Below are positions 1-59,245 of a DNA stretch of 59,245 bases, in pieces. Numbering within the stretch: position 1 is the first letter of the stretch; the number at the start of each line of letters is the position of its first letter. A program made the translations under genes and the position numbers. The notes beneath the pieces are model-generated. The model saw only the letters and a program-made list of their open reading frames with translations. It ran no database searches and was not told where the DNA came from. The DNA is from an uncultured Archangium sp. (GTDB taxonomy: Bacteria > Myxococcota > Myxococcia > Myxococcales > Myxococcaceae), in contig CAIVGN010000231.1 in the NCBI GenBank assembly GCA_903905455.1, positions 1 to 59,245 of the forward strand, written 5' to 3'.

Positions 1-708
1 CAGTTCATCACCTTCCGCCCAGCGCGGGTTCTTCGCGAGGAAGAAGCGCACGTCGGGGTCGTCGAGCAACCGCTTCGGCACGTCGGCCAGGGCGTCGGTG
101 AGGCGCACCGCGTCGGCCCCCGCGTAGCGCAGCAGGCCCGCGCTTTCGTCCCACGCAGCGCCGAACTTGCCGCGACACAGGGTGTCGATCAACGCGCCTT
201 CCGCCTTCGGGAACGCGGCGTCGTGGCGCGGCCAGTGGTTGGGGAAGTACCGGGAGATGAGCAGGTAGGTGCGGTAGCCCTTGGTGATCAGGAACCAGTA
301 CACCGGCCGGCCCGGCTTCACCTGCCGTTGCACCATCAGGTACCAGATGAAGGCCCGCTGCAGCGCCGTCTGGCCCCAGAAGCCCGGGGTGATGATGGTG
401 TCGCCGGAGAAAACCACGCAGGCCCCGGCCGACTCGAGCTTGAGCAGCGTCGAGAAGCCCTGCACCTGCCCGGACGCGTCCTTGAGCACGATGACGTGGT
501 CCTTCTCGCGGAGGTCGGCCTCGAAGGCCTCCCGGCGCGCCCCCGCGTAGGAGGTCTCGAAGAGCGCCCACATGGCCCCGAGCTCGCGCAAGGTCAACGA
601 GCGGACCCGCCGCACCCGCGCCTGGAGCCCGCGGCTGGGGCGGAAGAAGCCCCGGTGCTGCAGCAACCGCGCAGTGACGGTTCGATGCACGTTTTCGCGC
701 GACGACAC
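1..708 (-). CDS. Hypothetical protein, 3' part cut by window edge
   Basis: This reading frame runs off the left edge, so its C-terminus is missing. It starts at a GTG (706-708) with an AAGG-type ribosome site just upstream and an in-frame TAA at 718-720, which fixes the longest possible start. The visible ~236 residues include a central stretch with an aromatic, Arg-rich helix followed by a Tyr-rich segment (PVYWFLITKGYRTYLLISR). Codon use is strongly G/C at third positions, as in real genes here. I do not recognise the family with certainty. The fold could be GNAT-like, because the gene sits head-to-head with a double-GNAT gene 60 bases away, but that is inference. Confidence 0.7.
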   Translation of the reverse strand, partial: MSSRENVHRTVTARLLQHRGFFRPSRGLQARVRRVRSLTLRELGAMWALFETSYAGARREAFEADLREKDHVIVLKDASGQVQGFSTLLKLESAGACVVFSGDTIITPGFWGQTALQRAFIWYLMVQRQVKPGRPVYWFLITKGYRTYLLISRYFPNHWPRHDAAFPKAEGALIDTLCRGKFGAAWDESAGLLRYAGADAVRLTDALADVPKRLLDDPDVRFFLAKNPRWAEGDEL

Positions 709-767
709 GGGGCCACCTTACCTGCTCACTCGCCCGCGCACCGTGCTTCGGGGCAGAGTCCGGCTCC

Positions 768-1877
768 GTGACGCAAGAAGTGCTCCCCCGCCTCGCCACC
801 CCGGCCGACAACCGCGCCTGCCTCGAGCTGTTCAGCGCGGTGCCCATGCGGGGTGAGCTGGTGCTCTCGACCCAGCGCGAGCCGGACTTCTTCGGCCTCT
901 ACGCGATGCAGCAGGTCGAGCCGTACACCTACGTGGGCGATGACGGCGCGGGTGGGCTGCTGGGCATGGCCACGGCGCTGGTGCGCGAGGGCTGGCTCGA
1001 CGGGGCGCCTGCGCGCGTGGGCTACCTCGGCGACCTGCGGGTGCGCTTCGATCGCGCGCGCACCTTCGGCCGCTTCTTCGGCGACTCCTTCGACGCGCTG
1101 TGCGCGCGCACCGGGTGCAGCGCCTATTACACCTCGATCCTCACCTCGAACCGCGCGGCGATGAACGCGCTCACGCGGCGCAGCAGGCGGCGGGTCAACC
1201 AGCCGTACTACCACCGGCTCCACGGCTTCGACGCGGTGTCGGTGCAGCTCACGCGCAGGCGAACCCCGTCGTCCCCGGTGCGCGTGCGCAGCGCCACGCC
1301 CGCCGACCTGCCCCGGCTCGTCGACGCCCTGGCCACGGCCCACCGCGGCCGCGCCTTCGGGTACCGCTTCGACACAGGCGAGTTCGAGCACCGCCTCGCG
1401 CACTGGCCCGGCTTCACGCTCGACGAGACGCTGCTGGCGGAAGACGCGCAGGGCCAGCTGCTGGGTCTCACCACGCTGTGGGACCCCTCGCCGGTCAAGC
1501 GCTACCGGGTGCACGCCTACGAGGGCTCGATGAAGTGGGTGAAGCGCGGGTTCAACCTCGCGGCCACCCTCGCCCGCTGGCCGAAGCTGCCCGAGCCGGG
1601 GGGCGAGTTCCGCTACGCCTACCTCTCGAACCTCTGGGTGCGCGACGAGTCGAAGGCCACGTTCCGGGCGCTGCTCGAGCACGCCTACGCCCGGCTGCAG
1701 CCCCGGGGCTTCCACTTCTTCACCTTCGAGCTCGACGAGGGCGACCCGCTGGGCGAGGCGCTCTCGGGCTTCATGGCGCGACGGCTGGGCTTCACCCTCT
1801 TCGGCGTCACCCCCGCGAAGCAGTCGCGCGCGCAGTGGCCCGCGGGGCGCACCGGCTTCGAGATCTCCCTCGCATGA
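768..1877 (+). CDS. GNAT-family N-acetyltransferase, two GNAT-like halves
   Basis: A 369-residue cytoplasmic protein, probably an acyl-CoA-dependent N-acyltransferase of unknown substrate. Two GNAT-like halves can be read. The N-terminal half (about 1-165) carries the strand and turn 'ARVGYLGDLRVRFDRARTFG', typical of the acetyl-CoA binding region. A second half starts near residue 175 (VRVRSATPADLPRLV, the usual GNAT beginning) and has 'AYLSNLWVRDES'. The GTG start at 768 has no strong ribosome site; an in-frame ATG at 846 would lose the first motif, so GTG is preferred. Its stop overlaps the next start by 4 bases, so the two are translationally coupled. Confidence 0.8.
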   Translation: MTQEVLPRLATPADNRACLELFSAVPMRGELVLSTQREPDFFGLYAMQQVEPYTYVGDDGAGGLLGMATALVREGWLDGAPARVGYLGDLRVRFDRARTFGRFFGDSFDALCARTGCSAYYTSILTSNRAAMNALTRRSRRRVNQPYYHRLHGFDAVSVQLTRRRTPSSPVRVRSATPADLPRLVDALATAHRGRAFGYRFDTGEFEHRLAHWPGFTLDETLLAEDAQGQLLGLTTLWDPSPVKRYRVHAYEGSMKWVKRGFNLAATLARWPKLPEPGGEFRYAYLSNLWVRDESKATFRALLEHAYARLQPRGFHFFTFELDEGDPLGEALSGFMARRLGFTLFGVTPAKQSRAQWPAGRTGFEISLA

Positions 1878-2131
1878 GCCACCTGGTGCTGCTGGCCGTG
1901 GTCGGCGCGGTGCTCCTGTTGATCGCCGCCGCGAGGTTGTTGACGCGCCGCCGGCCCGATCCCATCGCGCGGCTCAAGCGCCAGTTCGTCAAGCTCTCGC
2001 GGCTCCCTCGCGGGCAGGCCGAGGACGAGCTGATGGACCGCATCGACGCGCTCGCCCTGCGCTACCCGGGCAAGAGCTACGCCTGGTACCTGCAGTGGCT
2101 GGTCACCGACCTCGAGCGCGCCAAGCGCTGA
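1874..2131 (+). CDS. Small single-pass membrane protein
   Basis: An 85-residue protein. An N-terminal hydrophobic helix (about residues 3-22, Leu/Val/Ala-rich) is followed by 'RLLTRRRPD' and a basic, soluble C-terminal domain ending in a Tyr/Trp-rich segment (RYPGKSYAWYLQWL). The start overlaps the end of the double-GNAT gene (ATGA), which suggests one transcript. The positive-inside pattern predicts a cytoplasmic C-terminus. The family is not recognised and no function is claimed. Confidence 0.75.
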   Translation: MSHLVLLAVVGAVLLLIAAARLLTRRRPDPIARLKRQFVKLSRLPRGQAEDELMDRIDALALRYPGKSYAWYLQWLVTDLERAKR

Positions 2132-2135
2132 GCCC

Positions 2136-3023
2136 TCACCCGGCCTTCAGCTCCAGGGCCTGCACCAGGTACACCTCGACGAAGCGCGACGAGTTGACGC
2201 GCAGCCAGGGCAGCCCGTCGCGGCGCTCGACCACGGTGAACTTCGCCTCCGTCGCCAGCCGCTCGAGGGTGTCGTCGAAGCCCGCGCCCAGGGACGGGTC
2301 GGGGGTGGTGACCAGCAGCCGGCCCCCCTTCGCCAACGCGCCCCGGGCCTGCTCGAGAAACGCGGCCGGCTCGTCGAGCAGGTCCACCACGTGCTCGGCG
2401 CACAGCAGGTCGAGGCAGCGGCGCTTGAGCGGCAGCACCTCGGCGTCGAGCACCACGCCCATCACCTCGGCGGACTGGCGCGAGGCCCGGGCCCGCGCCC
2501 GGAACACTGCGCGCAGCGAGAGGTCCGAGACCAGCAGCCGCTCGACCCGCGCCGCCAACACCTCGGAGCGCGCCCCGGCGCCACAGCCGATCTCCAGGGC
2601 CAGCGTCGCCTTGCGGATCTTCCCGTCGAGCCACTGCGCGGGGCCGTCGGCGCGGGCCACCTGCATCAGCTTCGTCAGCGGCGGAGCCCCCGGACCCTTC
2701 ACCGGCGCGGGCGCGTCGTCGCCCGTCGCCTCGTACTTCGTCCAGTCGTCGCCGAAGCTCTCGCGCGTGCCCCGCTCGTCGCCGGCGAAGGCCTCGACCG
2801 CGGCCACCGCCTCGCGGTCGGCGACGCCGTGCTCGGCCATCGCCGCGAGGATCGAGTCGCGGTACTTCGCGCAGTAACCAAAGGGGTCGGTCACCAGCAC
2901 CGGCACGTCACCGAGCAGCGGGTACGGCCCGCACGCGTGGCAGCGCACGAGGAACCGCGCCGCCTCCAGCGCGCCACCACAGCGAGGGCACCGCAGCACC
3001 GCGATCCACCAGGGTCGAGTCAC
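2136..3023 (-). CDS. SAM-dependent methyltransferase with N-terminal zinc ribbon
   Basis: A 295-residue class I methyltransferase. Residues 12-31 hold two CxxC pairs (C12, C15, C28, C31), a Trm112-like zinc ribbon often found in methyltransferases of this type. The Rossmann domain starts near residue 140 with the SAM-binding motif EIGCGAG (144-150), followed by 'LLVSDLSL', the motif-II acidic loop 'VLDAEVLPLKRRCLDLLCAE' and 'GGRLLVTTPDPS'. The substrate cannot be read from sequence; lipid, quinone or peptide targets are all possible. It is a single gene converging on the upstream plus-strand pair with only 4 bases between, so no terminator fits. The GTG start lacks an obvious ribosome site. 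Confidence 0.85.
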   Translation of the reverse strand: MTRPWWIAVLRCPRCGGALEAARFLVRCHACGPYPLLGDVPVLVTDPFGYCAKYRDSILAAMAEHGVADREAVAAVEAFAGDERGTRESFGDDWTKYEATGDDAPAPVKGPGAPPLTKLMQVARADGPAQWLDGKIRKATLALEIGCGAGARSEVLAARVERLLVSDLSLRAVFRARARASRQSAEVMGVVLDAEVLPLKRRCLDLLCAEHVVDLLDEPAAFLEQARGALAKGGRLLVTTPDPSLGAGFDDTLERLATEAKFTVVERRDGLPWLRVNSSRFVEVYLVQALELKAG

Positions 3024-3066
3024 GCGGCGCGTTGTCGCACGAAACGACGCGCGGCGGCGCCACCCC

Positions 3067-3378
3067 TCACTCGAGAATGCAGCCGCGCTTCTCGTCGACG
3101 TAGCGCGCGGTGGCCGCGAAGCTGACGAAGGAGGACGACTCGACGCGCTTGTTGGCCACGTCGAAGCTGAGCTTGGCCACGTCGGGCGAGGCCTTCACCC
3201 ACGCGCGGCAGTAGGCCTCGGGCATCTCCATCACGAACAGGCAGCTGCAGCCCATGCGCGCCGCGTTGCCGACCGCCAGCTCGAGGTCGCTGTTGGCGAA
3301 GGTGCGCGGGGTGCCGTTGGGGTCGGCGCAGCCGCCGAGCGCGGCGAGGGTGAACAGCGCCAGCATCGTCTTCTTCAT
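3067..3378 (-). CDS. Small secreted lipoprotein
   Basis: A 103-residue protein with a lipoprotein signal: MKK, a hydrophobic core, then a lipobox-like LGGC ending at C17. The mature part has four further cysteines (C44, C46, C57 and one near the C-terminus), which fits disulfide bonding outside the cytoplasm. The family is unknown. Its start overlaps the stop of the upstream serine hydrolase by 4 bases, making it the last gene of a three-gene run that also includes the membrane protein at 4514-5155. Confidence 0.75.
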   Translation of the reverse strand: MKKTMLALFTLAALGGCADPNGTPRTFANSDLELAVGNAARMGCSCLFVMEMPEAYCRAWVKASPDVAKLSFDVANKRVESSSFVSFAATARYVDEKRGCILE

Positions 3379-4517
3379 CGCGTCACCGCCAGGCTGAGCT
3401 TGGTGAGCTCGTTCACGTCGATGCTGCCTTCCCGGTCGTCGCCGGTGCGCACCACCACCAGGTCTTCGGAGGGCACCACGATGATGCGCTGGCCCCAGTG
3501 ACCGAGCGCGGCGTAGGTGTCATCGGGCAGGTCCGCCCAGGGCTTGGGCTTGTTGCGCGCGGGCGAGGCCTTGTTGAGCCACCACGAGTAGCCCGAGGGG
3601 GTGTCTTCGGTGTCCGGCGCGGTGGCGGTGAACACGTCCGAGGGCGTGACGCTCGAGGCGACCCAGCCCTCGGGCATGATGCGCGCGCCGTTCCAGCAAC
3701 CATCGTTCATGAAGAGGAAGCCGAACTTCGCGAACTCGCGGGGCGTGGCGAAGACCATCGAGCCGCCCAGCGGCGTGCCCAGCACGTCTTCCTCGAAGAC
3801 CACCCGCTTCATGCCGATGGGCTCGAAGAGCAGCTTCCAGAACACGTCCTTGCCGTGGGCCTTGGCCAGCGCGCGCTTGGCCAGCGCCGAGGCGAGTTCG
3901 GCGTCACCGGTGGAGTAGCTCCAGCGCTTGCCCGGCTCGGCCACCAGCTTGTGCGTGAGGATGTGCTTGAGCTGGTCCCGGTGCCCGGCGCCGTAGAGCA
4001 TCGCGATGACCGAGCTGACCTGGTAGCTGGCGTTCTCGTACTCCTCCTGCCAGCCCAGCGCGGTGCCGAAGGTGATGGCGTCCTTCACGGTGATGGCGCA
4101 CTGCGCGGTGCCCTCGTACTCGGGCAGGTGCTTGCAGATGGAGTCGTCGAGCGTCAGCGCGCCTTCGCGCACCGCGATGCCCACCAGCGCGCTCGAGAAG
4201 CTCTTGGCCACGCTCCAGGAGATGTGGCGCTTGGTCGCGTCGTGCCCGCGGCCGTAGCGCTCGTAGACGAGGACCCCGTTCTTGATGATCACCAGGCCGT
4301 CGGTGCGGAAGCCCTTGCGCTCGGCGTCGGTGCCCACGAGCGTGAAGGCGAAGTCTTCCAGCGCCTTGATGGGCGCGGCCCTGGCGGTCGCGTCGACCAG
4401 GTTCACCGGCCACTCGTCGGTGGGCCACGAGGCCCGCGTGGGGCAGGTCTGCGCCGAGGCGAGCGAGGCGCCCAGGGCGCAGCTCAACGCGAGGCTCTTC
4501 AGGGTGGCGCGCATCAC
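3375..4517 (-). CDS. Serine hydrolase, class C beta-lactamase/esterase family
   Basis: A 380-residue secreted hydrolase. A signal peptide (about 1-22, ending ASAQ) precedes the Beta-lactamase (PF00144) fold. The catalytic SxxK is at S102-V-A-K105 (context ISWSVAKSFSSA). The second motif is YSTG, in place of the usual YxN, and the third is GHWGQ, equivalent to HxG/KTG. This arrangement is nearer to esterase and 6-aminohexanoate-dimer-hydrolase relatives than to true beta-lactamases, so antibiotic hydrolysis should not be assumed. It lies between, and overlaps both, the membrane protein (4514) and the small lipoprotein (3378), so the three are probably co-translated. Confidence 0.88.
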   Translation of the reverse strand: MMRATLKSLALSCALGASLASAQTCPTRASWPTDEWPVNLVDATARAAPIKALEDFAFTLVGTDAERKGFRTDGLVIIKNGVLVYERYGRGHDATKRHISWSVAKSFSSALVGIAVREGALTLDDSICKHLPEYEGTAQCAITVKDAITFGTALGWQEEYENASYQVSSVIAMLYGAGHRDQLKHILTHKLVAEPGKRWSYSTGDAELASALAKRALAKAHGKDVFWKLLFEPIGMKRVVFEEDVLGTPLGGSMVFATPREFAKFGFLFMNDGCWNGARIMPEGWVASSVTPSDVFTATAPDTEDTPSGYSWWLNKASPARNKPKPWADLPDDTYAALGHWGQRIIVVPSEDLVVVRTGDDREGSIDVNELTKLSLAVTR

Positions 4518-5155
4518 AGGCCCACCTTCACCAGCGGCACGAAGGTGGTGTCGCTGACGCCGGGCACGAACGAGGCGACCGTGCCCGTGGTCTTCTTCTC
4601 GGCCAGCGCCATGATCCCCACCGTCGCGCCGCTCATCAGCAGGCCGTCGACCAGGGTGTAGAGCAACAGGGCCACGGGGTTGGTCCAGGCCACCCCGAAC
4701 ACCAGGCTCGCCAGCACGTAGGCCGCGGCGTTGACCACGAAGGCGCCCAGCACCGGAAGCCAGAAGCCGAAGCGGCCCGGCGAGTCCCAGTTGCCCATGA
4801 GCATCGCCGCCAGCACCGTGAGCACCGGGGGCAGGAAGAGGTTCGCCAGCAGCACGGGGATCGCCGCGGCGATGAGGTTGTTCGACAGCGCGCCCAGGCC
4901 CGCGCCGATCAACACGCCCGCCGTCGAGGCCGCGAGGCCCACCGCGGAGGTCTTCGCGAAGAGCTCGCCGTAGCCCATGCGCGGCTGGCAGTGGCAGTCG
5001 TCGTCGGACGCGCCCAGGGCGGCGTCGAGCAGGCGGGGGCTCGCGCCCAGCAACAGCTTCGGCGCGTCACCCAACAGGTGCGCCGAGCGACTCTCCGCCA
5101 GCGCGCTCGACGCGCACAGCGCGAAGGCCAGCGGTACCACCAACAGCTTCGTCAT
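4514..5155 (-). CDS. Signal-peptide-bearing multi-pass membrane protein
   Basis: A 213-residue hypothetical protein. The start at 5155 is supported by a good AGGAG ribosome site 8 bases upstream; the longer frame to 5227 runs through the terminator hairpin and was not used. A signal peptide (MTKLLVVPLAF..., cleavage after SALA) is followed by a CxC pair (DDDCHCQP) and then about four hydrophobic segments with Gly/Ala-rich helices (TAGVLIGAGLGAL). The family is not recognised. It is the first gene of a three-gene overlapping run with the serine hydrolase and small lipoprotein. Confidence 0.75.
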   Translation of the reverse strand: MTKLLVVPLAFALCASSALAESRSAHLLGDAPKLLLGASPRLLDAALGASDDDCHCQPRMGYGELFAKTSAVGLAASTAGVLIGAGLGALSNNLIAAAIPVLLANLFLPPVLTVLAAMLMGNWDSPGRFGFWLPVLGAFVVNAAAYVLASLVFGVAWTNPVALLLYTLVDGLLMSGATVGIMALAEKKTTGTVASFVPGVSDTTFVPLVKVGL

Positions 5156-5204
5156 GGGAACTCCTGGGGGGCAGGTGCAGCTGCCTGCTTCGTAGTGCTT
5201 CGGC

Positions 5205-5247
5205 CCTGAAAACGAAACAGCCGCCACGGCGCGAACCGTGACGGCTG
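5205..5247 (-). terminator. Rho-independent terminator of the respiratory cluster
   Basis: Read on the minus strand, a 12-bp stem (arms 5236-5247 and 5218-5229, one G-U wobble, otherwise perfect) encloses a 6-base loop and is followed directly by a T-rich tract (TTTCGTTTTC, 5208-5217). It lies 24 bases after the stop of actF and before the start of the next minus-strand gene, exactly where a terminator for the ACIII operon is expected. Confidence 0.87.
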
Positions 5248-5270
5248 GAAGCTGCGGCTGAGGCGACGGC

Positions 5271-6506
5271 TCAGTAGTTCTCGTGCACCAGCGACTCGTC
5301 GAGGCGGGGGTCGTTGATGGCCACCGTCTTGTTGCGCTTGAGCAGCACGCCGTAGACCGCGAGGAACACGCCGAAGACCCCGATGAGCGCCGTGAAGTCC
5401 AGGAAGCTGGGGCTCAGGTGCGGCTCGTGGTGCCCCTCGCCGTGCGCGCCGTAGTTGGGCATCACCAGCCAGTAGAGGTCGACGCAGTGCATGACCAGCG
5501 TCCACACCGCGCCCACGCCCAGCAGGGTGCGGTTGCGCTTCACCTTGCGCGAGAGCAGGTAGAGGAAGGGCACGAAGAAGTGCAGCACCGGCAGCCCGTA
5601 CGAGATGTACTGCCAGCCACCTTCCATGCGGACCATGAAGAACTCGGTCTCTTCCGGGATGTTGGCGTACCAGATGAGCACGAACTGGCTGAAGGCGATG
5701 TAGGCCCAGAAGATCGTGTAGCCGAACACGAACTTGCCCAGGTCGTGGAAGTGCTCGGTGGTGATCGCGGTCTTCATCACGCCCGAGCTCTGCGCGACCA
5801 TGGTCATCAGGGTCACGAAGGCGAAGAACGCGAGGATGCCGGCGGCGAAGTAGTACACGCCGAAGATCGTCGAGTACCAGTGCGGCTGCAGCGACATCAG
5901 CCAGTCCACCGCGCCGAACGACAGCGTCACGCCGTAGAGGAAGATGCCGCCCGCGCACACCTTGCGAACGAGGTGCACCAGGCGATCGCGCTCGGCGTGG
6001 TTGTCACCCAGCGAGTCCTGCTTCACCGAGGTGCTGTAGAGGAACCAGCCCAGGGCCGACCACACCGCGAGGTAGATGAACGAGCGCGCGTACCAGAGGC
6101 CCGGCGCGAGGAACCACGCCTTCTTGGCGAGGATCGCGTCGTGCTCGTGGCTCCACGGGTACAGCTCGTGGAAGCCGAGGAAGCCGATGGGCAGCCACAG
6201 CAGCGCGAACACCGGCAGCGTGGCCGCGGTGGTCTCCACGAAGCGGCGCACCACCACGCCCCAGCCCGCGCGCGTGGTGTGGTCGAGCAGCAGCCAGCCC
6301 AGCCCACCCAGGGCAATGGCCAGCACCGACTCGAAGGCGAAGAGGTAGGCGAACATCGCCCGGCCCTTGTTCTCGCCGAAGGCCGAGCCGAGCGTCGCGC
6401 CCAGGCCGGCCACCGCGAGAATGCCGCCGAGCATCGGCAGCTTCGCGAGGAAGCTGGACGGGGGAACCGTAATGTCTTCGGGCTTCTTGATTTCCGAGTG
6501 GCTCAC
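5271..6506 (-). CDS. actF: Alternative complex III subunit ActF
   Basis: A 411-residue integral membrane subunit of the quinol:cytochrome c/electron-acceptor oxidoreductase ACIII. It has about ten hydrophobic helices in the layout of the ActC/NrfD relatives, with His/Glu/Trp residues inside helices ([49 protein letters not shown]). Assignment rests on this pattern plus its place as the last gene of a complete actABCDEF order, 7 bases after actE. In known ACIII structures ActC binds quinol and ActF is the homologous partner subunit. The intrinsic terminator follows the gene. Confidence 0.93.
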
Positions 6507-6513
6507 ACGTGCC

Positions 6514-7440
6514 TCACTTGAGCGTCTGGATGAAGAGCTTGAGGCTCTCGATCTCGAGATCGTTGAGTTGCTGGGGCGGCATCGCGGGCGGGTAGCCGTT
6601 CACGATCTTCGCCATCGGCTGGAGGATGGACTCCTTGAAGTACGCGTCGTCGACCGTGACCGCGCCGGCGCTCGTCTCTTCGCTGCGACCCCACAGCCCC
6701 TGGAACGTCGGGCCGACGATCTTCGAGCCGTCGGTGGAGTGACAGGCGTTGCAGGTCTTGGCCTTGTAGAGCACCGCGCCGGCTTCCGCCGTGGCGACCG
6801 TGACCACCTGCACCACCACGCCGCCGGGCTCCTGCTGCACCGAGGCGTCCTTCTTCATCTGCTCGCTCTTCACGTAGGCGATGATCGCCCAGCGATCCGC
6901 CACGGGGATCTGCGCCGCGTAGCTGGGCATGTTGCCGTTGTTCACGCCGGCGCGGATGGCCGAGTAGATCTTGCCCACCACCATGTCCTTGGCGATGCGC
7001 TCCAGGTGCAGGCTGGGGGGCGGCACGGTGAGGCGCGGGCCGCCGTCGAGCGCGAGGGCCGCGACGGTGCCCTTGCCATCGAGGTTCGCCCCGTGACAGG
7101 GCAGGCAGTAGATCTGGTAGCGGTCCTGGCCGCGGGACACCTGCTCGTCCCACGCCGACTTCACCGCCGCCGGGAAGGCCTTCGACGGCTGGCCGGCCTC
7201 GTCGACACCCTCTTCGAGCAGCAGGTCGTCGCCGAGCTGGCCCTGGGCCACGGTGCCCTCGACGGGCGCGCGCATCATGCGGCCATCGGCGAACAGCCCG
7301 GTGGTGTCGCGGCGGTACGCCTTGCCCTTCTCCTGGGTGTCCATGTTCTTGATGAGATGGACCGGGCGTTCCTCGGTCTCCCACCCACGGCAACCTGCGA
7401 GCACCGACACCGCCGCGAAGGCGGTCCACTTGAGTGACAT
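6514..7440 (-). CDS. actE: Alternative complex III subunit ActE, lipidated, with two heme c sites
   Basis: A 308-residue lipoprotein cytochrome. The start at 7440 gives a lipobox LAGC with C17 as acylation site. Two cytochrome c domains follow: CLPCH at 112-116 with a likely Met ligand in NMPSY (~171), and CNACH at 230-234 with a likely Met ligand in PPAMPP (~287). ActE of the structurally known complexes carries one heme c, so the second C-terminal domain looks like an added electron-exit module. The 3-base spacing to actD and 7-base spacing to actF support a single operon. Confidence 0.92.
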   Translation of the reverse strand: MSLKWTAFAAVSVLAGCRGWETEERPVHLIKNMDTQEKGKAYRRDTTGLFADGRMMRAPVEGTVAQGQLGDDLLLEEGVDEAGQPSKAFPAAVKSAWDEQVSRGQDRYQIYCLPCHGANLDGKGTVAALALDGGPRLTVPPPSLHLERIAKDMVVGKIYSAIRAGVNNGNMPSYAAQIPVADRWAIIAYVKSEQMKKDASVQQEPGGVVVQVVTVATAEAGAVLYKAKTCNACHSTDGSKIVGPTFQGLWGRSEETSAGAVTVDDAYFKESILQPMAKIVNGYPPAMPPQQLNDLEIESLKLFIQTLK

Positions 7441-7442
7441 CT

Positions 7443-7982
7443 TCACGGCTCCAACTCCTCGACGAGCGTCGCGCCAGCACCCTGGAGCAACGCCTTCGTC
7501 TTCTCGAGGTCGAACTTGGGGTCGGTGGCCTCGACCATGATGAAGAACTTGTCGTCCGTGACGCGCTCGAAGGCCTTCGAGCCGAACGCCGGGTGATGCG
7601 GGCGGGGGAGACCGTTGAGAATCCAGTTCGAGAAGAACGCGGTCACGCAGCTGAAGAGAACGGTGGCCTCGTACCAAACGGGCACGAAGGCCGGCAGCGA
7701 GAACAGCGGCTTGCCGCCCACGATGATCGGGTACGCCGAGCCCATCGCCCACGACTCGAACAGCACCATGAACGCCGAGCCGAAGATGCCCATGGTCAGC
7801 ACGATCCACGGGAGCTTGGAGGCCTTGAGGCCCATCGCCTTGTCCAGCCCGTGCACCGGGAAGGGCACGCAGGCGTCCCACTGCTCGTAGCCCGCGTCGC
7901 GCACCTGCTCGCAGGCCTTGTAGATGGCGTGGGGGTTCTCGTACTGCGCCAGCACGCCCCAGAGGTTGCTCTTGGTGCTCAT
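7443..7982 (-). CDS. actD: Alternative complex III subunit ActD (DUF3341)
   Basis: A 179-residue subunit with a soluble N-terminal domain (starting WGVLAQYENPHAIYKACE, the usual DUF3341 opening) and two transmembrane helices near residues 59-80 and 103-125. The C-terminal soluble part holds 'DDKFFIMVEATDPKFD'. ActD has no cofactor and packs against ActC/ActF in known structures. It lies 2 bases after the stop of actC and 2 bases before the start of actE. Confidence 0.93.
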   Translation of the reverse strand: MSTKSNLWGVLAQYENPHAIYKACEQVRDAGYEQWDACVPFPVHGLDKAMGLKASKLPWIVLTMGIFGSAFMVLFESWAMGSAYPIIVGGKPLFSLPAFVPVWYEATVLFSCVTAFFSNWILNGLPRPHHPAFGSKAFERVTDDKFFIMVEATDPKFDLEKTKALLQGAGATLVEELEP

Positions 7983-7984
7983 GA

Positions 7985-9462
<1,478 letters not shown>

Positions 9463-9463
<1 letters not shown>

Positions 9464-12400
9464 CAGGCCAGCTCCTCGTTCTCGTTGCGAACGCGCGCGA
9501 GGTACGTGGTGCGCGGGCGGATGTTGAGTTCCTGCAGCAGCTCGTAGTTACGCTCGCTCTGCTTGAGCTTGGCCACGCGCGACTCGAGGTCGTTGATGTT
9601 GCCGAAGGTGATGGCCTGGGTGGGGCACGCCTGGGCGCACGCCGGGGTCACCGCGCCGTCGGGCAGCTTCTTGCGATCCTGGCCCGCGCGCTTGGCGGCG
9701 ACCTTCGCCTCTTCGATGCGCTGGGTGCAGAAGGTGCACTTTTCCATCACGCCGCGGTAGCGGACGGTGACGTCGGGGTTGCGCTGGAGCTTGAGCGTCT
9801 TCATGCGCTCCTTCCAGGCCGGCTCGACGTAGAAATCGCCGGTGTGCGAGAAGTCGAAGTAGTTGTACCGGCGCACCTTGTAGGGGCAGTTGTTGGCGCA
9901 GTAGCGCGTGCCGATGCAGCGGTTGTAGGCCATCGCGTTGAGGCCTTCTTCGTCGTGCACCGTGGCCGACACCGGGCACACCGGCTCGCACGGCGCGTTC
10001 TCGCAGTGCATGCAGGTCAGCGGCTGGTGAACGGCGCGCGGCTGCTCGATGTCGCCGGTGAAGTAGCGGTCGATGCGGATCCAGTGCATCTCGCGACCCA
10101 GCAGGACCTGCTCACGGCCCACGACCGAGATGTTGTTCTCGGCCACGCAGGCGATCGCGCAGATGTTGCAGCCGATGCAGGACGAGAGGTCGATGACCAT
10201 GCCCCACTGCTGGCCTTCGTAGGTGATCTCCGTCGTCGGCTGGATCGGCTTGCTCGGGCGGTTCTTCGGGGTGCCCAGCTGCACGAGGTTCTCGGGGATG
10301 TCACCGACGTGCGCGAACTTCGAGCCGTCCTTCTGGTACGCGGCGGCGGTGGCCGACCGGAACAGCGGGCGGTAGCCGCTGTCGCCGGGGTTGCCGAGGC
10401 CGATCTCTCGGTCGCGAGAGCCCGGGTCGGCAGCCGACATCTGGGCGAACGTCAGCTCCTTGAGCGGATTGCCGGGCACGCCGAAGTGGTCCTGCGTGGA
10501 GGCGAGATCGACGATGGCGCCGGTCTTCGCGAGCTTCACGCCCTGCACCACCGCGCCGGACGCGCCGAGCAGCGGGTGCACGTCGACGCCGATGCCCGTG
10601 GCCACGTCACCCCAGGTGCGGCCGTAGCCGCGGTTCATCACCAGGGTGTAGTTGGCGAGGCCGGGCAGCACGAACACCGGGGCCTTGATGCTGCGGCCCT
10701 CGACGCTCAGCTCGACCACGTCGGCGTCGTAGCGGTTCTTGACCACGCCGCTCTTGATGCCCGCTTCCTTGGCGAGCGCCGGCGACATGAGGATCGCGTT
10801 GTCCCAGCACAGCTTCGACATCGAGTCGGGCAGCTCCATCAGCCACGACACGTTGGAGAGCCGGCCGTCCTTCAGGTGGCCGTCGACGGCGACGAACTCG
10901 AGCGAGTCCCTGGTCGCGGTGGTGGCCGTCACGGTGGCCACGGCGGCGACCACGTCGGCGGTCTTCACCTCGGCCGTGCCTGCCTTGCGCGCCGAGCCGG
11001 CCACGAGGCCGTCGTGCAGCGCCTTGCGCCAGGCCTTCACGTCGGGAAGGCCCTTGCCCACCCAGGTGGCCTCGACCAGCTTCTTGTCGGAGGTCTCGGT
11101 CTCGCCGGCCATCTGCGCGACGAGCGAGAGGCCCGCGCGGCCGCCGTGGAGCGGGAGGATGATCGGCTGCACCAGGCTCGCCGTGCCGTCCCAGCCACGC
11201 GCGTCGCCCCAGGCCTCGAGGAAGTGCGCCGTGGGCAGGTGCCAGGTCGCCTTGAGCCCGGTCTCCTCCACCAGCACGCCCGCGTGGATGAAGGTGATCT
11301 TCGAGACCGCCTCGGCGAACTTCAGCGCGCCGGGGGCCGAGTAGAACGGGTTGCCATCGAAGGCCACCAGGGTGGTGGTCTCGGTGCCGAAGCCCTTCAC
11401 CAGCGCCTCGAGCGCCTCGTACATGCCCACGCGCGCCACCGGCGCCTCGGGGAAGCTGACGGTCACCGTGGTGCCCACGTTGCCCAGGGCCGCGTTGAGC
11501 GCGTTGGCCAGCGCGTGCACCGCCGCCGGCTGCCGCTCGCCGACGAAGAGCACCGAGGCGCCCTTGTTGGCCGAGAGGTCCTTGGCGAGGCCCGCGACGA
11601 ACTTCTTCTGCACGTCGGTCAGCGGCGCGCCGCCGGCGGCGAGGTCGGCCAGGCCGAGCTCCTGCGCCAGGGCCTTGAGCACGTTGACGCCCTCACCGGA
11701 GTTGATGCGCACGCGGTGGTCGGCGTTGGTGCCGGTGTTGCTGAAGACGCCTTCCGCCACGTACAGGCGGATCATCCTGGCGATGGCTTCGGTGCTGTCC
11801 ACCGCGCGCGAGGCGCCGAACTGCCGCGCCAGGGCCAGGTGATCGGGGCCGGCGACGAGGAAGTCGGAGTCGAGCGAGAAGACGACCTTCGCCTTGGACA
11901 GGTCGTGGTGCAGCCGCGCGCCGGGGCCGAAGGCGAGCTGCGCGCCCTGGAGCTGGCTGTCAGGCGAGAGCGGGTCGAAGCGCACGACCCTGGCCGCGGG
12001 GAGCTTCGCCAGCAGGCGCTCGAACGTCGCGCCCATGTCTTCCTCGACGAGGAACGCCAGGCCCTTGCCCTGCTCGGCGGCGAACTTCGCGAAGTGTTCC
12101 CTGGCGAAGGTGTCCCAGGCTTCCCAGGTGGCGGCGGCGCCGGCCTTGAGCGGCGTCTTGCTGCGCTGGGGATCGTAGAGCTTGAGCACCTCGGCCTGGG
12201 CCCAGATGTCGGACGCGCCCAGCGAGCTGGGGTGGCCGGGGTTGCCCTCGAGCTTGGTGGGGCGGCCGTCGTTGGCCTCGGCGAGCAGGCCCACGGCGCC
12301 TTCCGAGCGCTGCATGGCCGTCGCGTACATGAGCTTGTTGCCCGGGACGTACTTCTCGGGCGCGCGCACGAACGGGAGGATCTCGTCGGGGTCGCGGCGA

Positions 12401-12621
12401 ACCTTGTCGCAGCTGGCCATCGAGCCCAGGGCGATCGACGCGCCGGCGAGCTTGAGCGCGTCGCGGCGGTTGAAGCCCGTGGGCGCGGTGATGCCGGTGG
12501 GGAACTCGAGGTCGATGGTGCTGGTGACCGACTCGTCGTTGGTCTTGTGCTCGAGCGAGCGCCAGTACTCAGGCGCTTGGGTCATCGACTCGCGCAGGGG
12601 GGCGTAGGGATCTTTCTTCAT
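9463..12621 (-). CDS. actB: Alternative complex III subunit ActB (molybdopterin-oxidoreductase-like plus Fe-S domain)
   Basis: A 1052-residue fusion of a molybdopterin-oxidoreductase-like region (about 1-780) and a ferredoxin-like region (about 800-1010). Near residue 50 there is a twin-Arg motif ([10 protein letters not shown]) followed by a short hydrophobic stretch ending in Cys (GSMASC), which fits Tat export with lipidation. The Fe-S region holds [11 protein letters not shown] (~819), [13 protein letters not shown] (~870), [16 protein letters not shown] (~959) and CAQACP (~992), enough for the three [4Fe-4S] and one [3Fe-4S] clusters known in ActB. In ACIII the first region lacks a Mo cofactor. 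It passes electrons to ActA and ActE. Confidence 0.94.
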
Positions 12622-12642
12622 GACGGTTCCGTTCCCTTGCTT

Positions 12643-13371
12643 TCAGCGGTGGCAGCCAGAACAGCTGGCCGTCGCGTACGTCTGGTAGTGGCCATCCACG
12701 AACCGCTGCGCCTGCGAGAGCGAGCCGGGCGGGTTCAGGGTGGCGGCGATCTGCTGCGACTTGGCGAGCCAGCCGAGATCGGCCGACCAACCCATCTTGG
12801 TGATCGCGTCGACCGGGCGGAGGTTCGGGCCGGGGTTGCTGTGGCAGTCGATGCACCAGGCCATCGACAGCGGCTGCACCTGGCGAACGACTTCCATGGT
12901 GTCGATGCGGCCGTGGCACGTCTCGCAGCCGATGGCCGCGCGGTTCTCACCGACGCCGACGCCGACGTGCGCCGAGTGGTTGAAGTACGCGTAGTCCGGC
13001 AGCTTGTGGATGCGCACCCACTCGATGCTCTTGTCGCCCTTGCCGTCCGCCCACGAGGCGTAGACCGGCTTGAGCTTCTCGGAGCCGAGCTTCACCTGCT
13101 GGTGGCAGTTCATGCAGGTCGCGGTCGGCGGCACGCCGGCGCTCGCGCCCTGCTCGACGCCCACGTGGCAGTAGCGGCAGTCCATCTTCAGCTCGCCGGC
13201 ATGCAGGGCGTGGCTGTAGGGGACCGGCTGCTTCGGCTTGTAGCCGACGTCCGTGTGGTACGGCGATGCCCACCAGTACAAGGCGAAGGTGACCACGCCC
13301 AGGCCAGCGAGGGTTCCGAGCGTGATGAGCCGGGGGGTTTCGTTGGTCCACCGGGGGAAAATCTGAGCCAT
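12643..13371 (-). CDS. actA: Alternative complex III subunit ActA, pentaheme cytochrome c
   Basis: A 242-residue membrane-anchored cytochrome. The start at 13371 is supported by an AGAGG ribosome site; a longer frame to 13425 has no support. One transmembrane helix (about 15-35, LITLGTLAGLGVVTFALYWW) precedes five heme motifs: CRYCH 65-69, CMNCH 86-90, CETCH 149-153, CIDCH 163-167 and CSGCH 237-241. Five hemes match the ActA of known ACIII. It opens the actABCDEF block after a 134-base gap to the oxidase genes. Confidence 0.95.
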   Translation of the reverse strand: MAQIFPRWTNETPRLITLGTLAGLGVVTFALYWWASPYHTDVGYKPKQPVPYSHALHAGELKMDCRYCHVGVEQGASAGVPPTATCMNCHQQVKLGSEKLKPVYASWADGKGDKSIEWVRIHKLPDYAYFNHSAHVGVGVGENRAAIGCETCHGRIDTMEVVRQVQPLSMAWCIDCHSNPGPNLRPVDAITKMGWSADLGWLAKSQQIAATLNPPGSLSQAQRFVDGHYQTYATASCSGCHR

Positions 13372-13505
13372 GGTGTCGACCTCTTGGAGGCTGCGGCACG
13401 TACCGAATCCGCACTTGTGGAACAACTTTTATTTCCGCGCGCCCACCGCCTCTCCACCGAGCGGGAGCGCTCCTTCTGCGTGGACTTACTTTCGCTGCGG
13501 CCCGC
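13372..13505 (-). promoter_or_regulatory. Leader/possible promoter region between oxidase and ACIII genes
   Basis: This 134-base gap is the only sizeable break inside the 14-kb respiratory cluster. It contains an AT-rich patch (AAATAAAAG on the minus strand, ~13428-13436), unusual at this GC content, next to a small palindrome TTGTGGAACAA (13415-13425). A 10-base palindrome GGAGCGCTCC lies near 13466-13475. I see no convincing -35/-10 pair and no U-tract hairpin. An internal promoter for actA-F is plausible but unproven. Confidence 0.35.
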
Positions 13506-14108
13506 TCAAGGGTTGGGCCCGTGTTTCGCCAGCAACCGCGCCGCGTTGATGGAATTGCCCCGTCCCGCCCCGTCGTCGGGCCAGAAGCCGCGCAGGGCGT
13601 TGTCCTGGTCGATCAGCACCACCGCGTGCGACCGCGAGATCTCCATGTCCGTGGCGCCGCGGAACTGGTCGAGCGCCGCCTGGAGCTCGGCGATGAACGG
13701 GGCCTCGGCCGCGCCGAAGCGCCAGGCGGGAGTGGCGCCCTTCACCAGGTCGGCCAGCCCGGGCTGGGCGTCGGGGCCCACCAGGCTCACCAGCACGATG
13801 GCGCCCTTGAGGTCGTCCACGTGGTGGGCCGCGGTGCCGAAGTTCTGGTGCCGCTCGAGGCAGGGCGCGGCGCAGGGCGCGATTTCGATGGTGGCGAGCA
13901 CCACCTTGCCGGCCAGGGCGGCCGACGAGACCTCGCCCCCGCCCAGCGAGGCCACCGACCACGCGGGCAGCTGGCGCACCGGCGGCGGCGCCTTCAGGAA
14001 GCGGCGCTGGAGGAACGGGATGACGGTGAGGATGACCGCGCCAATCAGGAAGCCGATGACGTACGGCTTCCAGGACGACTTCGGCTCAGGAAGGGAGTCC
14101 ACCATCAT
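13506..14108 (-). CDS. SCO1/SenC-like copper-binding assembly protein
   Basis: A 200-residue membrane-anchored thioredoxin-fold protein. One transmembrane helix (about 15-33, YVIGFLIGAVILTVIPFL) is followed by an extracytoplasmic domain with the CxxxC motif (PCAAPC) of the SCO1 family and a downstream His (SRSHAVVLIDQDN) that could complete the Cys2His copper site. Such proteins load CuA in oxidase subunit II. Position directly after the oxidase subunits supports the role. The start (14108 or the adjacent ATG at 14105) overlaps the end of the small upstream gene. The motif spacing is degenerate, so a redox role without copper transfer is possible. Confidence 0.78.
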   Translation of the reverse strand: MMVDSLPEPKSSWKPYVIGFLIGAVILTVIPFLQRRFLKAPPPVRQLPAWSVASLGGGEVSSAALAGKVVLATIEIAPCAAPCLERHQNFGTAAHHVDDLKGAIVLVSLVGPDAQPGLADLVKGATPAWRFGAAEAPFIAELQAALDQFRGATDMEISRSHAVVLIDQDNALRGFWPDDGAGRGNSINAARLLAKHGPNP

Positions 14109-14277
14109 CGGTCTTCTGCGGAGCAGCCTCCGCGGCGCGGGCAGAGATGATGACCCACGCCAGGATGCCGCCAAGCATCGCCAGCGGCAGCAGCGAGATG
14201 ATGATCGACATCACGATGTACGAGCCCCGAGCCGGGTCGGGACCACCACCACACACGGCGCAAGCGAGCGTGAGCAT
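14086..14277 (-). CDS. Small CxxC membrane protein of oxidase locus
   Basis: A 63-residue protein. It opens MLTLACAVCGGG, then has one or two closely spaced hydrophobic helices (IVMSIIISLLPLAMLGGILAWVII) and a polar tail. The CAVC pair at the membrane face could bind metal. Similar short CPxCxG-type proteins accompany oxidase or copper genes in other bacteria, but the family is not named here. Its ATG overlaps the stop of the upstream subunit-III-like gene by 1 base and its 3' end overlaps the SCO-like gene by 23 bases. Confidence 0.72.
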   Translation of the reverse strand: MLTLACAVCGGGPDPARGSYIVMSIIISLLPLAMLGGILAWVIISARAAEAAPQKTDDGGLPS

Positions 14278-14876
14278 CAGAAGTACACCCGGGCGTAGAT
14301 GACGGGCCACATCAGGACGACGAAGTACCAGAAGGTCTGGGTGCCGAAGAAGAAGCCGGGGCTCAGCTTGCCGCGGGCCATCTGCAGCCACGCCCAGCCC
14401 AGCGCGAGCAGCGCTCCTACGGCGTGCAGCGCGTGCCCACCGACGATCAAATAGAAGAAGCTGCCCAGCGGGCTGGAGGTCAGCGTCAGGCCCGAGGCCA
14501 GCAGCGCCGTCCATTCCACGCCCTGCAGCGCGACGAAGCTGGCGCCCAGCGCCCAGGCGGCGAGCGTCACCCAGTGCGCCACCGGCGACTTCTTCTGGAA
14601 CAGGCGCTGGCTGACGAAGAGCACCACGCCGCTGAGCAGCAGCAGCACGGTGTTGAGCGCCGTGGCCTCGGCGGGCAGCCGCGGTTGGCCCGGCATCGGC
14701 CACATGCCCGGCAGCGCGCCGGCCTTGCTGATGGTGAAGGCGGAGATCATGCCCGAGAAGAGCATCACCTCGGCGACCACGAAGAACAGCGTGCCCAACA
14801 CGGCGCTCGGAACCACCTGGCGCCGCGTGCGCGGCGTCGGGGCGGGGCTGCGAGCCGGGTCGAGGGTGGCGTCCAT
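14277..14876 (-). CDS. Second heme-copper oxidase subunit III-like protein
   Basis: A 199-residue membrane protein with five helices. It resembles cytochrome c oxidase subunit III: 'LGTLFFVVAEVMLFSGMISAF', a Glu-containing helix like that of ctaE, and 'GGHALHAVGALLALGWAW' with the typical His pair before the last helix. It is a paralogue of the subunit III encoded two genes upstream at 15332-15913, so the operon has two. It may form part of the same oxidase or act in contact with ACIII. Its start is 2 bases after the subunit IV stop. Confidence 0.82.
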   Translation of the reverse strand: MDATLDPARSPAPTPRTRRQVVPSAVLGTLFFVVAEVMLFSGMISAFTISKAGALPGMWPMPGQPRLPAEATALNTVLLLLSGVVLFVSQRLFQKKSPVAHWVTLAAWALGASFVALQGVEWTALLASGLTLTSSPLGSFFYLIVGGHALHAVGALLALGWAWLQMARGKLSPGFFFGTQTFWYFVVLMWPVIYARVYF

Positions 14877-14878
14877 GG

Positions 14879-15325
14879 TCAGTGGGGAGCGGCCGCGGGC
14901 GCTTCGGCCGGGGCCTCGCCGTGGTGCTCGCCGTGGCCGGCCGCTTCGTTGGCCTTGAGGCCCTTCTCGACGGCCTCGATGGCGGCGGTGTTGGTCCACC
15001 GCTGGCCCTCGTGCTTCATCACGTCGGGGGCCACGCCCGCGACGAAGACCAGCATGATCGCCAGCATCGTGAGCAGCAGCAGGCCGATGTACTTCTTCTC
15101 CACCGTGAGGTGCATGAAGTACTTGATGACCAGGAAGGCCTTCACGAAGGCGATGCCGAACGCGGTGACCATGGTGAGCACCGGGTGGCCGAGCATCGGG
15201 CCGACGACGGAGACGACCAGCAGGGCCAGCAAGATGCCCCAGATCTTCACGTAGTTCGTTTCGTGGCCACCGTGGGCGTCGTGGGCGGCGCCCGGGGCGG
15301 GCGCGGGAGTCGAGGTGTCAGACAT
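14879..15325 (-). CDS. ctaF: Cytochrome c oxidase subunit IV
   Basis: A 148-residue protein of the prokaryotic oxidase subunit IV family. Three transmembrane helices occupy about residues 25-110 and include 'VKAFLVIKYFMHL', a diagnostic segment of the family. The N-terminus (APGAAHDAHGGHE) and C-terminus (AAGHGEHHGEAP) are rich in His and Ala, an unusual pair of potential metal-binding tails also seen in the neighbouring subunit I. It lies 6 bases downstream of subunit III. Confidence 0.9.
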   Translation of the reverse strand: MSDTSTPAPAPGAAHDAHGGHETNYVKIWGILLALLVVSVVGPMLGHPVLTMVTAFGIAFVKAFLVIKYFMHLTVEKKYIGLLLLTMLAIMLVFVAGVAPDVMKHEGQRWTNTAAIEAVEKGLKANEAAGHGEHHGEAPAEAPAAAPH

Positions 15326-15331
15326 GGCGGC

Positions 15332-15913
15332 TCACTTGGCGATGTAGAGAAGCGGGAAGAGGAAGATCCACACGATGTCGACGAAGTGCCAGTACAGGCC
15401 GACGGCCTCGACGCGCTGCAGGTCGATGCCCTTCTTCGCGTCGCTGGCGATGATCGCCATGATGATCAGGCCGACGATCACGTGCACGCCGTGGATGCCG
15501 GCGGCCGTGTAATAGAACGACCAGAAGGTGTGCGAGGTCAGCGTGAAGCCGTGGTGGATCTCGTTGGTCCACTCGATGGACTTCACCGTCAGGAACATCA
15601 ACCCGCCGAGGATGGTCAGGTAGAGGAACTTCGCCGCCTTCTTGCCGTCCTTGTGCTCGGCGGCCTGGTGCGCGAGCACCGCCATCAGCGACGAGGTCAG
15701 CAGGATGAAGGTGTTCAGCGCCCCCGCCCAGGTGTTGGTGTGCTCGGCCTGGCTCGCCCACTCGGGGTGACCGATGCGGTGCATGACGTAGCTGCCAAGC
15801 ACGCCGCCGAAGATGACGATTTCAGACGCGATGAGCCACCACACGGCCAACTTGCCGGTGGAGATGCCCGTGGCACTGCGCGTCGTCGCGATGGGTCTCG
15901 GGAAGGAGGACAT
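15332..15913 (-). CDS. ctaE: Cytochrome c oxidase subunit III
   Basis: A 193-residue five-helix subunit III. Diagnostic segments are 'KLAVWWLIASEIVIFGG' (helix with conserved Glu), 'FTLTSHTFWSFYYTAAGIHG' and the end 'GLYWHFVDIVWIFLFPLLYI', the classical WHFVDxVW signature. It supports proton uptake and stability of subunit I. It lies 3 bases after the stop of ctaD. Confidence 0.95.
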   Translation of the reverse strand: MSSFPRPIATTRSATGISTGKLAVWWLIASEIVIFGGVLGSYVMHRIGHPEWASQAEHTNTWAGALNTFILLTSSLMAVLAHQAAEHKDGKKAAKFLYLTILGGLMFLTVKSIEWTNEIHHGFTLTSHTFWSFYYTAAGIHGVHVIVGLIIMAIIASDAKKGIDLQRVEAVGLYWHFVDIVWIFLFPLLYIAK

Positions 15914-15916
15914 GGG

Positions 15917-17656
15917 TCAGCTCGGGGAGTTCTGAGGCCAGTGATCGTCCTGGCGGTCGGGGTGGCTGTACTCGTACGGGCCGCGGTACACGGTGGGCAG
16001 CCCCTCGGGGAAGTTGCCGTGCGGCGGGGGCGACGGCGCCTGCCACTCCAGCGTGTTCGCCTTCCACGGGTTGGCCTCGGCCTTGGGGCCCTTGAAGGCG
16101 CTGTAGAAGTAGTTCACCAGGAACACGACCTGGAACGCGAGCAGCACCACCAGCGACAGCGTGGCCAGCACCCGCAGGTCCTGCATGCCCGGCTTCATCA
16201 GGTCGGGGAAGTGCGTGTAGTCGTAGATGCGGCGGTGATCACCGCGCGCCCCGAGGAGGAAGAGGGGAATGAAGATGAAGTTGAAGGGGATGATCGTCCC
16301 CCAGAAGTGCACCTTGCCCCAGGCCTCGTTCATGTACTTCCCGAACATCTTGGGGAACCAGTAGGTCACCGCCGCGAACACCGCGATGAAGGCGATGGGG
16401 AAGAACGTGTAGTGGAAGTGCGCGATCACGAAGTACGTGTCGTGGAAGTAGATGTCCGCGCCCGACGAGCCGAGGAAGATGCCGGTCACGCCGCCGAGCA
16501 GGAACTCGCCGATGAAGGCCAGCGCCCAGAGCATCGGGGTGGTGAGCCGGATCGAGCCGCCGAACAGCGTGGCGATGTACACGAACACCATCTCGGCCAC
16601 GGGGATGGAGATGAGGAGCGTGGTCACCGAGAAGATGTTGGCCATGCGCGGGTCGATGCCGGCGATGAACTGGTGGTGGGCCCAGACGAAGAAGCTCAAG
16701 GCCCCCGTGCCGACCGCCGTGTAGATGACCGTCTTGTACGCGAAGAGCTTCTTGCGGCTGAAGGTGGTGATCACCTCGGCCACGATGCCCATCGCGGGCA
16801 ACAGCACCACGTAGACCTCGGGGTGACCGAAGAACCAGAAGAGGTGCTGCCACAGCACCGGGTCTCCGCCCTTCTTGGGGTCGAAGAAGCCGGTGCCCAC
16901 CGTCTGGTCGAACAGCAGCATGATCGCGCCGGCCACCAGCGGGCCGACCGAGGCCATGAAGAGGATCGACGCGATGACGATCATCCAGATCACGATGGGC
17001 ACGTCGAACATCTTCATGCCCGGCGCGCGGCTGTTCATCAGGGTGGTGACGAAGTTGATGCCGCCCAGGAGGAACGCGGCGAACTCGAGGGCCACGGCCA
17101 CCAGCCACATGGGCGCGCCCAGCGGCGTGAGGTTGTACTCCGGCTTCGCCGAGAGCGGGGGGTAGCTGGTCCACGCGCCGCCGAAGGCGCCGCCCTGCAC
17201 GAAGAACGAGGCGATCAGCACCACGATCGACAGGAGGAACAACTGGTAGCTCAGGCGGTTGAGCCGCGGGAACACCATGTCGTCCGCGCCGATCATCAGG
17301 GGGATGAGGTAGTTGCCCAGCGCGGCGATCAACACCGGCATCGCCACCCAGAAGATCATCACCGAACCGTGCGTGGTGACCAGCGCGTTGTAGTCCGTGG
17401 CGGTGACGCGGCCGTAGCCCGGCACGCTCATGCCCGGGAAGGCGATCTGCATGCGGAAGGCGTACACGGCGAAGCCGCCGATGAGCGCCATGAACATGCC
17501 GGTGAACAGGTACTGGAAGCCGATGATCTTGTGATCCGTCGACCAGAAGTACTTGAGGAAGAAGTTCTGCTCGGCGTGGCCGTGGGCGTGGCCGTCGTGG
17601 CCGTGCCCGTCGTCGTGGCTGTGGCCCGAGGCTTCGGGTGTCGCGGTGCTGCTCAT
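15917..17656 (-). CDS. ctaD: Cytochrome c oxidase subunit I, aa3 (type A) family
   Basis: A 579-residue catalytic subunit with about twelve transmembrane helices. The start at 17656 overlaps the ctaC stop; the longer frame upstream was rejected. CuB/heme a3 site motifs are WFFGHPEVYVVLLPAMG (GHPEVY, type A family, with the cross-linked Tyr), 'WAHHQF' and 'VIAHFHYTF'. The low-spin heme His lies in 'VTTHGSVMIFW'. The N-terminus is His/Gly/Asp-rich (HSHDDGHGHDGHAHGH), a possible metal-binding tail. The enzyme reduces O2 and pumps protons. Confidence 0.97.
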   Translation of the reverse strand: MSSTATPEASGHSHDDGHGHDGHAHGHAEQNFFLKYFWSTDHKIIGFQYLFTGMFMALIGGFAVYAFRMQIAFPGMSVPGYGRVTATDYNALVTTHGSVMIFWVAMPVLIAALGNYLIPLMIGADDMVFPRLNRLSYQLFLLSIVVLIASFFVQGGAFGGAWTSYPPLSAKPEYNLTPLGAPMWLVAVALEFAAFLLGGINFVTTLMNSRAPGMKMFDVPIVIWMIVIASILFMASVGPLVAGAIMLLFDQTVGTGFFDPKKGGDPVLWQHLFWFFGHPEVYVVLLPAMGIVAEVITTFSRKKLFAYKTVIYTAVGTGALSFFVWAHHQFIAGIDPRMANIFSVTTLLISIPVAEMVFVYIATLFGGSIRLTTPMLWALAFIGEFLLGGVTGIFLGSSGADIYFHDTYFVIAHFHYTFFPIAFIAVFAAVTYWFPKMFGKYMNEAWGKVHFWGTIIPFNFIFIPLFLLGARGDHRRIYDYTHFPDLMKPGMQDLRVLATLSLVVLLAFQVVFLVNYFYSAFKGPKAEANPWKANTLEWQAPSPPPHGNFPEGLPTVYRGPYEYSHPDRQDDHWPQNSPS

Positions 17657-18366
17657 GGCATGCCTCCGGTCTGCGTAGTCGGAGTCGTCAAGGCCGCGGT
17701 GGCCGGCGTCTGCGAGAGCAGCCACGCCGCGTGGTCTTCAGGGGACTCGATGATGATGCGCGCCGGCATGATCGCGTGGCCGATGCCGCAGATCTCCGTG
17801 CACTGGATGTCGTAGGCGCCGGCCTGCGTGGTCTTGAACCAACCGCGGATGGTGCGCCCGGGGATGACGTCCTGCTTCAGGCGGAAGACGGGCACCGAGA
17901 AGCTGTGGAGCACGTCACGGCTCTGCAACTCGAAGTGGATGGTCTTGCCCTTCTCCACGTGGAGCTCGTCGACCAGGCGGATGTCGTCGGCCGTGTCCAG
18001 CTGGCCGTCGGCGCCGGGGTGGATGAAGGTCCACGCCCACTGCTGGGCGATGACGCGCACCGTCTCGTCGGCCTGGGGCATGGTCTGCTTGACCTCCTGC
18101 CACACGCTGATCGCCGAGAAGATGATCCACACGTCGAAGGCGAGGGTCAGGTAGTGCGGCACCGCCACCCAGCGCTTCTCCTTGGGGTCTTCGCCGGCCA
18201 CGTACTGGGCGCGCACGCCGTCCCGGGCCGCGTAGCGGATGATCAGGTAGAAGAAGACCGCTTCGGCGAGCAGGAACCAGAAGCCCACGATGGCGGTGAT
18301 GACCCAGATCAGGTGATCGATGTCACCCGAGAAGGTCGCGACTGAATCGACGTACTTGCTGATCAT
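17653..18366 (-). CDS. ctaC: Cytochrome c oxidase subunit II with CuA site
   Basis: A 237-residue subunit II with two N-terminal helices (about 18-45 and 70-92) and a periplasmic cupredoxin domain. The CuA motif is complete: CTEICGIGHAIM (CxxxCxxxHxxM), with the upstream His in 'DVLHSFSVPVF'. 'QQWAWTF' is the aromatic electron-entry patch. No cytochrome c domain is fused at the C-terminus, so this is an aa3 rather than caa3 enzyme, and the separate cytochrome c genes must deliver electrons. No signal peptide is evident. Confidence 0.95.
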   Translation of the reverse strand: MISKYVDSVATFSGDIDHLIWVITAIVGFWFLLAEAVFFYLIIRYAARDGVRAQYVAGEDPKEKRWVAVPHYLTLAFDVWIIFSAISVWQEVKQTMPQADETVRVIAQQWAWTFIHPGADGQLDTADDIRLVDELHVEKGKTIHFELQSRDVLHSFSVPVFRLKQDVIPGRTIRGWFKTTQAGAYDIQCTEICGIGHAIMPARIIIESPEDHAAWLLSQTPATAALTTPTTQTGGMP

Positions 18367-18370
18367 CGGG

Positions 18371-18481
18371 TCACCGGAGAACGAAGATGAGGACCGCCAC
18401 GAAGAACGCGACGGCGCCCCCCGCGGTGAGAATGAAGACCGTCGTCGCGATCGCTTCGGGGTTGTTGTTGTCGCTGGCCAT
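18371..18481 (-). CDS. Tiny membrane protein of the oxidase operon
   Basis: A 36-residue single-helix protein: a short polar N-terminus (MASDNNNPEA) and one hydrophobic helix (TTVFILTAGGAVAFFVAVLIFVL) ending in Arg. It has a GAGGA ribosome site 6 bases before the ATG and sits between the cytochrome c gene (8 bases) and ctaC (4 bases). Small single-helix subunits are common in oxidases, so it may be a structural subunit. It is too short for standard gene calls. Confidence 0.65.
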   Translation of the reverse strand: MASDNNNPEAIATTVFILTAGGAVAFFVAVLIFVLR

Positions 18482-18489
18482 GCCGTTCC

Positions 18490-19140
18490 TCACTTCGCCA
18501 GGGTGTTGATGTGGGCCACGACGTTCTTCACGGCCTGGTCGTCGGCCAACGTCATGGACATCGGGCGCATCTGGCCGCCGGTGACGTCCTTCGGGTTCGC
18601 GCCGCGGATGCCCTTGCGGAACTTGCCGAGCTGCGAGACCAGGTACCAGTCGTACTGGCCGGCGATGGGCGGCGCCTTGAGCGCCTCGTTGCCCTTGCCG
18701 TCGACGCCGTGGCACGCCTGGCAAGTGGCATAGGAACCCGCGCCCGCGGCCGCGTCGGCGCCGGTCAGCGTGGGGGCCTGCTTCATCGGCGTCAGCGAGG
18801 CGACGTAGGCTGCGACCGCCTTGACCTCGCCCTCGTCCATCATCTGGCGCGACATGGGGCGCATGCGCAGGCCCTCGAGGTCGTCGGGGTGGGCGCCGCG
18901 GATGCCGCTGCGGAACTTCACCAGCTGCGCCTCGACGTACCAAGCGGGGAGCCCGGCGATGGAGGGCGCGGCGACGAGCGCCTGGCCGAAGCCGTCGGTG
19001 CCGTGGCAACTGGCGCACGCGGCGTACAGCTCGACGCCGGGCAACGTCTTCTTGGCTCCATCAGGTCGACAGCCGCTCAGCGCCAACACCAGCGCGAGGC
19101 CGGCGAAAGCCGAGGTGTTCAACGACTTCATTCGGTGCAT
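18490..19140 (-). CDS. Diheme cytochrome c lipoprotein
   Basis: A 216-residue lipidated cytochrome with a signal peptide and lipobox ending LSGC (C24). Two tandem class I-like domains carry CASCH (~44) and CQACH (~142), each followed by a conserved block (RPMSRQM and RPMSMTL) that provides a Met ligand. The halves are clearly duplicated, a cytochrome c4-like plan. It is the first gene of the oxidase-ACIII cluster and is a good candidate for the electron carrier feeding CuA. The ATG at 19140 has a GGAG site at suitable distance; an alternative ATG is 9 bases later. Confidence 0.93.
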   Translation of the reverse strand: MHRMKSLNTSAFAGLALVLALSGCRPDGAKKTLPGVELYAACASCHGTDGFGQALVAAPSIAGLPAWYVEAQLVKFRSGIRGAHPDDLEGLRMRPMSRQMMDEGEVKAVAAYVASLTPMKQAPTLTGADAAAGAGSYATCQACHGVDGKGNEALKAPPIAGQYDWYLVSQLGKFRKGIRGANPKDVTGGQMRPMSMTLADDQAVKNVVAHINTLAK

Positions 19141-19230
19141 GCGGTGTGCTCCGGCTCAGCAAGACGTGCGGGGTCCCGGCACGTGAGGAGCGGCGATTTG
19201 TCACAGGGCCTGCGGTCTTCCAAGGGAATT

Positions 19231-19248
19231 GCTGGTGAAAACCCCAGC
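19231..19248. other. Weak hairpin in the gap upstream of the oxidase cluster
   Basis: The 161-base gap 19141-19301 must hold the promoter of the respiratory cluster. The only structure I can see is a 5-bp stem GCTGG/CCAGC around an A/T-rich loop. On the minus strand it lies downstream of the lipoprotein gene at 19302 and could be a weak terminator, but it lacks a proper T tract. No confident -35/-10 pair was found. Confidence 0.3.
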
Positions 19249-19301
19249 GAAACTGATGCGCACGCATAGGTTGGAGCGCAGAAGTTGCGGGATTCCGTGG
19301 A

Positions 19302-19886
19302 TCAGCGGCTTTCGCGGCACCGATCGGTCGAGACCCAGACGTCGACGTCGTCCACGAAGACCACGTCGCCCACGTTGGCCTTCGTGGGGCTACCAGCGAC
19401 GGAGTCGACCTCGAAGAAGAGCTGGAGCTTCGAGCCCGGGGGCACGGCGAGCTCCAATCCCGACGAAGGAGGCGTGTATTTCCAGTCGCTTGTGAGGGGC
19501 TCGGCGAAGCGGGCCTCGGTGCCGCCGCCGCCGTTGTCGGCGAGCAGCACGGTGCGGACGATGGGCGCGGTGCCGTGGACCCAGGCGCGCACGCAGTAGG
19601 TCTTGCCCAGCCCGTCGGCGACGGCCGGGGCCCGGAGCGCGAAGCGACCCCCGGCGGCGCCGACGGTGAGCTTGCCCGCGTTGCCGCTGCGGCCACCGCT
19701 GACGGTCTCGAAGGTGCCGTAGATGCCCTGCCAGGCGGTGCTCTCGGCGCAGTCGAAGCCGGGGTTCGTCAGCAGGTTCTGGGGCGACTTCGCGGCGCCC
19801 TGGCACGAATCGCCGGCGTCGGGCGTGGAGGCCTGGGGGCCGCAGGCGAACCACGACAGCAGGGGGACGAGGCAGAGGCGGCGCAT
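19302..19886 (-). CDS. Lipoprotein with CBM-like jelly-roll domain
   Basis: A 194-residue secreted protein. It begins with a short signal (MRRLCLVPLLSWFACGPQ), a probable lipobox Cys, then a Thr/Asp-rich linker typical of myxobacterial lipoproteins. The mature domain opens 'NLLTNPGFDCAESTAWQG', the usual start of carbohydrate-binding (CBM_4_9-like) jelly-roll domains, and closes with 'VVFVDDVDVWV', the matching last strand. A sugar or surface polymer ligand is inferred. A GTG at 19907 would add seven residues. It lies just downstream of the 878-residue lipoprotein and is probably in the same operon. Confidence 0.72.
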   Translation of the reverse strand: MRRLCLVPLLSWFACGPQASTPDAGDSCQGAAKSPQNLLTNPGFDCAESTAWQGIYGTFETVSGGRSGNAGKLTVGAAGGRFALRAPAVADGLGKTYCVRAWVHGTAPIVRTVLLADNGGGGTEARFAEPLTSDWKYTPPSSGLELAVPPGSKLQLFFEVDSVAGSPTKANVGDVVFVDDVDVWVSTDRCRESR

Positions 19887-19907
19887 GGGGCGCCGCTCAT
19901 ACCGCAC

Positions 19908-22544
19908 TCAGGGGCAGGTGGTGCTCGAGGTGACCTCGATGAGCTTGCCGGAGGTGGTGGCCAGGTGGAGCAGGTCGGTCGTGGTGTGCGACTCGAAGAG
20001 CCGCAGCGAGTCGAAGGCGTCGACGCGCGCGTTGGCCGCGGCCACCGGCACCCAGGTGGGCAGCCCGGCGTCGCTGGGTTCGGCGCGGAAGAGCCCGGTG
20101 GGCGTGGTGACGAAGAGGTCGCCACACTTGCGCGCGAAGTCGACCGGCGCCCCGGCGTCGGTGGGCAGCGCGGCCGTCAGGGGCACCATGATCGGCAGCG
20201 ACCACACCCGGCCGTCGAGGGTGCCCACGCGGCCGCCGTCACCCTCGCTCCACACCTCGAGCGGGAGCGGCGTGCCCGGCAGCGACGGCACCGGGGTCAC
20301 CGCCCAGCGCAACAGGTCGGAGGACCTGAAGCGCAGGGTCTGGCTGGTGGTGACGAGGTAGCCGGAGATCTCACCTTCGCCCTGCGCGAGGACCATCGAG
20401 CGCAGGCGCATGCCCGGCGTGGGCACCAGCACCGGGGAGAACACCGCGGGCGACACGTAGGGGTTGGAGAGGTTCTCGGTGACGTCGGCGGCCCAGACCT
20501 TGTCCTCCGACGAGACGAGCACCACCCGGTGCCCATTGAGCGGCAGCGTGGTGGCGGCCGCCGACACGGGGGCGGTGAACGTCCCCGAGGGCAGCGTGGC
20601 GAGCGTGGCCGGGCTGCCCGTCGCCTGGAGCGAGCCGACGTCGACCACGCCGCCCGCGGTCACCACCCAGGTCGGGGCGTTGGCCACGGTGGTGAGCGGC
20701 GCGAACCCGGTGTTGCCTTCGATGGAGCTGAGCAGCCCCCAGGTGGGGTCGAAGTCGAAGAGGAACCCGCGGGAGGGCACCGCGGTGAGGATCACCCCGG
20801 GGCCGCCGAAGGGCACCGAGACGATGGTGTCGGGCTGCCGGTCCAGGCGCATCGGGCGCGGCAGCTCCCCGGCCACCACGCCCACGCCGATGCCGATCTG
20901 GTCGAGGGTGTGCCACCAGCGACGGTCGGCGCCGGCCATGGCGCGGACGAGCGCGCTGGCGTGCTGGGTGACGAAGGGGGCGGCGAAGGGCACCGGGTCT
21001 TCGGCCCACGCGAGGTGCCTGGCGCTGAAGCCGAGGCTCGACTGCTCGACGCGCGCGAACACGCCGAAGGTCGCCCCGCCGTCGAGTTGGCAGCGCACCA
21101 CGGGGCCCGCCTGCGTCCCGGCCGGTTCGAGGCCAATGCTCAGGGCCACCGCGGTGCCCGCCGGGCAGGCCGCGACGGGCACGTTCGAGCTGCGCAGCTG
21201 AAAGTCCACCGTGCCATCACGGGTGAAGGACGCGAGGCCAGGCCCACCGTCACGCTGTTCGACGAGGAACGCGAAGCACGGGCCCCCCATGTTGGGCTGG
21301 CCGGCCGCCGCCGCGAGCACGCGGGTGAAGGACAGCTGCGCGGGGCTCGAGAGGAAGTTGTGGAGCCCGCCGTCCCCCCCGAGGTCGCGCTCGTAGCCCC
21401 CGTCGGGGAGCCCCGCGTAGACCCCGCTGGGCGTGAACGCGTAGAGCCGCCCGAAGAGGCCGATGAACTCGAGCACGCGGTCGGGGAAGTCGAAGCTCGG
21501 CCCGCCGGAGATCTCGACGTGCGTGCCCGAGACGAGGACCACGCGCGGGGGGTCCTGGCGGTCGGCCCCGTCGAGCTGGCGCAAGAAGTCGGGGGCCCCG
21601 GGAAACTGCGTCGCCCCGCCGTCGAGGGCGAGGCGCCACACGCCGCCGTCGCGAAAACGCAGTGCCGGCCCGTCGTACCCCAGCGCGAGCTCGGTCGCGT
21701 CGCTGGCCACCGTCGAGGCCGGCAGCGGCAGCCAGCCCTCGAAGTGCCGGTGGATGCCCGACGCGCTCACGTTCTCGTCGGTGAACTCGGTGGTGACCAC
21801 GAGGCCACCGTCGTAGAGCGACGCGGTCATCACGCCGAGGAAGCCACCGTCTCGCGCGTTGGGCACGAGGGTGGTGGGCACCAGCGTCAGGCGGCTCGCG
21901 GCGATGAGCAGCGGCACGGGGCTGCTGCCCAGCGGGTTGACCACGGCGGCGCCCACGTCCTGCAGCAGGCCGGAGCGGACGACGTCGGTGATCTGCAGGC
22001 ACTGCGACTGCTCGGTGTTGCAGCGCCACCCGCCCTGGCACCCCTCGTCGCTGGTGCACGGGGCCGGCGTACCCACGCCCTCCACGAGGCAGTGTCGCGC
22101 GCCGCCGACCACCTGGCCGCAGACGAAGCCCGCAGGGCACTGCTGCGGGTCGGTGCATTCGACGCTCGCGCCACCATCGGCCTCGGTGGGGTCGAAGCAG
22201 CGGCCCCCCAGCGAACAGCGCCACCCGCCCTGGCAGTCAGCGCCCTGGGCACAGGGCGACGCCGCGCCCACGCCGAGCTGCTGGCACAGGCGCTGGCCGT
22301 CGACCTTCGCCCCGCACTGCCACCCGAGGGGACACTGGGTGTCGATGAGGCACTGCCACGAACCGGCGGCCTGGCCCCCGTCGGCGGCGAAGCACCGGTT
22401 GTCGAAGCCGCAGGCCCAGCCGTCGGTGCATTGCTTGCCGGCGTCGGTGATCAGGTGGTCGCAGGAATAGGCGACGGGGTGCTGCTCGAGGTCGAGGCCG
22501 CACCCGGCGAGCGCCAGGGCGAGGGACACGGTGAGGGCCCTCAC
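19908..22544 (-). CDS. Large lipoprotein with five Cys-rich repeats
   Basis: An 878-residue surface lipoprotein. The GTG at 22544 overlaps the upstream stop and gives a clean lipobox (ALAGC, C15). Residues 28-182 hold five Cys-rich repeats alternating between two kinds: CPxGWxCG...RxC and CxGGWRCxxxxxC, resembling Dickkopf/EGF-like modules. The remaining ~690 residues are beta-rich with many DGG turns (LRFRDGGVWRLALDGG, GDGGRVGTLDGRVWSLP) and look like a WD/YVTN-type propeller. No enzymatic motif is visible. It is co-transcribed with the TolB-like gene upstream and the CBM-like lipoprotein downstream. Confidence 0.82.
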   Translation of the reverse strand: MRALTVSLALALAGCGLDLEQHPVAYSCDHLITDAGKQCTDGWACGFDNRCFAADGGQAAGSWQCLIDTQCPLGWQCGAKVDGQRLCQQLGVGAASPCAQGADCQGGWRCSLGGRCFDPTEADGGASVECTDPQQCPAGFVCGQVVGGARHCLVEGVGTPAPCTSDEGCQGGWRCNTEQSQCLQITDVVRSGLLQDVGAAVVNPLGSSPVPLLIAASRLTLVPTTLVPNARDGGFLGVMTASLYDGGLVVTTEFTDENVSASGIHRHFEGWLPLPASTVASDATELALGYDGPALRFRDGGVWRLALDGGATQFPGAPDFLRQLDGADRQDPPRVVLVSGTHVEISGGPSFDFPDRVLEFIGLFGRLYAFTPSGVYAGLPDGGYERDLGGDGGLHNFLSSPAQLSFTRVLAAAAGQPNMGGPCFAFLVEQRDGGPGLASFTRDGTVDFQLRSSNVPVAACPAGTAVALSIGLEPAGTQAGPVVRCQLDGGATFGVFARVEQSSLGFSARHLAWAEDPVPFAAPFVTQHASALVRAMAGADRRWWHTLDQIGIGVGVVAGELPRPMRLDRQPDTIVSVPFGGPGVILTAVPSRGFLFDFDPTWGLLSSIEGNTGFAPLTTVANAPTWVVTAGGVVDVGSLQATGSPATLATLPSGTFTAPVSAAATTLPLNGHRVVLVSSEDKVWAADVTENLSNPYVSPAVFSPVLVPTPGMRLRSMVLAQGEGEISGYLVTTSQTLRFRSSDLLRWAVTPVPSLPGTPLPLEVWSEGDGGRVGTLDGRVWSLPIMVPLTAALPTDAGAPVDFARKCGDLFVTTPTGLFRAEPSDAGLPTWVPVAAANARVDAFDSLRLFESHTTTDLLHLATTSGKLIEVTSSTTCP

Positions 22545-23317
22545 GGGAACACCCCCACCACCACCGCACCGTTGCCCGTGGGCAAGAGCGCCACCGCGCC
22601 ACCCGTCTCCCTGGGGAACAGGGCGATGCCCAGCCCCAGCAGCGCTGCGCCGCCGGCGACCATGCTCAGCCCCAGCGCCTTGTTGCGCGCGATGACCCCG
22701 AGCTCTTCCTGGTAGTTGGCGTAGGTCTGGAAGATGACGTTCTCCGGCTTGAGCGCGGTGGACAGCGCGCGCTCGCGGCTGAAGCCGTCGATGGCCACGA
22801 TGCCCCCTCCGGCGAAGGCCGCCGCGCCGACCCCGATGAGGGCCCACGGCAGCACCCTCGAGGGCGCGGGGGGCAGCGGCGTCGCCGTCGCTTCGGCCAG
22901 CGCCCAGGGGAGCACTTCGCCCAGCTGCTTCACGTCCCGGGCGATGCGCACGCTGCGGGCCTGGGTCTGGGACTTCGCGGTGTCGAGCATCTGCAGCGAC
23001 AGCTGCAGCGAGTCACCCAGCCGGGTGAGCGTCGACTGGAGCACGAAGCGCGCGCCCAGGGCGCCGGAGAGCTCGGCGGTGCAGCTCGAGTCGCCGCAGC
23101 CCAGCAGCTGCTTCTGCCGCTCGACCCCCAGCAGGGTGCGGATCTCGCTGGACGAGATGACGTCGAAGAAGCCGCGGCGGCTGAGCTCCTGGGCCATGGC
23201 TTCCCCCAGCGCGACGGCCTCCTCGGTCTTCGCCCCCACGGGCTGTACGTCGAGCACGGCGAGCTTCGGCTTCTCGGCCGCGAGCACGGTCGAAACCAAC
23301 ACGGCGGTCAGCCACAT
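22541..23317 (-). CDS. Exported TolB-N-like protein with C-terminal membrane helices
   Basis: A 258-residue protein. A signal peptide (MWLTAVLVSTVLAA) precedes a TolB/CsgG-like alpha-beta domain (KLAVLDVQPVGAKTEEAVALG, then DVISSSEIRTLLG). It carries the block LLGVERQKQLLGCGDSSC, which recurs in the chimeric gene at 33009. Two C-terminal hydrophobic helices lie at ~155-180 and ~220-240. Such proteins are common in myxobacteria next to lipoproteins and probably act in envelope sensing or assembly; the exact role is unknown. It heads a three-gene operon. Confidence 0.78.
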   Translation of the reverse strand: MWLTAVLVSTVLAAEKPKLAVLDVQPVGAKTEEAVALGEAMAQELSRRGFFDVISSSEIRTLLGVERQKQLLGCGDSSCTAELSGALGARFVLQSTLTRLGDSLQLSLQMLDTAKSQTQARSVRIARDVKQLGEVLPWALAEATATPLPPAPSRVLPWALIGVGAAAFAGGGIVAIDGFSRERALSTALKPENVIFQTYANYQEELGVIARNKALGLSMVAGGAALLGLGIALFPRETGGAVALLPTGNGAVVVGVFP

Positions 23318-23340
23318 GGGGGTCCCCCTCAGGACAAAGA

Positions 23341-23365
23341 CACGCTATTTCAATTGGTTAGCGTG
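23341..23365. promoter_or_regulatory. Inverted repeat, candidate operator in divergent promoter region
   Basis: Perfect 7-bp arms CACGCTA (23341-23347) and TAGCGTG (23359-23365) flank an 11-base AT-rich spacer with CAATTG at its centre. The arms are 18 bases centre to centre, close to two helical turns, as for a dimeric regulator. The site lies 24 bases upstream of the TolB-like operon and 58 bases upstream of the sigma-like mini-gene, so one protein could control both. Confidence 0.55.
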
Positions 23366-23422
23366 GCGCAAACAGTCCTTTCACGTGACGCCCTGGATCG
23401 GGGGTCTTGCCGACAACCGATC

Positions 23423-23644
23423 ATGAGCTCCACCGAACTGGTCACCCTCTACCGCCGCTTTGGCCCCATCCTCTTCTCGCACTTCCTCGGCCAGCTGGGC
23501 GACGAGAACCAGGCGATGAAGGCCACGCGCTACGCCTTCGAGGAGCTGCTGGCCACGCGGCGCACCTCGGAGCGCGAGGTGGTGCAGTGGATTCGCGAGC
23601 GCGAGACGCCGGCCCAGGTCGCGCAGACCGAGTCGATCTACTGA
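23423..23644 (+). CDS. Stand-alone sigma-70 region 2-like small protein
   Basis: A 73-residue protein. 'LVTLYRRFGPILFSHFLGQL' followed by GDENQAMKATRYAFEELL matches the first two helices of sigma-70 region 2 of ECF-type factors (LYRRYGP...LLGDxxxAxDATQxxF). It stops before the promoter -10 recognition helix and has no region 4, so it cannot be a working sigma factor alone. It may bind core polymerase, titrate an anti-sigma factor, or be a remnant. The ATG at 23423 is chosen because the earlier in-frame part crosses the operator region. It overlaps the convergent gene by 7 bases. Confidence 0.65.
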   Translation: MSSTELVTLYRRFGPILFSHFLGQLGDENQAMKATRYAFEELLATRRTSEREVVQWIRERETPAQVAQTESIY

Positions 23645-24264
23645 ACGAAGCCGGCGACGAGCAGCACGAGCTGAAAGAGCACCTGCGGCGCGTTGAAGCT
23701 GGCGGTGATGCGGTTGATGCGGCGGAACCGCGCCTCGTCTTCGCTGGCGAACCAGATGCCCTTGTCGCCGGTGGTCTTCCCCTCGACCGCCTGGAAAAAG
23801 AGGTACGCGTAGAGCACTTCCACCAGCAGGCTGAACACCAGCATCACCAGCAGCGCGGGCGCGAACAGCCCCCAGCCCCCGGAGCGCTCGCCCAGGTTGT
23901 TCGAGTGGAACGCGAGGCCCAGCACGGTCAGCAGGCACACCACGTCATGGGTGATGCCGATGGGCGGGCGCCAGTTCTTCGTGACGTAGAGCATGAACAT
24001 CTCGACCGCTCCGCGAAGCCACATGGAGGCCGCGTGCACGCCGAAGATGATGCGGTAGGTGAGTGGCAGCGAAGGCTCGAAGGCCAGCGCCGCGCACTCG
24101 AACAACCAGAACCAGATGGCGAAGAAGAGCCACAGCAACTTGGGGTTGCTGATCTTCCCGCCCAGGGCGTGCGCCCGGTTTTGCTGGTGGCGAAACCAGA
24201 GCGCCGCGACGACGCACAGCCCCACCGACGAGCCCAGGGCGATGCGCGTGGTCAGCTGGAACAC
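23638..24264 (-). CDS. Multi-pass membrane protein of unknown function
   Basis: A 208-residue integral membrane protein with about six hydrophobic segments (IALGSSVGLCVVAALWF, LLWLFFAIWFWLFECAALAF, IIFGVHAASMWLRGAVEMF and others). It begins without a cleavable signal. One long polar loop (AVEGKTTGDKGIWFASEDEARFRRINR) is probably cytoplasmic. The family is not recognised. It starts only 1 base after the Skp-like gene, suggesting shared transcription. Confidence 0.7.
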   Translation of the reverse strand: MFQLTTRIALGSSVGLCVVAALWFRHQQNRAHALGGKISNPKLLWLFFAIWFWLFECAALAFEPSLPLTYRIIFGVHAASMWLRGAVEMFMLYVTKNWRPPIGITHDVVCLLTVLGLAFHSNNLGERSGGWGLFAPALLVMLVFSLLVEVLYAYLFFQAVEGKTTGDKGIWFASEDEARFRRINRITASFNAPQVLFQLVLLVAGFVQ

Positions 24265-24265
24265 G

Positions 24266-24838
24266 TCAGGGCTTCTTGGACTCTTCCTTCTTGGAGTCGT
24301 CCTTCTTGGCCGCCCCGCCCGCGCCGCCGGCCTTGAACTGGCCGTTGTACATGCGGATCAGCTCGTTGGTGAGGTCGAGCGAGGTGGGCGCCCAGGCCAG
24401 GCCCGAGCTGCTGCGATCGAACACCATGGTCAGGCCTTCGCGCTGCGCGATCTGCCCCAGGAGCTGCTCGAGCTTGGGGAAGATGGTGCCGAGTTCCTTG
24501 CGCTCCATCTCGGCGAGCTCGCCGCGGAGCTTCTCGGCCTTCTGCTGGAAGTCGAACATCTTCTTCTGCAGCTCGGTCTCCTTCGCGGCGGAGACCTTGT
24601 CGTCCATGGTGGGCTTCTGGCGCTGGTAGGCCTCGAGCTCGGCCTTGATGGTGTTCTGTTCCTTCTCGAAGGCCTTCTGCTTGGCGTCGGCGACCGACTG
24701 GAGCTTGGCCTTGGCGACCTTGCCCTCGTCGACCTCCTGCACGGCGCGCTGGATATCGACGTAGGCAGCCTTGAAATCACCGGCGTGGGCAGCGGCGCTG
24801 ATCAACGACAGCGCGGCGACGAGCGACTTGAACGACAT
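24266..24838 (-). CDS. OmpH/Skp-family periplasmic chaperone
   Basis: A 190-residue periplasmic protein. The signal peptide (MSFKSLVAALSLISAAAHA) is followed by 'KAAYVDIQRAVQEVDEGKVAKAKLQ', the classic Skp opening, and a long charged coiled-coil hairpin (about 45-125). The domain closes with 'IAQREGLTMVFDRSSSGLAWA'. It has a Lys/Glu/Ser-rich tail (KKDDSKKEESKKP) beyond the usual Skp end. Skp holds unfolded outer-membrane proteins during transit. A strong GGAG ribosome site precedes the ATG. No bamA or lpxD neighbour is present here, unlike in the usual context. Confidence 0.87.
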   Translation of the reverse strand: MSFKSLVAALSLISAAAHAGDFKAAYVDIQRAVQEVDEGKVAKAKLQSVADAKQKAFEKEQNTIKAELEAYQRQKPTMDDKVSAAKETELQKKMFDFQQKAEKLRGELAEMERKELGTIFPKLEQLLGQIAQREGLTMVFDRSSSGLAWAPTSLDLTNELIRMYNGQFKAGGAGGAAKKDDSKKEESKKP

Positions 24839-24914
24839 GTGAAGCCTCCAAAGGAGTGTGACGAAAAGGGCGAGTCCCTATAGCCGCCTTCGTACGGAAT
24901 GCCACCGGTGATGT

Positions 24915-25625
24915 TCAGGGCCCGTCGTAGCTGCGCAGCTGCTGGATCAGGGAGGCCGCGCCCTCGACGGACTCGCGCAGCACGCGGCCTTTGCCCCCGA
25001 GAAAGAACGGCGGCAGGTGGTGCAGCAGGCTGGTGGTGCAGACGACGACGCGGGTCTTGCCGGGTGAGAGCGCGAAGTGCGCGGTGAACGTGAGGCTGCG
25101 CTCGGCGGTGCGCCAGCCCATCACGCGAGAGAAGGAAGTGTTGGTCTGCACGACGATGGAGGCGGGGGTGCCGGTGAAGAACTCGAAGAACCGCTGGAGC
25201 GACGGTTCATTCCCCGAAGGCGCCTCGAACCACGCCAGGGTGAAGCGGTTGCTGGGCATCCTGGTGACGCGAAAGGCGCCGTCGGCCTCGAGGCGCACGC
25301 CCATCTCGGGGGCCACCCGGCGCAGGTAGCCCACGTCGCGGGCCCGGGCCTCGGTGAAGAACGAGCTGTCGCGGTCCACCGTGTAGACGAGGCGGCTCAT
25401 CACCACGAAGTACGGGTCGTCGGGCGTGGAGAACGGGTCGAGCGCCCGGAACCGCGCCAGCGCCGAACCGATGGCCGGCGTGGGGGTGGGCTCGGCGAGC
25501 TCGTAGAAGTACTGCACCCCGCCCTGCGCCTGGAACGCCTCGTCGGCGACGAAGCCTAGGGACTCCTCGCGGCGCATCTCGGGCGCCGCGGCGAAGAGCA
25601 TCAGGCTGACGAGCGTCGAGAACAC
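24915..25625 (-). CDS. Exported hypothetical protein, possibly SRPBCC-like
   Basis: A 236-residue protein with an N-terminal signal (MFSTLVSLMLFAAAP). The middle has beta-strand-like segments ending in 'HFALSPGKTRVVVCTTSLL' and a long C-terminal amphipathic helix (RVLRESVEGAASLIQQL), a layout seen in START/SRPBCC ligand-binding folds. That resemblance is weak. The GTG start lies 16 bases after the stop of the giant repeat protein, so it may be transcribed from the Hsp90-like operon. No catalytic motif is seen. Confidence 0.7.
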   Translation of the reverse strand: MFSTLVSLMLFAAAPEMRREESLGFVADEAFQAQGGVQYFYELAEPTPTPAIGSALARFRALDPFSTPDDPYFVVMSRLVYTVDRDSSFFTEARARDVGYLRRVAPEMGVRLEADGAFRVTRMPSNRFTLAWFEAPSGNEPSLQRFFEFFTGTPASIVVQTNTSFSRVMGWRTAERSLTFTAHFALSPGKTRVVVCTTSLLHHLPPFFLGGKGRVLRESVEGAASLIQQLRSYDGP

Positions 25626-25641
25626 CGGGAGACAGTGTGCC

Positions 25642-28600
25642 TCAGTCCAGCAGCTTCGGGTTGCTCGCGAGGTGACCGGCCAATGCCATCAGCAACTGGG
25701 CCTCATGGGCGTCAGTGATGTGGTCGAGCTCGCGGTTGACCAGGCCGAAGACGGCGACGAGCAGCACCCACAGCCGCTCGGGGCGGGAACTGAGCTCGGT
25801 CAAGGCGCGCGCGATGTCGGGGTGCTCGGGGTCGAGGAAGACCAGCTTGCGCTTCGCCTCGTAGCGCAGGGGCGTGGCGCCGCCCTCGCGGGCGAGGCGC
25901 ACGTCCTCGAGCTCGTCGGGGGTGAGCGGCCCGAGGGCCCCGGCGCGCAGCAGCCGCAATTCCTTGCGCAGCGCCTTCAGGCCCGCGAGCAGCGCGGTGC
26001 CTTCGGGCGGGTCGGCCTCGCGCACCGCCTGCTGCCATTCCGCGGGGGCGGTGACGCGCCACACGCGGCCCTTGCCGAGCAGCGCCTCGAGCCCCGTCAG
26101 CCAGGGCGCCGAGAAGGAAGACGCCGAGAGCACGCACGCCGTGACGGGCGAGGAGGGGCCCGCGCCGCGCTCGAAGACGGCGAGGCGGGCGCCGCTGGAG
26201 ACCTCGGCGGCCAGGGCGCGCAGCGTGACCTTCTCGTCCTCCACGGTGACGAAGAACGGCGCGTCGGCGAGCGCCTGGGCCGCGCCGCTCGAGCGCTGCA
26301 AGTCGGCGAGGGACTCCACGCGCGAGTGCGCGAGGAACTCGAGGGCCCAGCTGGCGGCCTGCTCGCGCTCGCGGGGGCCGAGGTCCTTCGCGGCTTCAGC
26401 CAGCGCCCCGAAGAGGCGCTCGACCTGCGCGCGCACCAGGCCGAGCTGCGCGCGGGTGGGGGTGGCCTTGGTCCAGTCGGCGTCGACCGCGAGGCCGTCG
26501 ATGCCCACCACGCCCACCACGCCGGGCCAGCGCTCCTCGAGGGCGTGCAGGCAGATGCCGTCGCGGGCGAGCATCACCACGCCGGCCTCGGTGGACAGCG
26601 CGAGCTCGCCCTGCAGCGGGCCGGCGTCCACCTGCACGCGCACCAGGGCCTCGCCCTTCCACTTGAGTGATGCGAGGCGCCGCGAGGTCAGCGCGTGCTT
26701 GAGGTTCTCGGCGCGCCGGAGGTCCTGGGTCACGTCGTCGAAGCGCAGCTCGAGCATCGCGAGGGTGGCGCGGGTCACGGGCGAGTCGAGGAGCACGGTG
26801 GGCTCGGGGGGTGTGCCGTCCCCGGGCGTGGCGAGGGACACCCTGCCCTGCCGCGCGGCGAGCTGGAGCACCTCGCCCACGGTCACCGGCGTCCCGGCGA
26901 GCGACTCGAAGAGGGGCAGCGCGGGGAGCGCCGCGGCGAGGGGGCCGGCCTGGCCTGCGCGCCACCGCACGGCCGCGCGGGCCCAGTCGGGGAAGGTCGC
27001 GTCGCGGGACTGCAGGCGGCGCAGCAGCAGCTTCTCCAGGGCGGCCTCGGTGGCGCTGATCAGCGCCTTGAAGTGTTGATCTCGCTTGGCCTGGGTGAAG
27101 GCGTCGTCGGGGGTGAGCAGCGTCGAGGAGACGCGCGCGGTGCCGCCCACGGGATGTGGCCCGCTCCAGCGCTCGAGGAGCATGCGCTCGTGGAGCACCT
27201 CGATGACCAGCAGGCCGTCGGGCACGTCACCCAGGGCCACCTCGCCCTCGAGGGCCACGCGGTGCACCGGCTCGCGCCACGCGCTCTGGATCGGCGCCGC
27301 GACGACGTCGAAGCGCGGCCGCGCGCGGATGGAGTCGGCCACGCGCAGCGCCTCCGTGACGTCGTCGAAGGCGAAGCCCGCCTTCGTCGCCCACTCGAGC
27401 TCCCCGGCGCGCGGCCACCAGGCCTTTCGACCCGCCTCGAGGAAGGCGCCGCCGCGGCTGACGAGGGTGACCTTCCCCTCCTCGGTCTGGCGCTCGATGA
27501 GATCTTCGAGGCACAGCGACGGTTCACCGTCGTTGGTGCGCAGCAGCTTGAAGCGCAGCAGCGCGGGGTTCGGCACCGGCTCTTCCCGCGGCACCCGCTT
27601 GCTCTTCTTGCTGGGCTTCTTCTTCCCCTTCCACTTCCACGCGCGCTCCGAGGTGAGCTCGAAGGCGAACTGCACCAGCGTGGGCTCCCAGCCGGGGGGC
27701 GCCTGCCGGGGGTCGAGTTCCGCGGCGAGCCGGTCGCGCGCGGCCTTCACGGCCACCTGGACCTCGACGAAGGCCGCGTCGCGCTCCACGCCGGTGAAGC
27801 CGAGCGTCGGGGTGAGGCGCGGCGAATCGACGGCCGCGGCGAGTGGGCCCGCGAGCCCGTCCGCGAGCACGGTCAGCGGCTTCTTGCCCAGGAAGAGCTC
27901 GAGCCGCCCTGCCCCCTCGCGCGCGAGGACCACCTCGCCGGTGAGCCCGCCGGCGTCGAGGCGCTGACGCCACGGAGAGTCGAGGCGCAGGTGAACCTGC
28001 TCGACGGCGACGGCCTGTTCCCGTTGACGGAGCGCTGCAGCCTGGACCTTGAGGGATTCCCCCACGTGCTTCGCCCGCGGCCACCTGCGCAGCGCGACGT
28101 GCAGCGGCTCGGTGTCGGCGATGAGAATGGGCAGCCCATCGGGCAGCGTGCCGACCATCTTCCGGCTCACGTAGTGGAGGGCCTCGGTCGAGACCCCGTG
28201 GAGATCGCGGGTGACGCCGTCGGTGCAGGGGAAGACGGTGGCGCGCCGCAGGGCCTCGGCCTCGGCCGAAGGCAGCGAGCCATCGACGCCGCGACCCAGG
28301 GCGAGCAACACCGCGCGCGCGGCGTTCGGGTCGGGGAGCCGCGGCAACGCCTCACCCACCACCGCGCGCACCACCCGGTCGAGCGCCTGTCGCATTTCGG
28401 CCAGCTGATCAGCGGACAGCTCGCCGTCGACGCGCGGCTCGAGGCCGGGCAACTCGAGGAACACCAGCAGCGGCAAGGCGCAGGGCGGCTGCACCGTCGC
28501 GTAGAGGCGCGAGGCGACGTGCACGTGCACCGTCGCCTCGGGCGCAATGCCCTCGCGCAGCCCGGCGAGCGCGGTAAAGCCCGGCTGGCTGAGCTCGCAC

Positions 28601-31155
28601 CGCAGGGAGAGGCCCGCGGGCAGCTCGAACTTCACCACCGGGCGCGCCTCGAGCTGGCGACGGGCGGCGAGGCGCTGGAGCTCCGGGCCCGCGTCACCCA
28701 GGGCGCGCCCGAGCACCTGCACCAGGGTGGGCAGCAGCGTGAGCGACTCGAAGAGCACCAGCAGCTCGCCGGGCACGGGAGGACGGGCCTCGGTGGGCGA
28801 GGAGATGAGCACCCGGGGGTGCGCCTTGAGCTCGAGCAGCGACACCTTGCGCGCGCCGGCGTCGAAGACCTTCGCCTCGGCGACCACGCGGGTGACGTCG
28901 TCGAGGGTGTCGGGGGTGAAGCCGCGCAGCTCCTTTTCGAGGAAGGCCCTGAAGAAGAGCTCGCCCCCGGTGCGCCACGACGCCCGGGGGAGCTTCACCA
29001 GCTCGAGCACCAGCCGGCGCTGGGCGTCGCTGACCGCGGTCAACGCGCGCTGGAACGCGGCGTCGCGGGTGACGGCCGTCCACTTCTGGTTGGGCGTGAG
29101 GTCGGCGGCGTCGACGCTGGCGATGGCGTGCTGGTAGCGCGCGGTCAGCGAGGTGGTCTCGAGGCGCAGGCCCCGCTTGAGCAACGTCAGCGAGAGCGCG
29201 GTGTTGGCGGCGCGGGGAATGCCCACCTCGCCTTCGAGCCCTTCGCCGGCCACCGGCACCTTCACCACCACGTCGGGCAGCTCGGCGTACTCGCGGGGGC
29301 CGTCGAGGCGCTTGCGGATGTCGAGCTCGGCGGTGAGGCGCGCGGTGACGTCGTCGAGCCGCTTCAGGCCCAGCTTCTTGAGGATCTGGAGCTGGGCGTC
29401 GTTGAGCACCAGCACCCGCGACTCGTCGAGCAGGCCGAAGGCGAACGGGGTGCGCACGTAGCTCCAGTGGGCCTCGTCGTGGAGCGTCTGCAGCGAGACC
29501 GGCGCGCGGCCCAGGCAGGGGAAGAGCGGGGCCTCGCGCAACGCCTCGCGCAGCCCGGGGAGCCGCGTGCCGCGCTGGACCACCAGGCGCTCGAGGAGAT
29601 CGTGCGCGTGGGCCAACGCCGCAGGGGCAGGCAGCGCGGCGCACAGCGCGTCGGTCGCCGCGGTCTCGACCGCCTCGGCCACCAGGCCCAGGGCCTTCGA
29701 GGCGCCGCGGTCGTCGAAGAACATGTCGCCCAGCGGGCGGGTGATGTCGACCACCGCGCGCAGCCGCAGCGGCGCGAGCGCGTCGAGTTCGCCCGACTCG
29801 AGCAGCCGGCCCTCGTGGAGCACGCGCACGAAGGCGCCGTGGAGGCTGGCGTCGAAGCCCACCTCGCCCACGAGGCTGCGGCCGGTCACCGGGGCCCGGG
29901 CGGCCCAGTCACGGTCGGGCAGCGTGGGCACCTCGAGAGGCGCCGCGGCAACGCGCGCGCGGTTCTCGACGACGCGGGCGCGCTGCTGCACCAACTCCTT
30001 CACGTTGAAGCGCTTGCCCTCGGGGAGCAGCGTCACCAGGTCGCGGTGGTTCGCGAGGAGCACGGTGCCATCAGGGTAGGTCCCGCCCGGCAAGGGCTCG
30101 AAGGCGAAGGGCAACCAGCCGTGGCTGCGCTGCGCGGTCGCCACGGCCTCGAGGCTGACCCATTCACCCGCGGGCCCGGGCAGCACCCGCGCCCCTTGCA
30201 GCACCTTCTTCACCTCGGCTTCGAGGGACGGGTGGAGCAGCCAGGCGATGAACTCCTTGCGCCAGCGCTCGACCGTGCACAGCGCCTCGAGGCGCTCCGA
30301 GAGCAGCGTGCGCGAGACCTTGCGCAGGGCCTTCAGGGCCTCGTCGAGCAGCGCGTCGTCGTCGACCACGTCGGAGCCGGATGCGTTGCGCCGCAGCCCG
30401 TCGGCGCGGAGGTGCGCCTCCAACTGGAGCCCGGGCAGGGCCAGGGAGCGCGTGGCGACGAGCACGCCCAGCACGTCGAGTTCCAGGGTGCTGGTGGTCA
30501 GCGGCGCGTGAGGAGGGAGGAAGACGTCGAGCGTCCAGCCCTTGCCTTCCACCACGTGGCGCTCGGGCTTCGTGGGCTCGACGACGTCTTTCCCATCGAG
30601 CCTCAACGGGAGCGGGAAGCGGTGCGCGCGGGCGGCGATGGCCTTGCCTTCGGGTGAGCCGCGGAAGAAGCCCGCCACCACGCGCCAGCCGAAGCCCTTG
30701 CGCAGGTGGAAGGAGGTGGTGCGGGTGGCCCTGCGCGCGGTGACCTCGACGGTGGCCTGGGTGAGGGTCAGCGCCTTCGCCCCGCTCTCCACCTTCACGA
30801 AGACCGCGCCCGCACCGAGCGCGCCGGCGGCCCCCAGCGCGAGCAGCCGGGTGCGCTGCTCTTCGCGGGTGTTCCCCGGCTCGAGGGCCTTCTCCAGCAG
30901 GTGCGCGAGCGCGTCTTCGGCGAAGGGCGCGCCGTCGAAGCGGAGGATGACGTCGTCGGCGTCGGTCTCGACCTCGACGGACGTGGCGTCACTTTCCACG
31001 GCGGCGCGCAGCACCTCCAGCACCCAGTGCGAGGGGTCGGCGAAGCGGAAGTCGCGCAGGCGCTGCAGGGCCCGCGTGGCGTCGATGCGAATGCGGCCTT
31101 CGGTGACCTTCTCACCGCCCTCGCGCAGGGCGTGCTCCAGCTCGTGCTCGCTCAT
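25642..31155 (-). CDS. Giant sacsin-like repeat protein with degenerate GHKL N-terminus
   Basis: A 1837-residue cytoplasmic protein with no signal or membrane helices. Residues ~40-130 resemble a GHKL (Hsp90-type) ATPase: E47 lies in an N-box-like helix but the Mg-binding Asn is Ala51, FDGAPF (73-78) replaces DxGxG, and a Gly-rich loop follows at 108-117. From ~330 onward two half-modules alternate. Half A is marked by G-E-V/L at residues 441, 643, 854, 1074, 1305 and 1517 (spacing 202-231). Half B is a PLFxxxxGxPVSL-like segment near 335, 543, 763, 974, 1206, 1423 and 1633, often followed by a DDVT helix. The start overlaps the Hsp90-like gene by 4 bases. Function is unknown; a sacsin-like chaperone or sensor scaffold is inferred. 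Confidence 0.85.
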   Translation of the reverse strand: MSEHELEHALREGGEKVTEGRIRIDATRALQRLRDFRFADPSHWVLEVLRAAVESDATSVEVETDADDVILRFDGAPFAEDALAHLLEKALEPGNTREEQRTRLLALGAAGALGAGAVFVKVESGAKALTLTQATVEVTARRATRTTSFHLRKGFGWRVVAGFFRGSPEGKAIAARAHRFPLPLRLDGKDVVEPTKPERHVVEGKGWTLDVFLPPHAPLTTSTLELDVLGVLVATRSLALPGLQLEAHLRADGLRRNASGSDVVDDDALLDEALKALRKVSRTLLSERLEALCTVERWRKEFIAWLLHPSLEAEVKKVLQGARVLPGPAGEWVSLEAVATAQRSHGWLPFAFEPLPGGTYPDGTVLLANHRDLVTLLPEGKRFNVKELVQQRARVVENRARVAAAPLEVPTLPDRDWAARAPVTGRSLVGEVGFDASLHGAFVRVLHEGRLLESGELDALAPLRLRAVVDITRPLGDMFFDDRGASKALGLVAEAVETAATDALCAALPAPAALAHAHDLLERLVVQRGTRLPGLREALREAPLFPCLGRAPVSLQTLHDEAHWSYVRTPFAFGLLDESRVLVLNDAQLQILKKLGLKRLDDVTARLTAELDIRKRLDGPREYAELPDVVVKVPVAGEGLEGEVGIPRAANTALSLTLLKRGLRLETTSLTARYQHAIASVDAADLTPNQKWTAVTRDAAFQRALTAVSDAQRRLVLELVKLPRASWRTGGELFFRAFLEKELRGFTPDTLDDVTRVVAEAKVFDAGARKVSLLELKAHPRVLISSPTEARPPVPGELLVLFESLTLLPTLVQVLGRALGDAGPELQRLAARRQLEARPVVKFELPAGLSLRCELSQPGFTALAGLREGIAPEATVHVHVASRLYATVQPPCALPLLVFLELPGLEPRVDGELSADQLAEMRQALDRVVRAVVGEALPRLPDPNAARAVLLALGRGVDGSLPSAEAEALRRATVFPCTDGVTRDLHGVSTEALHYVSRKMVGTLPDGLPILIADTEPLHVALRRWPRAKHVGESLKVQAAALRQREQAVAVEQVHLRLDSPWRQRLDAGGLTGEVVLAREGAGRLELFLGKKPLTVLADGLAGPLAAAVDSPRLTPTLGFTGVERDAAFVEVQVAVKAARDRLAAELDPRQAPPGWEPTLVQFAFELTSERAWKWKGKKKPSKKSKRVPREEPVPNPALLRFKLLRTNDGEPSLCLEDLIERQTEEGKVTLVSRGGAFLEAGRKAWWPRAGELEWATKAGFAFDDVTEALRVADSIRARPRFDVVAAPIQSAWREPVHRVALEGEVALGDVPDGLLVIEVLHERMLLERWSGPHPVGGTARVSSTLLTPDDAFTQAKRDQHFKALISATEAALEKLLLRRLQSRDATFPDWARAAVRWRAGQAGPLAAALPALPLFESLAGTPVTVGEVLQLAARQGRVSLATPGDGTPPEPTVLLDSPVTRATLAMLELRFDDVTQDLRRAENLKHALTSRRLASLKWKGEALVRVQVDAGPLQGELALSTEAGVVMLARDGICLHALEERWPGVVGVVGIDGLAVDADWTKATPTRAQLGLVRAQVERLFGALAEAAKDLGPREREQAASWALEFLAHSRVESLADLQRSSGAAQALADAPFFVTVEDEKVTLRALAAEVSSGARLAVFERGAGPSSPVTACVLSASSFSAPWLTGLEALLGKGRVWRVTAPAEWQQAVREADPPEGTALLAGLKALRKELRLLRAGALGPLTPDELEDVRLAREGGATPLRYEAKRKLVFLDPEHPDIARALTELSSRPERLWVLLVAVFGLVNRELDHITDAHEAQLLMALAGHLASNPKLLD

Positions 31156-32714
31156 GACAGGGCCCACCGGGTGAGCGCCGCGTCGCGCTGGGCGTCGAGC
31201 TTCGAGGCCTGGACCAACACCAGCCGCGCCATGAGGACCGCGGCGAGCCTGGGCGCGGTGGTGAAGAGCCGCGAGGCCTTGTCGATGGCCGGGTGGCCCA
31301 GGTTGAAGCAGAGCACCGGCGGCGTGTTCCGCGCGAAGGCCGAGCCGCGCGCGAGGTGCGCCTGCATCGGCTGGGAGAGGGCCTCGAGCAGCACCCACGG
31401 GTCTTCGGCCGCCGCGGCGCGCACCCGGGAGACCTCGACCTGTTTCACTTGCGCGCCGGCGTCACGCAGGAGGGCGGTGAGCGCGCTGGCGAACTCCGGG
31501 GGCGTGGGCACGTCGGGGGGCGCGGCGTAGGTGAAGTGTTCGTCGGCAGTGACGCTGCGCTTGACCTTGAGCAGCGCGGCGACGGCGTTGCCGGTCTCGG
31601 TGCCCCACTCGAGCTCGAGCACCGGCCACTTCGCGTCGAGGAGCCGGGACACCAGCGGCGTGCGCGAGCGCGAGAGCGTGAGCAGCCCCACCTCGCGCAC
31701 GTGAGACACGAGCTCCTCGTGGCCCACCGCGCCGCCGCCGGAGAGGCGGTACACGAGCTGCTTCGGCTTGAGGCGGGTGCGCGCGAAGTGAAACAGCGTC
31801 TCGAACGCGCGGGCGCCGTCCTTGTGGGTGGCGGCGGCGGTGAGCTCCCCGGGTAATTGCGGGAGCAGCTTCTCGTCGACGAGCGCCTGCGCGAGGTCGA
31901 TGGCGCGAGAGAAGTGACGATCGCGGCGCACGTTGTCGCGAGTCAGCGTGTGCTCGAGGTAGCGGCTGACGATCTTCATCGCCACCCCGGGAATGAGGGG
32001 CTCGGTGGTCTCGAGCAGCGTGAGGCCCCGGTTGTAGAGGCCGGTGATCGCCGGCTCGACGCGGGAGGGGCCGGCGATGATGTGGGTGCCGTCTTCGACG
32101 TGCTCGACCTGGAACGGTGCGTCGACGGACAGGGGCTCGCGCACGGGCGTGGGCTCGGGCGGCGCGCTCCCGTTGGCGCTGCCCGCGGTGAAGACCACGT
32201 CGACGTCGGAGTGGCGACACCAGCGCGAGAGCGAGGCCCGCGAGCGGCTGACGAACTCGTCGTACTCGGCGGGGGTCACCTTCTTGTGGAGCGTGACGCG
32301 CGTGCCTTCCAGGGGCTCGTCGAGGCGCAGCAGTTCCCACGTGGTGTCGGCGCGGAAGAGCACCCGCCAGAACTCGCCGTCACGCCCGGTGTCCACCGTC
32401 ACCGCGTCGGGGCCGCAGGCGAAGATGCTCATGAAGCCGATGCCGAACTTGCCGATCTTCGTGAGGTCGTTCTCCTTCGTCGAGCGGAACTTGGTGACGA
32501 GGTAGTTCTCGATGACGTCGCGGTTCATGCCCTCGCCCCAGTCGGAGACGGCGATGAGCGCGAGGCCCTTCGGGGACGCGGGCCGGTACGAGAGCGACAC
32601 CTCGATGCGCGTCGAGCCGGCGTCGATGCTGTTCTGGATGAGCTCCCGGTAGAAGGCGAACGGGTCGGTGAACTGGTGGACGAGCTCTTCGACGATGCCG
32701 CCGGTGGCTTGCAC
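31152..32714 (-). CDS. Hsp90-like GHKL ATPase (HtpG-related)
   Basis: A 520-residue cytoplasmic ATPase. The Bergerat fold is intact: N-box ELIQNSIDAG (E24, N28), G1 motif DWGEGM (58-63) and lid/G2 motif GKFGIGF (88-94), plus 'EGTRVTLHKKV' (GTxVxL). It then diverges from HtpG in the middle and C-terminal domains, is shorter than HtpG (~620-640 residues) and lacks a recognisable Hsp90 dimerisation end. It starts at GTG 32714 with only a distant GAGG, and no other in-frame start preserves the fold. Coupling to the giant repeat protein suggests a two-component chaperone or conflict machine; that is inference. Confidence 0.9.
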   Translation of the reverse strand: MQATGGIVEELVHQFTDPFAFYRELIQNSIDAGSTRIEVSLSYRPASPKGLALIAVSDWGEGMNRDVIENYLVTKFRSTKENDLTKIGKFGIGFMSIFACGPDAVTVDTGRDGEFWRVLFRADTTWELLRLDEPLEGTRVTLHKKVTPAEYDEFVSRSRASLSRWCRHSDVDVVFTAGSANGSAPPEPTPVREPLSVDAPFQVEHVEDGTHIIAGPSRVEPAITGLYNRGLTLLETTEPLIPGVAMKIVSRYLEHTLTRDNVRRDRHFSRAIDLAQALVDEKLLPQLPGELTAAATHKDGARAFETLFHFARTRLKPKQLVYRLSGGGAVGHEELVSHVREVGLLTLSRSRTPLVSRLLDAKWPVLELEWGTETGNAVAALLKVKRSVTADEHFTYAAPPDVPTPPEFASALTALLRDAGAQVKQVEVSRVRAAAAEDPWVLLEALSQPMQAHLARGSAFARNTPPVLCFNLGHPAIDKASRLFTTAPRLAAVLMARLVLVQASKLDAQRDAALTRWALS

Positions 32715-32730
32715 AGCGCGGCATCATGCC

Positions 32731-32860
32731 TCACTGGAGGAAGACGCGCCTCGCCACACTGAAGGCGCTCACGGCCCGAGGGGAGTCGGGGACCTTCTTG
32801 AAGCGCGTCTCGAGCACCCGGCGCAGCGCCACCCAGGCGGCGCGATGAGCGCCATGGCGG
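32731..32860 (-). other. Possible coding remnant in divergent gap
   Basis: The gap 32715-32901 separates the Hsp90-like gene from the chimeric lipoprotein gene. On its minus strand about 36 codons before a TGA at 32731 have almost exclusively G/C third positions (ending RAVSAFSVARRVFLQ). There is no clear start with a ribosome site. It may be a gene remnant or chance. No firm promoter was identified in the gap. Confidence 0.25.
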
Positions 32861-32901
32861 CCTGAGGGGAGGGCGACTAAAGGAAAAGGGTGTTCTTCCC
32901 C

Positions 32902-33012
32902 ATGCTGGTGCTGGTCGCTGCGGCCCCCGTCGTGATCGCAGTCCCCGCCACCCGTGTCACCGCGGGGCATGACGGACTCGCCATGGCGCTGTCTCAGCGT
33001 CACGGCAGGTGA
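32902..33012 (+). pseudogene. N-terminal fragment of TolB-N-like gene, split by frameshift
   Basis: A 36-codon open frame from an ATG with signal-like MLVLVAAAPVVIAVPA, then 'HDGLAMALSQRHGR' and TGA. It matches the signal peptide and first helix of the TolB-N-like family of the intact gene at 22541. The continuation of the domain (GARVVSSDDLALLLGAERQ) is found in another frame beginning at the overlapping GTG (33009). The simplest reading is a frameshift near 33000-33012 that split the gene; a sequencing error would look the same. Confidence 0.5.
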
Positions 33013-34895
33013 GCGCCTCCGTCGAGGCAGGGGCCCGGGTGGTCTCGTCCGACGACCTGGCGCTGCTGCTGGGGGCCGAGCGCCAGCGAGAGTTGCTGGG
33101 GTGCGGGGACAGCAGCACTGCGTGCATCGCCGAGGTCGCCTCTGCGTTGAGCGCCAACGAGATTGTCTCCACCTCCGCTACCCTGGTGTCCGCGGGCCTG
33201 AGCGGAGACCAGTGGCAGCTCGAGGTCAAACGGGTCGACGGCAAGAATGGCAGCCGACTGGGCGGCGGAGGAAGTGACGCAGGTGGGGCTCTGGACGCCG
33301 GTGCCTGCGATGGCGGCCCGGAATTGCGCATCACGAGCGAGCGCCGCTACGTGTGGTTGACGCCCCTCGCGCGCCAGGTGCGCATCGACGTCGTGCCGAA
33401 CCCGGTCGCGCTCCCCGGCGTCTGGGTCGAAGAGGCCTCGGGGCACATGCGCCTGATCCTGGGCCCCGGGACGGCCTCGGACGCCGTCATCTGCGGCATC
33501 GACCCGGGGCTTCGGCGCTTCATCGAGTGGCGGGATCAGGCGTGCGACGCCGGAGTCAGCGACGGCGGCGCCAGCGACGCGGGGCTCTCCTGCGCCGTCA
33601 CCTCACACACCATGCAGGAGATCGAAGGGGACTCGATCAACCTCGCGAGGTACCAGATGGGCCGGCCCGACGCGGGGTCGCTCCTCGGCGCGCTGCCCAC
33701 GGAGATGACCGCCACGAACCTCGTGGGCTACGTGTCGGGCGATCAGCTGCAGGTGGCCATCCCCTCGGTGAACCTGGGCTACCTCGATCTCGTGGCTGAT
33801 GGCCTCATCACGCTCGCGCCCGGCGAGACCACCTTCGACGCTGGCTTCGACCTCGGGCCGTACCTCCAGAGAAGGCCCGGGACTGACGAAGACGTGTACC
33901 TGACGCAGCTCTCGGCGGTCGACGGCGGCGGCTTCTTGATCAACGCCGCGCGCGCCTCGAACGTGCGCCCGGCGCGGTTCGATGCGGGTGTGCTCACGCT
34001 CGACTTCGACCTGACGCGCCCCTCGCGCCTGCGCACGTTCACGGCGCGCTTTGAATGGAGCCACTTCGCGGAGCTGCTCCCCGCCACCTTCGACCTCGCG
34101 GTCAGCCCGATCGACGGTGGGTTTCGCGCCTCGAGGCAGGTGCCGCCCGTCGCCTTCGTGGACCCGGTCATTGGCGGCGCCGAACTCGGCTTCTACGCCT
34201 CCCTGCCCGACCTCATCTTCACCACCTTCCAGGACCTCGACGGCACCATGGCCCGACCCGCCGACGACGCTGGCTTCGACCTGGTCGTCGACTTCTCGAA
34301 CCCGTACCCCAGCTCGAGCGGAATTTTCGCGGGGGGCCGCTTCAGTTACGAGGGCGAGTTCCAGCTGCCCGATGCGGGGAACGATGGAGGTCGGCAGGGG
34401 CGCGCGCAGGTGACCTTCGCGGGGGACGTGGTCGAAGCGTGGGACGGCGGAGTGGTCAACCTGCGGCCCCAGGTGGCGCCGGTCCTCGACGTTCAGCTCG
34501 ACGGGCTCCCCTGGTCGCAAAGCTGTTCGGTGACGCGGGGCACCTGCCCCATCACCGACAAGGATCTCGCACTGGCGTGGACGGCGCCCATCGCGCCCGC
34601 CTCTGGCGGAAGCTGGGCAGGCGCACCCGATTCGTACGACGTCGTCCTCTCGCCTCTGAGCAAGGCCGGCCCGGCAGGCTTCCACCGGCCGGTCCCGTCG
34701 CTCGCGGTCACCTTCACGGTGTACCAGCCGCGCCTCACGGTGCCGCGCGCGTTGCTCGCCCCCGGGCTCTACGCGGTGCGCATCATCTCTCGCCGCGAGC
34801 CCCATCGCAGCCGACAGGCCCCGCTGCTCACCACGCTGCCCGAGGCGCATCAGCCGCTGTTGGTGCCGCTGTTGTTCGACGTGCCGGTCCAGTGA
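33009..34895 (+). CDS. Chimeric protein: TolB-N-like fragment fused to Asp/Gly-rich lipoprotein body
   Basis: A 628-residue frame from GTG 33009. Residues ~10-70 (LLLGAERQRELLGCGDSS, then EVASALSANEIVSTSATL) match the TolB-N-like protein at 22541. After 'VKRVDGKNGSRLGGGGSDAGG' (~80) the sequence turns into a typical myxobacterial secreted body with many D-A-G and D-G-G turns and beta strands. The body's own signal peptide and lipobox are missing. With the upstream fragment (32902) this looks like a deletion-fusion of two genes, possibly non-functional, although the 600-codon body stays open with normal codon use. Confidence 0.65.
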   Translation: MSASVEAGARVVSSDDLALLLGAERQRELLGCGDSSTACIAEVASALSANEIVSTSATLVSAGLSGDQWQLEVKRVDGKNGSRLGGGGSDAGGALDAGACDGGPELRITSERRYVWLTPLARQVRIDVVPNPVALPGVWVEEASGHMRLILGPGTASDAVICGIDPGLRRFIEWRDQACDAGVSDGGASDAGLSCAVTSHTMQEIEGDSINLARYQMGRPDAGSLLGALPTEMTATNLVGYVSGDQLQVAIPSVNLGYLDLVADGLITLAPGETTFDAGFDLGPYLQRRPGTDEDVYLTQLSAVDGGGFLINAARASNVRPARFDAGVLTLDFDLTRPSRLRTFTARFEWSHFAELLPATFDLAVSPIDGGFRASRQVPPVAFVDPVIGGAELGFYASLPDLIFTTFQDLDGTMARPADDAGFDLVVDFSNPYPSSSGIFAGGRFSYEGEFQLPDAGNDGGRQGRAQVTFAGDVVEAWDGGVVNLRPQVAPVLDVQLDGLPWSQSCSVTRGTCPITDKDLALAWTAPIAPASGGSWAGAPDSYDVVLSPLSKAGPAGFHRPVPSLAVTFTVYQPRLTVPRALLAPGLYAVRIISRREPHRSRQAPLLTTLPEAHQPLLVPLLFDVPVQ

Positions 34896-34916
34896 CCCCG
34901 GGAGAACATCGCTGAC

Positions 34917-35390
34917 TCAGGGCCGGTGCGCCTTCTGTCGCTCCACGAACTGCTTCTGCTGGCCAGGACCGAACCCGAAGATCGCGCCCGGTGCTCGCTG
35001 CACCATGAAGCCGAGCAACCGCTCCGCGTCCTTCCGGTTCGCGTGCACGGTCGAGGTCTCACCGTCGATGAAGTGCACCTTCATGGCGTTGACGGAGCCG
35101 ACGGTGAGGTGCACCCAGGCCACGTCCTTCGAGTCACCCGTCGCAGCGAGGAAGAGCCGCGTGGTCTGCGCGGACCATTGCCGGCGACCACTGGTGACCA
35201 TCACCCCCGCGACACCGAGGATGAGGGGCCCCAGGAACAGCATGAACCAGGGCTTTCCCTTCGGGGAGTTCCACTGCGTCACTGCGCCCACCAACACCAG
35301 TGCCGCCATCAAGAAGACCAGGAACCCGACGACCATGTCCTGCAAGCCGCTCCTCTTGATGCGCTTCTCCAGCAACTCGAGGTCAGTCAT
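34917..35390 (-). CDS. Two-helix membrane protein of unknown function
   Basis: A 157-residue protein starting MTDLELLEKRIKRSG; an upstream GTG at 35411 is possible but unsupported. Two adjacent transmembrane helices (about 18-40 and 49-69) precede a soluble C-terminal domain with 'AWVHLTVGSVNAMKVHFIDG', a pattern of PH-like or DUF membrane-attached beta domains. It converges on the chimeric gene with 21 bases between. The family is not recognised. Confidence 0.7.
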   Translation of the reverse strand: MTDLELLEKRIKRSGLQDMVVGFLVFLMAALVLVGAVTQWNSPKGKPWFMLFLGPLILGVAGVMVTSGRRQWSAQTTRLFLAATGDSKDVAWVHLTVGSVNAMKVHFIDGETSTVHANRKDAERLLGFMVQRAPGAIFGFGPGQQKQFVERQKAHRP

Positions 35391-35542
35391 GAACCCCGCT
35401 GTGTAGCGCAAGCGGCGCGGGGCGATGCAGGGCCTTTGGGGTCAGCGCGCGGCCCCCGTGCGCCGAACGCCCAGATCTGGCTGACACCTCTGGTCGGGGG
35501 GGAACTTCACCTGCGCCGCCCTTCGTGTTTCTGTCGCCCGCG

Positions 35543-38077
35543 ATGATCTGGCCACTCGAGGGCGCCGCTGGGCTTCGCTGGAGAAGGACCCCCGGCGGGC
35601 TGTGCCTCGAACCGTGCGAGGACCTCGACGTTCCGCCCCGCACGCTCGCCCGGCTGCGGCAGCACGTGACCCTGGACGGCCGACGCGCCGACGACTCCGG
35701 GGCGTGGGCCGGGACCGGTACGCTGCGGCTGGGGGAGACCGAGCTGGCCCGCTGGAACGGCGAGACCCTCGTCGCGGTGACGCGGCTGTGCCCCTTCGAG
35801 CTGCGCTTTCTCGCCGAGACCGGCTTTCCGCACCCGCGCGCGCACTCCGGCCTCGACGACGCGCCGCTGACCGACCTGCACACGCACTTCGCCGGCTGCG
35901 CCCGCCCGGAGACGTTGCTCGCGCTGGGCGCCGCGCACGGCGTGACCCTGGGCGCCGCGTTGCTCGACGAGGTCGGCGTGCACGGGCACCAGGGCGAGGT
36001 GGCGTTGACGAGCCTGCCCGACTCGCACCTGCACCGGGTCTCCTCCGCGCTCCGCTTGCCGGCAGATCGCCAGAGCACGTTTCGCGACATGGAGCGCGCC
36101 TACCGCCTGCGCGGCCCCTTCACCAAGTCGCTGCGCCTCTTCCCCGCGCTGCTCGACGCCGTGGCCGCCGACTACGCCGCGATGGGCGTGCGCCACGTCG
36201 AGCTCTCCATCGGCGACCTCTACCGGCAGCCATGGTTGGAGGCGGCCGTGGAAGGCGCGGCGCGCGCGCAGGGCCGCCACGGGCTGACGCTGCGCTTCCT
36301 CACCGCCATCTCCCGGCACGACGACGCGGAGTGGGACGAGGACCTGCTCGCGAGGCTGATGACGCTGGGCGGGTGCCGCGAGTTGGTGGGCGTGGACTGG
36401 ATGGGCCACGAGACCAACTCCACCCGCGCGTTCCAGGCGCGCATCTCCCGGGTGGCGCAGTGGGCGCACGCGCATCGTCCTGGCTTCGTCATTCGCGTGC
36501 ACGCGGGAGAGAACCCCGCGTTCCCCGAGAACGTGCGCCTGGCCTGCGAGGCGGTGGCCGGCTGCGACGTCACCCTGCGCATCGGGCACGCCCTCTACGG
36601 GAGCGACGAGGCGCTCGAGTTGCTGCGCGCCACCGGCGCTTACGTCGAGCTGAACCTCACCTCGAACTTCACGCTCAACAACATCCACTCCACCGGGGAG
36701 GTGCCGCTGGCCCGCCTGCTGGACTCGGGCGTGCGCTGCGTCCTGGGCACGGACGGGCCCGGGCTCTACGGCACCACGCCGGGTGACGAGCTGCGGGCCG
36801 CCCGGCTGGCGGGGCTGACGGACGCGCAGCGGCAGGCGCTGCGCGAGGCCGAGGCGAGCTACCTGGCGAAGGATCTCGAAGTGAGCGGCCGGCAGCCCTC
36901 GCACTTCGTCGTCCCGCCAGAGGAGCCGCCGCGGTTCTACACGGCCGAGGTGGCGGCGCGCAGCGAGGCGGCCCGCGCGGCGCGCCGCTCGCAGCTGCTG
37001 TCCCGGCTCGCGGAGCTGGGGGTGGAGCTGCACACGCCGGCCGCGACGCGGGTGGTGTGCATCGCCGGCGCCTGGAAGCAGGCCTGGGCGGGCGCCTCGG
37101 AGCAGAGCCGGCGGGACATCATCGCGGTGCTGGAGACGCTGATCGCCGGGCTGCCCGACGACACGCTGCTGGTGACGGGCGGCACCTCGGCCGGCGTGGA
37201 GGGCGAGGTGCACCGCCTCGCGCTGCGGCACCGGCGACGCGTGCTGGCGACGGTGGTGGAGGCGACGGAGCCCGCTGATCTCGGCCCGGGACCGACGCAT
37301 GCCGTGCTCCTGGCGGCGACGCCGCACGAGAAGGCCCCGAGGCTGTATGGGTTGATGAAGGAGCTCGACGCGCTGTGCCTGTTCTTCGGGGGCGGCAACG
37401 TGGTGCACGACGAACTGCGCGCGGCGGCCAACCTGCGGCTGCGCTACCTCGCGTTCGAAGGCGTGCAGGGCGCCAGCGGGCGACACGCGCAGGTGGTGCC
37501 GCACCGCGCGTTTCGCTCGGCGGCCGAGGTGTTGCGGCGGCTCGATGACCGGGCGTTCTTCCGCGAGGCCTTCGCGCCGTTCTGGCACCCCGGCGTCAAC
37601 CCGACGGTGGACGTGGTGCTGCTGCGCGACGCGCAGGAGGTGCTGCTCATCCGCCGTCATGACGACGCGCCCGCGGAGCCGGGGCAGTGGGCGCTGCCGG
37701 GTGGCTTCGTGCACACCGGCGCGGTGCCCGGCGCGCCATTCCTCTTCGACCAGGAGCAACCGCTGGACACCGCGGTGCGCGAGGTGGCTGAAGAAGCGGG
37801 CCTCGACCTCGGTGCGCTGCGCGAGCAGTTCCAGTTGGTGGCGCAGGTCGAAGGCGCCGGCCGCGACGAGCGCGACAGCCCCGCGGCCTGGAGCCGGACG
37901 TGGCTCTACCGCGTGACGCTCGACGAAGCCCACGCCCGCCGCGCCATCGCCGGTGGAGACGACGCCGCCGATGCGCGCTGGTTCCCGCTCGAGGCCCTGC
38001 CCCGGCGGCTGGCCTTCGACCACGCGAAGTTGCTGCGCCTGGCCTTGGAGTCGCCGCAGGGACGGGGTCCCCGGTGA
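35543..38077 (+). CDS. Adenosine deaminase-like / SLOG / Nudix three-domain fusion
   Basis: An 844-residue cytoplasmic protein. Domain 1 (about 75-450) is an adenosine-deaminase-type amidohydrolase: HTH at 113-115, VHAGEN with H320 and E323, IGHALYG with H349, and TDGP with D404, so the zinc site and catalytic Glu are present. ADA normally has TDDP; the second Asp, a substrate contact, is Gly here. Domain 2 (about 503-657) is SLOG/LOG-like with TGGTSAGVEGEV and FFGGGNVVHDEL. Domain 3 (about 685-840) is Nudix: WALPGGF, then REVAEEAGL, with an insertion within the box. Nucleotide deamination, N-glycosidic cleavage and diphosphate hydrolysis would be joined in one chain. A GTG at 35525 is an alternative start; neither has a clear ribosome site. 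Confidence 0.87.
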   Translation: MIWPLEGAAGLRWRRTPGGLCLEPCEDLDVPPRTLARLRQHVTLDGRRADDSGAWAGTGTLRLGETELARWNGETLVAVTRLCPFELRFLAETGFPHPRAHSGLDDAPLTDLHTHFAGCARPETLLALGAAHGVTLGAALLDEVGVHGHQGEVALTSLPDSHLHRVSSALRLPADRQSTFRDMERAYRLRGPFTKSLRLFPALLDAVAADYAAMGVRHVELSIGDLYRQPWLEAAVEGAARAQGRHGLTLRFLTAISRHDDAEWDEDLLARLMTLGGCRELVGVDWMGHETNSTRAFQARISRVAQWAHAHRPGFVIRVHAGENPAFPENVRLACEAVAGCDVTLRIGHALYGSDEALELLRATGAYVELNLTSNFTLNNIHSTGEVPLARLLDSGVRCVLGTDGPGLYGTTPGDELRAARLAGLTDAQRQALREAEASYLAKDLEVSGRQPSHFVVPPEEPPRFYTAEVAARSEAARAARRSQLLSRLAELGVELHTPAATRVVCIAGAWKQAWAGASEQSRRDIIAVLETLIAGLPDDTLLVTGGTSAGVEGEVHRLALRHRRRVLATVVEATEPADLGPGPTHAVLLAATPHEKAPRLYGLMKELDALCLFFGGGNVVHDELRAAANLRLRYLAFEGVQGASGRHAQVVPHRAFRSAAEVLRRLDDRAFFREAFAPFWHPGVNPTVDVVLLRDAQEVLLIRRHDDAPAEPGQWALPGGFVHTGAVPGAPFLFDQEQPLDTAVREVAEEAGLDLGALREQFQLVAQVEGAGRDERDSPAAWSRTWLYRVTLDEAHARRAIAGGDDAADARWFPLEALPRRLAFDHAKLLRLALESPQGRGPR

Positions 38078-38093
38078 GTGACGCGCCGCGGGG

Positions 38094-38471
38094 TCAGCGT
38101 TTGGCCAGCAGGTCGCTGAGCAGCGAGATGACCTCGGGGGCGCCCTCGAGCTCGGTGCTGAAGGAGTCGAAGGTCATGCAGAGCGGGCCCTTCCCCGCGA
38201 AGTCGTCGGTGTTCCAGCTGTACTCGCCCTGGCTCCACCCGCCGACGAACGCCCGGTGGCGGAAGGTCACGCGTTCCCCCAGGCGAATCTCGGAGATGTA
38301 CTCCGTGGCCGGCGACTGGCTGGGGCGGTCGTCCGGGAAGTCCTGCTCCGAGATCGCGCGACGGGTGACTTCCAGGGGCGCGGTGTCGCCCGTCAACTGC
38401 GCGATGGCCGTGCGGCACGAGGCCAACGTCTGGTCCTCCGTGAGAGAGCGCAGTGGAGGGAGCTTGAGCAC
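38094..38471 (-). CDS. Hypothetical protein
   Basis: A 125-residue soluble protein without signal or membrane helix. It contains an aromatic Gly-rich stretch (FRHRAFVGGWSQGEYSWNTDD) and several Cys and charged residues. No known domain is recognised. It converges with the deaminase-SLOG-Nudix gene 16 bases away. Codon use is normal for the window, so it is likely real. Confidence 0.62.
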   Translation of the reverse strand: MLKLPPLRSLTEDQTLASCRTAIAQLTGDTAPLEVTRRAISEQDFPDDRPSQSPATEYISEIRLGERVTFRHRAFVGGWSQGEYSWNTDDFAGKGPLCMTFDSFSTELEGAPEVISLLSDLLAKR

Positions 38472-38521
38472 GGCGGCGAGCGTAGCCGCGCGGAGGTCCG
38501 GAGCGCTGCGCTGGGCGCACT

Positions 38522-38917
38522 TCAGGGCCGAGTGAAGTGCCGCTCCTTCAGCAGGGCCTTGTCGAACGTGGCGACGGACTCACACCCGTTGGCCTCGGCG
38601 CGCGCGAGGATCAGGTAGTCGGAGAAGTCGCCCTTGCCGCGCTCCCAGGCGTCGAGCGCGCGGGCCAGCACGTCAGAGGACTCGAACTCGAGGTGCTTCG
38701 CGGCCTGGAGTTGGCGCAGCACGCGAAGGAGCTCGGCCTTGGAAACGTCGTAGGCGCGGGCCAGGACCCAGGCGAGCTCGGCCAGGACGATGTCGGCGAC
38801 GAAGAGCGCCTCGCCCGCCTTGATGGCGCGGTCCACGAGCCTCGCGGCCCGCGACGACTGCACCGCGTCATCCTCGACGAGAAAGCGAACGAGGACGTTG
38901 GTGTCGAGCGCGATCAT
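38522..38917 (-). CDS. vapC: VapC-type PIN-domain toxin
   Basis: A 131-residue PIN-domain ribonuclease. The conserved acidic residues are D5 (MIALDTNVLVRFL), E46 in 'VLAELAWVL', and the Asp residues of 'GDFSDYLILARA' and 'VATFDKALL'. Family members cleave tRNA or rRNA when freed from the antitoxin. The ATG overlaps the antitoxin stop by 4 bases (ATGA), the normal TA layout. Confidence 0.92.
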   Translation of the reverse strand: MIALDTNVLVRFLVEDDAVQSSRAARLVDRAIKAGEALFVADIVLAELAWVLARAYDVSKAELLRVLRQLQAAKHLEFESSDVLARALDAWERGKGDFSDYLILARAEANGCESVATFDKALLKERHFTRP

Positions 38918-39168
38918 CGGTGTTTGCGGGACTGCCCTGCGCCAGCGGCATGCGCGACCTCATCCAACGCTTCGAGGGTCACGCCGCGCCGCTTCGGCTT
39001 GATGGTGCCCCGAAGAGAACGCAGGTCGAGCGTCTCGGGTTCGACGACCACGGTCTTGTCCTCGCGTACCCGGAAGGAGACCCGGTCACCCGGCTTCAAG
39101 CCCAGGAGATCACGAATGACCTTGGGCAGCGTCAGTTGGCCCTGGCTGGTGATGGTCGCGGCGGCCAT
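38914..39168 (-). CDS. vapB: VapB-type antitoxin, AbrB/MazE fold
   Basis: An 84-residue antitoxin. The N-terminal swapped-hairpin AbrB domain is clear: ATITSQGQLTLPKVIRDLLG, then KPGDRVSFRVREDKTVVVEP. The basic C-terminal tail (IKPKRRGVTLEALDEV) is the likely toxin-blocking segment. It would autoregulate the pair; the 68-base region upstream (39169-39236) should hold its promoter and operator, but I see no obvious palindrome there. Confidence 0.92.
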   Translation of the reverse strand: MAAATITSQGQLTLPKVIRDLLGLKPGDRVSFRVREDKTVVVEPETLDLRSLRGTIKPKRRGVTLEALDEVAHAAGAGQSRKHR

Positions 39169-39236
39169 GGTCGAGTCCTTACCTTGGTGGTGCGTTCTGA
39201 TTCAAAGGTAATGGAAGCGGGCCAGGGTCACAACTC

Positions 39237-40100
39237 TCACGCGCTGCGCACGAGGACCTGCTTTCCCGCCAGCGCCCGGAGCGCGGGCTCGAGGCCGCGG
39301 GTGCAGAACAGGCGCCGCTCCCTCGCGAGCTGCAGGCCGACCAGCGGCGCTTCCTCGGCCGCCCAGGGGTCCCGGTGGGTGTTGCGCGCGACGTCGGCGG
39401 CGAGGCGTTCCAGGCTGACCGAGAGCACGCCCGAATCAGGCGTGGTGCACACCGAGCGCAGCGCCCGCACGTCGGCCGGCGCCTGCGCGTCGAGCGCGGT
39501 CACGCCGGAGACCAGGGGCCCCAGCTGCCCGCGCACCACCTCGCGCACCTGAAGGCCGTCGAGCTTCGAGAGCCCGAGGAAGGCGGTGCGCGCGCTGCCA
39601 CTGCACGCCTGGCGGATGGCGACCCCGAAGTCGTCGGGCAGCCTCGCGAGCTGGTCCTTGCCCAGGGAGATCGGCCCGCGACGCCCCTGCTCCACGATGA
39701 GCGAGTAGCGCAGCGCACAGCCCTCGAGGCGCTCGTGGGTCAACGCGAAGCGCGTCACCTCCCCGGTGGAGATGAGCCGGGCGTGGGTCTGCTGGGCCAC
39801 GGGCAACTCGAGGGCCGCGAGCGCCGCGGAGAACGCGCGGGCTTCCTTCGAGGGCCGGGTGCGGTGCGTCTTGAAGAACTCGCGGGCGACGAACTGCAGC
39901 CGGTGGAGGTTCACCAGCGAGCGCGTCGTCAGCAGCCCACCGTTGGGCGCGAGCGACACCTTGAGGGGCCGGCCGCGCGGGCCTTCGCGACCGAGCAGGT
40001 CGAGCACCGCGCGCCAGGCCAGCGCGTCGGGGAACTGGGCCCCGGGTCGCGCCACGTCGAGGAGCCTCGCGAAGAGGCCCCGCCAGGCCGCGTCGCTCAC
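39237..40100 (-). CDS. Hypothetical protein coupled to phospholipase D
   Basis: A 287-residue soluble protein with no signal or membrane helix. It begins GTG with a 4-base overlap onto the phospholipase D stop, so it is translated with it. 'RGRPLKVSLAPNGGLLTTRSLVNLHRLQF' and 'RRGPISLGKDQLARLPDDFGV' are its most distinctive segments. No family is recognised. The coupling suggests a partner or immunity-like role for the PLD-family enzyme, but nothing in the sequence proves it. Confidence 0.72.
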   Translation of the reverse strand: MSDAAWRGLFARLLDVARPGAQFPDALAWRAVLDLLGREGPRGRPLKVSLAPNGGLLTTRSLVNLHRLQFVAREFFKTHRTRPSKEARAFSAALAALELPVAQQTHARLISTGEVTRFALTHERLEGCALRYSLIVEQGRRGPISLGKDQLARLPDDFGVAIRQACSGSARTAFLGLSKLDGLQVREVVRGQLGPLVSGVTALDAQAPADVRALRSVCTTPDSGVLSVSLERLAADVARNTHRDPWAAEEAPLVGLQLARERRLFCTRGLEPALRALAGKQVLVRSA

Positions 40101-41938
40101 CCCTCGTGCCGCAGCGGCTTGAACTGGGGCACGTTGTTGCGCACCACGCCGCCCCAGAGGTTGCTCTTCTTGCGGTAGGTCTCGAGCAGGTCGGCCGGGA
40201 GGTGGTTCTCGGGCCCGAAGACGGTGATCGGCTGGCCGTCCTTGAGCACCGCCTTGCCCGCGGCGTCGCGCTGGATGGTGTACTCGATGAAGCCGTTGGC
40301 CGGGTCGGCGCGGTCGTGCTCGAAGGCCTTGGTGAGGTCGGCCGCGAGCTCCTTGGACTTGACCACCGCGCCCACTTCGCCGTTCACGTAGCCCGAGAGC
40401 AGGTCGAGGTTGTAGGTGCTGACCAGGGTCTCGTCGTCGTCGACGATGGCGCTCTTGGTGTGGAACTTCCGGTCACCGGTGGCGACGTAGATGTGCGCGT
40501 TGGGGCACCTGGCGAGGATCATCTTCCAGTCGTCGAGGAAGAAGGCCTGGGTCACGTCGCTGTCGGTGGAGAGCGGGCTGTTGGTGATGATGTCGATCTG
40601 CACGCCCCGCTCGGCGGCGCGCTGGAGCCCGTTGACCATGTCCTGGGTGAGGACCACGTAGGGGTTCTCGATGACGATGCGCTTGGTGGCGCCTTCGACG
40701 AGGGCCGCAAGGGCGGGGGCCATGTTGTTCACCCGCTGGCCCGAGGCCGCGGAGGTCTGGTCGATGATCTTCGCCTCGGTCTGGTGGATCATCGAGGCGC
40801 CGGCGTCGTAGTGCGCGCGGCTGCCGCGGGCCTCGAGGTGCGTGACCAACTGCGTGGCCTGGGCGGTGAGGAACTCGAGGTCACCCTTGCTGGGCTCGCG
40901 GCGCTGCGCTTCGGGGAGATCCTGCTGCACCTGGGCCAGCGACTGCTGCACCAGCTCCGAGGCCAGCTTCGCCTGCCCGGCCTTGTCGGCGCGCAACGCG
41001 GTCTTCTGCTCGGTGCTCAGCGGGGGCGCCTTGAGCCAGTTCTCCATCATCTCGTAGGCGCCGAGGAGCTGGATGTCCTTCTTGTCCCAGTTGCCGAGCA
41101 GGTCCTTGCTCACGGCGTGCGAGGCGCCGCCGTTCTGCAGCTCGGCTTCGAAGGCGGCCTTGAGGCCCCCGGCCGTGGGCGCGCCGTCCAGCAGCACGTC
41201 CATGTCGCGCCAGGCACCCTTCAGGTCCTTGGGGTTGGCGTAGTAGTCCTGCGCGACGTTGCGGCCGCCGGTGACGCCGATGCGCCCGTCGGCCACGAGG
41301 ATCTTGTCGTGGTTCGAGGCGAGCACCGAGTAGTCGCCCTTGAGCGCGTCGAGGGGGCGCTCGTAGACCGGATGGTAGATGTACGCCTGGCCACCGTGGT
41401 TGACGATCTCCTGGAGGTAATCCTGGCCCTTGCCGGTGGCCTTGAAGCCGTGGGTGCCGAAGGTGTCGGCCATGGCGTCGATGGAGAGGCGCACGGGCAC
41501 GCCCTCGATCTGCTTCTTGAGCAGGCCGCCGAGGAACGCGAAGCCGTAAGGGTCCTTCTCGACGATGAAGTACGAGGAGTCGATGGAGGTCTTGGCGTTC
41601 GCGATGATGTCCATGCGCGCGTTCCACGCGTCGAGGCCGTCATCGAGGATGCGCGCCCTGGCCGGGCCCCCGGGCGCCTTGATGTTGTCGAAGGCCACCG
41701 CCACGGTGGTGCTGACCGGGGGCGGCGCGGAGGTCACGCCGGTGAGCGACGCGGTGCGCCGCGCGCCCTCGAGCGACGAGGTGGCGTCGAGGCCCTTGAC
41801 GGTACCGACCGCGCTGGGGGGCACGAAGGCCTTCGCCGCCGGCGTGGCGATGGCCGCGGGGGCAGCCGCTGCGGGCTTGGTGGTGGGCTTGGAGGACGGC
41901 GCGACGGGGACGCTGGGGGAGCCAATCTTCGCGGGCAT
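40097..41938 (-). CDS. Phospholipase D-family protein (two HKD motifs)
   Basis: A 613-residue PLD-superfamily enzyme. After an Ala/Pro/Lys-rich N-terminal 100 residues without a clear signal peptide, two catalytic halves follow. The first has SNHDKILVADGRIGVTGGRN and the second KFHTKSAIVDDDETLVSTYN (both HxKxxxxD with the downstream G/S-x-x-N). 'IENPYVVLTQDMVNGLQRA' precedes the second motif as in cardiolipin synthases. It may hydrolyse or transfer phosphatidyl groups. The start at 41938 was preferred over the long frame to 42109, which has unusual composition. A low-complexity N-terminus with both HKD motifs intact could suit an exported effector; that is speculative. Confidence 0.88.
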   Translation of the reverse strand: MPAKIGSPSVPVAPSSKPTTKPAAAAPAAIATPAAKAFVPPSAVGTVKGLDATSSLEGARRTASLTGVTSAPPPVSTTVAVAFDNIKAPGGPARARILDDGLDAWNARMDIIANAKTSIDSSYFIVEKDPYGFAFLGGLLKKQIEGVPVRLSIDAMADTFGTHGFKATGKGQDYLQEIVNHGGQAYIYHPVYERPLDALKGDYSVLASNHDKILVADGRIGVTGGRNVAQDYYANPKDLKGAWRDMDVLLDGAPTAGGLKAAFEAELQNGGASHAVSKDLLGNWDKKDIQLLGAYEMMENWLKAPPLSTEQKTALRADKAGQAKLASELVQQSLAQVQQDLPEAQRREPSKGDLEFLTAQATQLVTHLEARGSRAHYDAGASMIHQTEAKIIDQTSAASGQRVNNMAPALAALVEGATKRIVIENPYVVLTQDMVNGLQRAAERGVQIDIITNSPLSTDSDVTQAFFLDDWKMILARCPNAHIYVATGDRKFHTKSAIVDDDETLVSTYNLDLLSGYVNGEVGAVVKSKELAADLTKAFEHDRADPANGFIEYTIQRDAAGKAVLKDGQPITVFGPENHLPADLLETYRKKSNLWGGVVRNNVPQFKPLRHEG

Positions 41939-42017
41939 GGGGGCGCACCCTAGCGCAACCTCTGCGCCTTGGCGTGTGAGGGCGCAGCGGGCCGCGGCGA
42001 CGTGACAAGGTGGTGCC

Positions 42018-42776
42018 TTGCACGTCCTCTCTTCCCTCGCCTTCTGGGCGTTCTTCGCGGCGAGCTGCTTCGTCTTCTTCTTCGTGGCGCTGGCGCTCTT
42101 CCTCGTCACCTGGCCCTTCGACCGCGCGCGCCGCGTGCTGCACCTGTTCTCGTGCTTCTGGGCGCAGCTGTACTTCTACGTGAACCCGCACTGGAGCCTG
42201 AAGGTCGAGGGGCGCGAGCACCTGCCGTGGCGCGGCGCCGCGGTGCTGGTGTCGAACCACGAGTCGCTGGGCGACATCCTCGCGCTGTTCGGCCTGTACC
42301 GGCCCTTCAAGTGGGTCTCCAAGGCGAGCGTCTTCAAGGTGCCCTTCCTGGGGTGGAACATGACGCTCAACGGCTACGTGCCGCTCTTGCGCGGCGATGC
42401 CCAGAGCGTTTCGCGCATGCTGGACCACTGCGACCGCTGGCTCAGTCGCGGGGTGCCGGTGTTGATGTTCCCCGAGGGCACGCGCTCGGCCGACGGCGAG
42501 GTGAAGGCCTTCAAGGACGGCGCCTTCCGCATGGCGGTGAAGCAGGGGTGCCCGGTGATCCCCATCGCCATCAGCGGCATGCGCACCTCGCTGCCTAAGC
42601 ACGGCTTCGTGATCCGTCAGTCGGTGCACTGCGTGGTGAGGGTGCTGGCGCCCCTCGACCCGGCGGCCTTCGGGAACGACGTGGCCGCGCTGCGCGACGC
42701 GGTGCGCGAGCAGATCATCACGGCCAAGAGAGACATCGACGCCACGCGCGAGCTCGCGGCCACGCGCGGCGCGTGA
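42018..42776 (+). CDS. 1-acyl-sn-glycerol-3-phosphate acyltransferase (PlsC family)
   Basis: A 252-residue membrane-bound acyltransferase. An N-terminal hydrophobic hairpin (about 5-32) anchors it. The catalytic NHESLGD motif (NHx4D, ~80-86), 'SVFKVPFLGWNM', FPEGTRS (~153) and 'CPVIPIAISG' form the four PlsC blocks in order. It would make phosphatidic acid from lysophosphatidic acid. The start is TTG at 42018 with AAGG upstream; no ATG preserves the first helix. It is a stand-alone gene divergent from the PLD gene, 79 bases apart. Confidence 0.92.
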   Translation: MHVLSSLAFWAFFAASCFVFFFVALALFLVTWPFDRARRVLHLFSCFWAQLYFYVNPHWSLKVEGREHLPWRGAAVLVSNHESLGDILALFGLYRPFKWVSKASVFKVPFLGWNMTLNGYVPLLRGDAQSVSRMLDHCDRWLSRGVPVLMFPEGTRSADGEVKAFKDGAFRMAVKQGCPVIPIAISGMRTSLPKHGFVIRQSVHCVVRVLAPLDPAAFGNDVAALRDAVREQIITAKRDIDATRELAATRGA

Positions 42777-42903
42777 AGCGTCAGTCCCTGGTGGCGACGA
42801 CCACCGCCTCGGTGCCCCGGGCCTGCGCGAGAGCCAGGCGCTCAGCGCGGCGATTCTCCGCGTCCGTGAGTATCCTTCCCTGGGTCAGGGGGCTCTCATC
42901 GAC

Positions 42904-44538
42904 ATGAAACTGCTCATCATTGGTGGTGTGGCTGCGGGTGCAACGGCTGCGGCGCGCGCCCGGCGACTCGACGAGAAGGTGGAGATCACCCTGCTGGAGC
43001 GTGGCCCGTACGTCAGCTACGCCAATTGTGGCCTCCCGTACTTCATCTCCGGCGACATCGAGACGCGCTCCAAGCTGCTGCTGCAGACGCCCGAGGGCTT
43101 CGACTCGCGCTACGGCGTGAAGGTGCGGGTCAACACCGAGGCGCTGGAGATCGACCGCGACGGGCGCAAAGTTCGCGTGCGCACGGTCGGCCAGGCCGAC
43201 GAGTGGCTGTCCTACGACAAGCTGCTGCTGGCCCAGGGCGGCACCCCGATTCGCCCCCCGCTGCCCGGGGCGGACCAGGCGCACGTCTTCACCCTGTGGA
43301 CGGTGCCGGACATGGACCGGCTCCACACCTTCATCGAAGAGCACCAGCCGAAGCACGCGGTGGTGGTGGGCGGCGGCTTCATCGGGCTGGAGATGGCCGA
43401 GGCGCTGCGGTCGCGGAAGGTCGAGACCGCCGTCGTGGAGTTGGCGCCGACCGTGCTCAACCTCATGGACCGCGAGTTCGGCGTGCAGGTGAAGGGCGAG
43501 CTCGAGCGCCACGGGGTGAAGGTGGTCACCGGCACGGCCCTCAAGTCCATCGGCGCCGAGACGGTCGAACTGTCTGACGGGCGGTCGCTGCCGGCGAACC
43601 TGGTGTTGCTCTCGGTGGGCGTGAGGCCCGAGCTCTCGCTGGCGAAGGCCGCGGGGCTGACGCTGGGGCCGTCCGGGGCCTTGCAGGTCGACGACACGCT
43701 GCGCACCAACGACCCGCACATCTGGGCCGCCGGGGACATGGTGGAGGTCGAGAACCGCGTCTCGCAGAAGAAGGTGCGCATTCCCCTCGCCGGGCCGGCC
43801 AACCGCCAGGGCCGCATCGCCGCGTCGAACATGCTCGGCACGCCGATGCGCTACCGCGGCGCCCTGGGCACCAGCGTGGTGAAGGTCTTCGAGGCCGTGG
43901 GCGCGATGACCGGGCTGTCCGAGAAAGCCGCGCGCGACGCCGGCTTCGAGGTGGGCGTGGCGGTGATGCACAAGGACCACCACGCCAGCTACTACCCGGG
44001 CGGCAAGGAGCTCTCGCTCAAGTTGATCTACGAGAAGCCCACCCACCGGCTGCTGGGCGCGGAGGCCTTCGGTCACGCCGGGGTCGAGAAGCGCATCGAC
44101 GTGTTGGCCACGGCGCTGCACGGGAAGATGACCCTCGACGATCTCGCGGAGCTGGACCTGGCCTACGCCCCGCCCTTCTCGTCGGCCAACGACCCCATCA
44201 ACCTCGCGGCCTTCGTGGGCCTCAACGACTGCACCGGCTTCAGTCCGCTGGTGACCGCCGCCCAGGCGCTCGCCGAGCTGAAGAGCGCCACGCCGCCGGT
44301 GGTGATCGACGTGCGCACCAGCAAGGAAGTCGCCGCGGGCCACCTGCCGGGCTCGCTCCACCTCCCGGTCAACGACCTGCGCGCGCGCCTGGGCGAGGTG
44401 CCGAAGGGGCGCCGGCTGCTGGTGCACTGCCGCTCGGGGTTCCGCGCGCATCTCGCGGTGCGCACGCTCCTCGCCGAGGGCTTCACCGACGTGGCCAACA
44501 TCACCGGCGGCTGGGTGAGCCTCGAGCTCGAGCCCTGA
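42904..44538 (+). CDS. CoA-disulfide reductase-like flavoprotein with C-terminal rhodanese domain
   Basis: A 544-residue fusion. The N-terminal ~440 residues are a class of pyridine-nucleotide disulfide oxidoreductase: FAD-binding LIIGGVAAGATAA, the single redox Cys C42 in SYANCGLPY (no CxxxxC), NAD(P)H-binding VVVGGGFIGLE and the FAD site 'IWAAGDMVEV'. The C-terminal ~90 residues form a rhodanese domain with active-site loop HCRSGFRAH. CoADR-Rhd proteins reduce CoA disulfide or CoA-persulfide/polysulfide. It is a single gene. The 127-base gap before it (42777-42903) holds no recognised element. Confidence 0.93.
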   Translation: MKLLIIGGVAAGATAAARARRLDEKVEITLLERGPYVSYANCGLPYFISGDIETRSKLLLQTPEGFDSRYGVKVRVNTEALEIDRDGRKVRVRTVGQADEWLSYDKLLLAQGGTPIRPPLPGADQAHVFTLWTVPDMDRLHTFIEEHQPKHAVVVGGGFIGLEMAEALRSRKVETAVVELAPTVLNLMDREFGVQVKGELERHGVKVVTGTALKSIGAETVELSDGRSLPANLVLLSVGVRPELSLAKAAGLTLGPSGALQVDDTLRTNDPHIWAAGDMVEVENRVSQKKVRIPLAGPANRQGRIAASNMLGTPMRYRGALGTSVVKVFEAVGAMTGLSEKAARDAGFEVGVAVMHKDHHASYYPGGKELSLKLIYEKPTHRLLGAEAFGHAGVEKRIDVLATALHGKMTLDDLAELDLAYAPPFSSANDPINLAAFVGLNDCTGFSPLVTAAQALAELKSATPPVVIDVRTSKEVAAGHLPGSLHLPVNDLRARLGEVPKGRRLLVHCRSGFRAHLAVRTLLAEGFTDVANITGGWVSLELEP

Positions 44539-44547
44539 GCGAGGAGT

Positions 44548-45744
44548 TCACGACGCGCGGTGGCGCCGTCGATCGGCCGAGTCTTCGGTGACGGCCCCGG
44601 GGCGCTCGCCGCTGCGCGTGCGCTCGCGCTTGTTCGCGTAGAGCGCTTCGTCGGCGGCGGCCATCAGCGTGGCCGTGGTGTCGCCGTCGGCGGGGAAGAT
44701 CGAGGAGCCGAGGCTCGCGCGGACCATCACCGACTCCCCGCGCAGCTCCGTGGGCTGGCACAGCTCGCTGAGCATGGAGGTGACGCGGCCCTGGAGGTCA
44801 GCGGCGCCCTGGACGGAGCGGAAGACCACCAGGAACTCGTCGCCCCCCAGGCGGCCCACGGTGGCGGCCGGACCGCAACTCGCCGCCAACCTCGCGCCTA
44901 CGACGCGCAGCAGGTCGTCGCCCGCGAGGTGCCCGAGCCGGTCGTTGACGCCCTTGAATCCATCCAGGTCGAGGATCGCCAGCGCGAAGGTGTTCCCGCG
45001 GCCCAGCGCGAGCTGCTTTTCGAGCAACTCCACCAGCGCGCGACGGTTGAGCAGGTTGGTGAGCGCGTCGGTGTTGGCGAGGTCGTGCACCTCGCGCTGC
45101 AGCTGCACCTCGGTGACCAGCTGATCGAACTGCGCGGCGACGAACTGGATCATCAACACCGCCACGCTGAGCATGCTCACCGCGAGGACCCGGGCGTTGA
45201 AGTCACCGGCCCACAGCATGGCCAACGCCGAGGGCACGATGCCCAGCGTGAGCGCGGCGACGGCGGAAGGGCGCACCGTGGCGAAACAGTGGGCGATGGA
45301 CATCGAGCCGAAGGCCAACGAGATGGGGATGAGCGTCGAGTGGAAGAACGCACCCGAGACGAACGTGTAGCTGGTGAAGGCGCCCATCCCGAACAGGCTC
45401 GCGAAGGCGACCCACGCCGAGCGCTGGAGGGCGGACGACACCGCGGCCGGGGAGAGCGCGGCTCGCTCGGTCTTCCTCCACACCGTGGTGCGGCCCAGGG
45501 CCAGGACGACGAGGCCCGCCATCCACGTGTAGGAGCGAGGGTCGATGTCGGTGTGCGCGCAGACGGCCATCACGATCAACACGTTGAGCGAGGCCATCAG
45601 GTAGATCATCGGCACGTGCTGCTGGATGTCGGCCAGTTGGCGCCATTCCAGCTCGGCGCGGATGGCCTCGGGCGGCGCGGGCACCAGCCACCGGACCATT
45701 CGTCGCGACAGCGCTGTGGGACTCGAGCTCAAGCGCACCCTCAA
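44548..45744 (-). CDS. Membrane-bound diguanylate cyclase (GGDEF)
   Basis: A 398-residue protein with about five or six N-terminal transmembrane helices (about 45-215, MASE-like sensor) and a C-terminal GGDEF domain. 'TDALTNLLNRRAL' opens the domain, followed by 'LDLDGFKGVNDRLGHLAGD', the active site RLGGDEFLVVF, and 'SLGSSIFPADG'. The RxxD inhibitory site (five residues before GGDEF) is not obvious, so product inhibition may be absent. It should make c-di-GMP. The TTG start at 45744 is uncertain; ATG 45699 is an alternative. Confidence 0.92.
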   Translation of the reverse strand: MRVRLSSSPTALSRRMVRWLVPAPPEAIRAELEWRQLADIQQHVPMIYLMASLNVLIVMAVCAHTDIDPRSYTWMAGLVVLALGRTTVWRKTERAALSPAAVSSALQRSAWVAFASLFGMGAFTSYTFVSGAFFHSTLIPISLAFGSMSIAHCFATVRPSAVAALTLGIVPSALAMLWAGDFNARVLAVSMLSVAVLMIQFVAAQFDQLVTEVQLQREVHDLANTDALTNLLNRRALVELLEKQLALGRGNTFALAILDLDGFKGVNDRLGHLAGDDLLRVVGARLAASCGPAATVGRLGGDEFLVVFRSVQGAADLQGRVTSMLSELCQPTELRGESVMVRASLGSSIFPADGDTTATLMAAADEALYANKRERTRSGERPGAVTEDSADRRRHRAS

Positions 45745-45872
45745 GCCGAGCTGACGTCACGGCACTCGGAGCCCGCAGGTACCATGCACCTCGAGGCGTC
45801 GCCAACTCCCCTCCAAGAACGCCGCGCCGGGGGCTGGCCCGGCCGCCCGGGTGCGGGTAAGGCGCCCTGCGC

Positions 45873-47102
45873 ATGATGTCGCGACTCCTCCTGGCTGCGC
45901 TCCTCTCGCTCTGCGCGTGCGCCGCCCTCAAGCCCCTGCCCGTGGCCGTGGCCCCGGTGACGCCGCCCGTCGTCGCGCCTGAACCCGCGTCCCTGTCCGT
46001 GGTGGAGGTGCCCGACGCCGGTGTCGTCGAGGCCGTGACCCTGGCCGTGCTCGACGCGGGCGCCCCGGTGGCCGAGGCCCTCGACGAAGAGCTCGTTGCC
46101 TCCGACGCCGCTGACGAGGCCGCGCCCGACGACGTCGAGCCCGTGGAGGTGGTGCAGGTCAGCACCGACGGCGGCTACCGCTTCACCAGCGACCTTTCCG
46201 ACGCGGAGCTGGCGCGGCGCTGGAAGGAAGACCCGGCCTCTCTGGGCAGCGTCTCGGTGGGCTTCGTCGAGGAGGGCCGGATGATCAACGGCATGCCCTT
46301 CCCCGAGGGCGAGGCGTGGACCGTGGTGGTGCCCGAGTCGTGCTGGACGACGCAGGAGACCGCGGACGCCATCACCGCCGCCGCGAGGCAGGTGCGGGCC
46401 TGGTACCCGGGCGGAGCGCCGGTGCGCGTGGGGCAGGTCAGCGGCAAGGAGGGCGGCTACCTGCCGCCGCACATCAGCCACCAGAACGGCCGCGACATCG
46501 ACGTGGGGCTCTTCTACCCGGGCCCCGAGCCGTACCGCATCAAGGAGCGCGAGAAGGTGATGGACGTGGCCATGAACTGGGCCTTCGCCAAGGCCATCCT
46601 CATGCACGGCGACGTGCAGTTCATCCTCCTCGACAAGCGCGTGCAGAAGGTCCTCTACGACTACGCGTTGGCGCACGGCGAGAACAAGGCGTGGCTCGAC
46701 TCGCTGTTCAACGCGGGCAAGCGCTCGGCCTTCTTCCATGCGCGCAAGCACCGCGACCACTTCCACGTGCGGCTCTACAATCCGCGCGCCCAGGAGCTCG
46801 CCCATCGCCTCGCGCCGCTGATGCCGGTGCGCCCTGACGAGAACATCGCCTTTCACCGCGTGGTGAAGGGCGACACCCTGGGCGGCATCGCGCACAAGAT
46901 GGGCAGCTCGGTCTCCAAGCTCAAGAGCGCCAACCACCTGAGCAACACCTTCCTGCGGCTGGGCCAGGTGCTGCGGGTGCCGCTCAAGGGCCCGTGCACC
47001 AACTGCCCGGTGCCGCCGATGATCGTGGTGCCGCCGCGGCGCGTTCCGCCGCCCACGGCGACCAGCTCCACGACCGGGGCTGGGAAGAAGCCCCAGGGCT
47101 GA
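45873..47102 (+). CDS. Murein endopeptidase (MepA/M74-like) lipoprotein with LysM domain
   Basis: A 409-residue secreted enzyme. The signal ends in a Cys-rich lipobox region (LCACAAL), then a Pro/Ala/Val/Asp linker (about 20-95). The peptidase domain (about 105-320) has the M74 zinc motifs HISHQNGRDIDVGLF (His and Asp ligands) and HRDHFHVRL (HxH). It would cut D-Ala-mDAP cross-links. A LysM domain follows (HRVVKGDTLGGIAHKMG), which anchors it to peptidoglycan, and a Pro/Arg-rich end. It is a single gene, divergent from the diguanylate cyclase with 128 bases between. Confidence 0.92.
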   Translation: MMSRLLLAALLSLCACAALKPLPVAVAPVTPPVVAPEPASLSVVEVPDAGVVEAVTLAVLDAGAPVAEALDEELVASDAADEAAPDDVEPVEVVQVSTDGGYRFTSDLSDAELARRWKEDPASLGSVSVGFVEEGRMINGMPFPEGEAWTVVVPESCWTTQETADAITAAARQVRAWYPGGAPVRVGQVSGKEGGYLPPHISHQNGRDIDVGLFYPGPEPYRIKEREKVMDVAMNWAFAKAILMHGDVQFILLDKRVQKVLYDYALAHGENKAWLDSLFNAGKRSAFFHARKHRDHFHVRLYNPRAQELAHRLAPLMPVRPDENIAFHRVVKGDTLGGIAHKMGSSVSKLKSANHLSNTFLRLGQVLRVPLKGPCTNCPVPPMIVVPPRRVPPPTATSSTTGAGKKPQG

Positions 47103-47118
47103 GCGCGCGCCGGCCCCG

Positions 47119-48195
47119 TCAGGCGGCGCGAAGCTGCGCGGGGGCCGTCATCGCCTGCACCCGCTCGACGACGTACTGGCGGGTCTCGGCCCAGGTCTCG
47201 CCCTCGAGGGTCGCGCCGGGGATGCCGTAGCGCTCCCAGGCGCCGGCGGCCGAGCTGGCCGACGCGGAGGGCCTGGAGTGCGTGGGGAGCGCGCGCAGTG
47301 ACCCGCGCAGGGCGAGCAGGACCGGCTCGCCGCCTTCGGAGGCACACCAGTCGACCACGTCCCAGCCGTGGCGCGAGTGCCGGCCCTCGTCGGCGCCCAG
47401 CTCGTTCAACACGCTGACGATGGCCGGGTCGAGGCACCGCGCGCCGACCTTCGAGATCAGCCGCGCCGAGTAACCCTCGAGCAACGCGCCTTCGAGCAGG
47501 GCGTCGACGGCCACCTGCGCCAGCGCCAGCGCGCGCCCGGGCAGCAGGCCCCGGGTCTGCTTCGCTTCGTGAAACGGCGCGGGCCCCTGCGCCTGGCCGT
47601 CGAGCGAGCGCGCCAGCGAGAAGCACAGCTCGGCGTGGCGCACCTCGTCGAGCGCGTCTTTCTGGGAGCTGACGAGCAGCGCGGGGGGCGCGCCGAGGCT
47701 CATCAGGTCGAGCGTGAGCTGCGCGAAGGCGGCCACCGAGGCGTGCTCGTTGCGGCCATTCTCGCGCCACTGCGCGGCGATGGCGGCGAGGTCCACCTCC
47801 ACGGGCTGGGCCTGCATCACCAGCTGGGTCCACCGGTCGTCCGCGGCGAGCGCGGGGAGCAGCACCTTGAAGCCGCGCCGCAGTTGGCGCCCGCGCGAGA
47901 AGAGGGTGAGCGTGGCCATCGCCATCACCAGGCCGACCAGCGTGAAGATCAGCGCCATGGCGACCCCGCGTTCGCTGACGCCCGGCTCGGCCGAGACCAC
48001 CACGGCGCGAACACCCGCCCAGAGCAGCAGCACGAAGGCCGCCGCGAAGCCGATCAGCATCGGCGCGCGCCACTGCCCCGACGCATCGAGGGCGCCGGCC
48101 ACGAGGGCCGCGAGCCCCAGCACCAGGCCCCCGCCCGCGAAACGGAAGCTCGGCACGAACTTCGAGGGCCCCGGTGCTGCTGGTTCGTCGGTCAA
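47119..48195 (-). CDS. Ferritin-like diiron-fold protein with N-terminal membrane helices
   Basis: A 358-residue protein. Three hydrophobic segments fill residues ~15-105. The ~120-residue four-helix region after that has diiron carboxylate ligands in the ferritin order: NEHASVAAFAQL (Glu), DEVRHAELC (ExxH), EGALLEGY (Glu) and ADEGRHSRHGWD (ExxH). Family members bind two irons, but the membrane anchor and long C-terminal extension set this one apart, so substrate and location are open. The TTG start at 48195 has a good GAGGGG site 7 bases upstream. Confidence 0.82.
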   Translation of the reverse strand: MTDEPAAPGPSKFVPSFRFAGGGLVLGLAALVAGALDASGQWRAPMLIGFAAAFVLLLWAGVRAVVVSAEPGVSERGVAMALIFTLVGLVMAMATLTLFSRGRQLRRGFKVLLPALAADDRWTQLVMQAQPVEVDLAAIAAQWRENGRNEHASVAAFAQLTLDLMSLGAPPALLVSSQKDALDEVRHAELCFSLARSLDGQAQGPAPFHEAKQTRGLLPGRALALAQVAVDALLEGALLEGYSARLISKVGARCLDPAIVSVLNELGADEGRHSRHGWDVVDWCASEGGEPVLLALRGSLRALPTHSRPSASASSAAGAWERYGIPGATLEGETWAETRQYVVERVQAMTAPAQLRAA

Positions 48196-48272
48196 TGCTT
48201 TCCCCTCGAGCTGGTGGTGCGACCCGCCAGAGCCTACTCCGAAGCCCGAGGAGACACCGGGGGCGCGCGCCG

Positions 48273-48689
48273 GCCGCGCTCCTGGCGGCGCTGCGCGACT
48301 ACCACCGCCGGGCGCCGGGCCTGCCGGTGTGGGTGGTGGAGAACGGCATGGCGACCGACGACGGGTTGCCGCGACGCGACGGTTGCACGCGCAGCCAGCA
48401 CCTGCGCGACCACCTCTACTGGCTGCAGCGCGCGCGGGACGAGGGCATCAACGTGTGGTCGCTCACCGACAACTACGAGTGGGGTGACTACCGCAACCGC
48501 TTCGGCCTCTACACGGTCGACGTGGTCGCCGACCCGGCGCTGCGCCGCAAGCCGACCGACGCCGTGGACACGCTGCGGCAGCTGGTGAAGGACCGCGGCG
48601 TGGCGCCCGACTGCGTGCCGGTCAAGGAGGGCGCGGGGGCCGAGCACGGGTCGTGCAGTGGCGACCGCGCATGCCCCTGCCCTTCGTGA
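48273..48689 (+). pseudogene. Truncated GH1 beta-glucosidase (C-terminal remnant)
   Basis: About 138 codons match only the C-terminal third of a family 1 glycoside hydrolase: the nucleophile motif in 'VWVVENGMATDDG', then 'HLYWLQRARDEGINV', 'WSLTDNYEWGDYRNRFGLYTVD' and 'RRKPTDAVDTLRQLV'. The acid/base NEP motif and barrel strands 1-6 are absent; the 5' end joins unrelated sequence next to the ferritin-like gene. Between INV and WSL the usual extra residues of the GH1 strand seem lost too. No start codon with a ribosome site is seen, so it is most likely a dead fragment. Confidence 0.75.
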
Positions 48690-49345
48690 AACGCGGCCCC
48701 CTCGACTCGTCTTCGCGGCCGACGGAGGACACGCTGCGGCTCGTCGCCCTCGTGGGGCTCACGGCGCTGGCGGTGGGGTTGTGGTTCGCGCGCGCCACCC
48801 TCGCCGGGCCGCGCTTCGTCTTCCTGTGGTGGAACCTGTTCCTCGCGTGGGTGCCCTGGGCGGTCTCGGTCACCATGCGCCACGCGAGGCGCGGCTGGGT
48901 CTTCTGGCCGCTGGCGCTCGCCTGGCTCGCCTTCTTCCCCAACGCACCGTACCTGCTGACCGATCTCGTGCACCTCAAGGACCGGCCCCCGGTGCCCATG
49001 TGGTTCGACGTGCTGTTCCTGGCGACGTTCGCCTGGGCCGGGTGCCTGGTGGGGTGGGACTCGCTGTGGCGCGTGCACCGAGAGCTGACGGCGCGGCTGG
49101 GCCGGCGGCTGGCGGCCGGGGCCATCACCGCGAGCGTGGTGCTGTGCGGGCTGGGCGTCTTCCTCGGCCGCTTCGAGCGCCTCAACAGCTGGGAGCTCGT
49201 CACCGACCCGCTGCAGGTCGCGCTCACCGCCGGCCAGGCCCTGCTCGAGCCGAAGGCCCTGGTGTTCTCGCTGGCGTTCTCCGGGGTGGTGGGCGCGGGC
49301 TACCTGTTCACCCGGCCGGGCGCTCCAGCGGCGTCAGAAACCTGA
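48671..49345 (+). CDS. DUF1361-family membrane protein
   Basis: A 224-residue integral membrane protein with about six to seven helices. It fits the DUF1361 pattern: '[15 protein letters not shown]', '[17 protein letters not shown]', '[16 protein letters not shown]' and '[16 protein letters not shown]'. The function of the family is unknown. The start at ATG 48671 overlaps the 3' end of the GH1 remnant by 19 bases; GTG 48653 would add six residues. The next gene follows after 47 bases. Confidence 0.83.
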
Positions 49346-49392
49346 CTCGTGGACGGGCGAGCGCGGGGCGCGGCGGCTCCCTACGTTTTCCC

Positions 49393-51693
49393 ATGTTGCG
49401 AAGAGTCAACCTCGCCGGCATCGGCGCGCGCTTGTGGCTGTTGATCGTCATCTGCCTGGTCGGTGCCGCGGGAACCCTGGTGCTGTCGCTGGTCACGACG
49501 CGCGAATCGATGCTGACCGAGAAGCGCCTGGCCACGCGGCACGTGGTGGAGGTGGCGACCGGCGTGGTGGCGAGCTTCGAGGCCCAGGCGGCCGCGGGGG
49601 TGCTCACCCAGGAGGCCGCCCGGGCAGCCGCGGCGAGCGCGTTGAAGGGCCTGCGCTACGAGGGGCAGGAGTACTTCTTCATCACCGACATGACCCCGCG
49701 CATGGTGATGCACCCGTTCAAGCCGGCCCTCGACGGCCAGCGGCTCGGCGAGCTGAAGGACCCGACGGGCAAGCACCTCTTCCTGGCCTTCGTCGACGAG
49801 GTGCAGCGCCACCAGGCGGGCTTCGTGGCCTACCAGTGGCCCAAGCCGGGCCTCGACGTGCCGGTGGCGAAGATCTCCTACGTGCAGGGCTTCGCGCCGT
49901 GGGGCTGGGTGATCGGCTCGGGCATCTACCTCGATGACGTCGACGCGCGCTTCTGGGCCGGCGTCCGCAGCCTGGCCGTGACCCTGGTGTTGGGGCTGGT
50001 GGTGCTGGGGCTCGCGGGCTGGTTGATCAGCCGGTCCGTCACCCGCCCGCTGCGGACGGCGGTGCAGCTGGCCGACGCCATCGCCGCGGGCCGGCTGGAC
50101 AACACCATCGAAGCGGGCGGCGCGAGCGAGACCGGGCGCCTGCTCTCGGCCCTGGGCACCATGCAACGAAACCTGCTGGAGCGCCGCGAGGCCGATCAAC
50201 GCACCATCGCGGAGAACCTGCGCATCCGCAGCGCGCTCGATCACGCCTCGGGCAACATCCGCATCGTCGACACCGACGGGAAGCTCATCTACCTGAACCG
50301 CGCGCTGGAGCGGACCCTCCGCACATACGAGACGGAGATCCGGCGCGAGCGCCCCGGGTTCCAGGCCGACGCGCTGGTCGGGGCCAGCATCGGTGTCTTC
50401 TACGAGGACCCCACCGCCGCGGTGCGGAGCCTCGCCGGCTTGAGCACCACCCAGCGGTCCCGGCTCGACCTCGGCGGCCGCCACTTCGACGTGGTGACCA
50501 ACCCCATCCTCGGGGCCAGCGGCGAGCTGCTGGGCAACGTGGGCGAGTGGGTCGACCGCACCGACGATCTCGAGGCCGAGGCGGCCATCACCGCGCTCAT
50601 CGATCGCGCCAGCCGGGGTGACTTCGACCAGCGCCTCGACGACAGCGGCTTCACGGGCTTCCACCTCCAGGCCGGCGCGGGCCTCAATCGTTTCCAGGAC
50701 GAAGTGCGCCAGGGGCTCACGGCCGTCAGCGGCGTGCTCGAGGGCCTCGCGCAGGGTGACCTGACGGCGCGCATGACCGGCCACTACGAGGGGGCGTTCG
50801 CGCGCATCCAACAGGACTGCGAGGCCACCGTGGCGCAGCTGACCGGCATCGTGAGCCAGATCCGCCAGGGCGCGGAGACCATCAACGTCGCGGCCCAGGA
50901 GATCGCCGAGGGCAACACCGACCTGGCGCAGCGCACCCACCAGCAGGCCGGCAGCCTCGCGCAGACCACCAGCCGCATGGGGGAGCTCACCTCGCGGGTC
51001 CGACAGAACGCCGACAACGCCCAGCAGGCCAGCGCGCTCGCCGAGACGGCCAACCAGGTCGCCGTGCGGGGAGGCCGCGTGGTGGGCGACGTGGTGGTGA
51101 CGATGCAGGCCATCTCGGCGTCCAGCCGGAAGATCGTCGACATCATCGACGTCATCGACGTGATCGCGTTCCAGACCAACATCCTCTCGCTCAACGCCGC
51201 GGTCGAGGCCGCGCGCGCCGGGGAGCAGGGGCGCGGGTTCGCGGTGGTGGCCACCGAGGTGCGCAGCCTGGCCCAGCGCAGCGCCAGCGCGGCCCGGGAG
51301 ATCAAGGTCCTCATCGACGCCTCGGTGCGCAACGTCGAGGAGGGCTCGCGGCTGGCGGCAGTGGCCGGCGAGACCACCGGGGAGATCGTCCAGGCGGTGG
51401 AACGGGTGACGGCGATCATGGGCGAGATCTCCGCGGCCAGCGCCGAGCAACGCTCGGGCATCGAGCAGGTCAACGAGTCGGTCGCGCAGATGGACCAGGT
51501 GACCCAGCAGAACTCGGCGCTGGTCGAGCGGGCGGCGGCCTCGGCCTCGTCGATGGAGCAGCAGGCCCGGGAGCTCTCGCACACGGTGTCGGTCTTCCGC
51601 ATGGAAGAGGACGCGCCCCTCAACACCCCGGCACCGCTGTCGGGCCCGAAGGGCCGCCCGAAGCGGGCCCGCGGGCTGGCGGCGCGGAGCTAG
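49393..51693 (+). CDS. Methyl-accepting chemotaxis protein with single-Cache and PAS domains
   Basis: A 766-residue transducer. TM1 (about 12-35) and TM2 (about 195-220) enclose a periplasmic single-Cache sensor ([18 protein letters not shown], then '[17 protein letters not shown]'). A HAMP domain, a cytoplasmic PAS domain ([20 protein letters not shown]) and a second HAMP-like region follow. The signalling domain has the conserved hairpin tip ([30 protein letters not shown]). The C-terminus is Pro/Lys/Arg-rich without a CheR/CheB pentapeptide. No che genes are nearby, so it probably works with a distant cluster. The ATG is preceded by a poor ribosome site. Confidence 0.93.
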
Positions 51694-52130
51694 CGTTCGC
51701 GCAGGCACGCCCCGTGGCCCGCGACGGGGGCTCGGGCGCCCAGGAGCCACAGCCCCGCGAGCAGTCCCGCGCCGTCGGTTTCGAGCGCGAGCACCGCGTC
51801 GAGCTCGAAGCGCACCGAGGTGGACGAGGAGCGCACCTCGCAGGCGTCGTTGAAGCGCACGACCTCGAAGCTTCGCCACCACCGCACCGCGTGAACGAGC
51901 GCGTGGGCGGCAGCGACGCACGCCACGACCGCGCCGAGGCCGGTGCAGAGCCAGTGGTCCGGTCCGGGCCCAAAGGCAGGCCACCGCAGGTTCAGCCCCA
52001 CGCTCGCGCCGGAGGCCGCGGCGAGCGAGGTGTTCTGCAGGAGCACCGGCCACAGCCCAGCAGGGTCGAGCCGGTAGCGATCGACCTCGCGCGGAGCCTT
52101 CCCCACCACCACCGCCTCCGAGGTCCCCAT
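51690..52130 (-). CDS. Two-helix membrane protein of unknown function
   Basis: A 146-residue protein with two hydrophobic stretches ([17 protein letters not shown] region and [19 protein letters not shown]) followed by a soluble beta-rich part ([21 protein letters not shown]). Its stop overlaps that of the chemoreceptor by 4 bases at a CTAG palindrome. The family is not recognised. It starts 27 bases after the carbonic anhydrase and may share its transcript. Confidence 0.6.
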
Positions 52131-52157
52131 CCGGGAGCGGAAGCGAGCAGCGACGCT

Positions 52158-53138
52158 TCAGCGGCGGCCGTTGCGGGGCGCGGGCTCCGGCGTGGGCTCC
52201 GGCTCCTGCTCGGCGTCGAGCCAGCGCACGCTGCCCGAGGCCGGCGCGTAGATCAGCCGCAGCACCGCGACCTCGTTCGAGCGGCCCAGCACCTTGCTGC
52301 GCCGGCGCAGTTCTCGCGTGGAGAACGAGACGCTGGCCACGGAGGCCGCCTCGTCCAGGGCCTCTGCCTCGAGGCCGGCCTTCAAGCCGCCCAGGGCGGT
52401 GGTCAACGAGGTGGGCCGGGCGATGACCTTCTTGCCCGCGCCATCGAGCGCCTGCTCGACGTGGTGGCACCCGAGGTGCCCCAGCACCAGCACCGCCTTG
52501 GCGTGGAGCCGCTTGACCGAGTCGTCGACGGCCCGGGCCGAGGCCTCGTCGAGCTGGGCCCCGGGCACGCGCACCACGGCGAAGGTCCCCAGGGGTTGAT
52601 CGAACAACAGCTCGGGCACGATGCGGCTGTCGGTGCAGGTCACCACCACCGCGTCGGCGCGCTCGGCGTGGCCCAGCGACTGGCGCAGGGCGACCACGTC
52701 ACGCTGCCGGGTGACGCCCTCGACGAAGCGCGCGTTGCCCGCAACGAGGCCGGACACCAGCTCCTCGAAGGTGGCGGCGACCTCGGGGGCCCTGGGGGCC
52801 TCCTTCGCGGCAACCTCCTTCGCGGGGGCTTCCTTGGAGGGGGCTTCCGCCGCGGCGTGCGCGGCCTTGCCCGGTTCCTGCAGCTTGCCCGGCTCGGCGC
52901 CCGGCCCGTCCTTCGCGGGGAACTGGGCCCAGTCACCCGACTCGGCGACCGGCGGGGGAGGCGGCGTGAGCTTCATGTGCAGCTGAGGGGCCTCGGGCTC
53001 GGCCTCTTCGACGACCTTCTGCACGTGCTTGCGCGGGGCTTCCGTCTGGCCGGCGCGGGCTGCCATGAACCCCACGGCGGCCGCCAGCACGACGATTTGC
53101 CCGGCGAGCACCAGGACGAGGGGTTCCTTGAACTTCAT
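52158..53138 (-). CDS. Membrane-anchored beta-carbonic anhydrase
   Basis: A 326-residue protein. The ATG at 53138 follows an AGGA ribosome site; the long frame upstream overlaps the divergent promoter and was rejected. One N-terminal helix (about 5-27) anchors it, then a ~110-residue Pro/Glu/Ala/Lys linker (KEAPAKEVAAKEAP). The beta-CA domain has C168-T-D170-S-R172 and H221-x-x-C224, all four zinc ligands plus the Asp-Arg dyad. It converts CO2 to bicarbonate, probably outside the cytoplasm. An Arg/Pro/Glu-rich tail ends the chain. Cytosolic beta-CAs lack the anchor and linker. Confidence 0.87.
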   Translation of the reverse strand: MKFKEPLVLVLAGQIVVLAAAVGFMAARAGQTEAPRKHVQKVVEEAEPEAPQLHMKLTPPPPPVAESGDWAQFPAKDGPGAEPGKLQEPGKAAHAAAEAPSKEAPAKEVAAKEAPRAPEVAATFEELVSGLVAGNARFVEGVTRQRDVVALRQSLGHAERADAVVVTCTDSRIVPELLFDQPLGTFAVVRVPGAQLDEASARAVDDSVKRLHAKAVLVLGHLGCHHVEQALDGAGKKVIARPTSLTTALGGLKAGLEAEALDEAASVASVSFSTRELRRRSKVLGRSNEVAVLRLIYAPASGSVRWLDAEQEPEPTPEPAPRNGRR

Positions 53139-53258
53139 GGGTCCTGCCCTGAGCAAGCCCTGATCCGCTCGGAAGACCGTGGATCTGCTGGAACACCCAC
53201 GGGTCATCGTCGACGGGCGTGTCACCCCAAACGCCGGAAAATCGGCCTTTTGCACCCC

Positions 53259-53288
53259 TTGACGTACCTCTCCTGACACCCGTATGGG
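53259..53288 (+). promoter_or_regulatory. Candidate promoter of the adhesin gene
   Basis: TTGACG (53259-53264, 5 of 6 to the -35 consensus), 18-base spacer, then TATGGG (53283-53288) as a weak -10. It lies 30 bases before the proposed TTG start at 53318, which has GGGAG at good distance. It would drive the adhesin and the coupled TSP3-OmpA gene. Confidence 0.4.
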
Positions 53289-53317
53289 CAGTTGCCGACC
53301 TCACCCCGGGAGCCATT

Positions 53318-56300
53318 TTGCGCGCCTTCGCTTTTGCAGTGCTGGTCCTCTTGCCGGCTATCGCGTCTGGACAGGTCGTCATCAACCCCAGCGGAGGCAC
53401 GGGCTCGACCAACGGAATCAAGCTGACCATCGGCGCCACGGGGCAGATCCAGGTGCTGCGCAACGGCACGGGGCAGCTGTACAGCCCCACCGGCACCGCC
53501 GGGGCGACCACCAACAGCAGCATGACCAACGGCGTGTTCCTCGCCGTGGGCAGCACGGTCACGGGCCCCGCGAACTTCGCGACGGTGGCGAGCACCGGGG
53601 TCACCTTGCAGGCGTGGACGCCGATCTCCAACTCGGTCACCCCGCAGGGCAACAGCGGCACGGGCACCACGGTGCTGCGGGCGACGGTCGCCGCGCGCAA
53701 CTACGACCTGACCATCACGTGGCAGTACACCTACCCCAACGACTTCGTCATCGTGACGCACTCGTTGCTCATCCCCACGGGGAACACGGCGACGGTGCGG
53801 CTCTACCACGTGGCCGACGCGTACCTCGGCGGCGACGACTACGGCCCGAGCTTCTTCTCCATCGGCCCGCCGGCGATCGTCGGCGGCTACCGGCCGGCGA
53901 GCAACATCGTCGAGGCCTGGCGCTACCGCGCGGGCATCAACTGGACGGGCTACTTCGCGGGCCTCTACTCGTGCCTCTTCAACGACACGAACTGCCCCGT
54001 GGGCCAGGTGAACTCGGTCAACTCGGCGGGCACCTTCACCAACTACATCGAGCCGACCACCGTCGACAACTCGTTCGGCATCATGTGGAACTTCGGCGCC
54101 GCGCCCGGCACCTACGTCTCGCAGAACGACCTGACGTTCTATTCGTACCAGCCGCAGGTCTCGAAGCGCTTCGGCACCACGGTGATCACCGCGCCCGCTT
54201 CGACCACCCTCACCTTCACCGTGGACAACGTGCCCGGCGCGCTGCCCCAGACCAACCTGGGCTTCACCGACACCTTCCCCGCGGGCCTGGTGATGGCCAA
54301 CAGCACGGTGACCAACAGCTGCGGCGGCTCGGTCACCACCTCGGCCGGCGGGGCCATCGCGGCGGGCAGCACCTCGGTGAAGCTGGCGGGCGGCGGCTTC
54401 GCCCAGGGCGGCACGCGGTGCACCGTGGTGGTCAACGTCACCTCGGCCTCCGCGGGCGCCTACGTCAACGGCACCGCGAACATCTCGGGCCTCTCGGTCA
54501 TCGAGAACCAGGTCACCGACCAGACGCTCTCGGTGGTGATGGGCTCACCGGTCGTCACGCTCGACGACCCGGGCACCATCAACGCGGCGAACGCCACGGC
54601 CTACCGCGTGTCGGGCACCTGCCAGGACACCAACGGGGTGGTCACGGTCAACGTCGGCACGCTGATGACCACCACCCCCTGCAGCCTCAACACCTTCTCC
54701 ACCACGCTGTCGGTGGCGAGCCTCTCCGACGGGTCGGGCATCGTGGTCAAGGCGGCGCAGACCAACGGCGGCACCGGCACCGACTCGGCGAGCACCTCGA
54801 AGGACACCATCGCCCCGGCCATGCCCGCGATCACCTCGCCGGCGGGCGGCAGCTTCCTCAACACCGCGACGCCCACGCTGACCGGTACCGGCGAGGTGGG
54901 CACCACGGTGCGCGTCTTCGCCGGCCCCAGCGAGATTTGCAGCGCCGTGGTCTCGCCCGCGGGCACCTGGAGCTGCCTGACGGCGATGCAGGCCGACGGC
55001 ATCTACTCGCTGACCGCGCGGGCCACCGACCCCGCGGGCAACAGCGGCAGCACCTCGCCGGGCCGCACCGTCACCATCGACACCCTGGTGCCGGCGGCCC
55101 CGGCCATCACCAACCCCGCCGCCGGGGCCACCGTCGCGCCCAACCCGTCGGTCTCGGGCACGGCCGAGGCGCTGGCCAACGTGCTGGTCTTCGAGGGCAC
55201 CACGCAGCTGTGCAGCACGCCTTCCGACGCGTCGGGCCAGTGGAGCTGTCCCACCTCGCTGGGCATCGGCTCGCACTCCATCGTGGCCCGGCAGATCGAC
55301 CGCGCGAACAACAGCGGCCCCAACTCCGGCGCCCGGGCCTTCACCGTGGCCAGCGTGCCCACCGTGACCCTCGACACCCCGGGGCCGGTCAACGCGGCGA
55401 ACGTCAACTCGTACCCCGTCGCCGGGGCCTGCACCACGGCCGCGGGCACGGTCACCGTGCGCGTGGGCTCGGTCACCGTGAGCTCCATCGCCTGCACCGG
55501 GGCGCGCTTCTCGACCACCGTGGCGGCCAACCCCAACGCCGACGGCGCAGCGCTGGTGCTCTCGGCGTCGCAGACCAACGCCACCGGCACCGGCACCGAC
55601 ACGCGCAGCACGGTGAAGGACACCGTCGCGCCGGCCACGCCCACCATCACCGCGCCGCTCGACATGAGCTTCAGCAACACCACCACCCCGACCTTCACCG
55701 GCGGCGGCGAGGCGGGCAGCACGGTGCGCGTCAGCCGCGGCGGCATCGAGCTGTGCAGCACCGTGGTGCCCAGCTCCGGCCAGTGGGCGTGCACCTCGTC
55801 GGTGCTCCTGCCGGGCGTGGTGACCGTGTCGGCGCAGGCCACCGACCCCGCGGCCAACACCTCGGGCGTCTCGCCGCAGCGCAGCTTCACCATCGACACC
55901 CAGGCGCCGCCCTCGCCCATCGTGAGCACCCCCACCACCAACGCCTCGGTGGCGCCGCAGCCGGCGCTCACCGGCACCGCCGAGCCGTTCGCCACGGTGA
56001 GCGTCTTCGAAGGCGCCGCCCTGGTGTGCTCGGTCACCGCCGACGGCACCGGCGCGTGGACCTGCAACACGGTGCTCGGCTCGGGCCCGCACACCGTGGT
56101 GGCCCGGCAGACCGACCGCGCCGGCAACGTCTCGCTGGACTCGTCGCCGCGCAGCTTCAACGTCGAGGGCCTGCCCAACGTGCTGCTCAACACCCCCACC
56201 GACATCACCGGCCCCAACGCGGCGGCCTACGTGGTGACCGGCGCCTGCACCGTCAACGCGGGGAGCGTGTCGGTCAGCGTCGGGCTGAGCAGCACCATGG

Positions 56301-57118
56301 TGCCCTGCGCGGGCGGCATGTTCTCCGCGACGATGGACGTGCGCGCGCTGCCAGACGGGGCGATGGTCACGGTGCGCGCGGCGCAGACCACGGCCGCCGG
56401 CACCGGCGCCGACACCCGCGTGGTGCGCAAGGACGCCACCGCGCCCACGGGCACCGCGGTGACCCAGCCGGGCCCCAACACCGTCACCACCAACGCCACG
56501 CCCCCGCTGGGCGGCACCGCGGAGCCGGGCTCCACGGTCACCGTCTACGTCAACGGCCACGTGGTCGGCACCACCACCGCCAACGCGAGCGGCGTGTGGG
56601 CCTTCACTCCGCCCACGCCCATCGCCGACGGCACCTACGTGGTGACCGCCTCGGCCCGCGACGCGGCCGGCAACGAGGGGCCCCAGAGCACGGGCCCCAC
56701 CTTCACCATCGACAGCGCCGCGCCCGAGACGCCGTTCATCGTGAGCCCCGAGAACAACTCCACCGTCGACGACGATGCGCCGCTCGAGGTCGACGGCGTG
56801 GCCGAGCGGCGGAGCACCGTGACCCTCTACGTGGACGGCGTGGCGGTGGGCACCGCCACCACCGACGCCGACGGTCACTTCGTCTACCTGCTCGACCCCG
56901 CGACGCTGGGTGACGGGGCGCACGTGCTCGAGGCCGAGGCGCGCGACGCCGCGGGCAACACCAGCCCCCGGTCGGCGCAGGTGCACGTCACGGTGCGCAA
57001 GGTCGACGAGCGCTTCGCCGGGAAGGGCCTCATCTCCTGCAGCTCCACCGGCGGGCTCGAGTGGTGGGCGGTGCTGGCGTTGCTCACGGTGGCGCGTCGT
57101 CGCGAGGTGCGGTCGTGA
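53318..57118 (+). CDS. Secreted repeat-rich surface protein with C-terminal MYXO-CTERM-like anchor
   Basis: A 1266-residue exported protein. TTG 53318 is preferred over GTG 53219, because GGGAG lies 5 bases upstream and the signal peptide (RAFAFAVLVLLPAIASG) then begins at the N-terminus. A ~270-residue N-terminal beta domain is followed by a DUF11-like domain (LTFTVDNVPGALPQTNLGFTDTF). About 2.5 super-repeats of ~270 residues follow, each opening like TLDxPGxINAANxxxY and containing Ig-like units (TGTGEVGTTVRVF, DPAGNSGSTSPGRTVTIDT). The end has Cys-Ser-Ser, a hydrophobic segment (EWWAVLALLTVA) and Arg-Arg-Arg, like MYXO-CTERM tails. A role in adhesion is inferred. Confidence 0.88.
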   Translation: MRAFAFAVLVLLPAIASGQVVINPSGGTGSTNGIKLTIGATGQIQVLRNGTGQLYSPTGTAGATTNSSMTNGVFLAVGSTVTGPANFATVASTGVTLQAWTPISNSVTPQGNSGTGTTVLRATVAARNYDLTITWQYTYPNDFVIVTHSLLIPTGNTATVRLYHVADAYLGGDDYGPSFFSIGPPAIVGGYRPASNIVEAWRYRAGINWTGYFAGLYSCLFNDTNCPVGQVNSVNSAGTFTNYIEPTTVDNSFGIMWNFGAAPGTYVSQNDLTFYSYQPQVSKRFGTTVITAPASTTLTFTVDNVPGALPQTNLGFTDTFPAGLVMANSTVTNSCGGSVTTSAGGAIAAGSTSVKLAGGGFAQGGTRCTVVVNVTSASAGAYVNGTANISGLSVIENQVTDQTLSVVMGSPVVTLDDPGTINAANATAYRVSGTCQDTNGVVTVNVGTLMTTTPCSLNTFSTTLSVASLSDGSGIVVKAAQTNGGTGTDSASTSKDTIAPAMPAITSPAGGSFLNTATPTLTGTGEVGTTVRVFAGPSEICSAVVSPAGTWSCLTAMQADGIYSLTARATDPAGNSGSTSPGRTVTIDTLVPAAPAITNPAAGATVAPNPSVSGTAEALANVLVFEGTTQLCSTPSDASGQWSCPTSLGIGSHSIVARQIDRANNSGPNSGARAFTVASVPTVTLDTPGPVNAANVNSYPVAGACTTAAGTVTVRVGSVTVSSIACTGARFSTTVAANPNADGAALVLSASQTNATGTGTDTRSTVKDTVAPATPTITAPLDMSFSNTTTPTFTGGGEAGSTVRVSRGGIELCSTVVPSSGQWACTSSVLLPGVVTVSAQATDPAANTSGVSPQRSFTIDTQAPPSPIVSTPTTNASVAPQPALTGTAEPFATVSVFEGAALVCSVTADGTGAWTCNTVLGSGPHTVVARQTDRAGNVSLDSSPRSFNVEGLPNVLLNTPTDITGPNAAAYVVTGACTVNAGSVSVSVGLSSTMVPCAGGMFSATMDVRALPDGAMVTVRAAQTTAAGTGADTRVVRKDATAPTGTAVTQPGPNTVTTNATPPLGGTAEPGSTVTVYVNGHVVGTTTANASGVWAFTPPTPIADGTYVVTASARDAAGNEGPQSTGPTFTIDSAAPETPFIVSPENNSTVDDDAPLEVDGVAERRSTVTLYVDGVAVGTATTDADGHFVYLLDPATLGDGAHVLEAEARDAAGNTSPRSAQVHVTVRKVDERFAGKGLISCSSTGGLEWWAVLALLTVARRREVRS
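54545..56990 (+). repeat. Large internal tandem repeats in the adhesin gene
   Basis: Three units of about 810 bases start near 54545, 55361 and 56179. Each begins with a similar protein block (TLDDPGTINAANATAY, TLDTPGPVNAANVNSY, LLNTPTDITGPNAAAY), followed by an Ig-like pair. The third unit has diverged most in its second half (PGPNTVTTNATPPLGGTAEPG). Confidence 0.6.
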
Positions 57119-58890
57119 AGCAGCTCGTCGCGCTGGTGGTGCTCCTCGCGTCGGTGGCCTCGGCGCAGCAGGCCCAGCCGCTGCCCGCGTTTTCCCTGAG
57201 CCGCTTCACCCTCAACGACGGCGGGAAGGGCGGGCTCGCGGCGGCGACCGGCGACCTCCTGCCCATGCACCGCTTTCGCGCGACCCTGGGCATCCACTAC
57301 GAGAACAACCCGCTCGTCTACTACCGCGACAACAAGGCGGTGGGCTCGCTGGTGGCGCACCGGGCGCAGCTGCACCTGGGCCTGGGCTTCGGCATCACCT
57401 CGTGGCTGCAGGTGACCGGCGAGCTGGCGATGGTGGTGGCGCAGACCGGCGACGACCTGACGCAGCTGGCGGGCACCACGTCCCCCGACGGGGTGGGCCT
57501 GGGTTCGCCCCGCCTCGCCCTGCGGGTGGGCATCCTCTCGCAGCGCAGCGGTGGGCTGGCGGCCGACATGCCCCTCGACCTGGCGCTCCAGGTCGGCCTG
57601 GCCCTGCCCTTCGGCGTGGGCAACGCGCTCAACGTGGAGCACGGGTGGAACGTGGTGCCCCAGCTCTCGCTGGGCCACGACTTCGGCTCGGTGCGCTTCG
57701 GCGGCGAGGTCTCGGCGCTCATTCGTGACGGCGCGGCGCTGACGGCCGACACGCAGCGCGACACCGTGGGCAGCCAACTGGGCCTGCGCGCGCTGGTGGC
57801 GAGCACCGGCGACGGAGCCCGCTTCGAGGGGTCGTTTCACACGCTGGTGGCGCTGACCGGCACCGCGGCCCCGGGCTTCGAGCTGCTGGGTGGCGTGCGC
57901 GTGCCGGTGGGCCCGCTGGAGCTGTTCGCGCTCGGGGGCCCCGGCTTCGGGAGCCTGCCCGGCACGCCGACCTTCCGCGTGTTTGCCGGCGTGGGCATCA
58001 AGCCGCAGGCCGAGAAGTGCGAAGCGGGCCAGGCCCACGCGCCGGCCGACTGTCCCGAGCTCGACGACGATCGCGACGGGCTCAAGAACCGGGTCGACCG
58101 CTGCCCGCTCGAGCCGGAGGACGCCGACCAGTTCGAAGACGAAGACGGCTGCATCGACCCCGACAACGATCGCGATCGCGTGCCCGACGTCGAAGACAAG
58201 TGCCCCATCGAGCCCGGCCCGAAGTCGAACAACGGCTGCCCGGTGCGCGCACGCGACAACGACAACGACGGGACGCCCGACCTGCAGGACCGCTGCCCGA
58301 CCATTCCCGGCCCCAAGGACCGCGGCGGCTGCCCCATCAAGGACCAGGACCTCGACGGCATCGAAGACGAGCTCGACGCCTGCCCCACCGAGGCCGGGGT
58401 CAAGGAACGCAAGGGCTGCCCGGTCAAGGACCGCGACGCCGACACCGTGGAAGACGCGCGCGACAACTGCCCCGACGTGAAGGGCACGCCGGAGAACCAG
58501 GGCTGCCCCGCCGAAGAGAAGCAGCTGGTGATCATCACCGTGGACAAGCTGGTGATCACCGACAAGGTCTACTTCGCGACGGCCAAGGCGACGATCTTGC
58601 CGGTCTCGTTCCCGCTGCTCAACCAGGTGGCCGCGGTGCTCCGCTCGCACCCGGAGATCCCGATGATCACCGTCGAGGGTCATACCGACGACCAGGGCAG
58701 CGCGAAGTTGAACCGCAAGCTCTCGCTCAACCGGGCCAAGGCGGTGGTGGCGTACCTCGAGCACCAGGGCGTCGACGGCTCGCGGCTCAACGCCATGGGC
58801 TACGGCCCGGACCGCCCGGCTGACAGCAACAAGACCGACGTCGGCCGCGCCAACAACCGGCGCGTGGAGTTCATCATCGAGCGGAAGTAG
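57115..58890 (+). CDS. OmpA-family outer-membrane protein with TSP type-3 repeats
   Basis: A 591-residue protein. The GTG at 57115 overlaps the adhesin stop by 4 bases. A signal peptide (KQLVALVVLLASVASAQ) is followed by a beta-barrel-like region (about 20-300), then five Asp-rich thrombospondin type-3 repeats (about 302-465: DDDRDGLKNRVDRCP, DNDRDRVPDVEDKCP and so on), which bind calcium. The C-terminal OmpA domain (about 475-591) has 'VEGHTDDQGSAKLNRKLS', holding peptidoglycan through its Asp and Arg. The coupled adhesin may be displayed with it. Confidence 0.92.
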   Translation: MKQLVALVVLLASVASAQQAQPLPAFSLSRFTLNDGGKGGLAAATGDLLPMHRFRATLGIHYENNPLVYYRDNKAVGSLVAHRAQLHLGLGFGITSWLQVTGELAMVVAQTGDDLTQLAGTTSPDGVGLGSPRLALRVGILSQRSGGLAADMPLDLALQVGLALPFGVGNALNVEHGWNVVPQLSLGHDFGSVRFGGEVSALIRDGAALTADTQRDTVGSQLGLRALVASTGDGARFEGSFHTLVALTGTAAPGFELLGGVRVPVGPLELFALGGPGFGSLPGTPTFRVFAGVGIKPQAEKCEAGQAHAPADCPELDDDRDGLKNRVDRCPLEPEDADQFEDEDGCIDPDNDRDRVPDVEDKCPIEPGPKSNNGCPVRARDNDNDGTPDLQDRCPTIPGPKDRGGCPIKDQDLDGIEDELDACPTEAGVKERKGCPVKDRDADTVEDARDNCPDVKGTPENQGCPAEEKQLVIITVDKLVITDKVYFATAKATILPVSFPLLNQVAAVLRSHPEIPMITVEGHTDDQGSAKLNRKLSLNRAKAVVAYLEHQGVDGSRLNAMGYGPDRPADSNKTDVGRANNRRVEFIIERK

Positions 58891-58947
58891 TTCCCGCTCG
58901 GGGTCGGCGCCGACATGTGCGCGCGCGTAGGCGGGCCCTCAAAGGGC

Positions 58948-58975
58948 TTGTCTGGTGGATCGCCGCGCCTAAATT
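58948..58975 (+). promoter_or_regulatory. Candidate promoter of the collagen-like lipoprotein gene
   Basis: TTGTCT (58948-58953) and TAAATT (58970-58975), spacer 16, each 4 of 6 to the sigma-70 consensus, 46 bases before the ATG at 59021, which has GGAG. A perfect 12-base palindrome GTCGGCGCCGAC (58903-58914) lies between it and the OmpA gene; without a T tract it is not a good terminator. Confidence 0.4.
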
Positions 58976-59020
58976 CCCCCCGCCGGCAAGCGGCCGTCTC
59001 ATTTCCCCACTGGAGAACTC

Positions 59021-59245
59021 ATGAAGCGTCTGATGGCGTTGTGCGTAATTTCGATGCTCGCGGCCTGCGGCCCGGGCGAGCAGGGCCCCGAGGGACCTGC
59101 AGGTGCGACGGGCGCAGCGGGTCCTGCTGGCGCGGCTGGCACGCCCGGGACGAACGGCACGAATGGGTCCGACGGCGCGACGGGCGCGACGGGCGCGACG
59201 GGCGCGACGGGCGCGACGGGCGCGACGGGCGCGACGGGCGCGACG
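59021..59245 (+). CDS. Collagen-like lipoprotein, 3' part cut by window edge
   Basis: The first 75 codons of a lipoprotein: signal [13 protein letters not shown], lipobox LAAC, then Gly-X-Y triplets from the start of the mature part ([22 protein letters not shown]), changing to [10 protein letters not shown] and pure Gly-Ala-Thr. The collagen-like region continues past the window end, so length and C-terminal domain are unknown. Bacterial collagen-like stalks form trimers on the cell surface. Confidence 0.85.
59174..59245 (+). repeat. 9-base tandem repeat GGCGCGACG, eight copies to window end
   Basis: Eight perfect copies of the 9-mer encode (Gly-Ala-Thr)8 within the collagen-like lipoprotein. 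The array runs off the window, so the copy number is a minimum. Being a multiple of three, length change keeps the frame. Confidence 0.9.

What the first reader, a model, noticed from the sequence alone, without database searches (positions are those of the whole stretch)
25642..32714. Coupled Hsp90-like ATPase and 1837-residue sacsin-like repeat protein
Seen: an intact GHKL ATPase (N-box, DWGEGM, GKFGIGF) overlaps by 4 bases the start of a giant protein. The giant has a degenerate GHKL-like N-terminus and alternating half-modules repeated about six times. Known: sacsin and related proteins combine Hsp90-like and repeated Hsp90-associated regions, and Hsp90-family ATPases occur in some bacterial conflict systems. 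Inference: one ATPase plus a scaffold that may clamp or sense a substrate, possibly an undescribed chaperone or defence machine.
Basis: partly seen in the sequence, partly recalled or inferred. Interest (0 to 1): 0.85.

Follow-up and report, generated by a model that had tools for sequence, protein, structure and literature searches.

The report
Two-part Hsp90-like machine with pseudo-Hsp90 giant
A group of bacteria carries a split relative of the chaperone Hsp90: a small ATPase with an intact active site, coded next to a giant, apparently ATP-dead Hsp90 copy that repeats the client-handling "middle" domain seven times; the pair, and a third unknown gene that travels with it, look like a machine that no database or paper we could search describes.

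Summary
A 520-residue Hsp90-like ATPase (31152-32714, minus) overlaps by 4 bp an 1837-residue protein (25642-31155, minus) that has no Pfam match. The giant is not a sacsin but a pseudo-Hsp90: one Bergerat domain whose Mg- and adenine-binding residues are gone (kept by 0 of 25 homologues), then seven (not six) tandem ~217-residue Hsp90-type middle domains, then a conserved C-terminal domain. Evidence: self profile alignment (E 1e-50), alignment to the ATPase (hhalign 98%, E 3e-13), and a predicted fold of residues 1-650 matching TRAP1 N-plus-middle domains (Z 19.3). ATPase and giant are neighbours, in the same order, in 18 of 18 loci with visible flanks, across several Myxococcota families and one Elusimicrobiota genome; repeat number varies from about 1 to 7. 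In two lineages the operon is coiled coil-X-AAA-ATPase-pseudo-Hsp90. No defence-island or mobile context was found. Best reading: an asymmetric, Hsp90-derived client clamp. Architecture and co-inheritance are shown by sequence and prediction; assembly and chaperone function are inferred.

The parts
31152..32714 (-). Hsp90-like ATPase, 520 aa (N + middle + C-terminal region)
   Evidence: PF13589 43 bits over cut-off 25; NF047352 45 bits against cut-off 50; 10 orthologues 51-76% identical
32190..32693 (-). ATPase N-domain (Bergerat fold) with intact E24, N28, D31, D58, G60, G62, G88, G91, G93
   Evidence: these residues invariant in 18 of 18 ATPases
31515..32132 (-). ATPase middle domain with candidate catalytic Arg R259 (motif LEHTLTRD)
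   Evidence: R259 invariant in 18 of 18; giant-repeat HMM hits the corresponding region of relatives, E 7e-12 in L096
31155..31514 (-). ATPase C-terminal region with N..HP motif shared with the giant's C-terminus
   Evidence: hhalign E 5.5e-5, 66%, 38 columns
25642..31155 (-). Giant pseudo-Hsp90, 1837 aa
   Evidence: no Pfam hit
30544..31107 (-). Giant residues 17-204: degenerate Bergerat domain (N*), Mg-Asn, adenine-Asp and most lid glycines replaced
   Evidence: motif table; fold Z 19.3 with TRAP1 N-M
29884..30543 (-). R1, residues 205-424, Hsp90-type middle domain
29233..29883 (-). R2, residues 425-641
   Evidence: same order of secondary structure as R1 in the model
28594..29232 (-). R3, residues 642-854
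27946..28593 (-). R4, residues 855-1070 (least conserved, 32% among orthologues)
27262..27945 (-). R5, residues 1071-1298
26626..27261 (-). R6, residues 1299-1510
25996..26625 (-). R7, residues 1511-1720
25645..25995 (-). Giant C-terminal domain, residues 1721-1837, the most conserved part (63% among 9 orthologues)
   Evidence: C-terminal motif in distant homologues
39237..40100 (-). Third gene X, 287 aa, unknown family; directly upstream of the ATPase in many relatives, 6.5 kb upstream here
   Evidence: predicted structure pLDDT 91.7

Best explanation
The locus encodes an asymmetric, Hsp90-derived clamp. The small protein is the only member with an intact ATP site (Bergerat N-domain, middle domain with candidate catalytic Arg, short C-terminal region). 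The giant is its ATP-dead paralogue (N*), in which the middle domain, the client- and catalysis-facing part of Hsp90, was multiplied to seven copies while the ends were kept. I propose that the two assemble through their N-type and C-type ends, that ATP binding and hydrolysis by the small subunit closes and opens the clamp, that the tandem middle domains form a long binding surface for a large, repetitive or polymeric client, and that X is a dedicated adaptor or co-chaperone; some lineages add an AAA ATPase and a coiled-coil protein. Shown by sequence or prediction: the architecture, loss of ATP-site residues, shared ancestry of the two proteins, conservation of the pair, co-occurrence of X. 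Inferred: physical assembly, ATP-driven clamping, client handling, the role of X.
For: Giant N-M and ATPase N-M are homologous and co-linear (hhalign 98%, E 3e-13). Fold of giant 17-390 matches Hsp90 N-plus-M (Z 19.3, 358 residues, rmsd 5.0; Foldseek E 2.9e-13). In 25 pseudo-proteins none keeps the N-box Asn or the adenine Asp; the first lid glycine is Arg in 22 of 25; all 18 ATPases keep all of these. Seven repeats. Pair adjacent in 11 of 11 family genomes and in all seven more distant loci with visible flanks, including Elusimicrobiota. X in 15 of 16 ATPase-bearing and 1 of 179 other Myxococcota genomes, Fisher p 2.6e-20. Five-gene order coiled coil-X-AAA-ATPase-pseudo shared by G164 (L093) and G284 (L151). 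Purifying selection: dN/dS 0.19-0.26 for the ATPase, 0.36-0.65 for the giant. A separate ordinary HtpG lies elsewhere in the genome, so this is not the housekeeping Hsp90. Asymmetric behaviour of Hsp90 dimers and designed Hsp90 heterodimers are discussed or cited in PMC11687934.
Against: No direct evidence of binding between the two proteins, of ATPase activity, or of any client. No conserved neighbour points to a client; dispersed pseudo-GHKL genes in Elusimicrobiota sit among unrelated genes. The N-box Glu (Hsp90 E33 equivalent) is kept in 16 of 25 pseudo-proteins, so weak nucleotide binding is not excluded. Only residues 1-650 of the giant were modelled; R3-R7 rest on sequence profiles. C-terminal homology between the two proteins is weak. 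Most relatives are metagenome-assembled genomes.
Confidence: 0.6

Rival explanations
1. A nucleic-acid clamp of the MutL, MORC or topoisomerase VI type: the GHKL ATPase closes a ring around DNA or RNA and the middle-domain repeats bind it.
For: GHKL ATPases with S5-like transducer domains include MutL; the N-domain scores against the MutL model (2e-08) and MutL appears in the Foldseek list for the giant (E 1.4e-9, rank 50).
Against: The best structural matches are all Hsp90 paralogues and extend through the middle domain (model to residue ~390 on TRAP1 ~568); no nuclease, DNA-binding or repair gene was seen to be conserved nearby.
Confidence: 0.14
2. An anti-phage or conflict system related to Tiamat (TmtA) or other GHKL defence ATPases.
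For: The small ATPase resembles about 85 residues near the N-terminus of TmtA (E 1.1e-9); distribution within the family is patchy (11 of 96 genomes, 7 of 26 genera).
Against: Match limited to the generic ATP site; the giant matches nothing in PADLOC; neighbours are ordinary and some are conserved in order within the genus; neighbours give only superfamily-level PADLOC hits; no viral or full-length phage or plasmid relatives; no effector domain found in the giant.
Confidence: 0.12
3. A structural or tethering scaffold: the giant is a passive rod and the ATPase only assembles it.
For: Seven similar domains in series, variable repeat number between lineages (about 1 to 7), fast divergence of the inner repeats (32-45% identity against 63% for the C-terminus).
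Against: The translations read here show no obvious signal peptide or membrane anchor in the giant; the dead ATPase head is conserved (50%), which a passive rod would not need.
Confidence: 0.1

Closest known systems
Hsp90 / HtpG / TRAP1
   Same: Bergerat N-domain followed by the Hsp90 middle domain; candidate catalytic Arg and ATP motifs in the small subunit
   Different: Split into an active and an ATP-dead protein; middle domain repeated seven times; no recognised Hsp90 C-terminal dimerisation domain; HtpG model far below cut-off (37.7 of 371 bits); a separate HtpG exists in the genome
Sacsin (SACS, SIRPT repeats)
   Same: Giant protein built by repeating Hsp90-derived parts; the small ATPase has a sub-threshold match to the sacsin N-domain models
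   Different: Sacsin repeats N plus middle units three times, each described as able to bind ATP (PMC9880540), and carries UBL, J and HEPN domains (PMC3710099); this giant has one dead N-domain, repeats only the middle domain, and the active ATPase is a separate protein
Tiamat (TmtA) defence protein
   Same: Large proteins with a GHKL head; about 85 residues resemble the small ATPase
   Different: TmtA models are single proteins of 1063-1782 positions; no match to the giant
MutL / MORC / topoisomerase VI B
   Same: GHKL head plus S5-like transducer
   Different: The giant's fold continues as an Hsp90 middle domain; no DNA-processing partner seen
Paired Hsp90-like genes of another Myxococcota family (L096, L099)
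   Same: Two adjacent genes with Hsp90-like heads; the first is hit by the giant-repeat HMM
   Different: Short proteins (765 and 619 aa in L096), the second ending in a metallopeptidase-like motif

Membership tests
GHKL/Bergerat ATPase superfamily (small protein) | N-box Glu/Asn, DxGxG and GxxGxG motifs in a HATPase domain | tested here: met
   PF13589 43 bits over 25; motifs invariant in 18 of 18
GHKL/Bergerat ATPase superfamily (giant) | Bergerat fold | tested here: met
   Predicted fold Z 19.3 with TRAP1 N-M; hhalign 98%
GHKL/Bergerat ATPase superfamily (giant) | ATP-binding residues Asn, Asp, lid glycines | tested here: not met
   0 of 25 keep Asn or Asp; first lid Gly is Arg in 22 of 25
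HtpG / Hsp90 equivalog | Score above the HtpG model cut-off, or PF00183 match | tested here: not met
   37.7 of 371 bits; PF00183 not listed at E <= 1
HtpG / Hsp90 equivalog | C-terminal dimerisation domain | tested here: inconclusive
   Not detected by sequence; the ATPase was not modelled; a short C-terminal motif is shared by both proteins
Sacsin | Score above SACS / sacsin N-domain cut-offs | tested here: not met
   30.5 of 32.8 bits (PF25794) and 45 of 50 bits (NF047352) for the window ATPase; the Elusimicrobiota homologue passes both narrowly (51.4 of 50; 37 of 32.8)
Sacsin | Repeated supra-domains each with an Hsp90 N-like region | tested here: not met
   One N* only, followed by middle-domain repeats
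Sacsin | UBL, J and HEPN domains | tested here: not met
   No such Pfam match in any of 12 giants
Tiamat (TmtA) | Full-length match to a TmtA model | tested here: not met
   Only about 85 residues match; giant has no match
Tiamat (TmtA) | Anti-phage activity | not testable with these tools
   needs a plaquing assay
Hsp90-type chaperone (function) | ATP-driven clamping of a client | not testable with these tools
   needs purified proteins

The most novel reading that the evidence does not exclude
A new class of bacterial chaperone machine: a naturally asymmetric Hsp90 in which catalysis (small ATPase) and client binding (a pseudo-Hsp90 with a lineage-tuned number of tandem middle domains) are separate gene products, with a dedicated co-factor X, and in some Elusimicrobiota one ATPase that may be shared by about ten different pseudo-Hsp90 partners, a modular adaptor system.
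Probability: 0.4. Interest if true: 0.88.

Novelty: new variant of a known kind. Interest (0 to 1): 0.76.

Why it matters
How the two heads of Hsp90 share the work, and how its middle domain handles clients, are open questions, studied so far partly with designed heterodimers. Here evolution has apparently made a fixed pair of an active and a dead protomer, with the client-facing domain repeated up to seven times. If the pair assembles, it gives a natural system for testing asymmetric ATPase control and for asking what client needs seven middle domains. It also defines two protein families, the pseudo-Hsp90 giant and X, that found no entry in Pfam, NCBIfam or PADLOC.

Tried and rejected
Sacsin membership: rejected (repeat unit, domains, scores). 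HtpG duplicate: rejected (scores; separate HtpG at G000:C173). Replacement of HtpG: not supported; of 11 pair-bearing family genomes 4 have HtpG, and many pair-less ones lack it (several genomes incomplete). Defence island: neighbours gave only generic PLD and adenosine-deaminase matches. Mobile element: no viral-contig relatives, one partial generic hit each in plasmids and phages. Fold of X: Foldseek best E 0.06; VIA best Z 5.5 to tunnelling-fold enzymes (2dj6), within the range of common arrangements, so no fold is claimed. AAA and coiled-coil partners in the window lineage: not found, so they are treated as accessory. Client from neighbours of the ~10 dispersed Elusimicrobiota pseudo-genes: no recurring neighbour. 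Rfam: none in the window. Promoter scan of the locus: none. A phylum search centred on a locus id was not accepted; it was done through the genome handle. Literature: eight text searches found no description of a bacterial Hsp90-like ATPase paired with a repeat pseudo-Hsp90; most subscription-journal papers are not held.

Full report
What was checked. The two reading frames, their 4-bp overlap and the GHKL motifs are present as described. The giant starts at MSEHELEH at 31155; most orthologues start at the same place. The window lies in an 8.6-Mb genome of 251 contigs; named relatives are Archangium-type and other Myxococcales metagenome-assembled genomes.

The giant. It matches no Pfam family, and none of 12 orthologues gives a trusted match. 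A profile of 12 orthologues aligned to itself gives off-diagonal matches at offsets of about 219, 440, 653 and 846 residues with E-values down to 6.6e-50. Cutting at this register gives seven copies, residues 205-1720, about 217 residues each and 12-23% identical to one another; the repeat HMM finds seven in orthologues. AlphaFold2 on residues 1-650 with 17 sequences gave mean pLDDT 86.9. Foldseek's best hits are Hsp90 paralogues (TRAP1, E 2.9e-13). VIA-align puts residues 17-390 on the N-plus-middle domains of TRAP1 with Z 19.3 over 358 residues. R1 and R2 show the same order of strands and helices in the model. So the repeat is one whole Hsp90-type middle domain: directly for R1, by model for R2, and by sequence profile for R3-R7.

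The dead head. An alignment of 18 ATPases against 25 pseudo-proteins (hhalign 98.0%, E 3e-13, 401 columns) maps the active site. The Mg-binding Asn (N28) and adenine-binding Asp (D58) are invariant in the ATPases and absent in all 25 pseudo-proteins. The first lid glycine is Arg in 22 of 25. The candidate catalytic Arg of the middle domain (R259) is invariant in the ATPases and absent at the aligned position in the pseudo-proteins, though Arg or Lys lies 4-5 positions earlier in most, so this last point is less certain. The N-box Glu is kept in 16 of 25.

One ancestry. The repeat HMM, built only from giants, hits the ATPase protein itself in relatives (E 7e-12 and 1.5e-11 in L096 and L099). 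The two proteins also share a short C-terminal motif, N/D..HP (E 5.5e-5, 66%). The giant is therefore best read as a paralogue of the ATPase in which the middle domain was multiplied and the head lost its ATP site. The most conserved parts are the C-terminal domain (63%) and N* (50%); repeats are at 32-45%.

The pair. In the family, 11 of 96 genomes (7 of 26 genera) have the giant, and the same 11 have the close ATPase. More distant ATPases in other Myxococcota families (G124 twice, G125 twice, G164, G185) and in an Elusimicrobiota genome (G284) are each followed, same strand and order, by a pseudo-Hsp90 of about 820-1560 aa with fewer repeats. In all that is 18 of 18 loci with visible flanks. 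Two further ATPase loci (G186, G195) end with the contig. In the two Elusimicrobiota genomes about ten pseudo-Hsp90 genes with one or two repeats are scattered round the genome, while a single ATPase was found in each.

A third gene. X (window 39237-40100, 287 aa, no family) lies directly upstream of the ATPase in G007, G014, G015, G023, G124 and G125 (one of two loci each), upstream with one AAA gene between in G164, 3.5-6.5 kb upstream in G000, G002, G003 and G022, and on other contigs in G004, G005, G010 and G185. It occurs in 15 of 16 ATPase-bearing Myxococcota genomes and in 1 of 179 others (Fisher p 2.6e-20; relatedness of the genomes is not corrected for). Its structure is predicted with high confidence (pLDDT 91.7) but no solved structure matches clearly. 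In G164 and G284 the order is coiled coil-X-AAA-ATPase-pseudo (coiled coil 30% identity, AAA 44%), and G185 has the coiled coil beside X. The AAA and coiled-coil genes are not found in the window lineage.

Function. The genome has its own HtpG on another contig, so this is not the housekeeping Hsp90. Some downstream neighbours (for example the OmpH-like gene) are conserved in the genus, and the surroundings do not look like a defence island; viral, phage and plasmid searches found no full-length relative. The best-supported mechanism is an asymmetric clamp: ATPase head against dead head, with tandem middle domains as an extended client surface and X as an adaptor. Everything after the architecture and the co-inheritance is inference.

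Limits. Most genomes are metagenome assemblies; unnamed handles prevent naming several lineages; only two structure predictions were possible, so the ATPase and R3-R7 were not modelled; no complex prediction was possible; phyla other than Myxococcota and Elusimicrobiota were not sampled genome by genome.

Noticed in passing
L151:3350-12718 (G284, Elusimicrobiota) and L093:983-10142 (G164, Myxococcota): Same five-gene order coiled coil-X-AAA-Hsp90-like ATPase-pseudo-Hsp90 in two phyla; in L151 a second pseudo-Hsp90 follows.
   Followed up: partly
L140-L149, L152-L154, L156-L168: About ten scattered pseudo-Hsp90 genes per Elusimicrobiota genome beside a single ATPase; one (L165:70-1392) sits next to a gene whose start looks like a protein kinase, the rest among unrelated genes.
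   Followed up: partly
L096:8089-12259, L099, L127, L128: Another Myxococcota family has two adjacent short Hsp90-like genes (765 and 619 aa in L096); the second ends in an HELAH metallopeptidase-like motif (weak WLM match).
   Followed up: partly
L097:4146-9124, L098:8424-13174, L100:2030-6519: A further Hsp90-like family of about 985-1155 aa; the L098 member carries a transglutaminase core, and all three have a conserved ~500-560-aa neighbour of unknown family.
   Followed up: no
window 40097-41938: PLD-domain protein whose stop overlaps the start of X by 4 bp in this genome; the linkage is not seen in L031.
   Followed up: partly
window 35666-38077: Predicted protein with adenosine-deaminase and NUDIX domains.
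   Followed up: no
window 7985-18366: Apparent respiratory gene cluster including an iron-sulphur protein and cytochrome oxidase subunit I.
   Followed up: no
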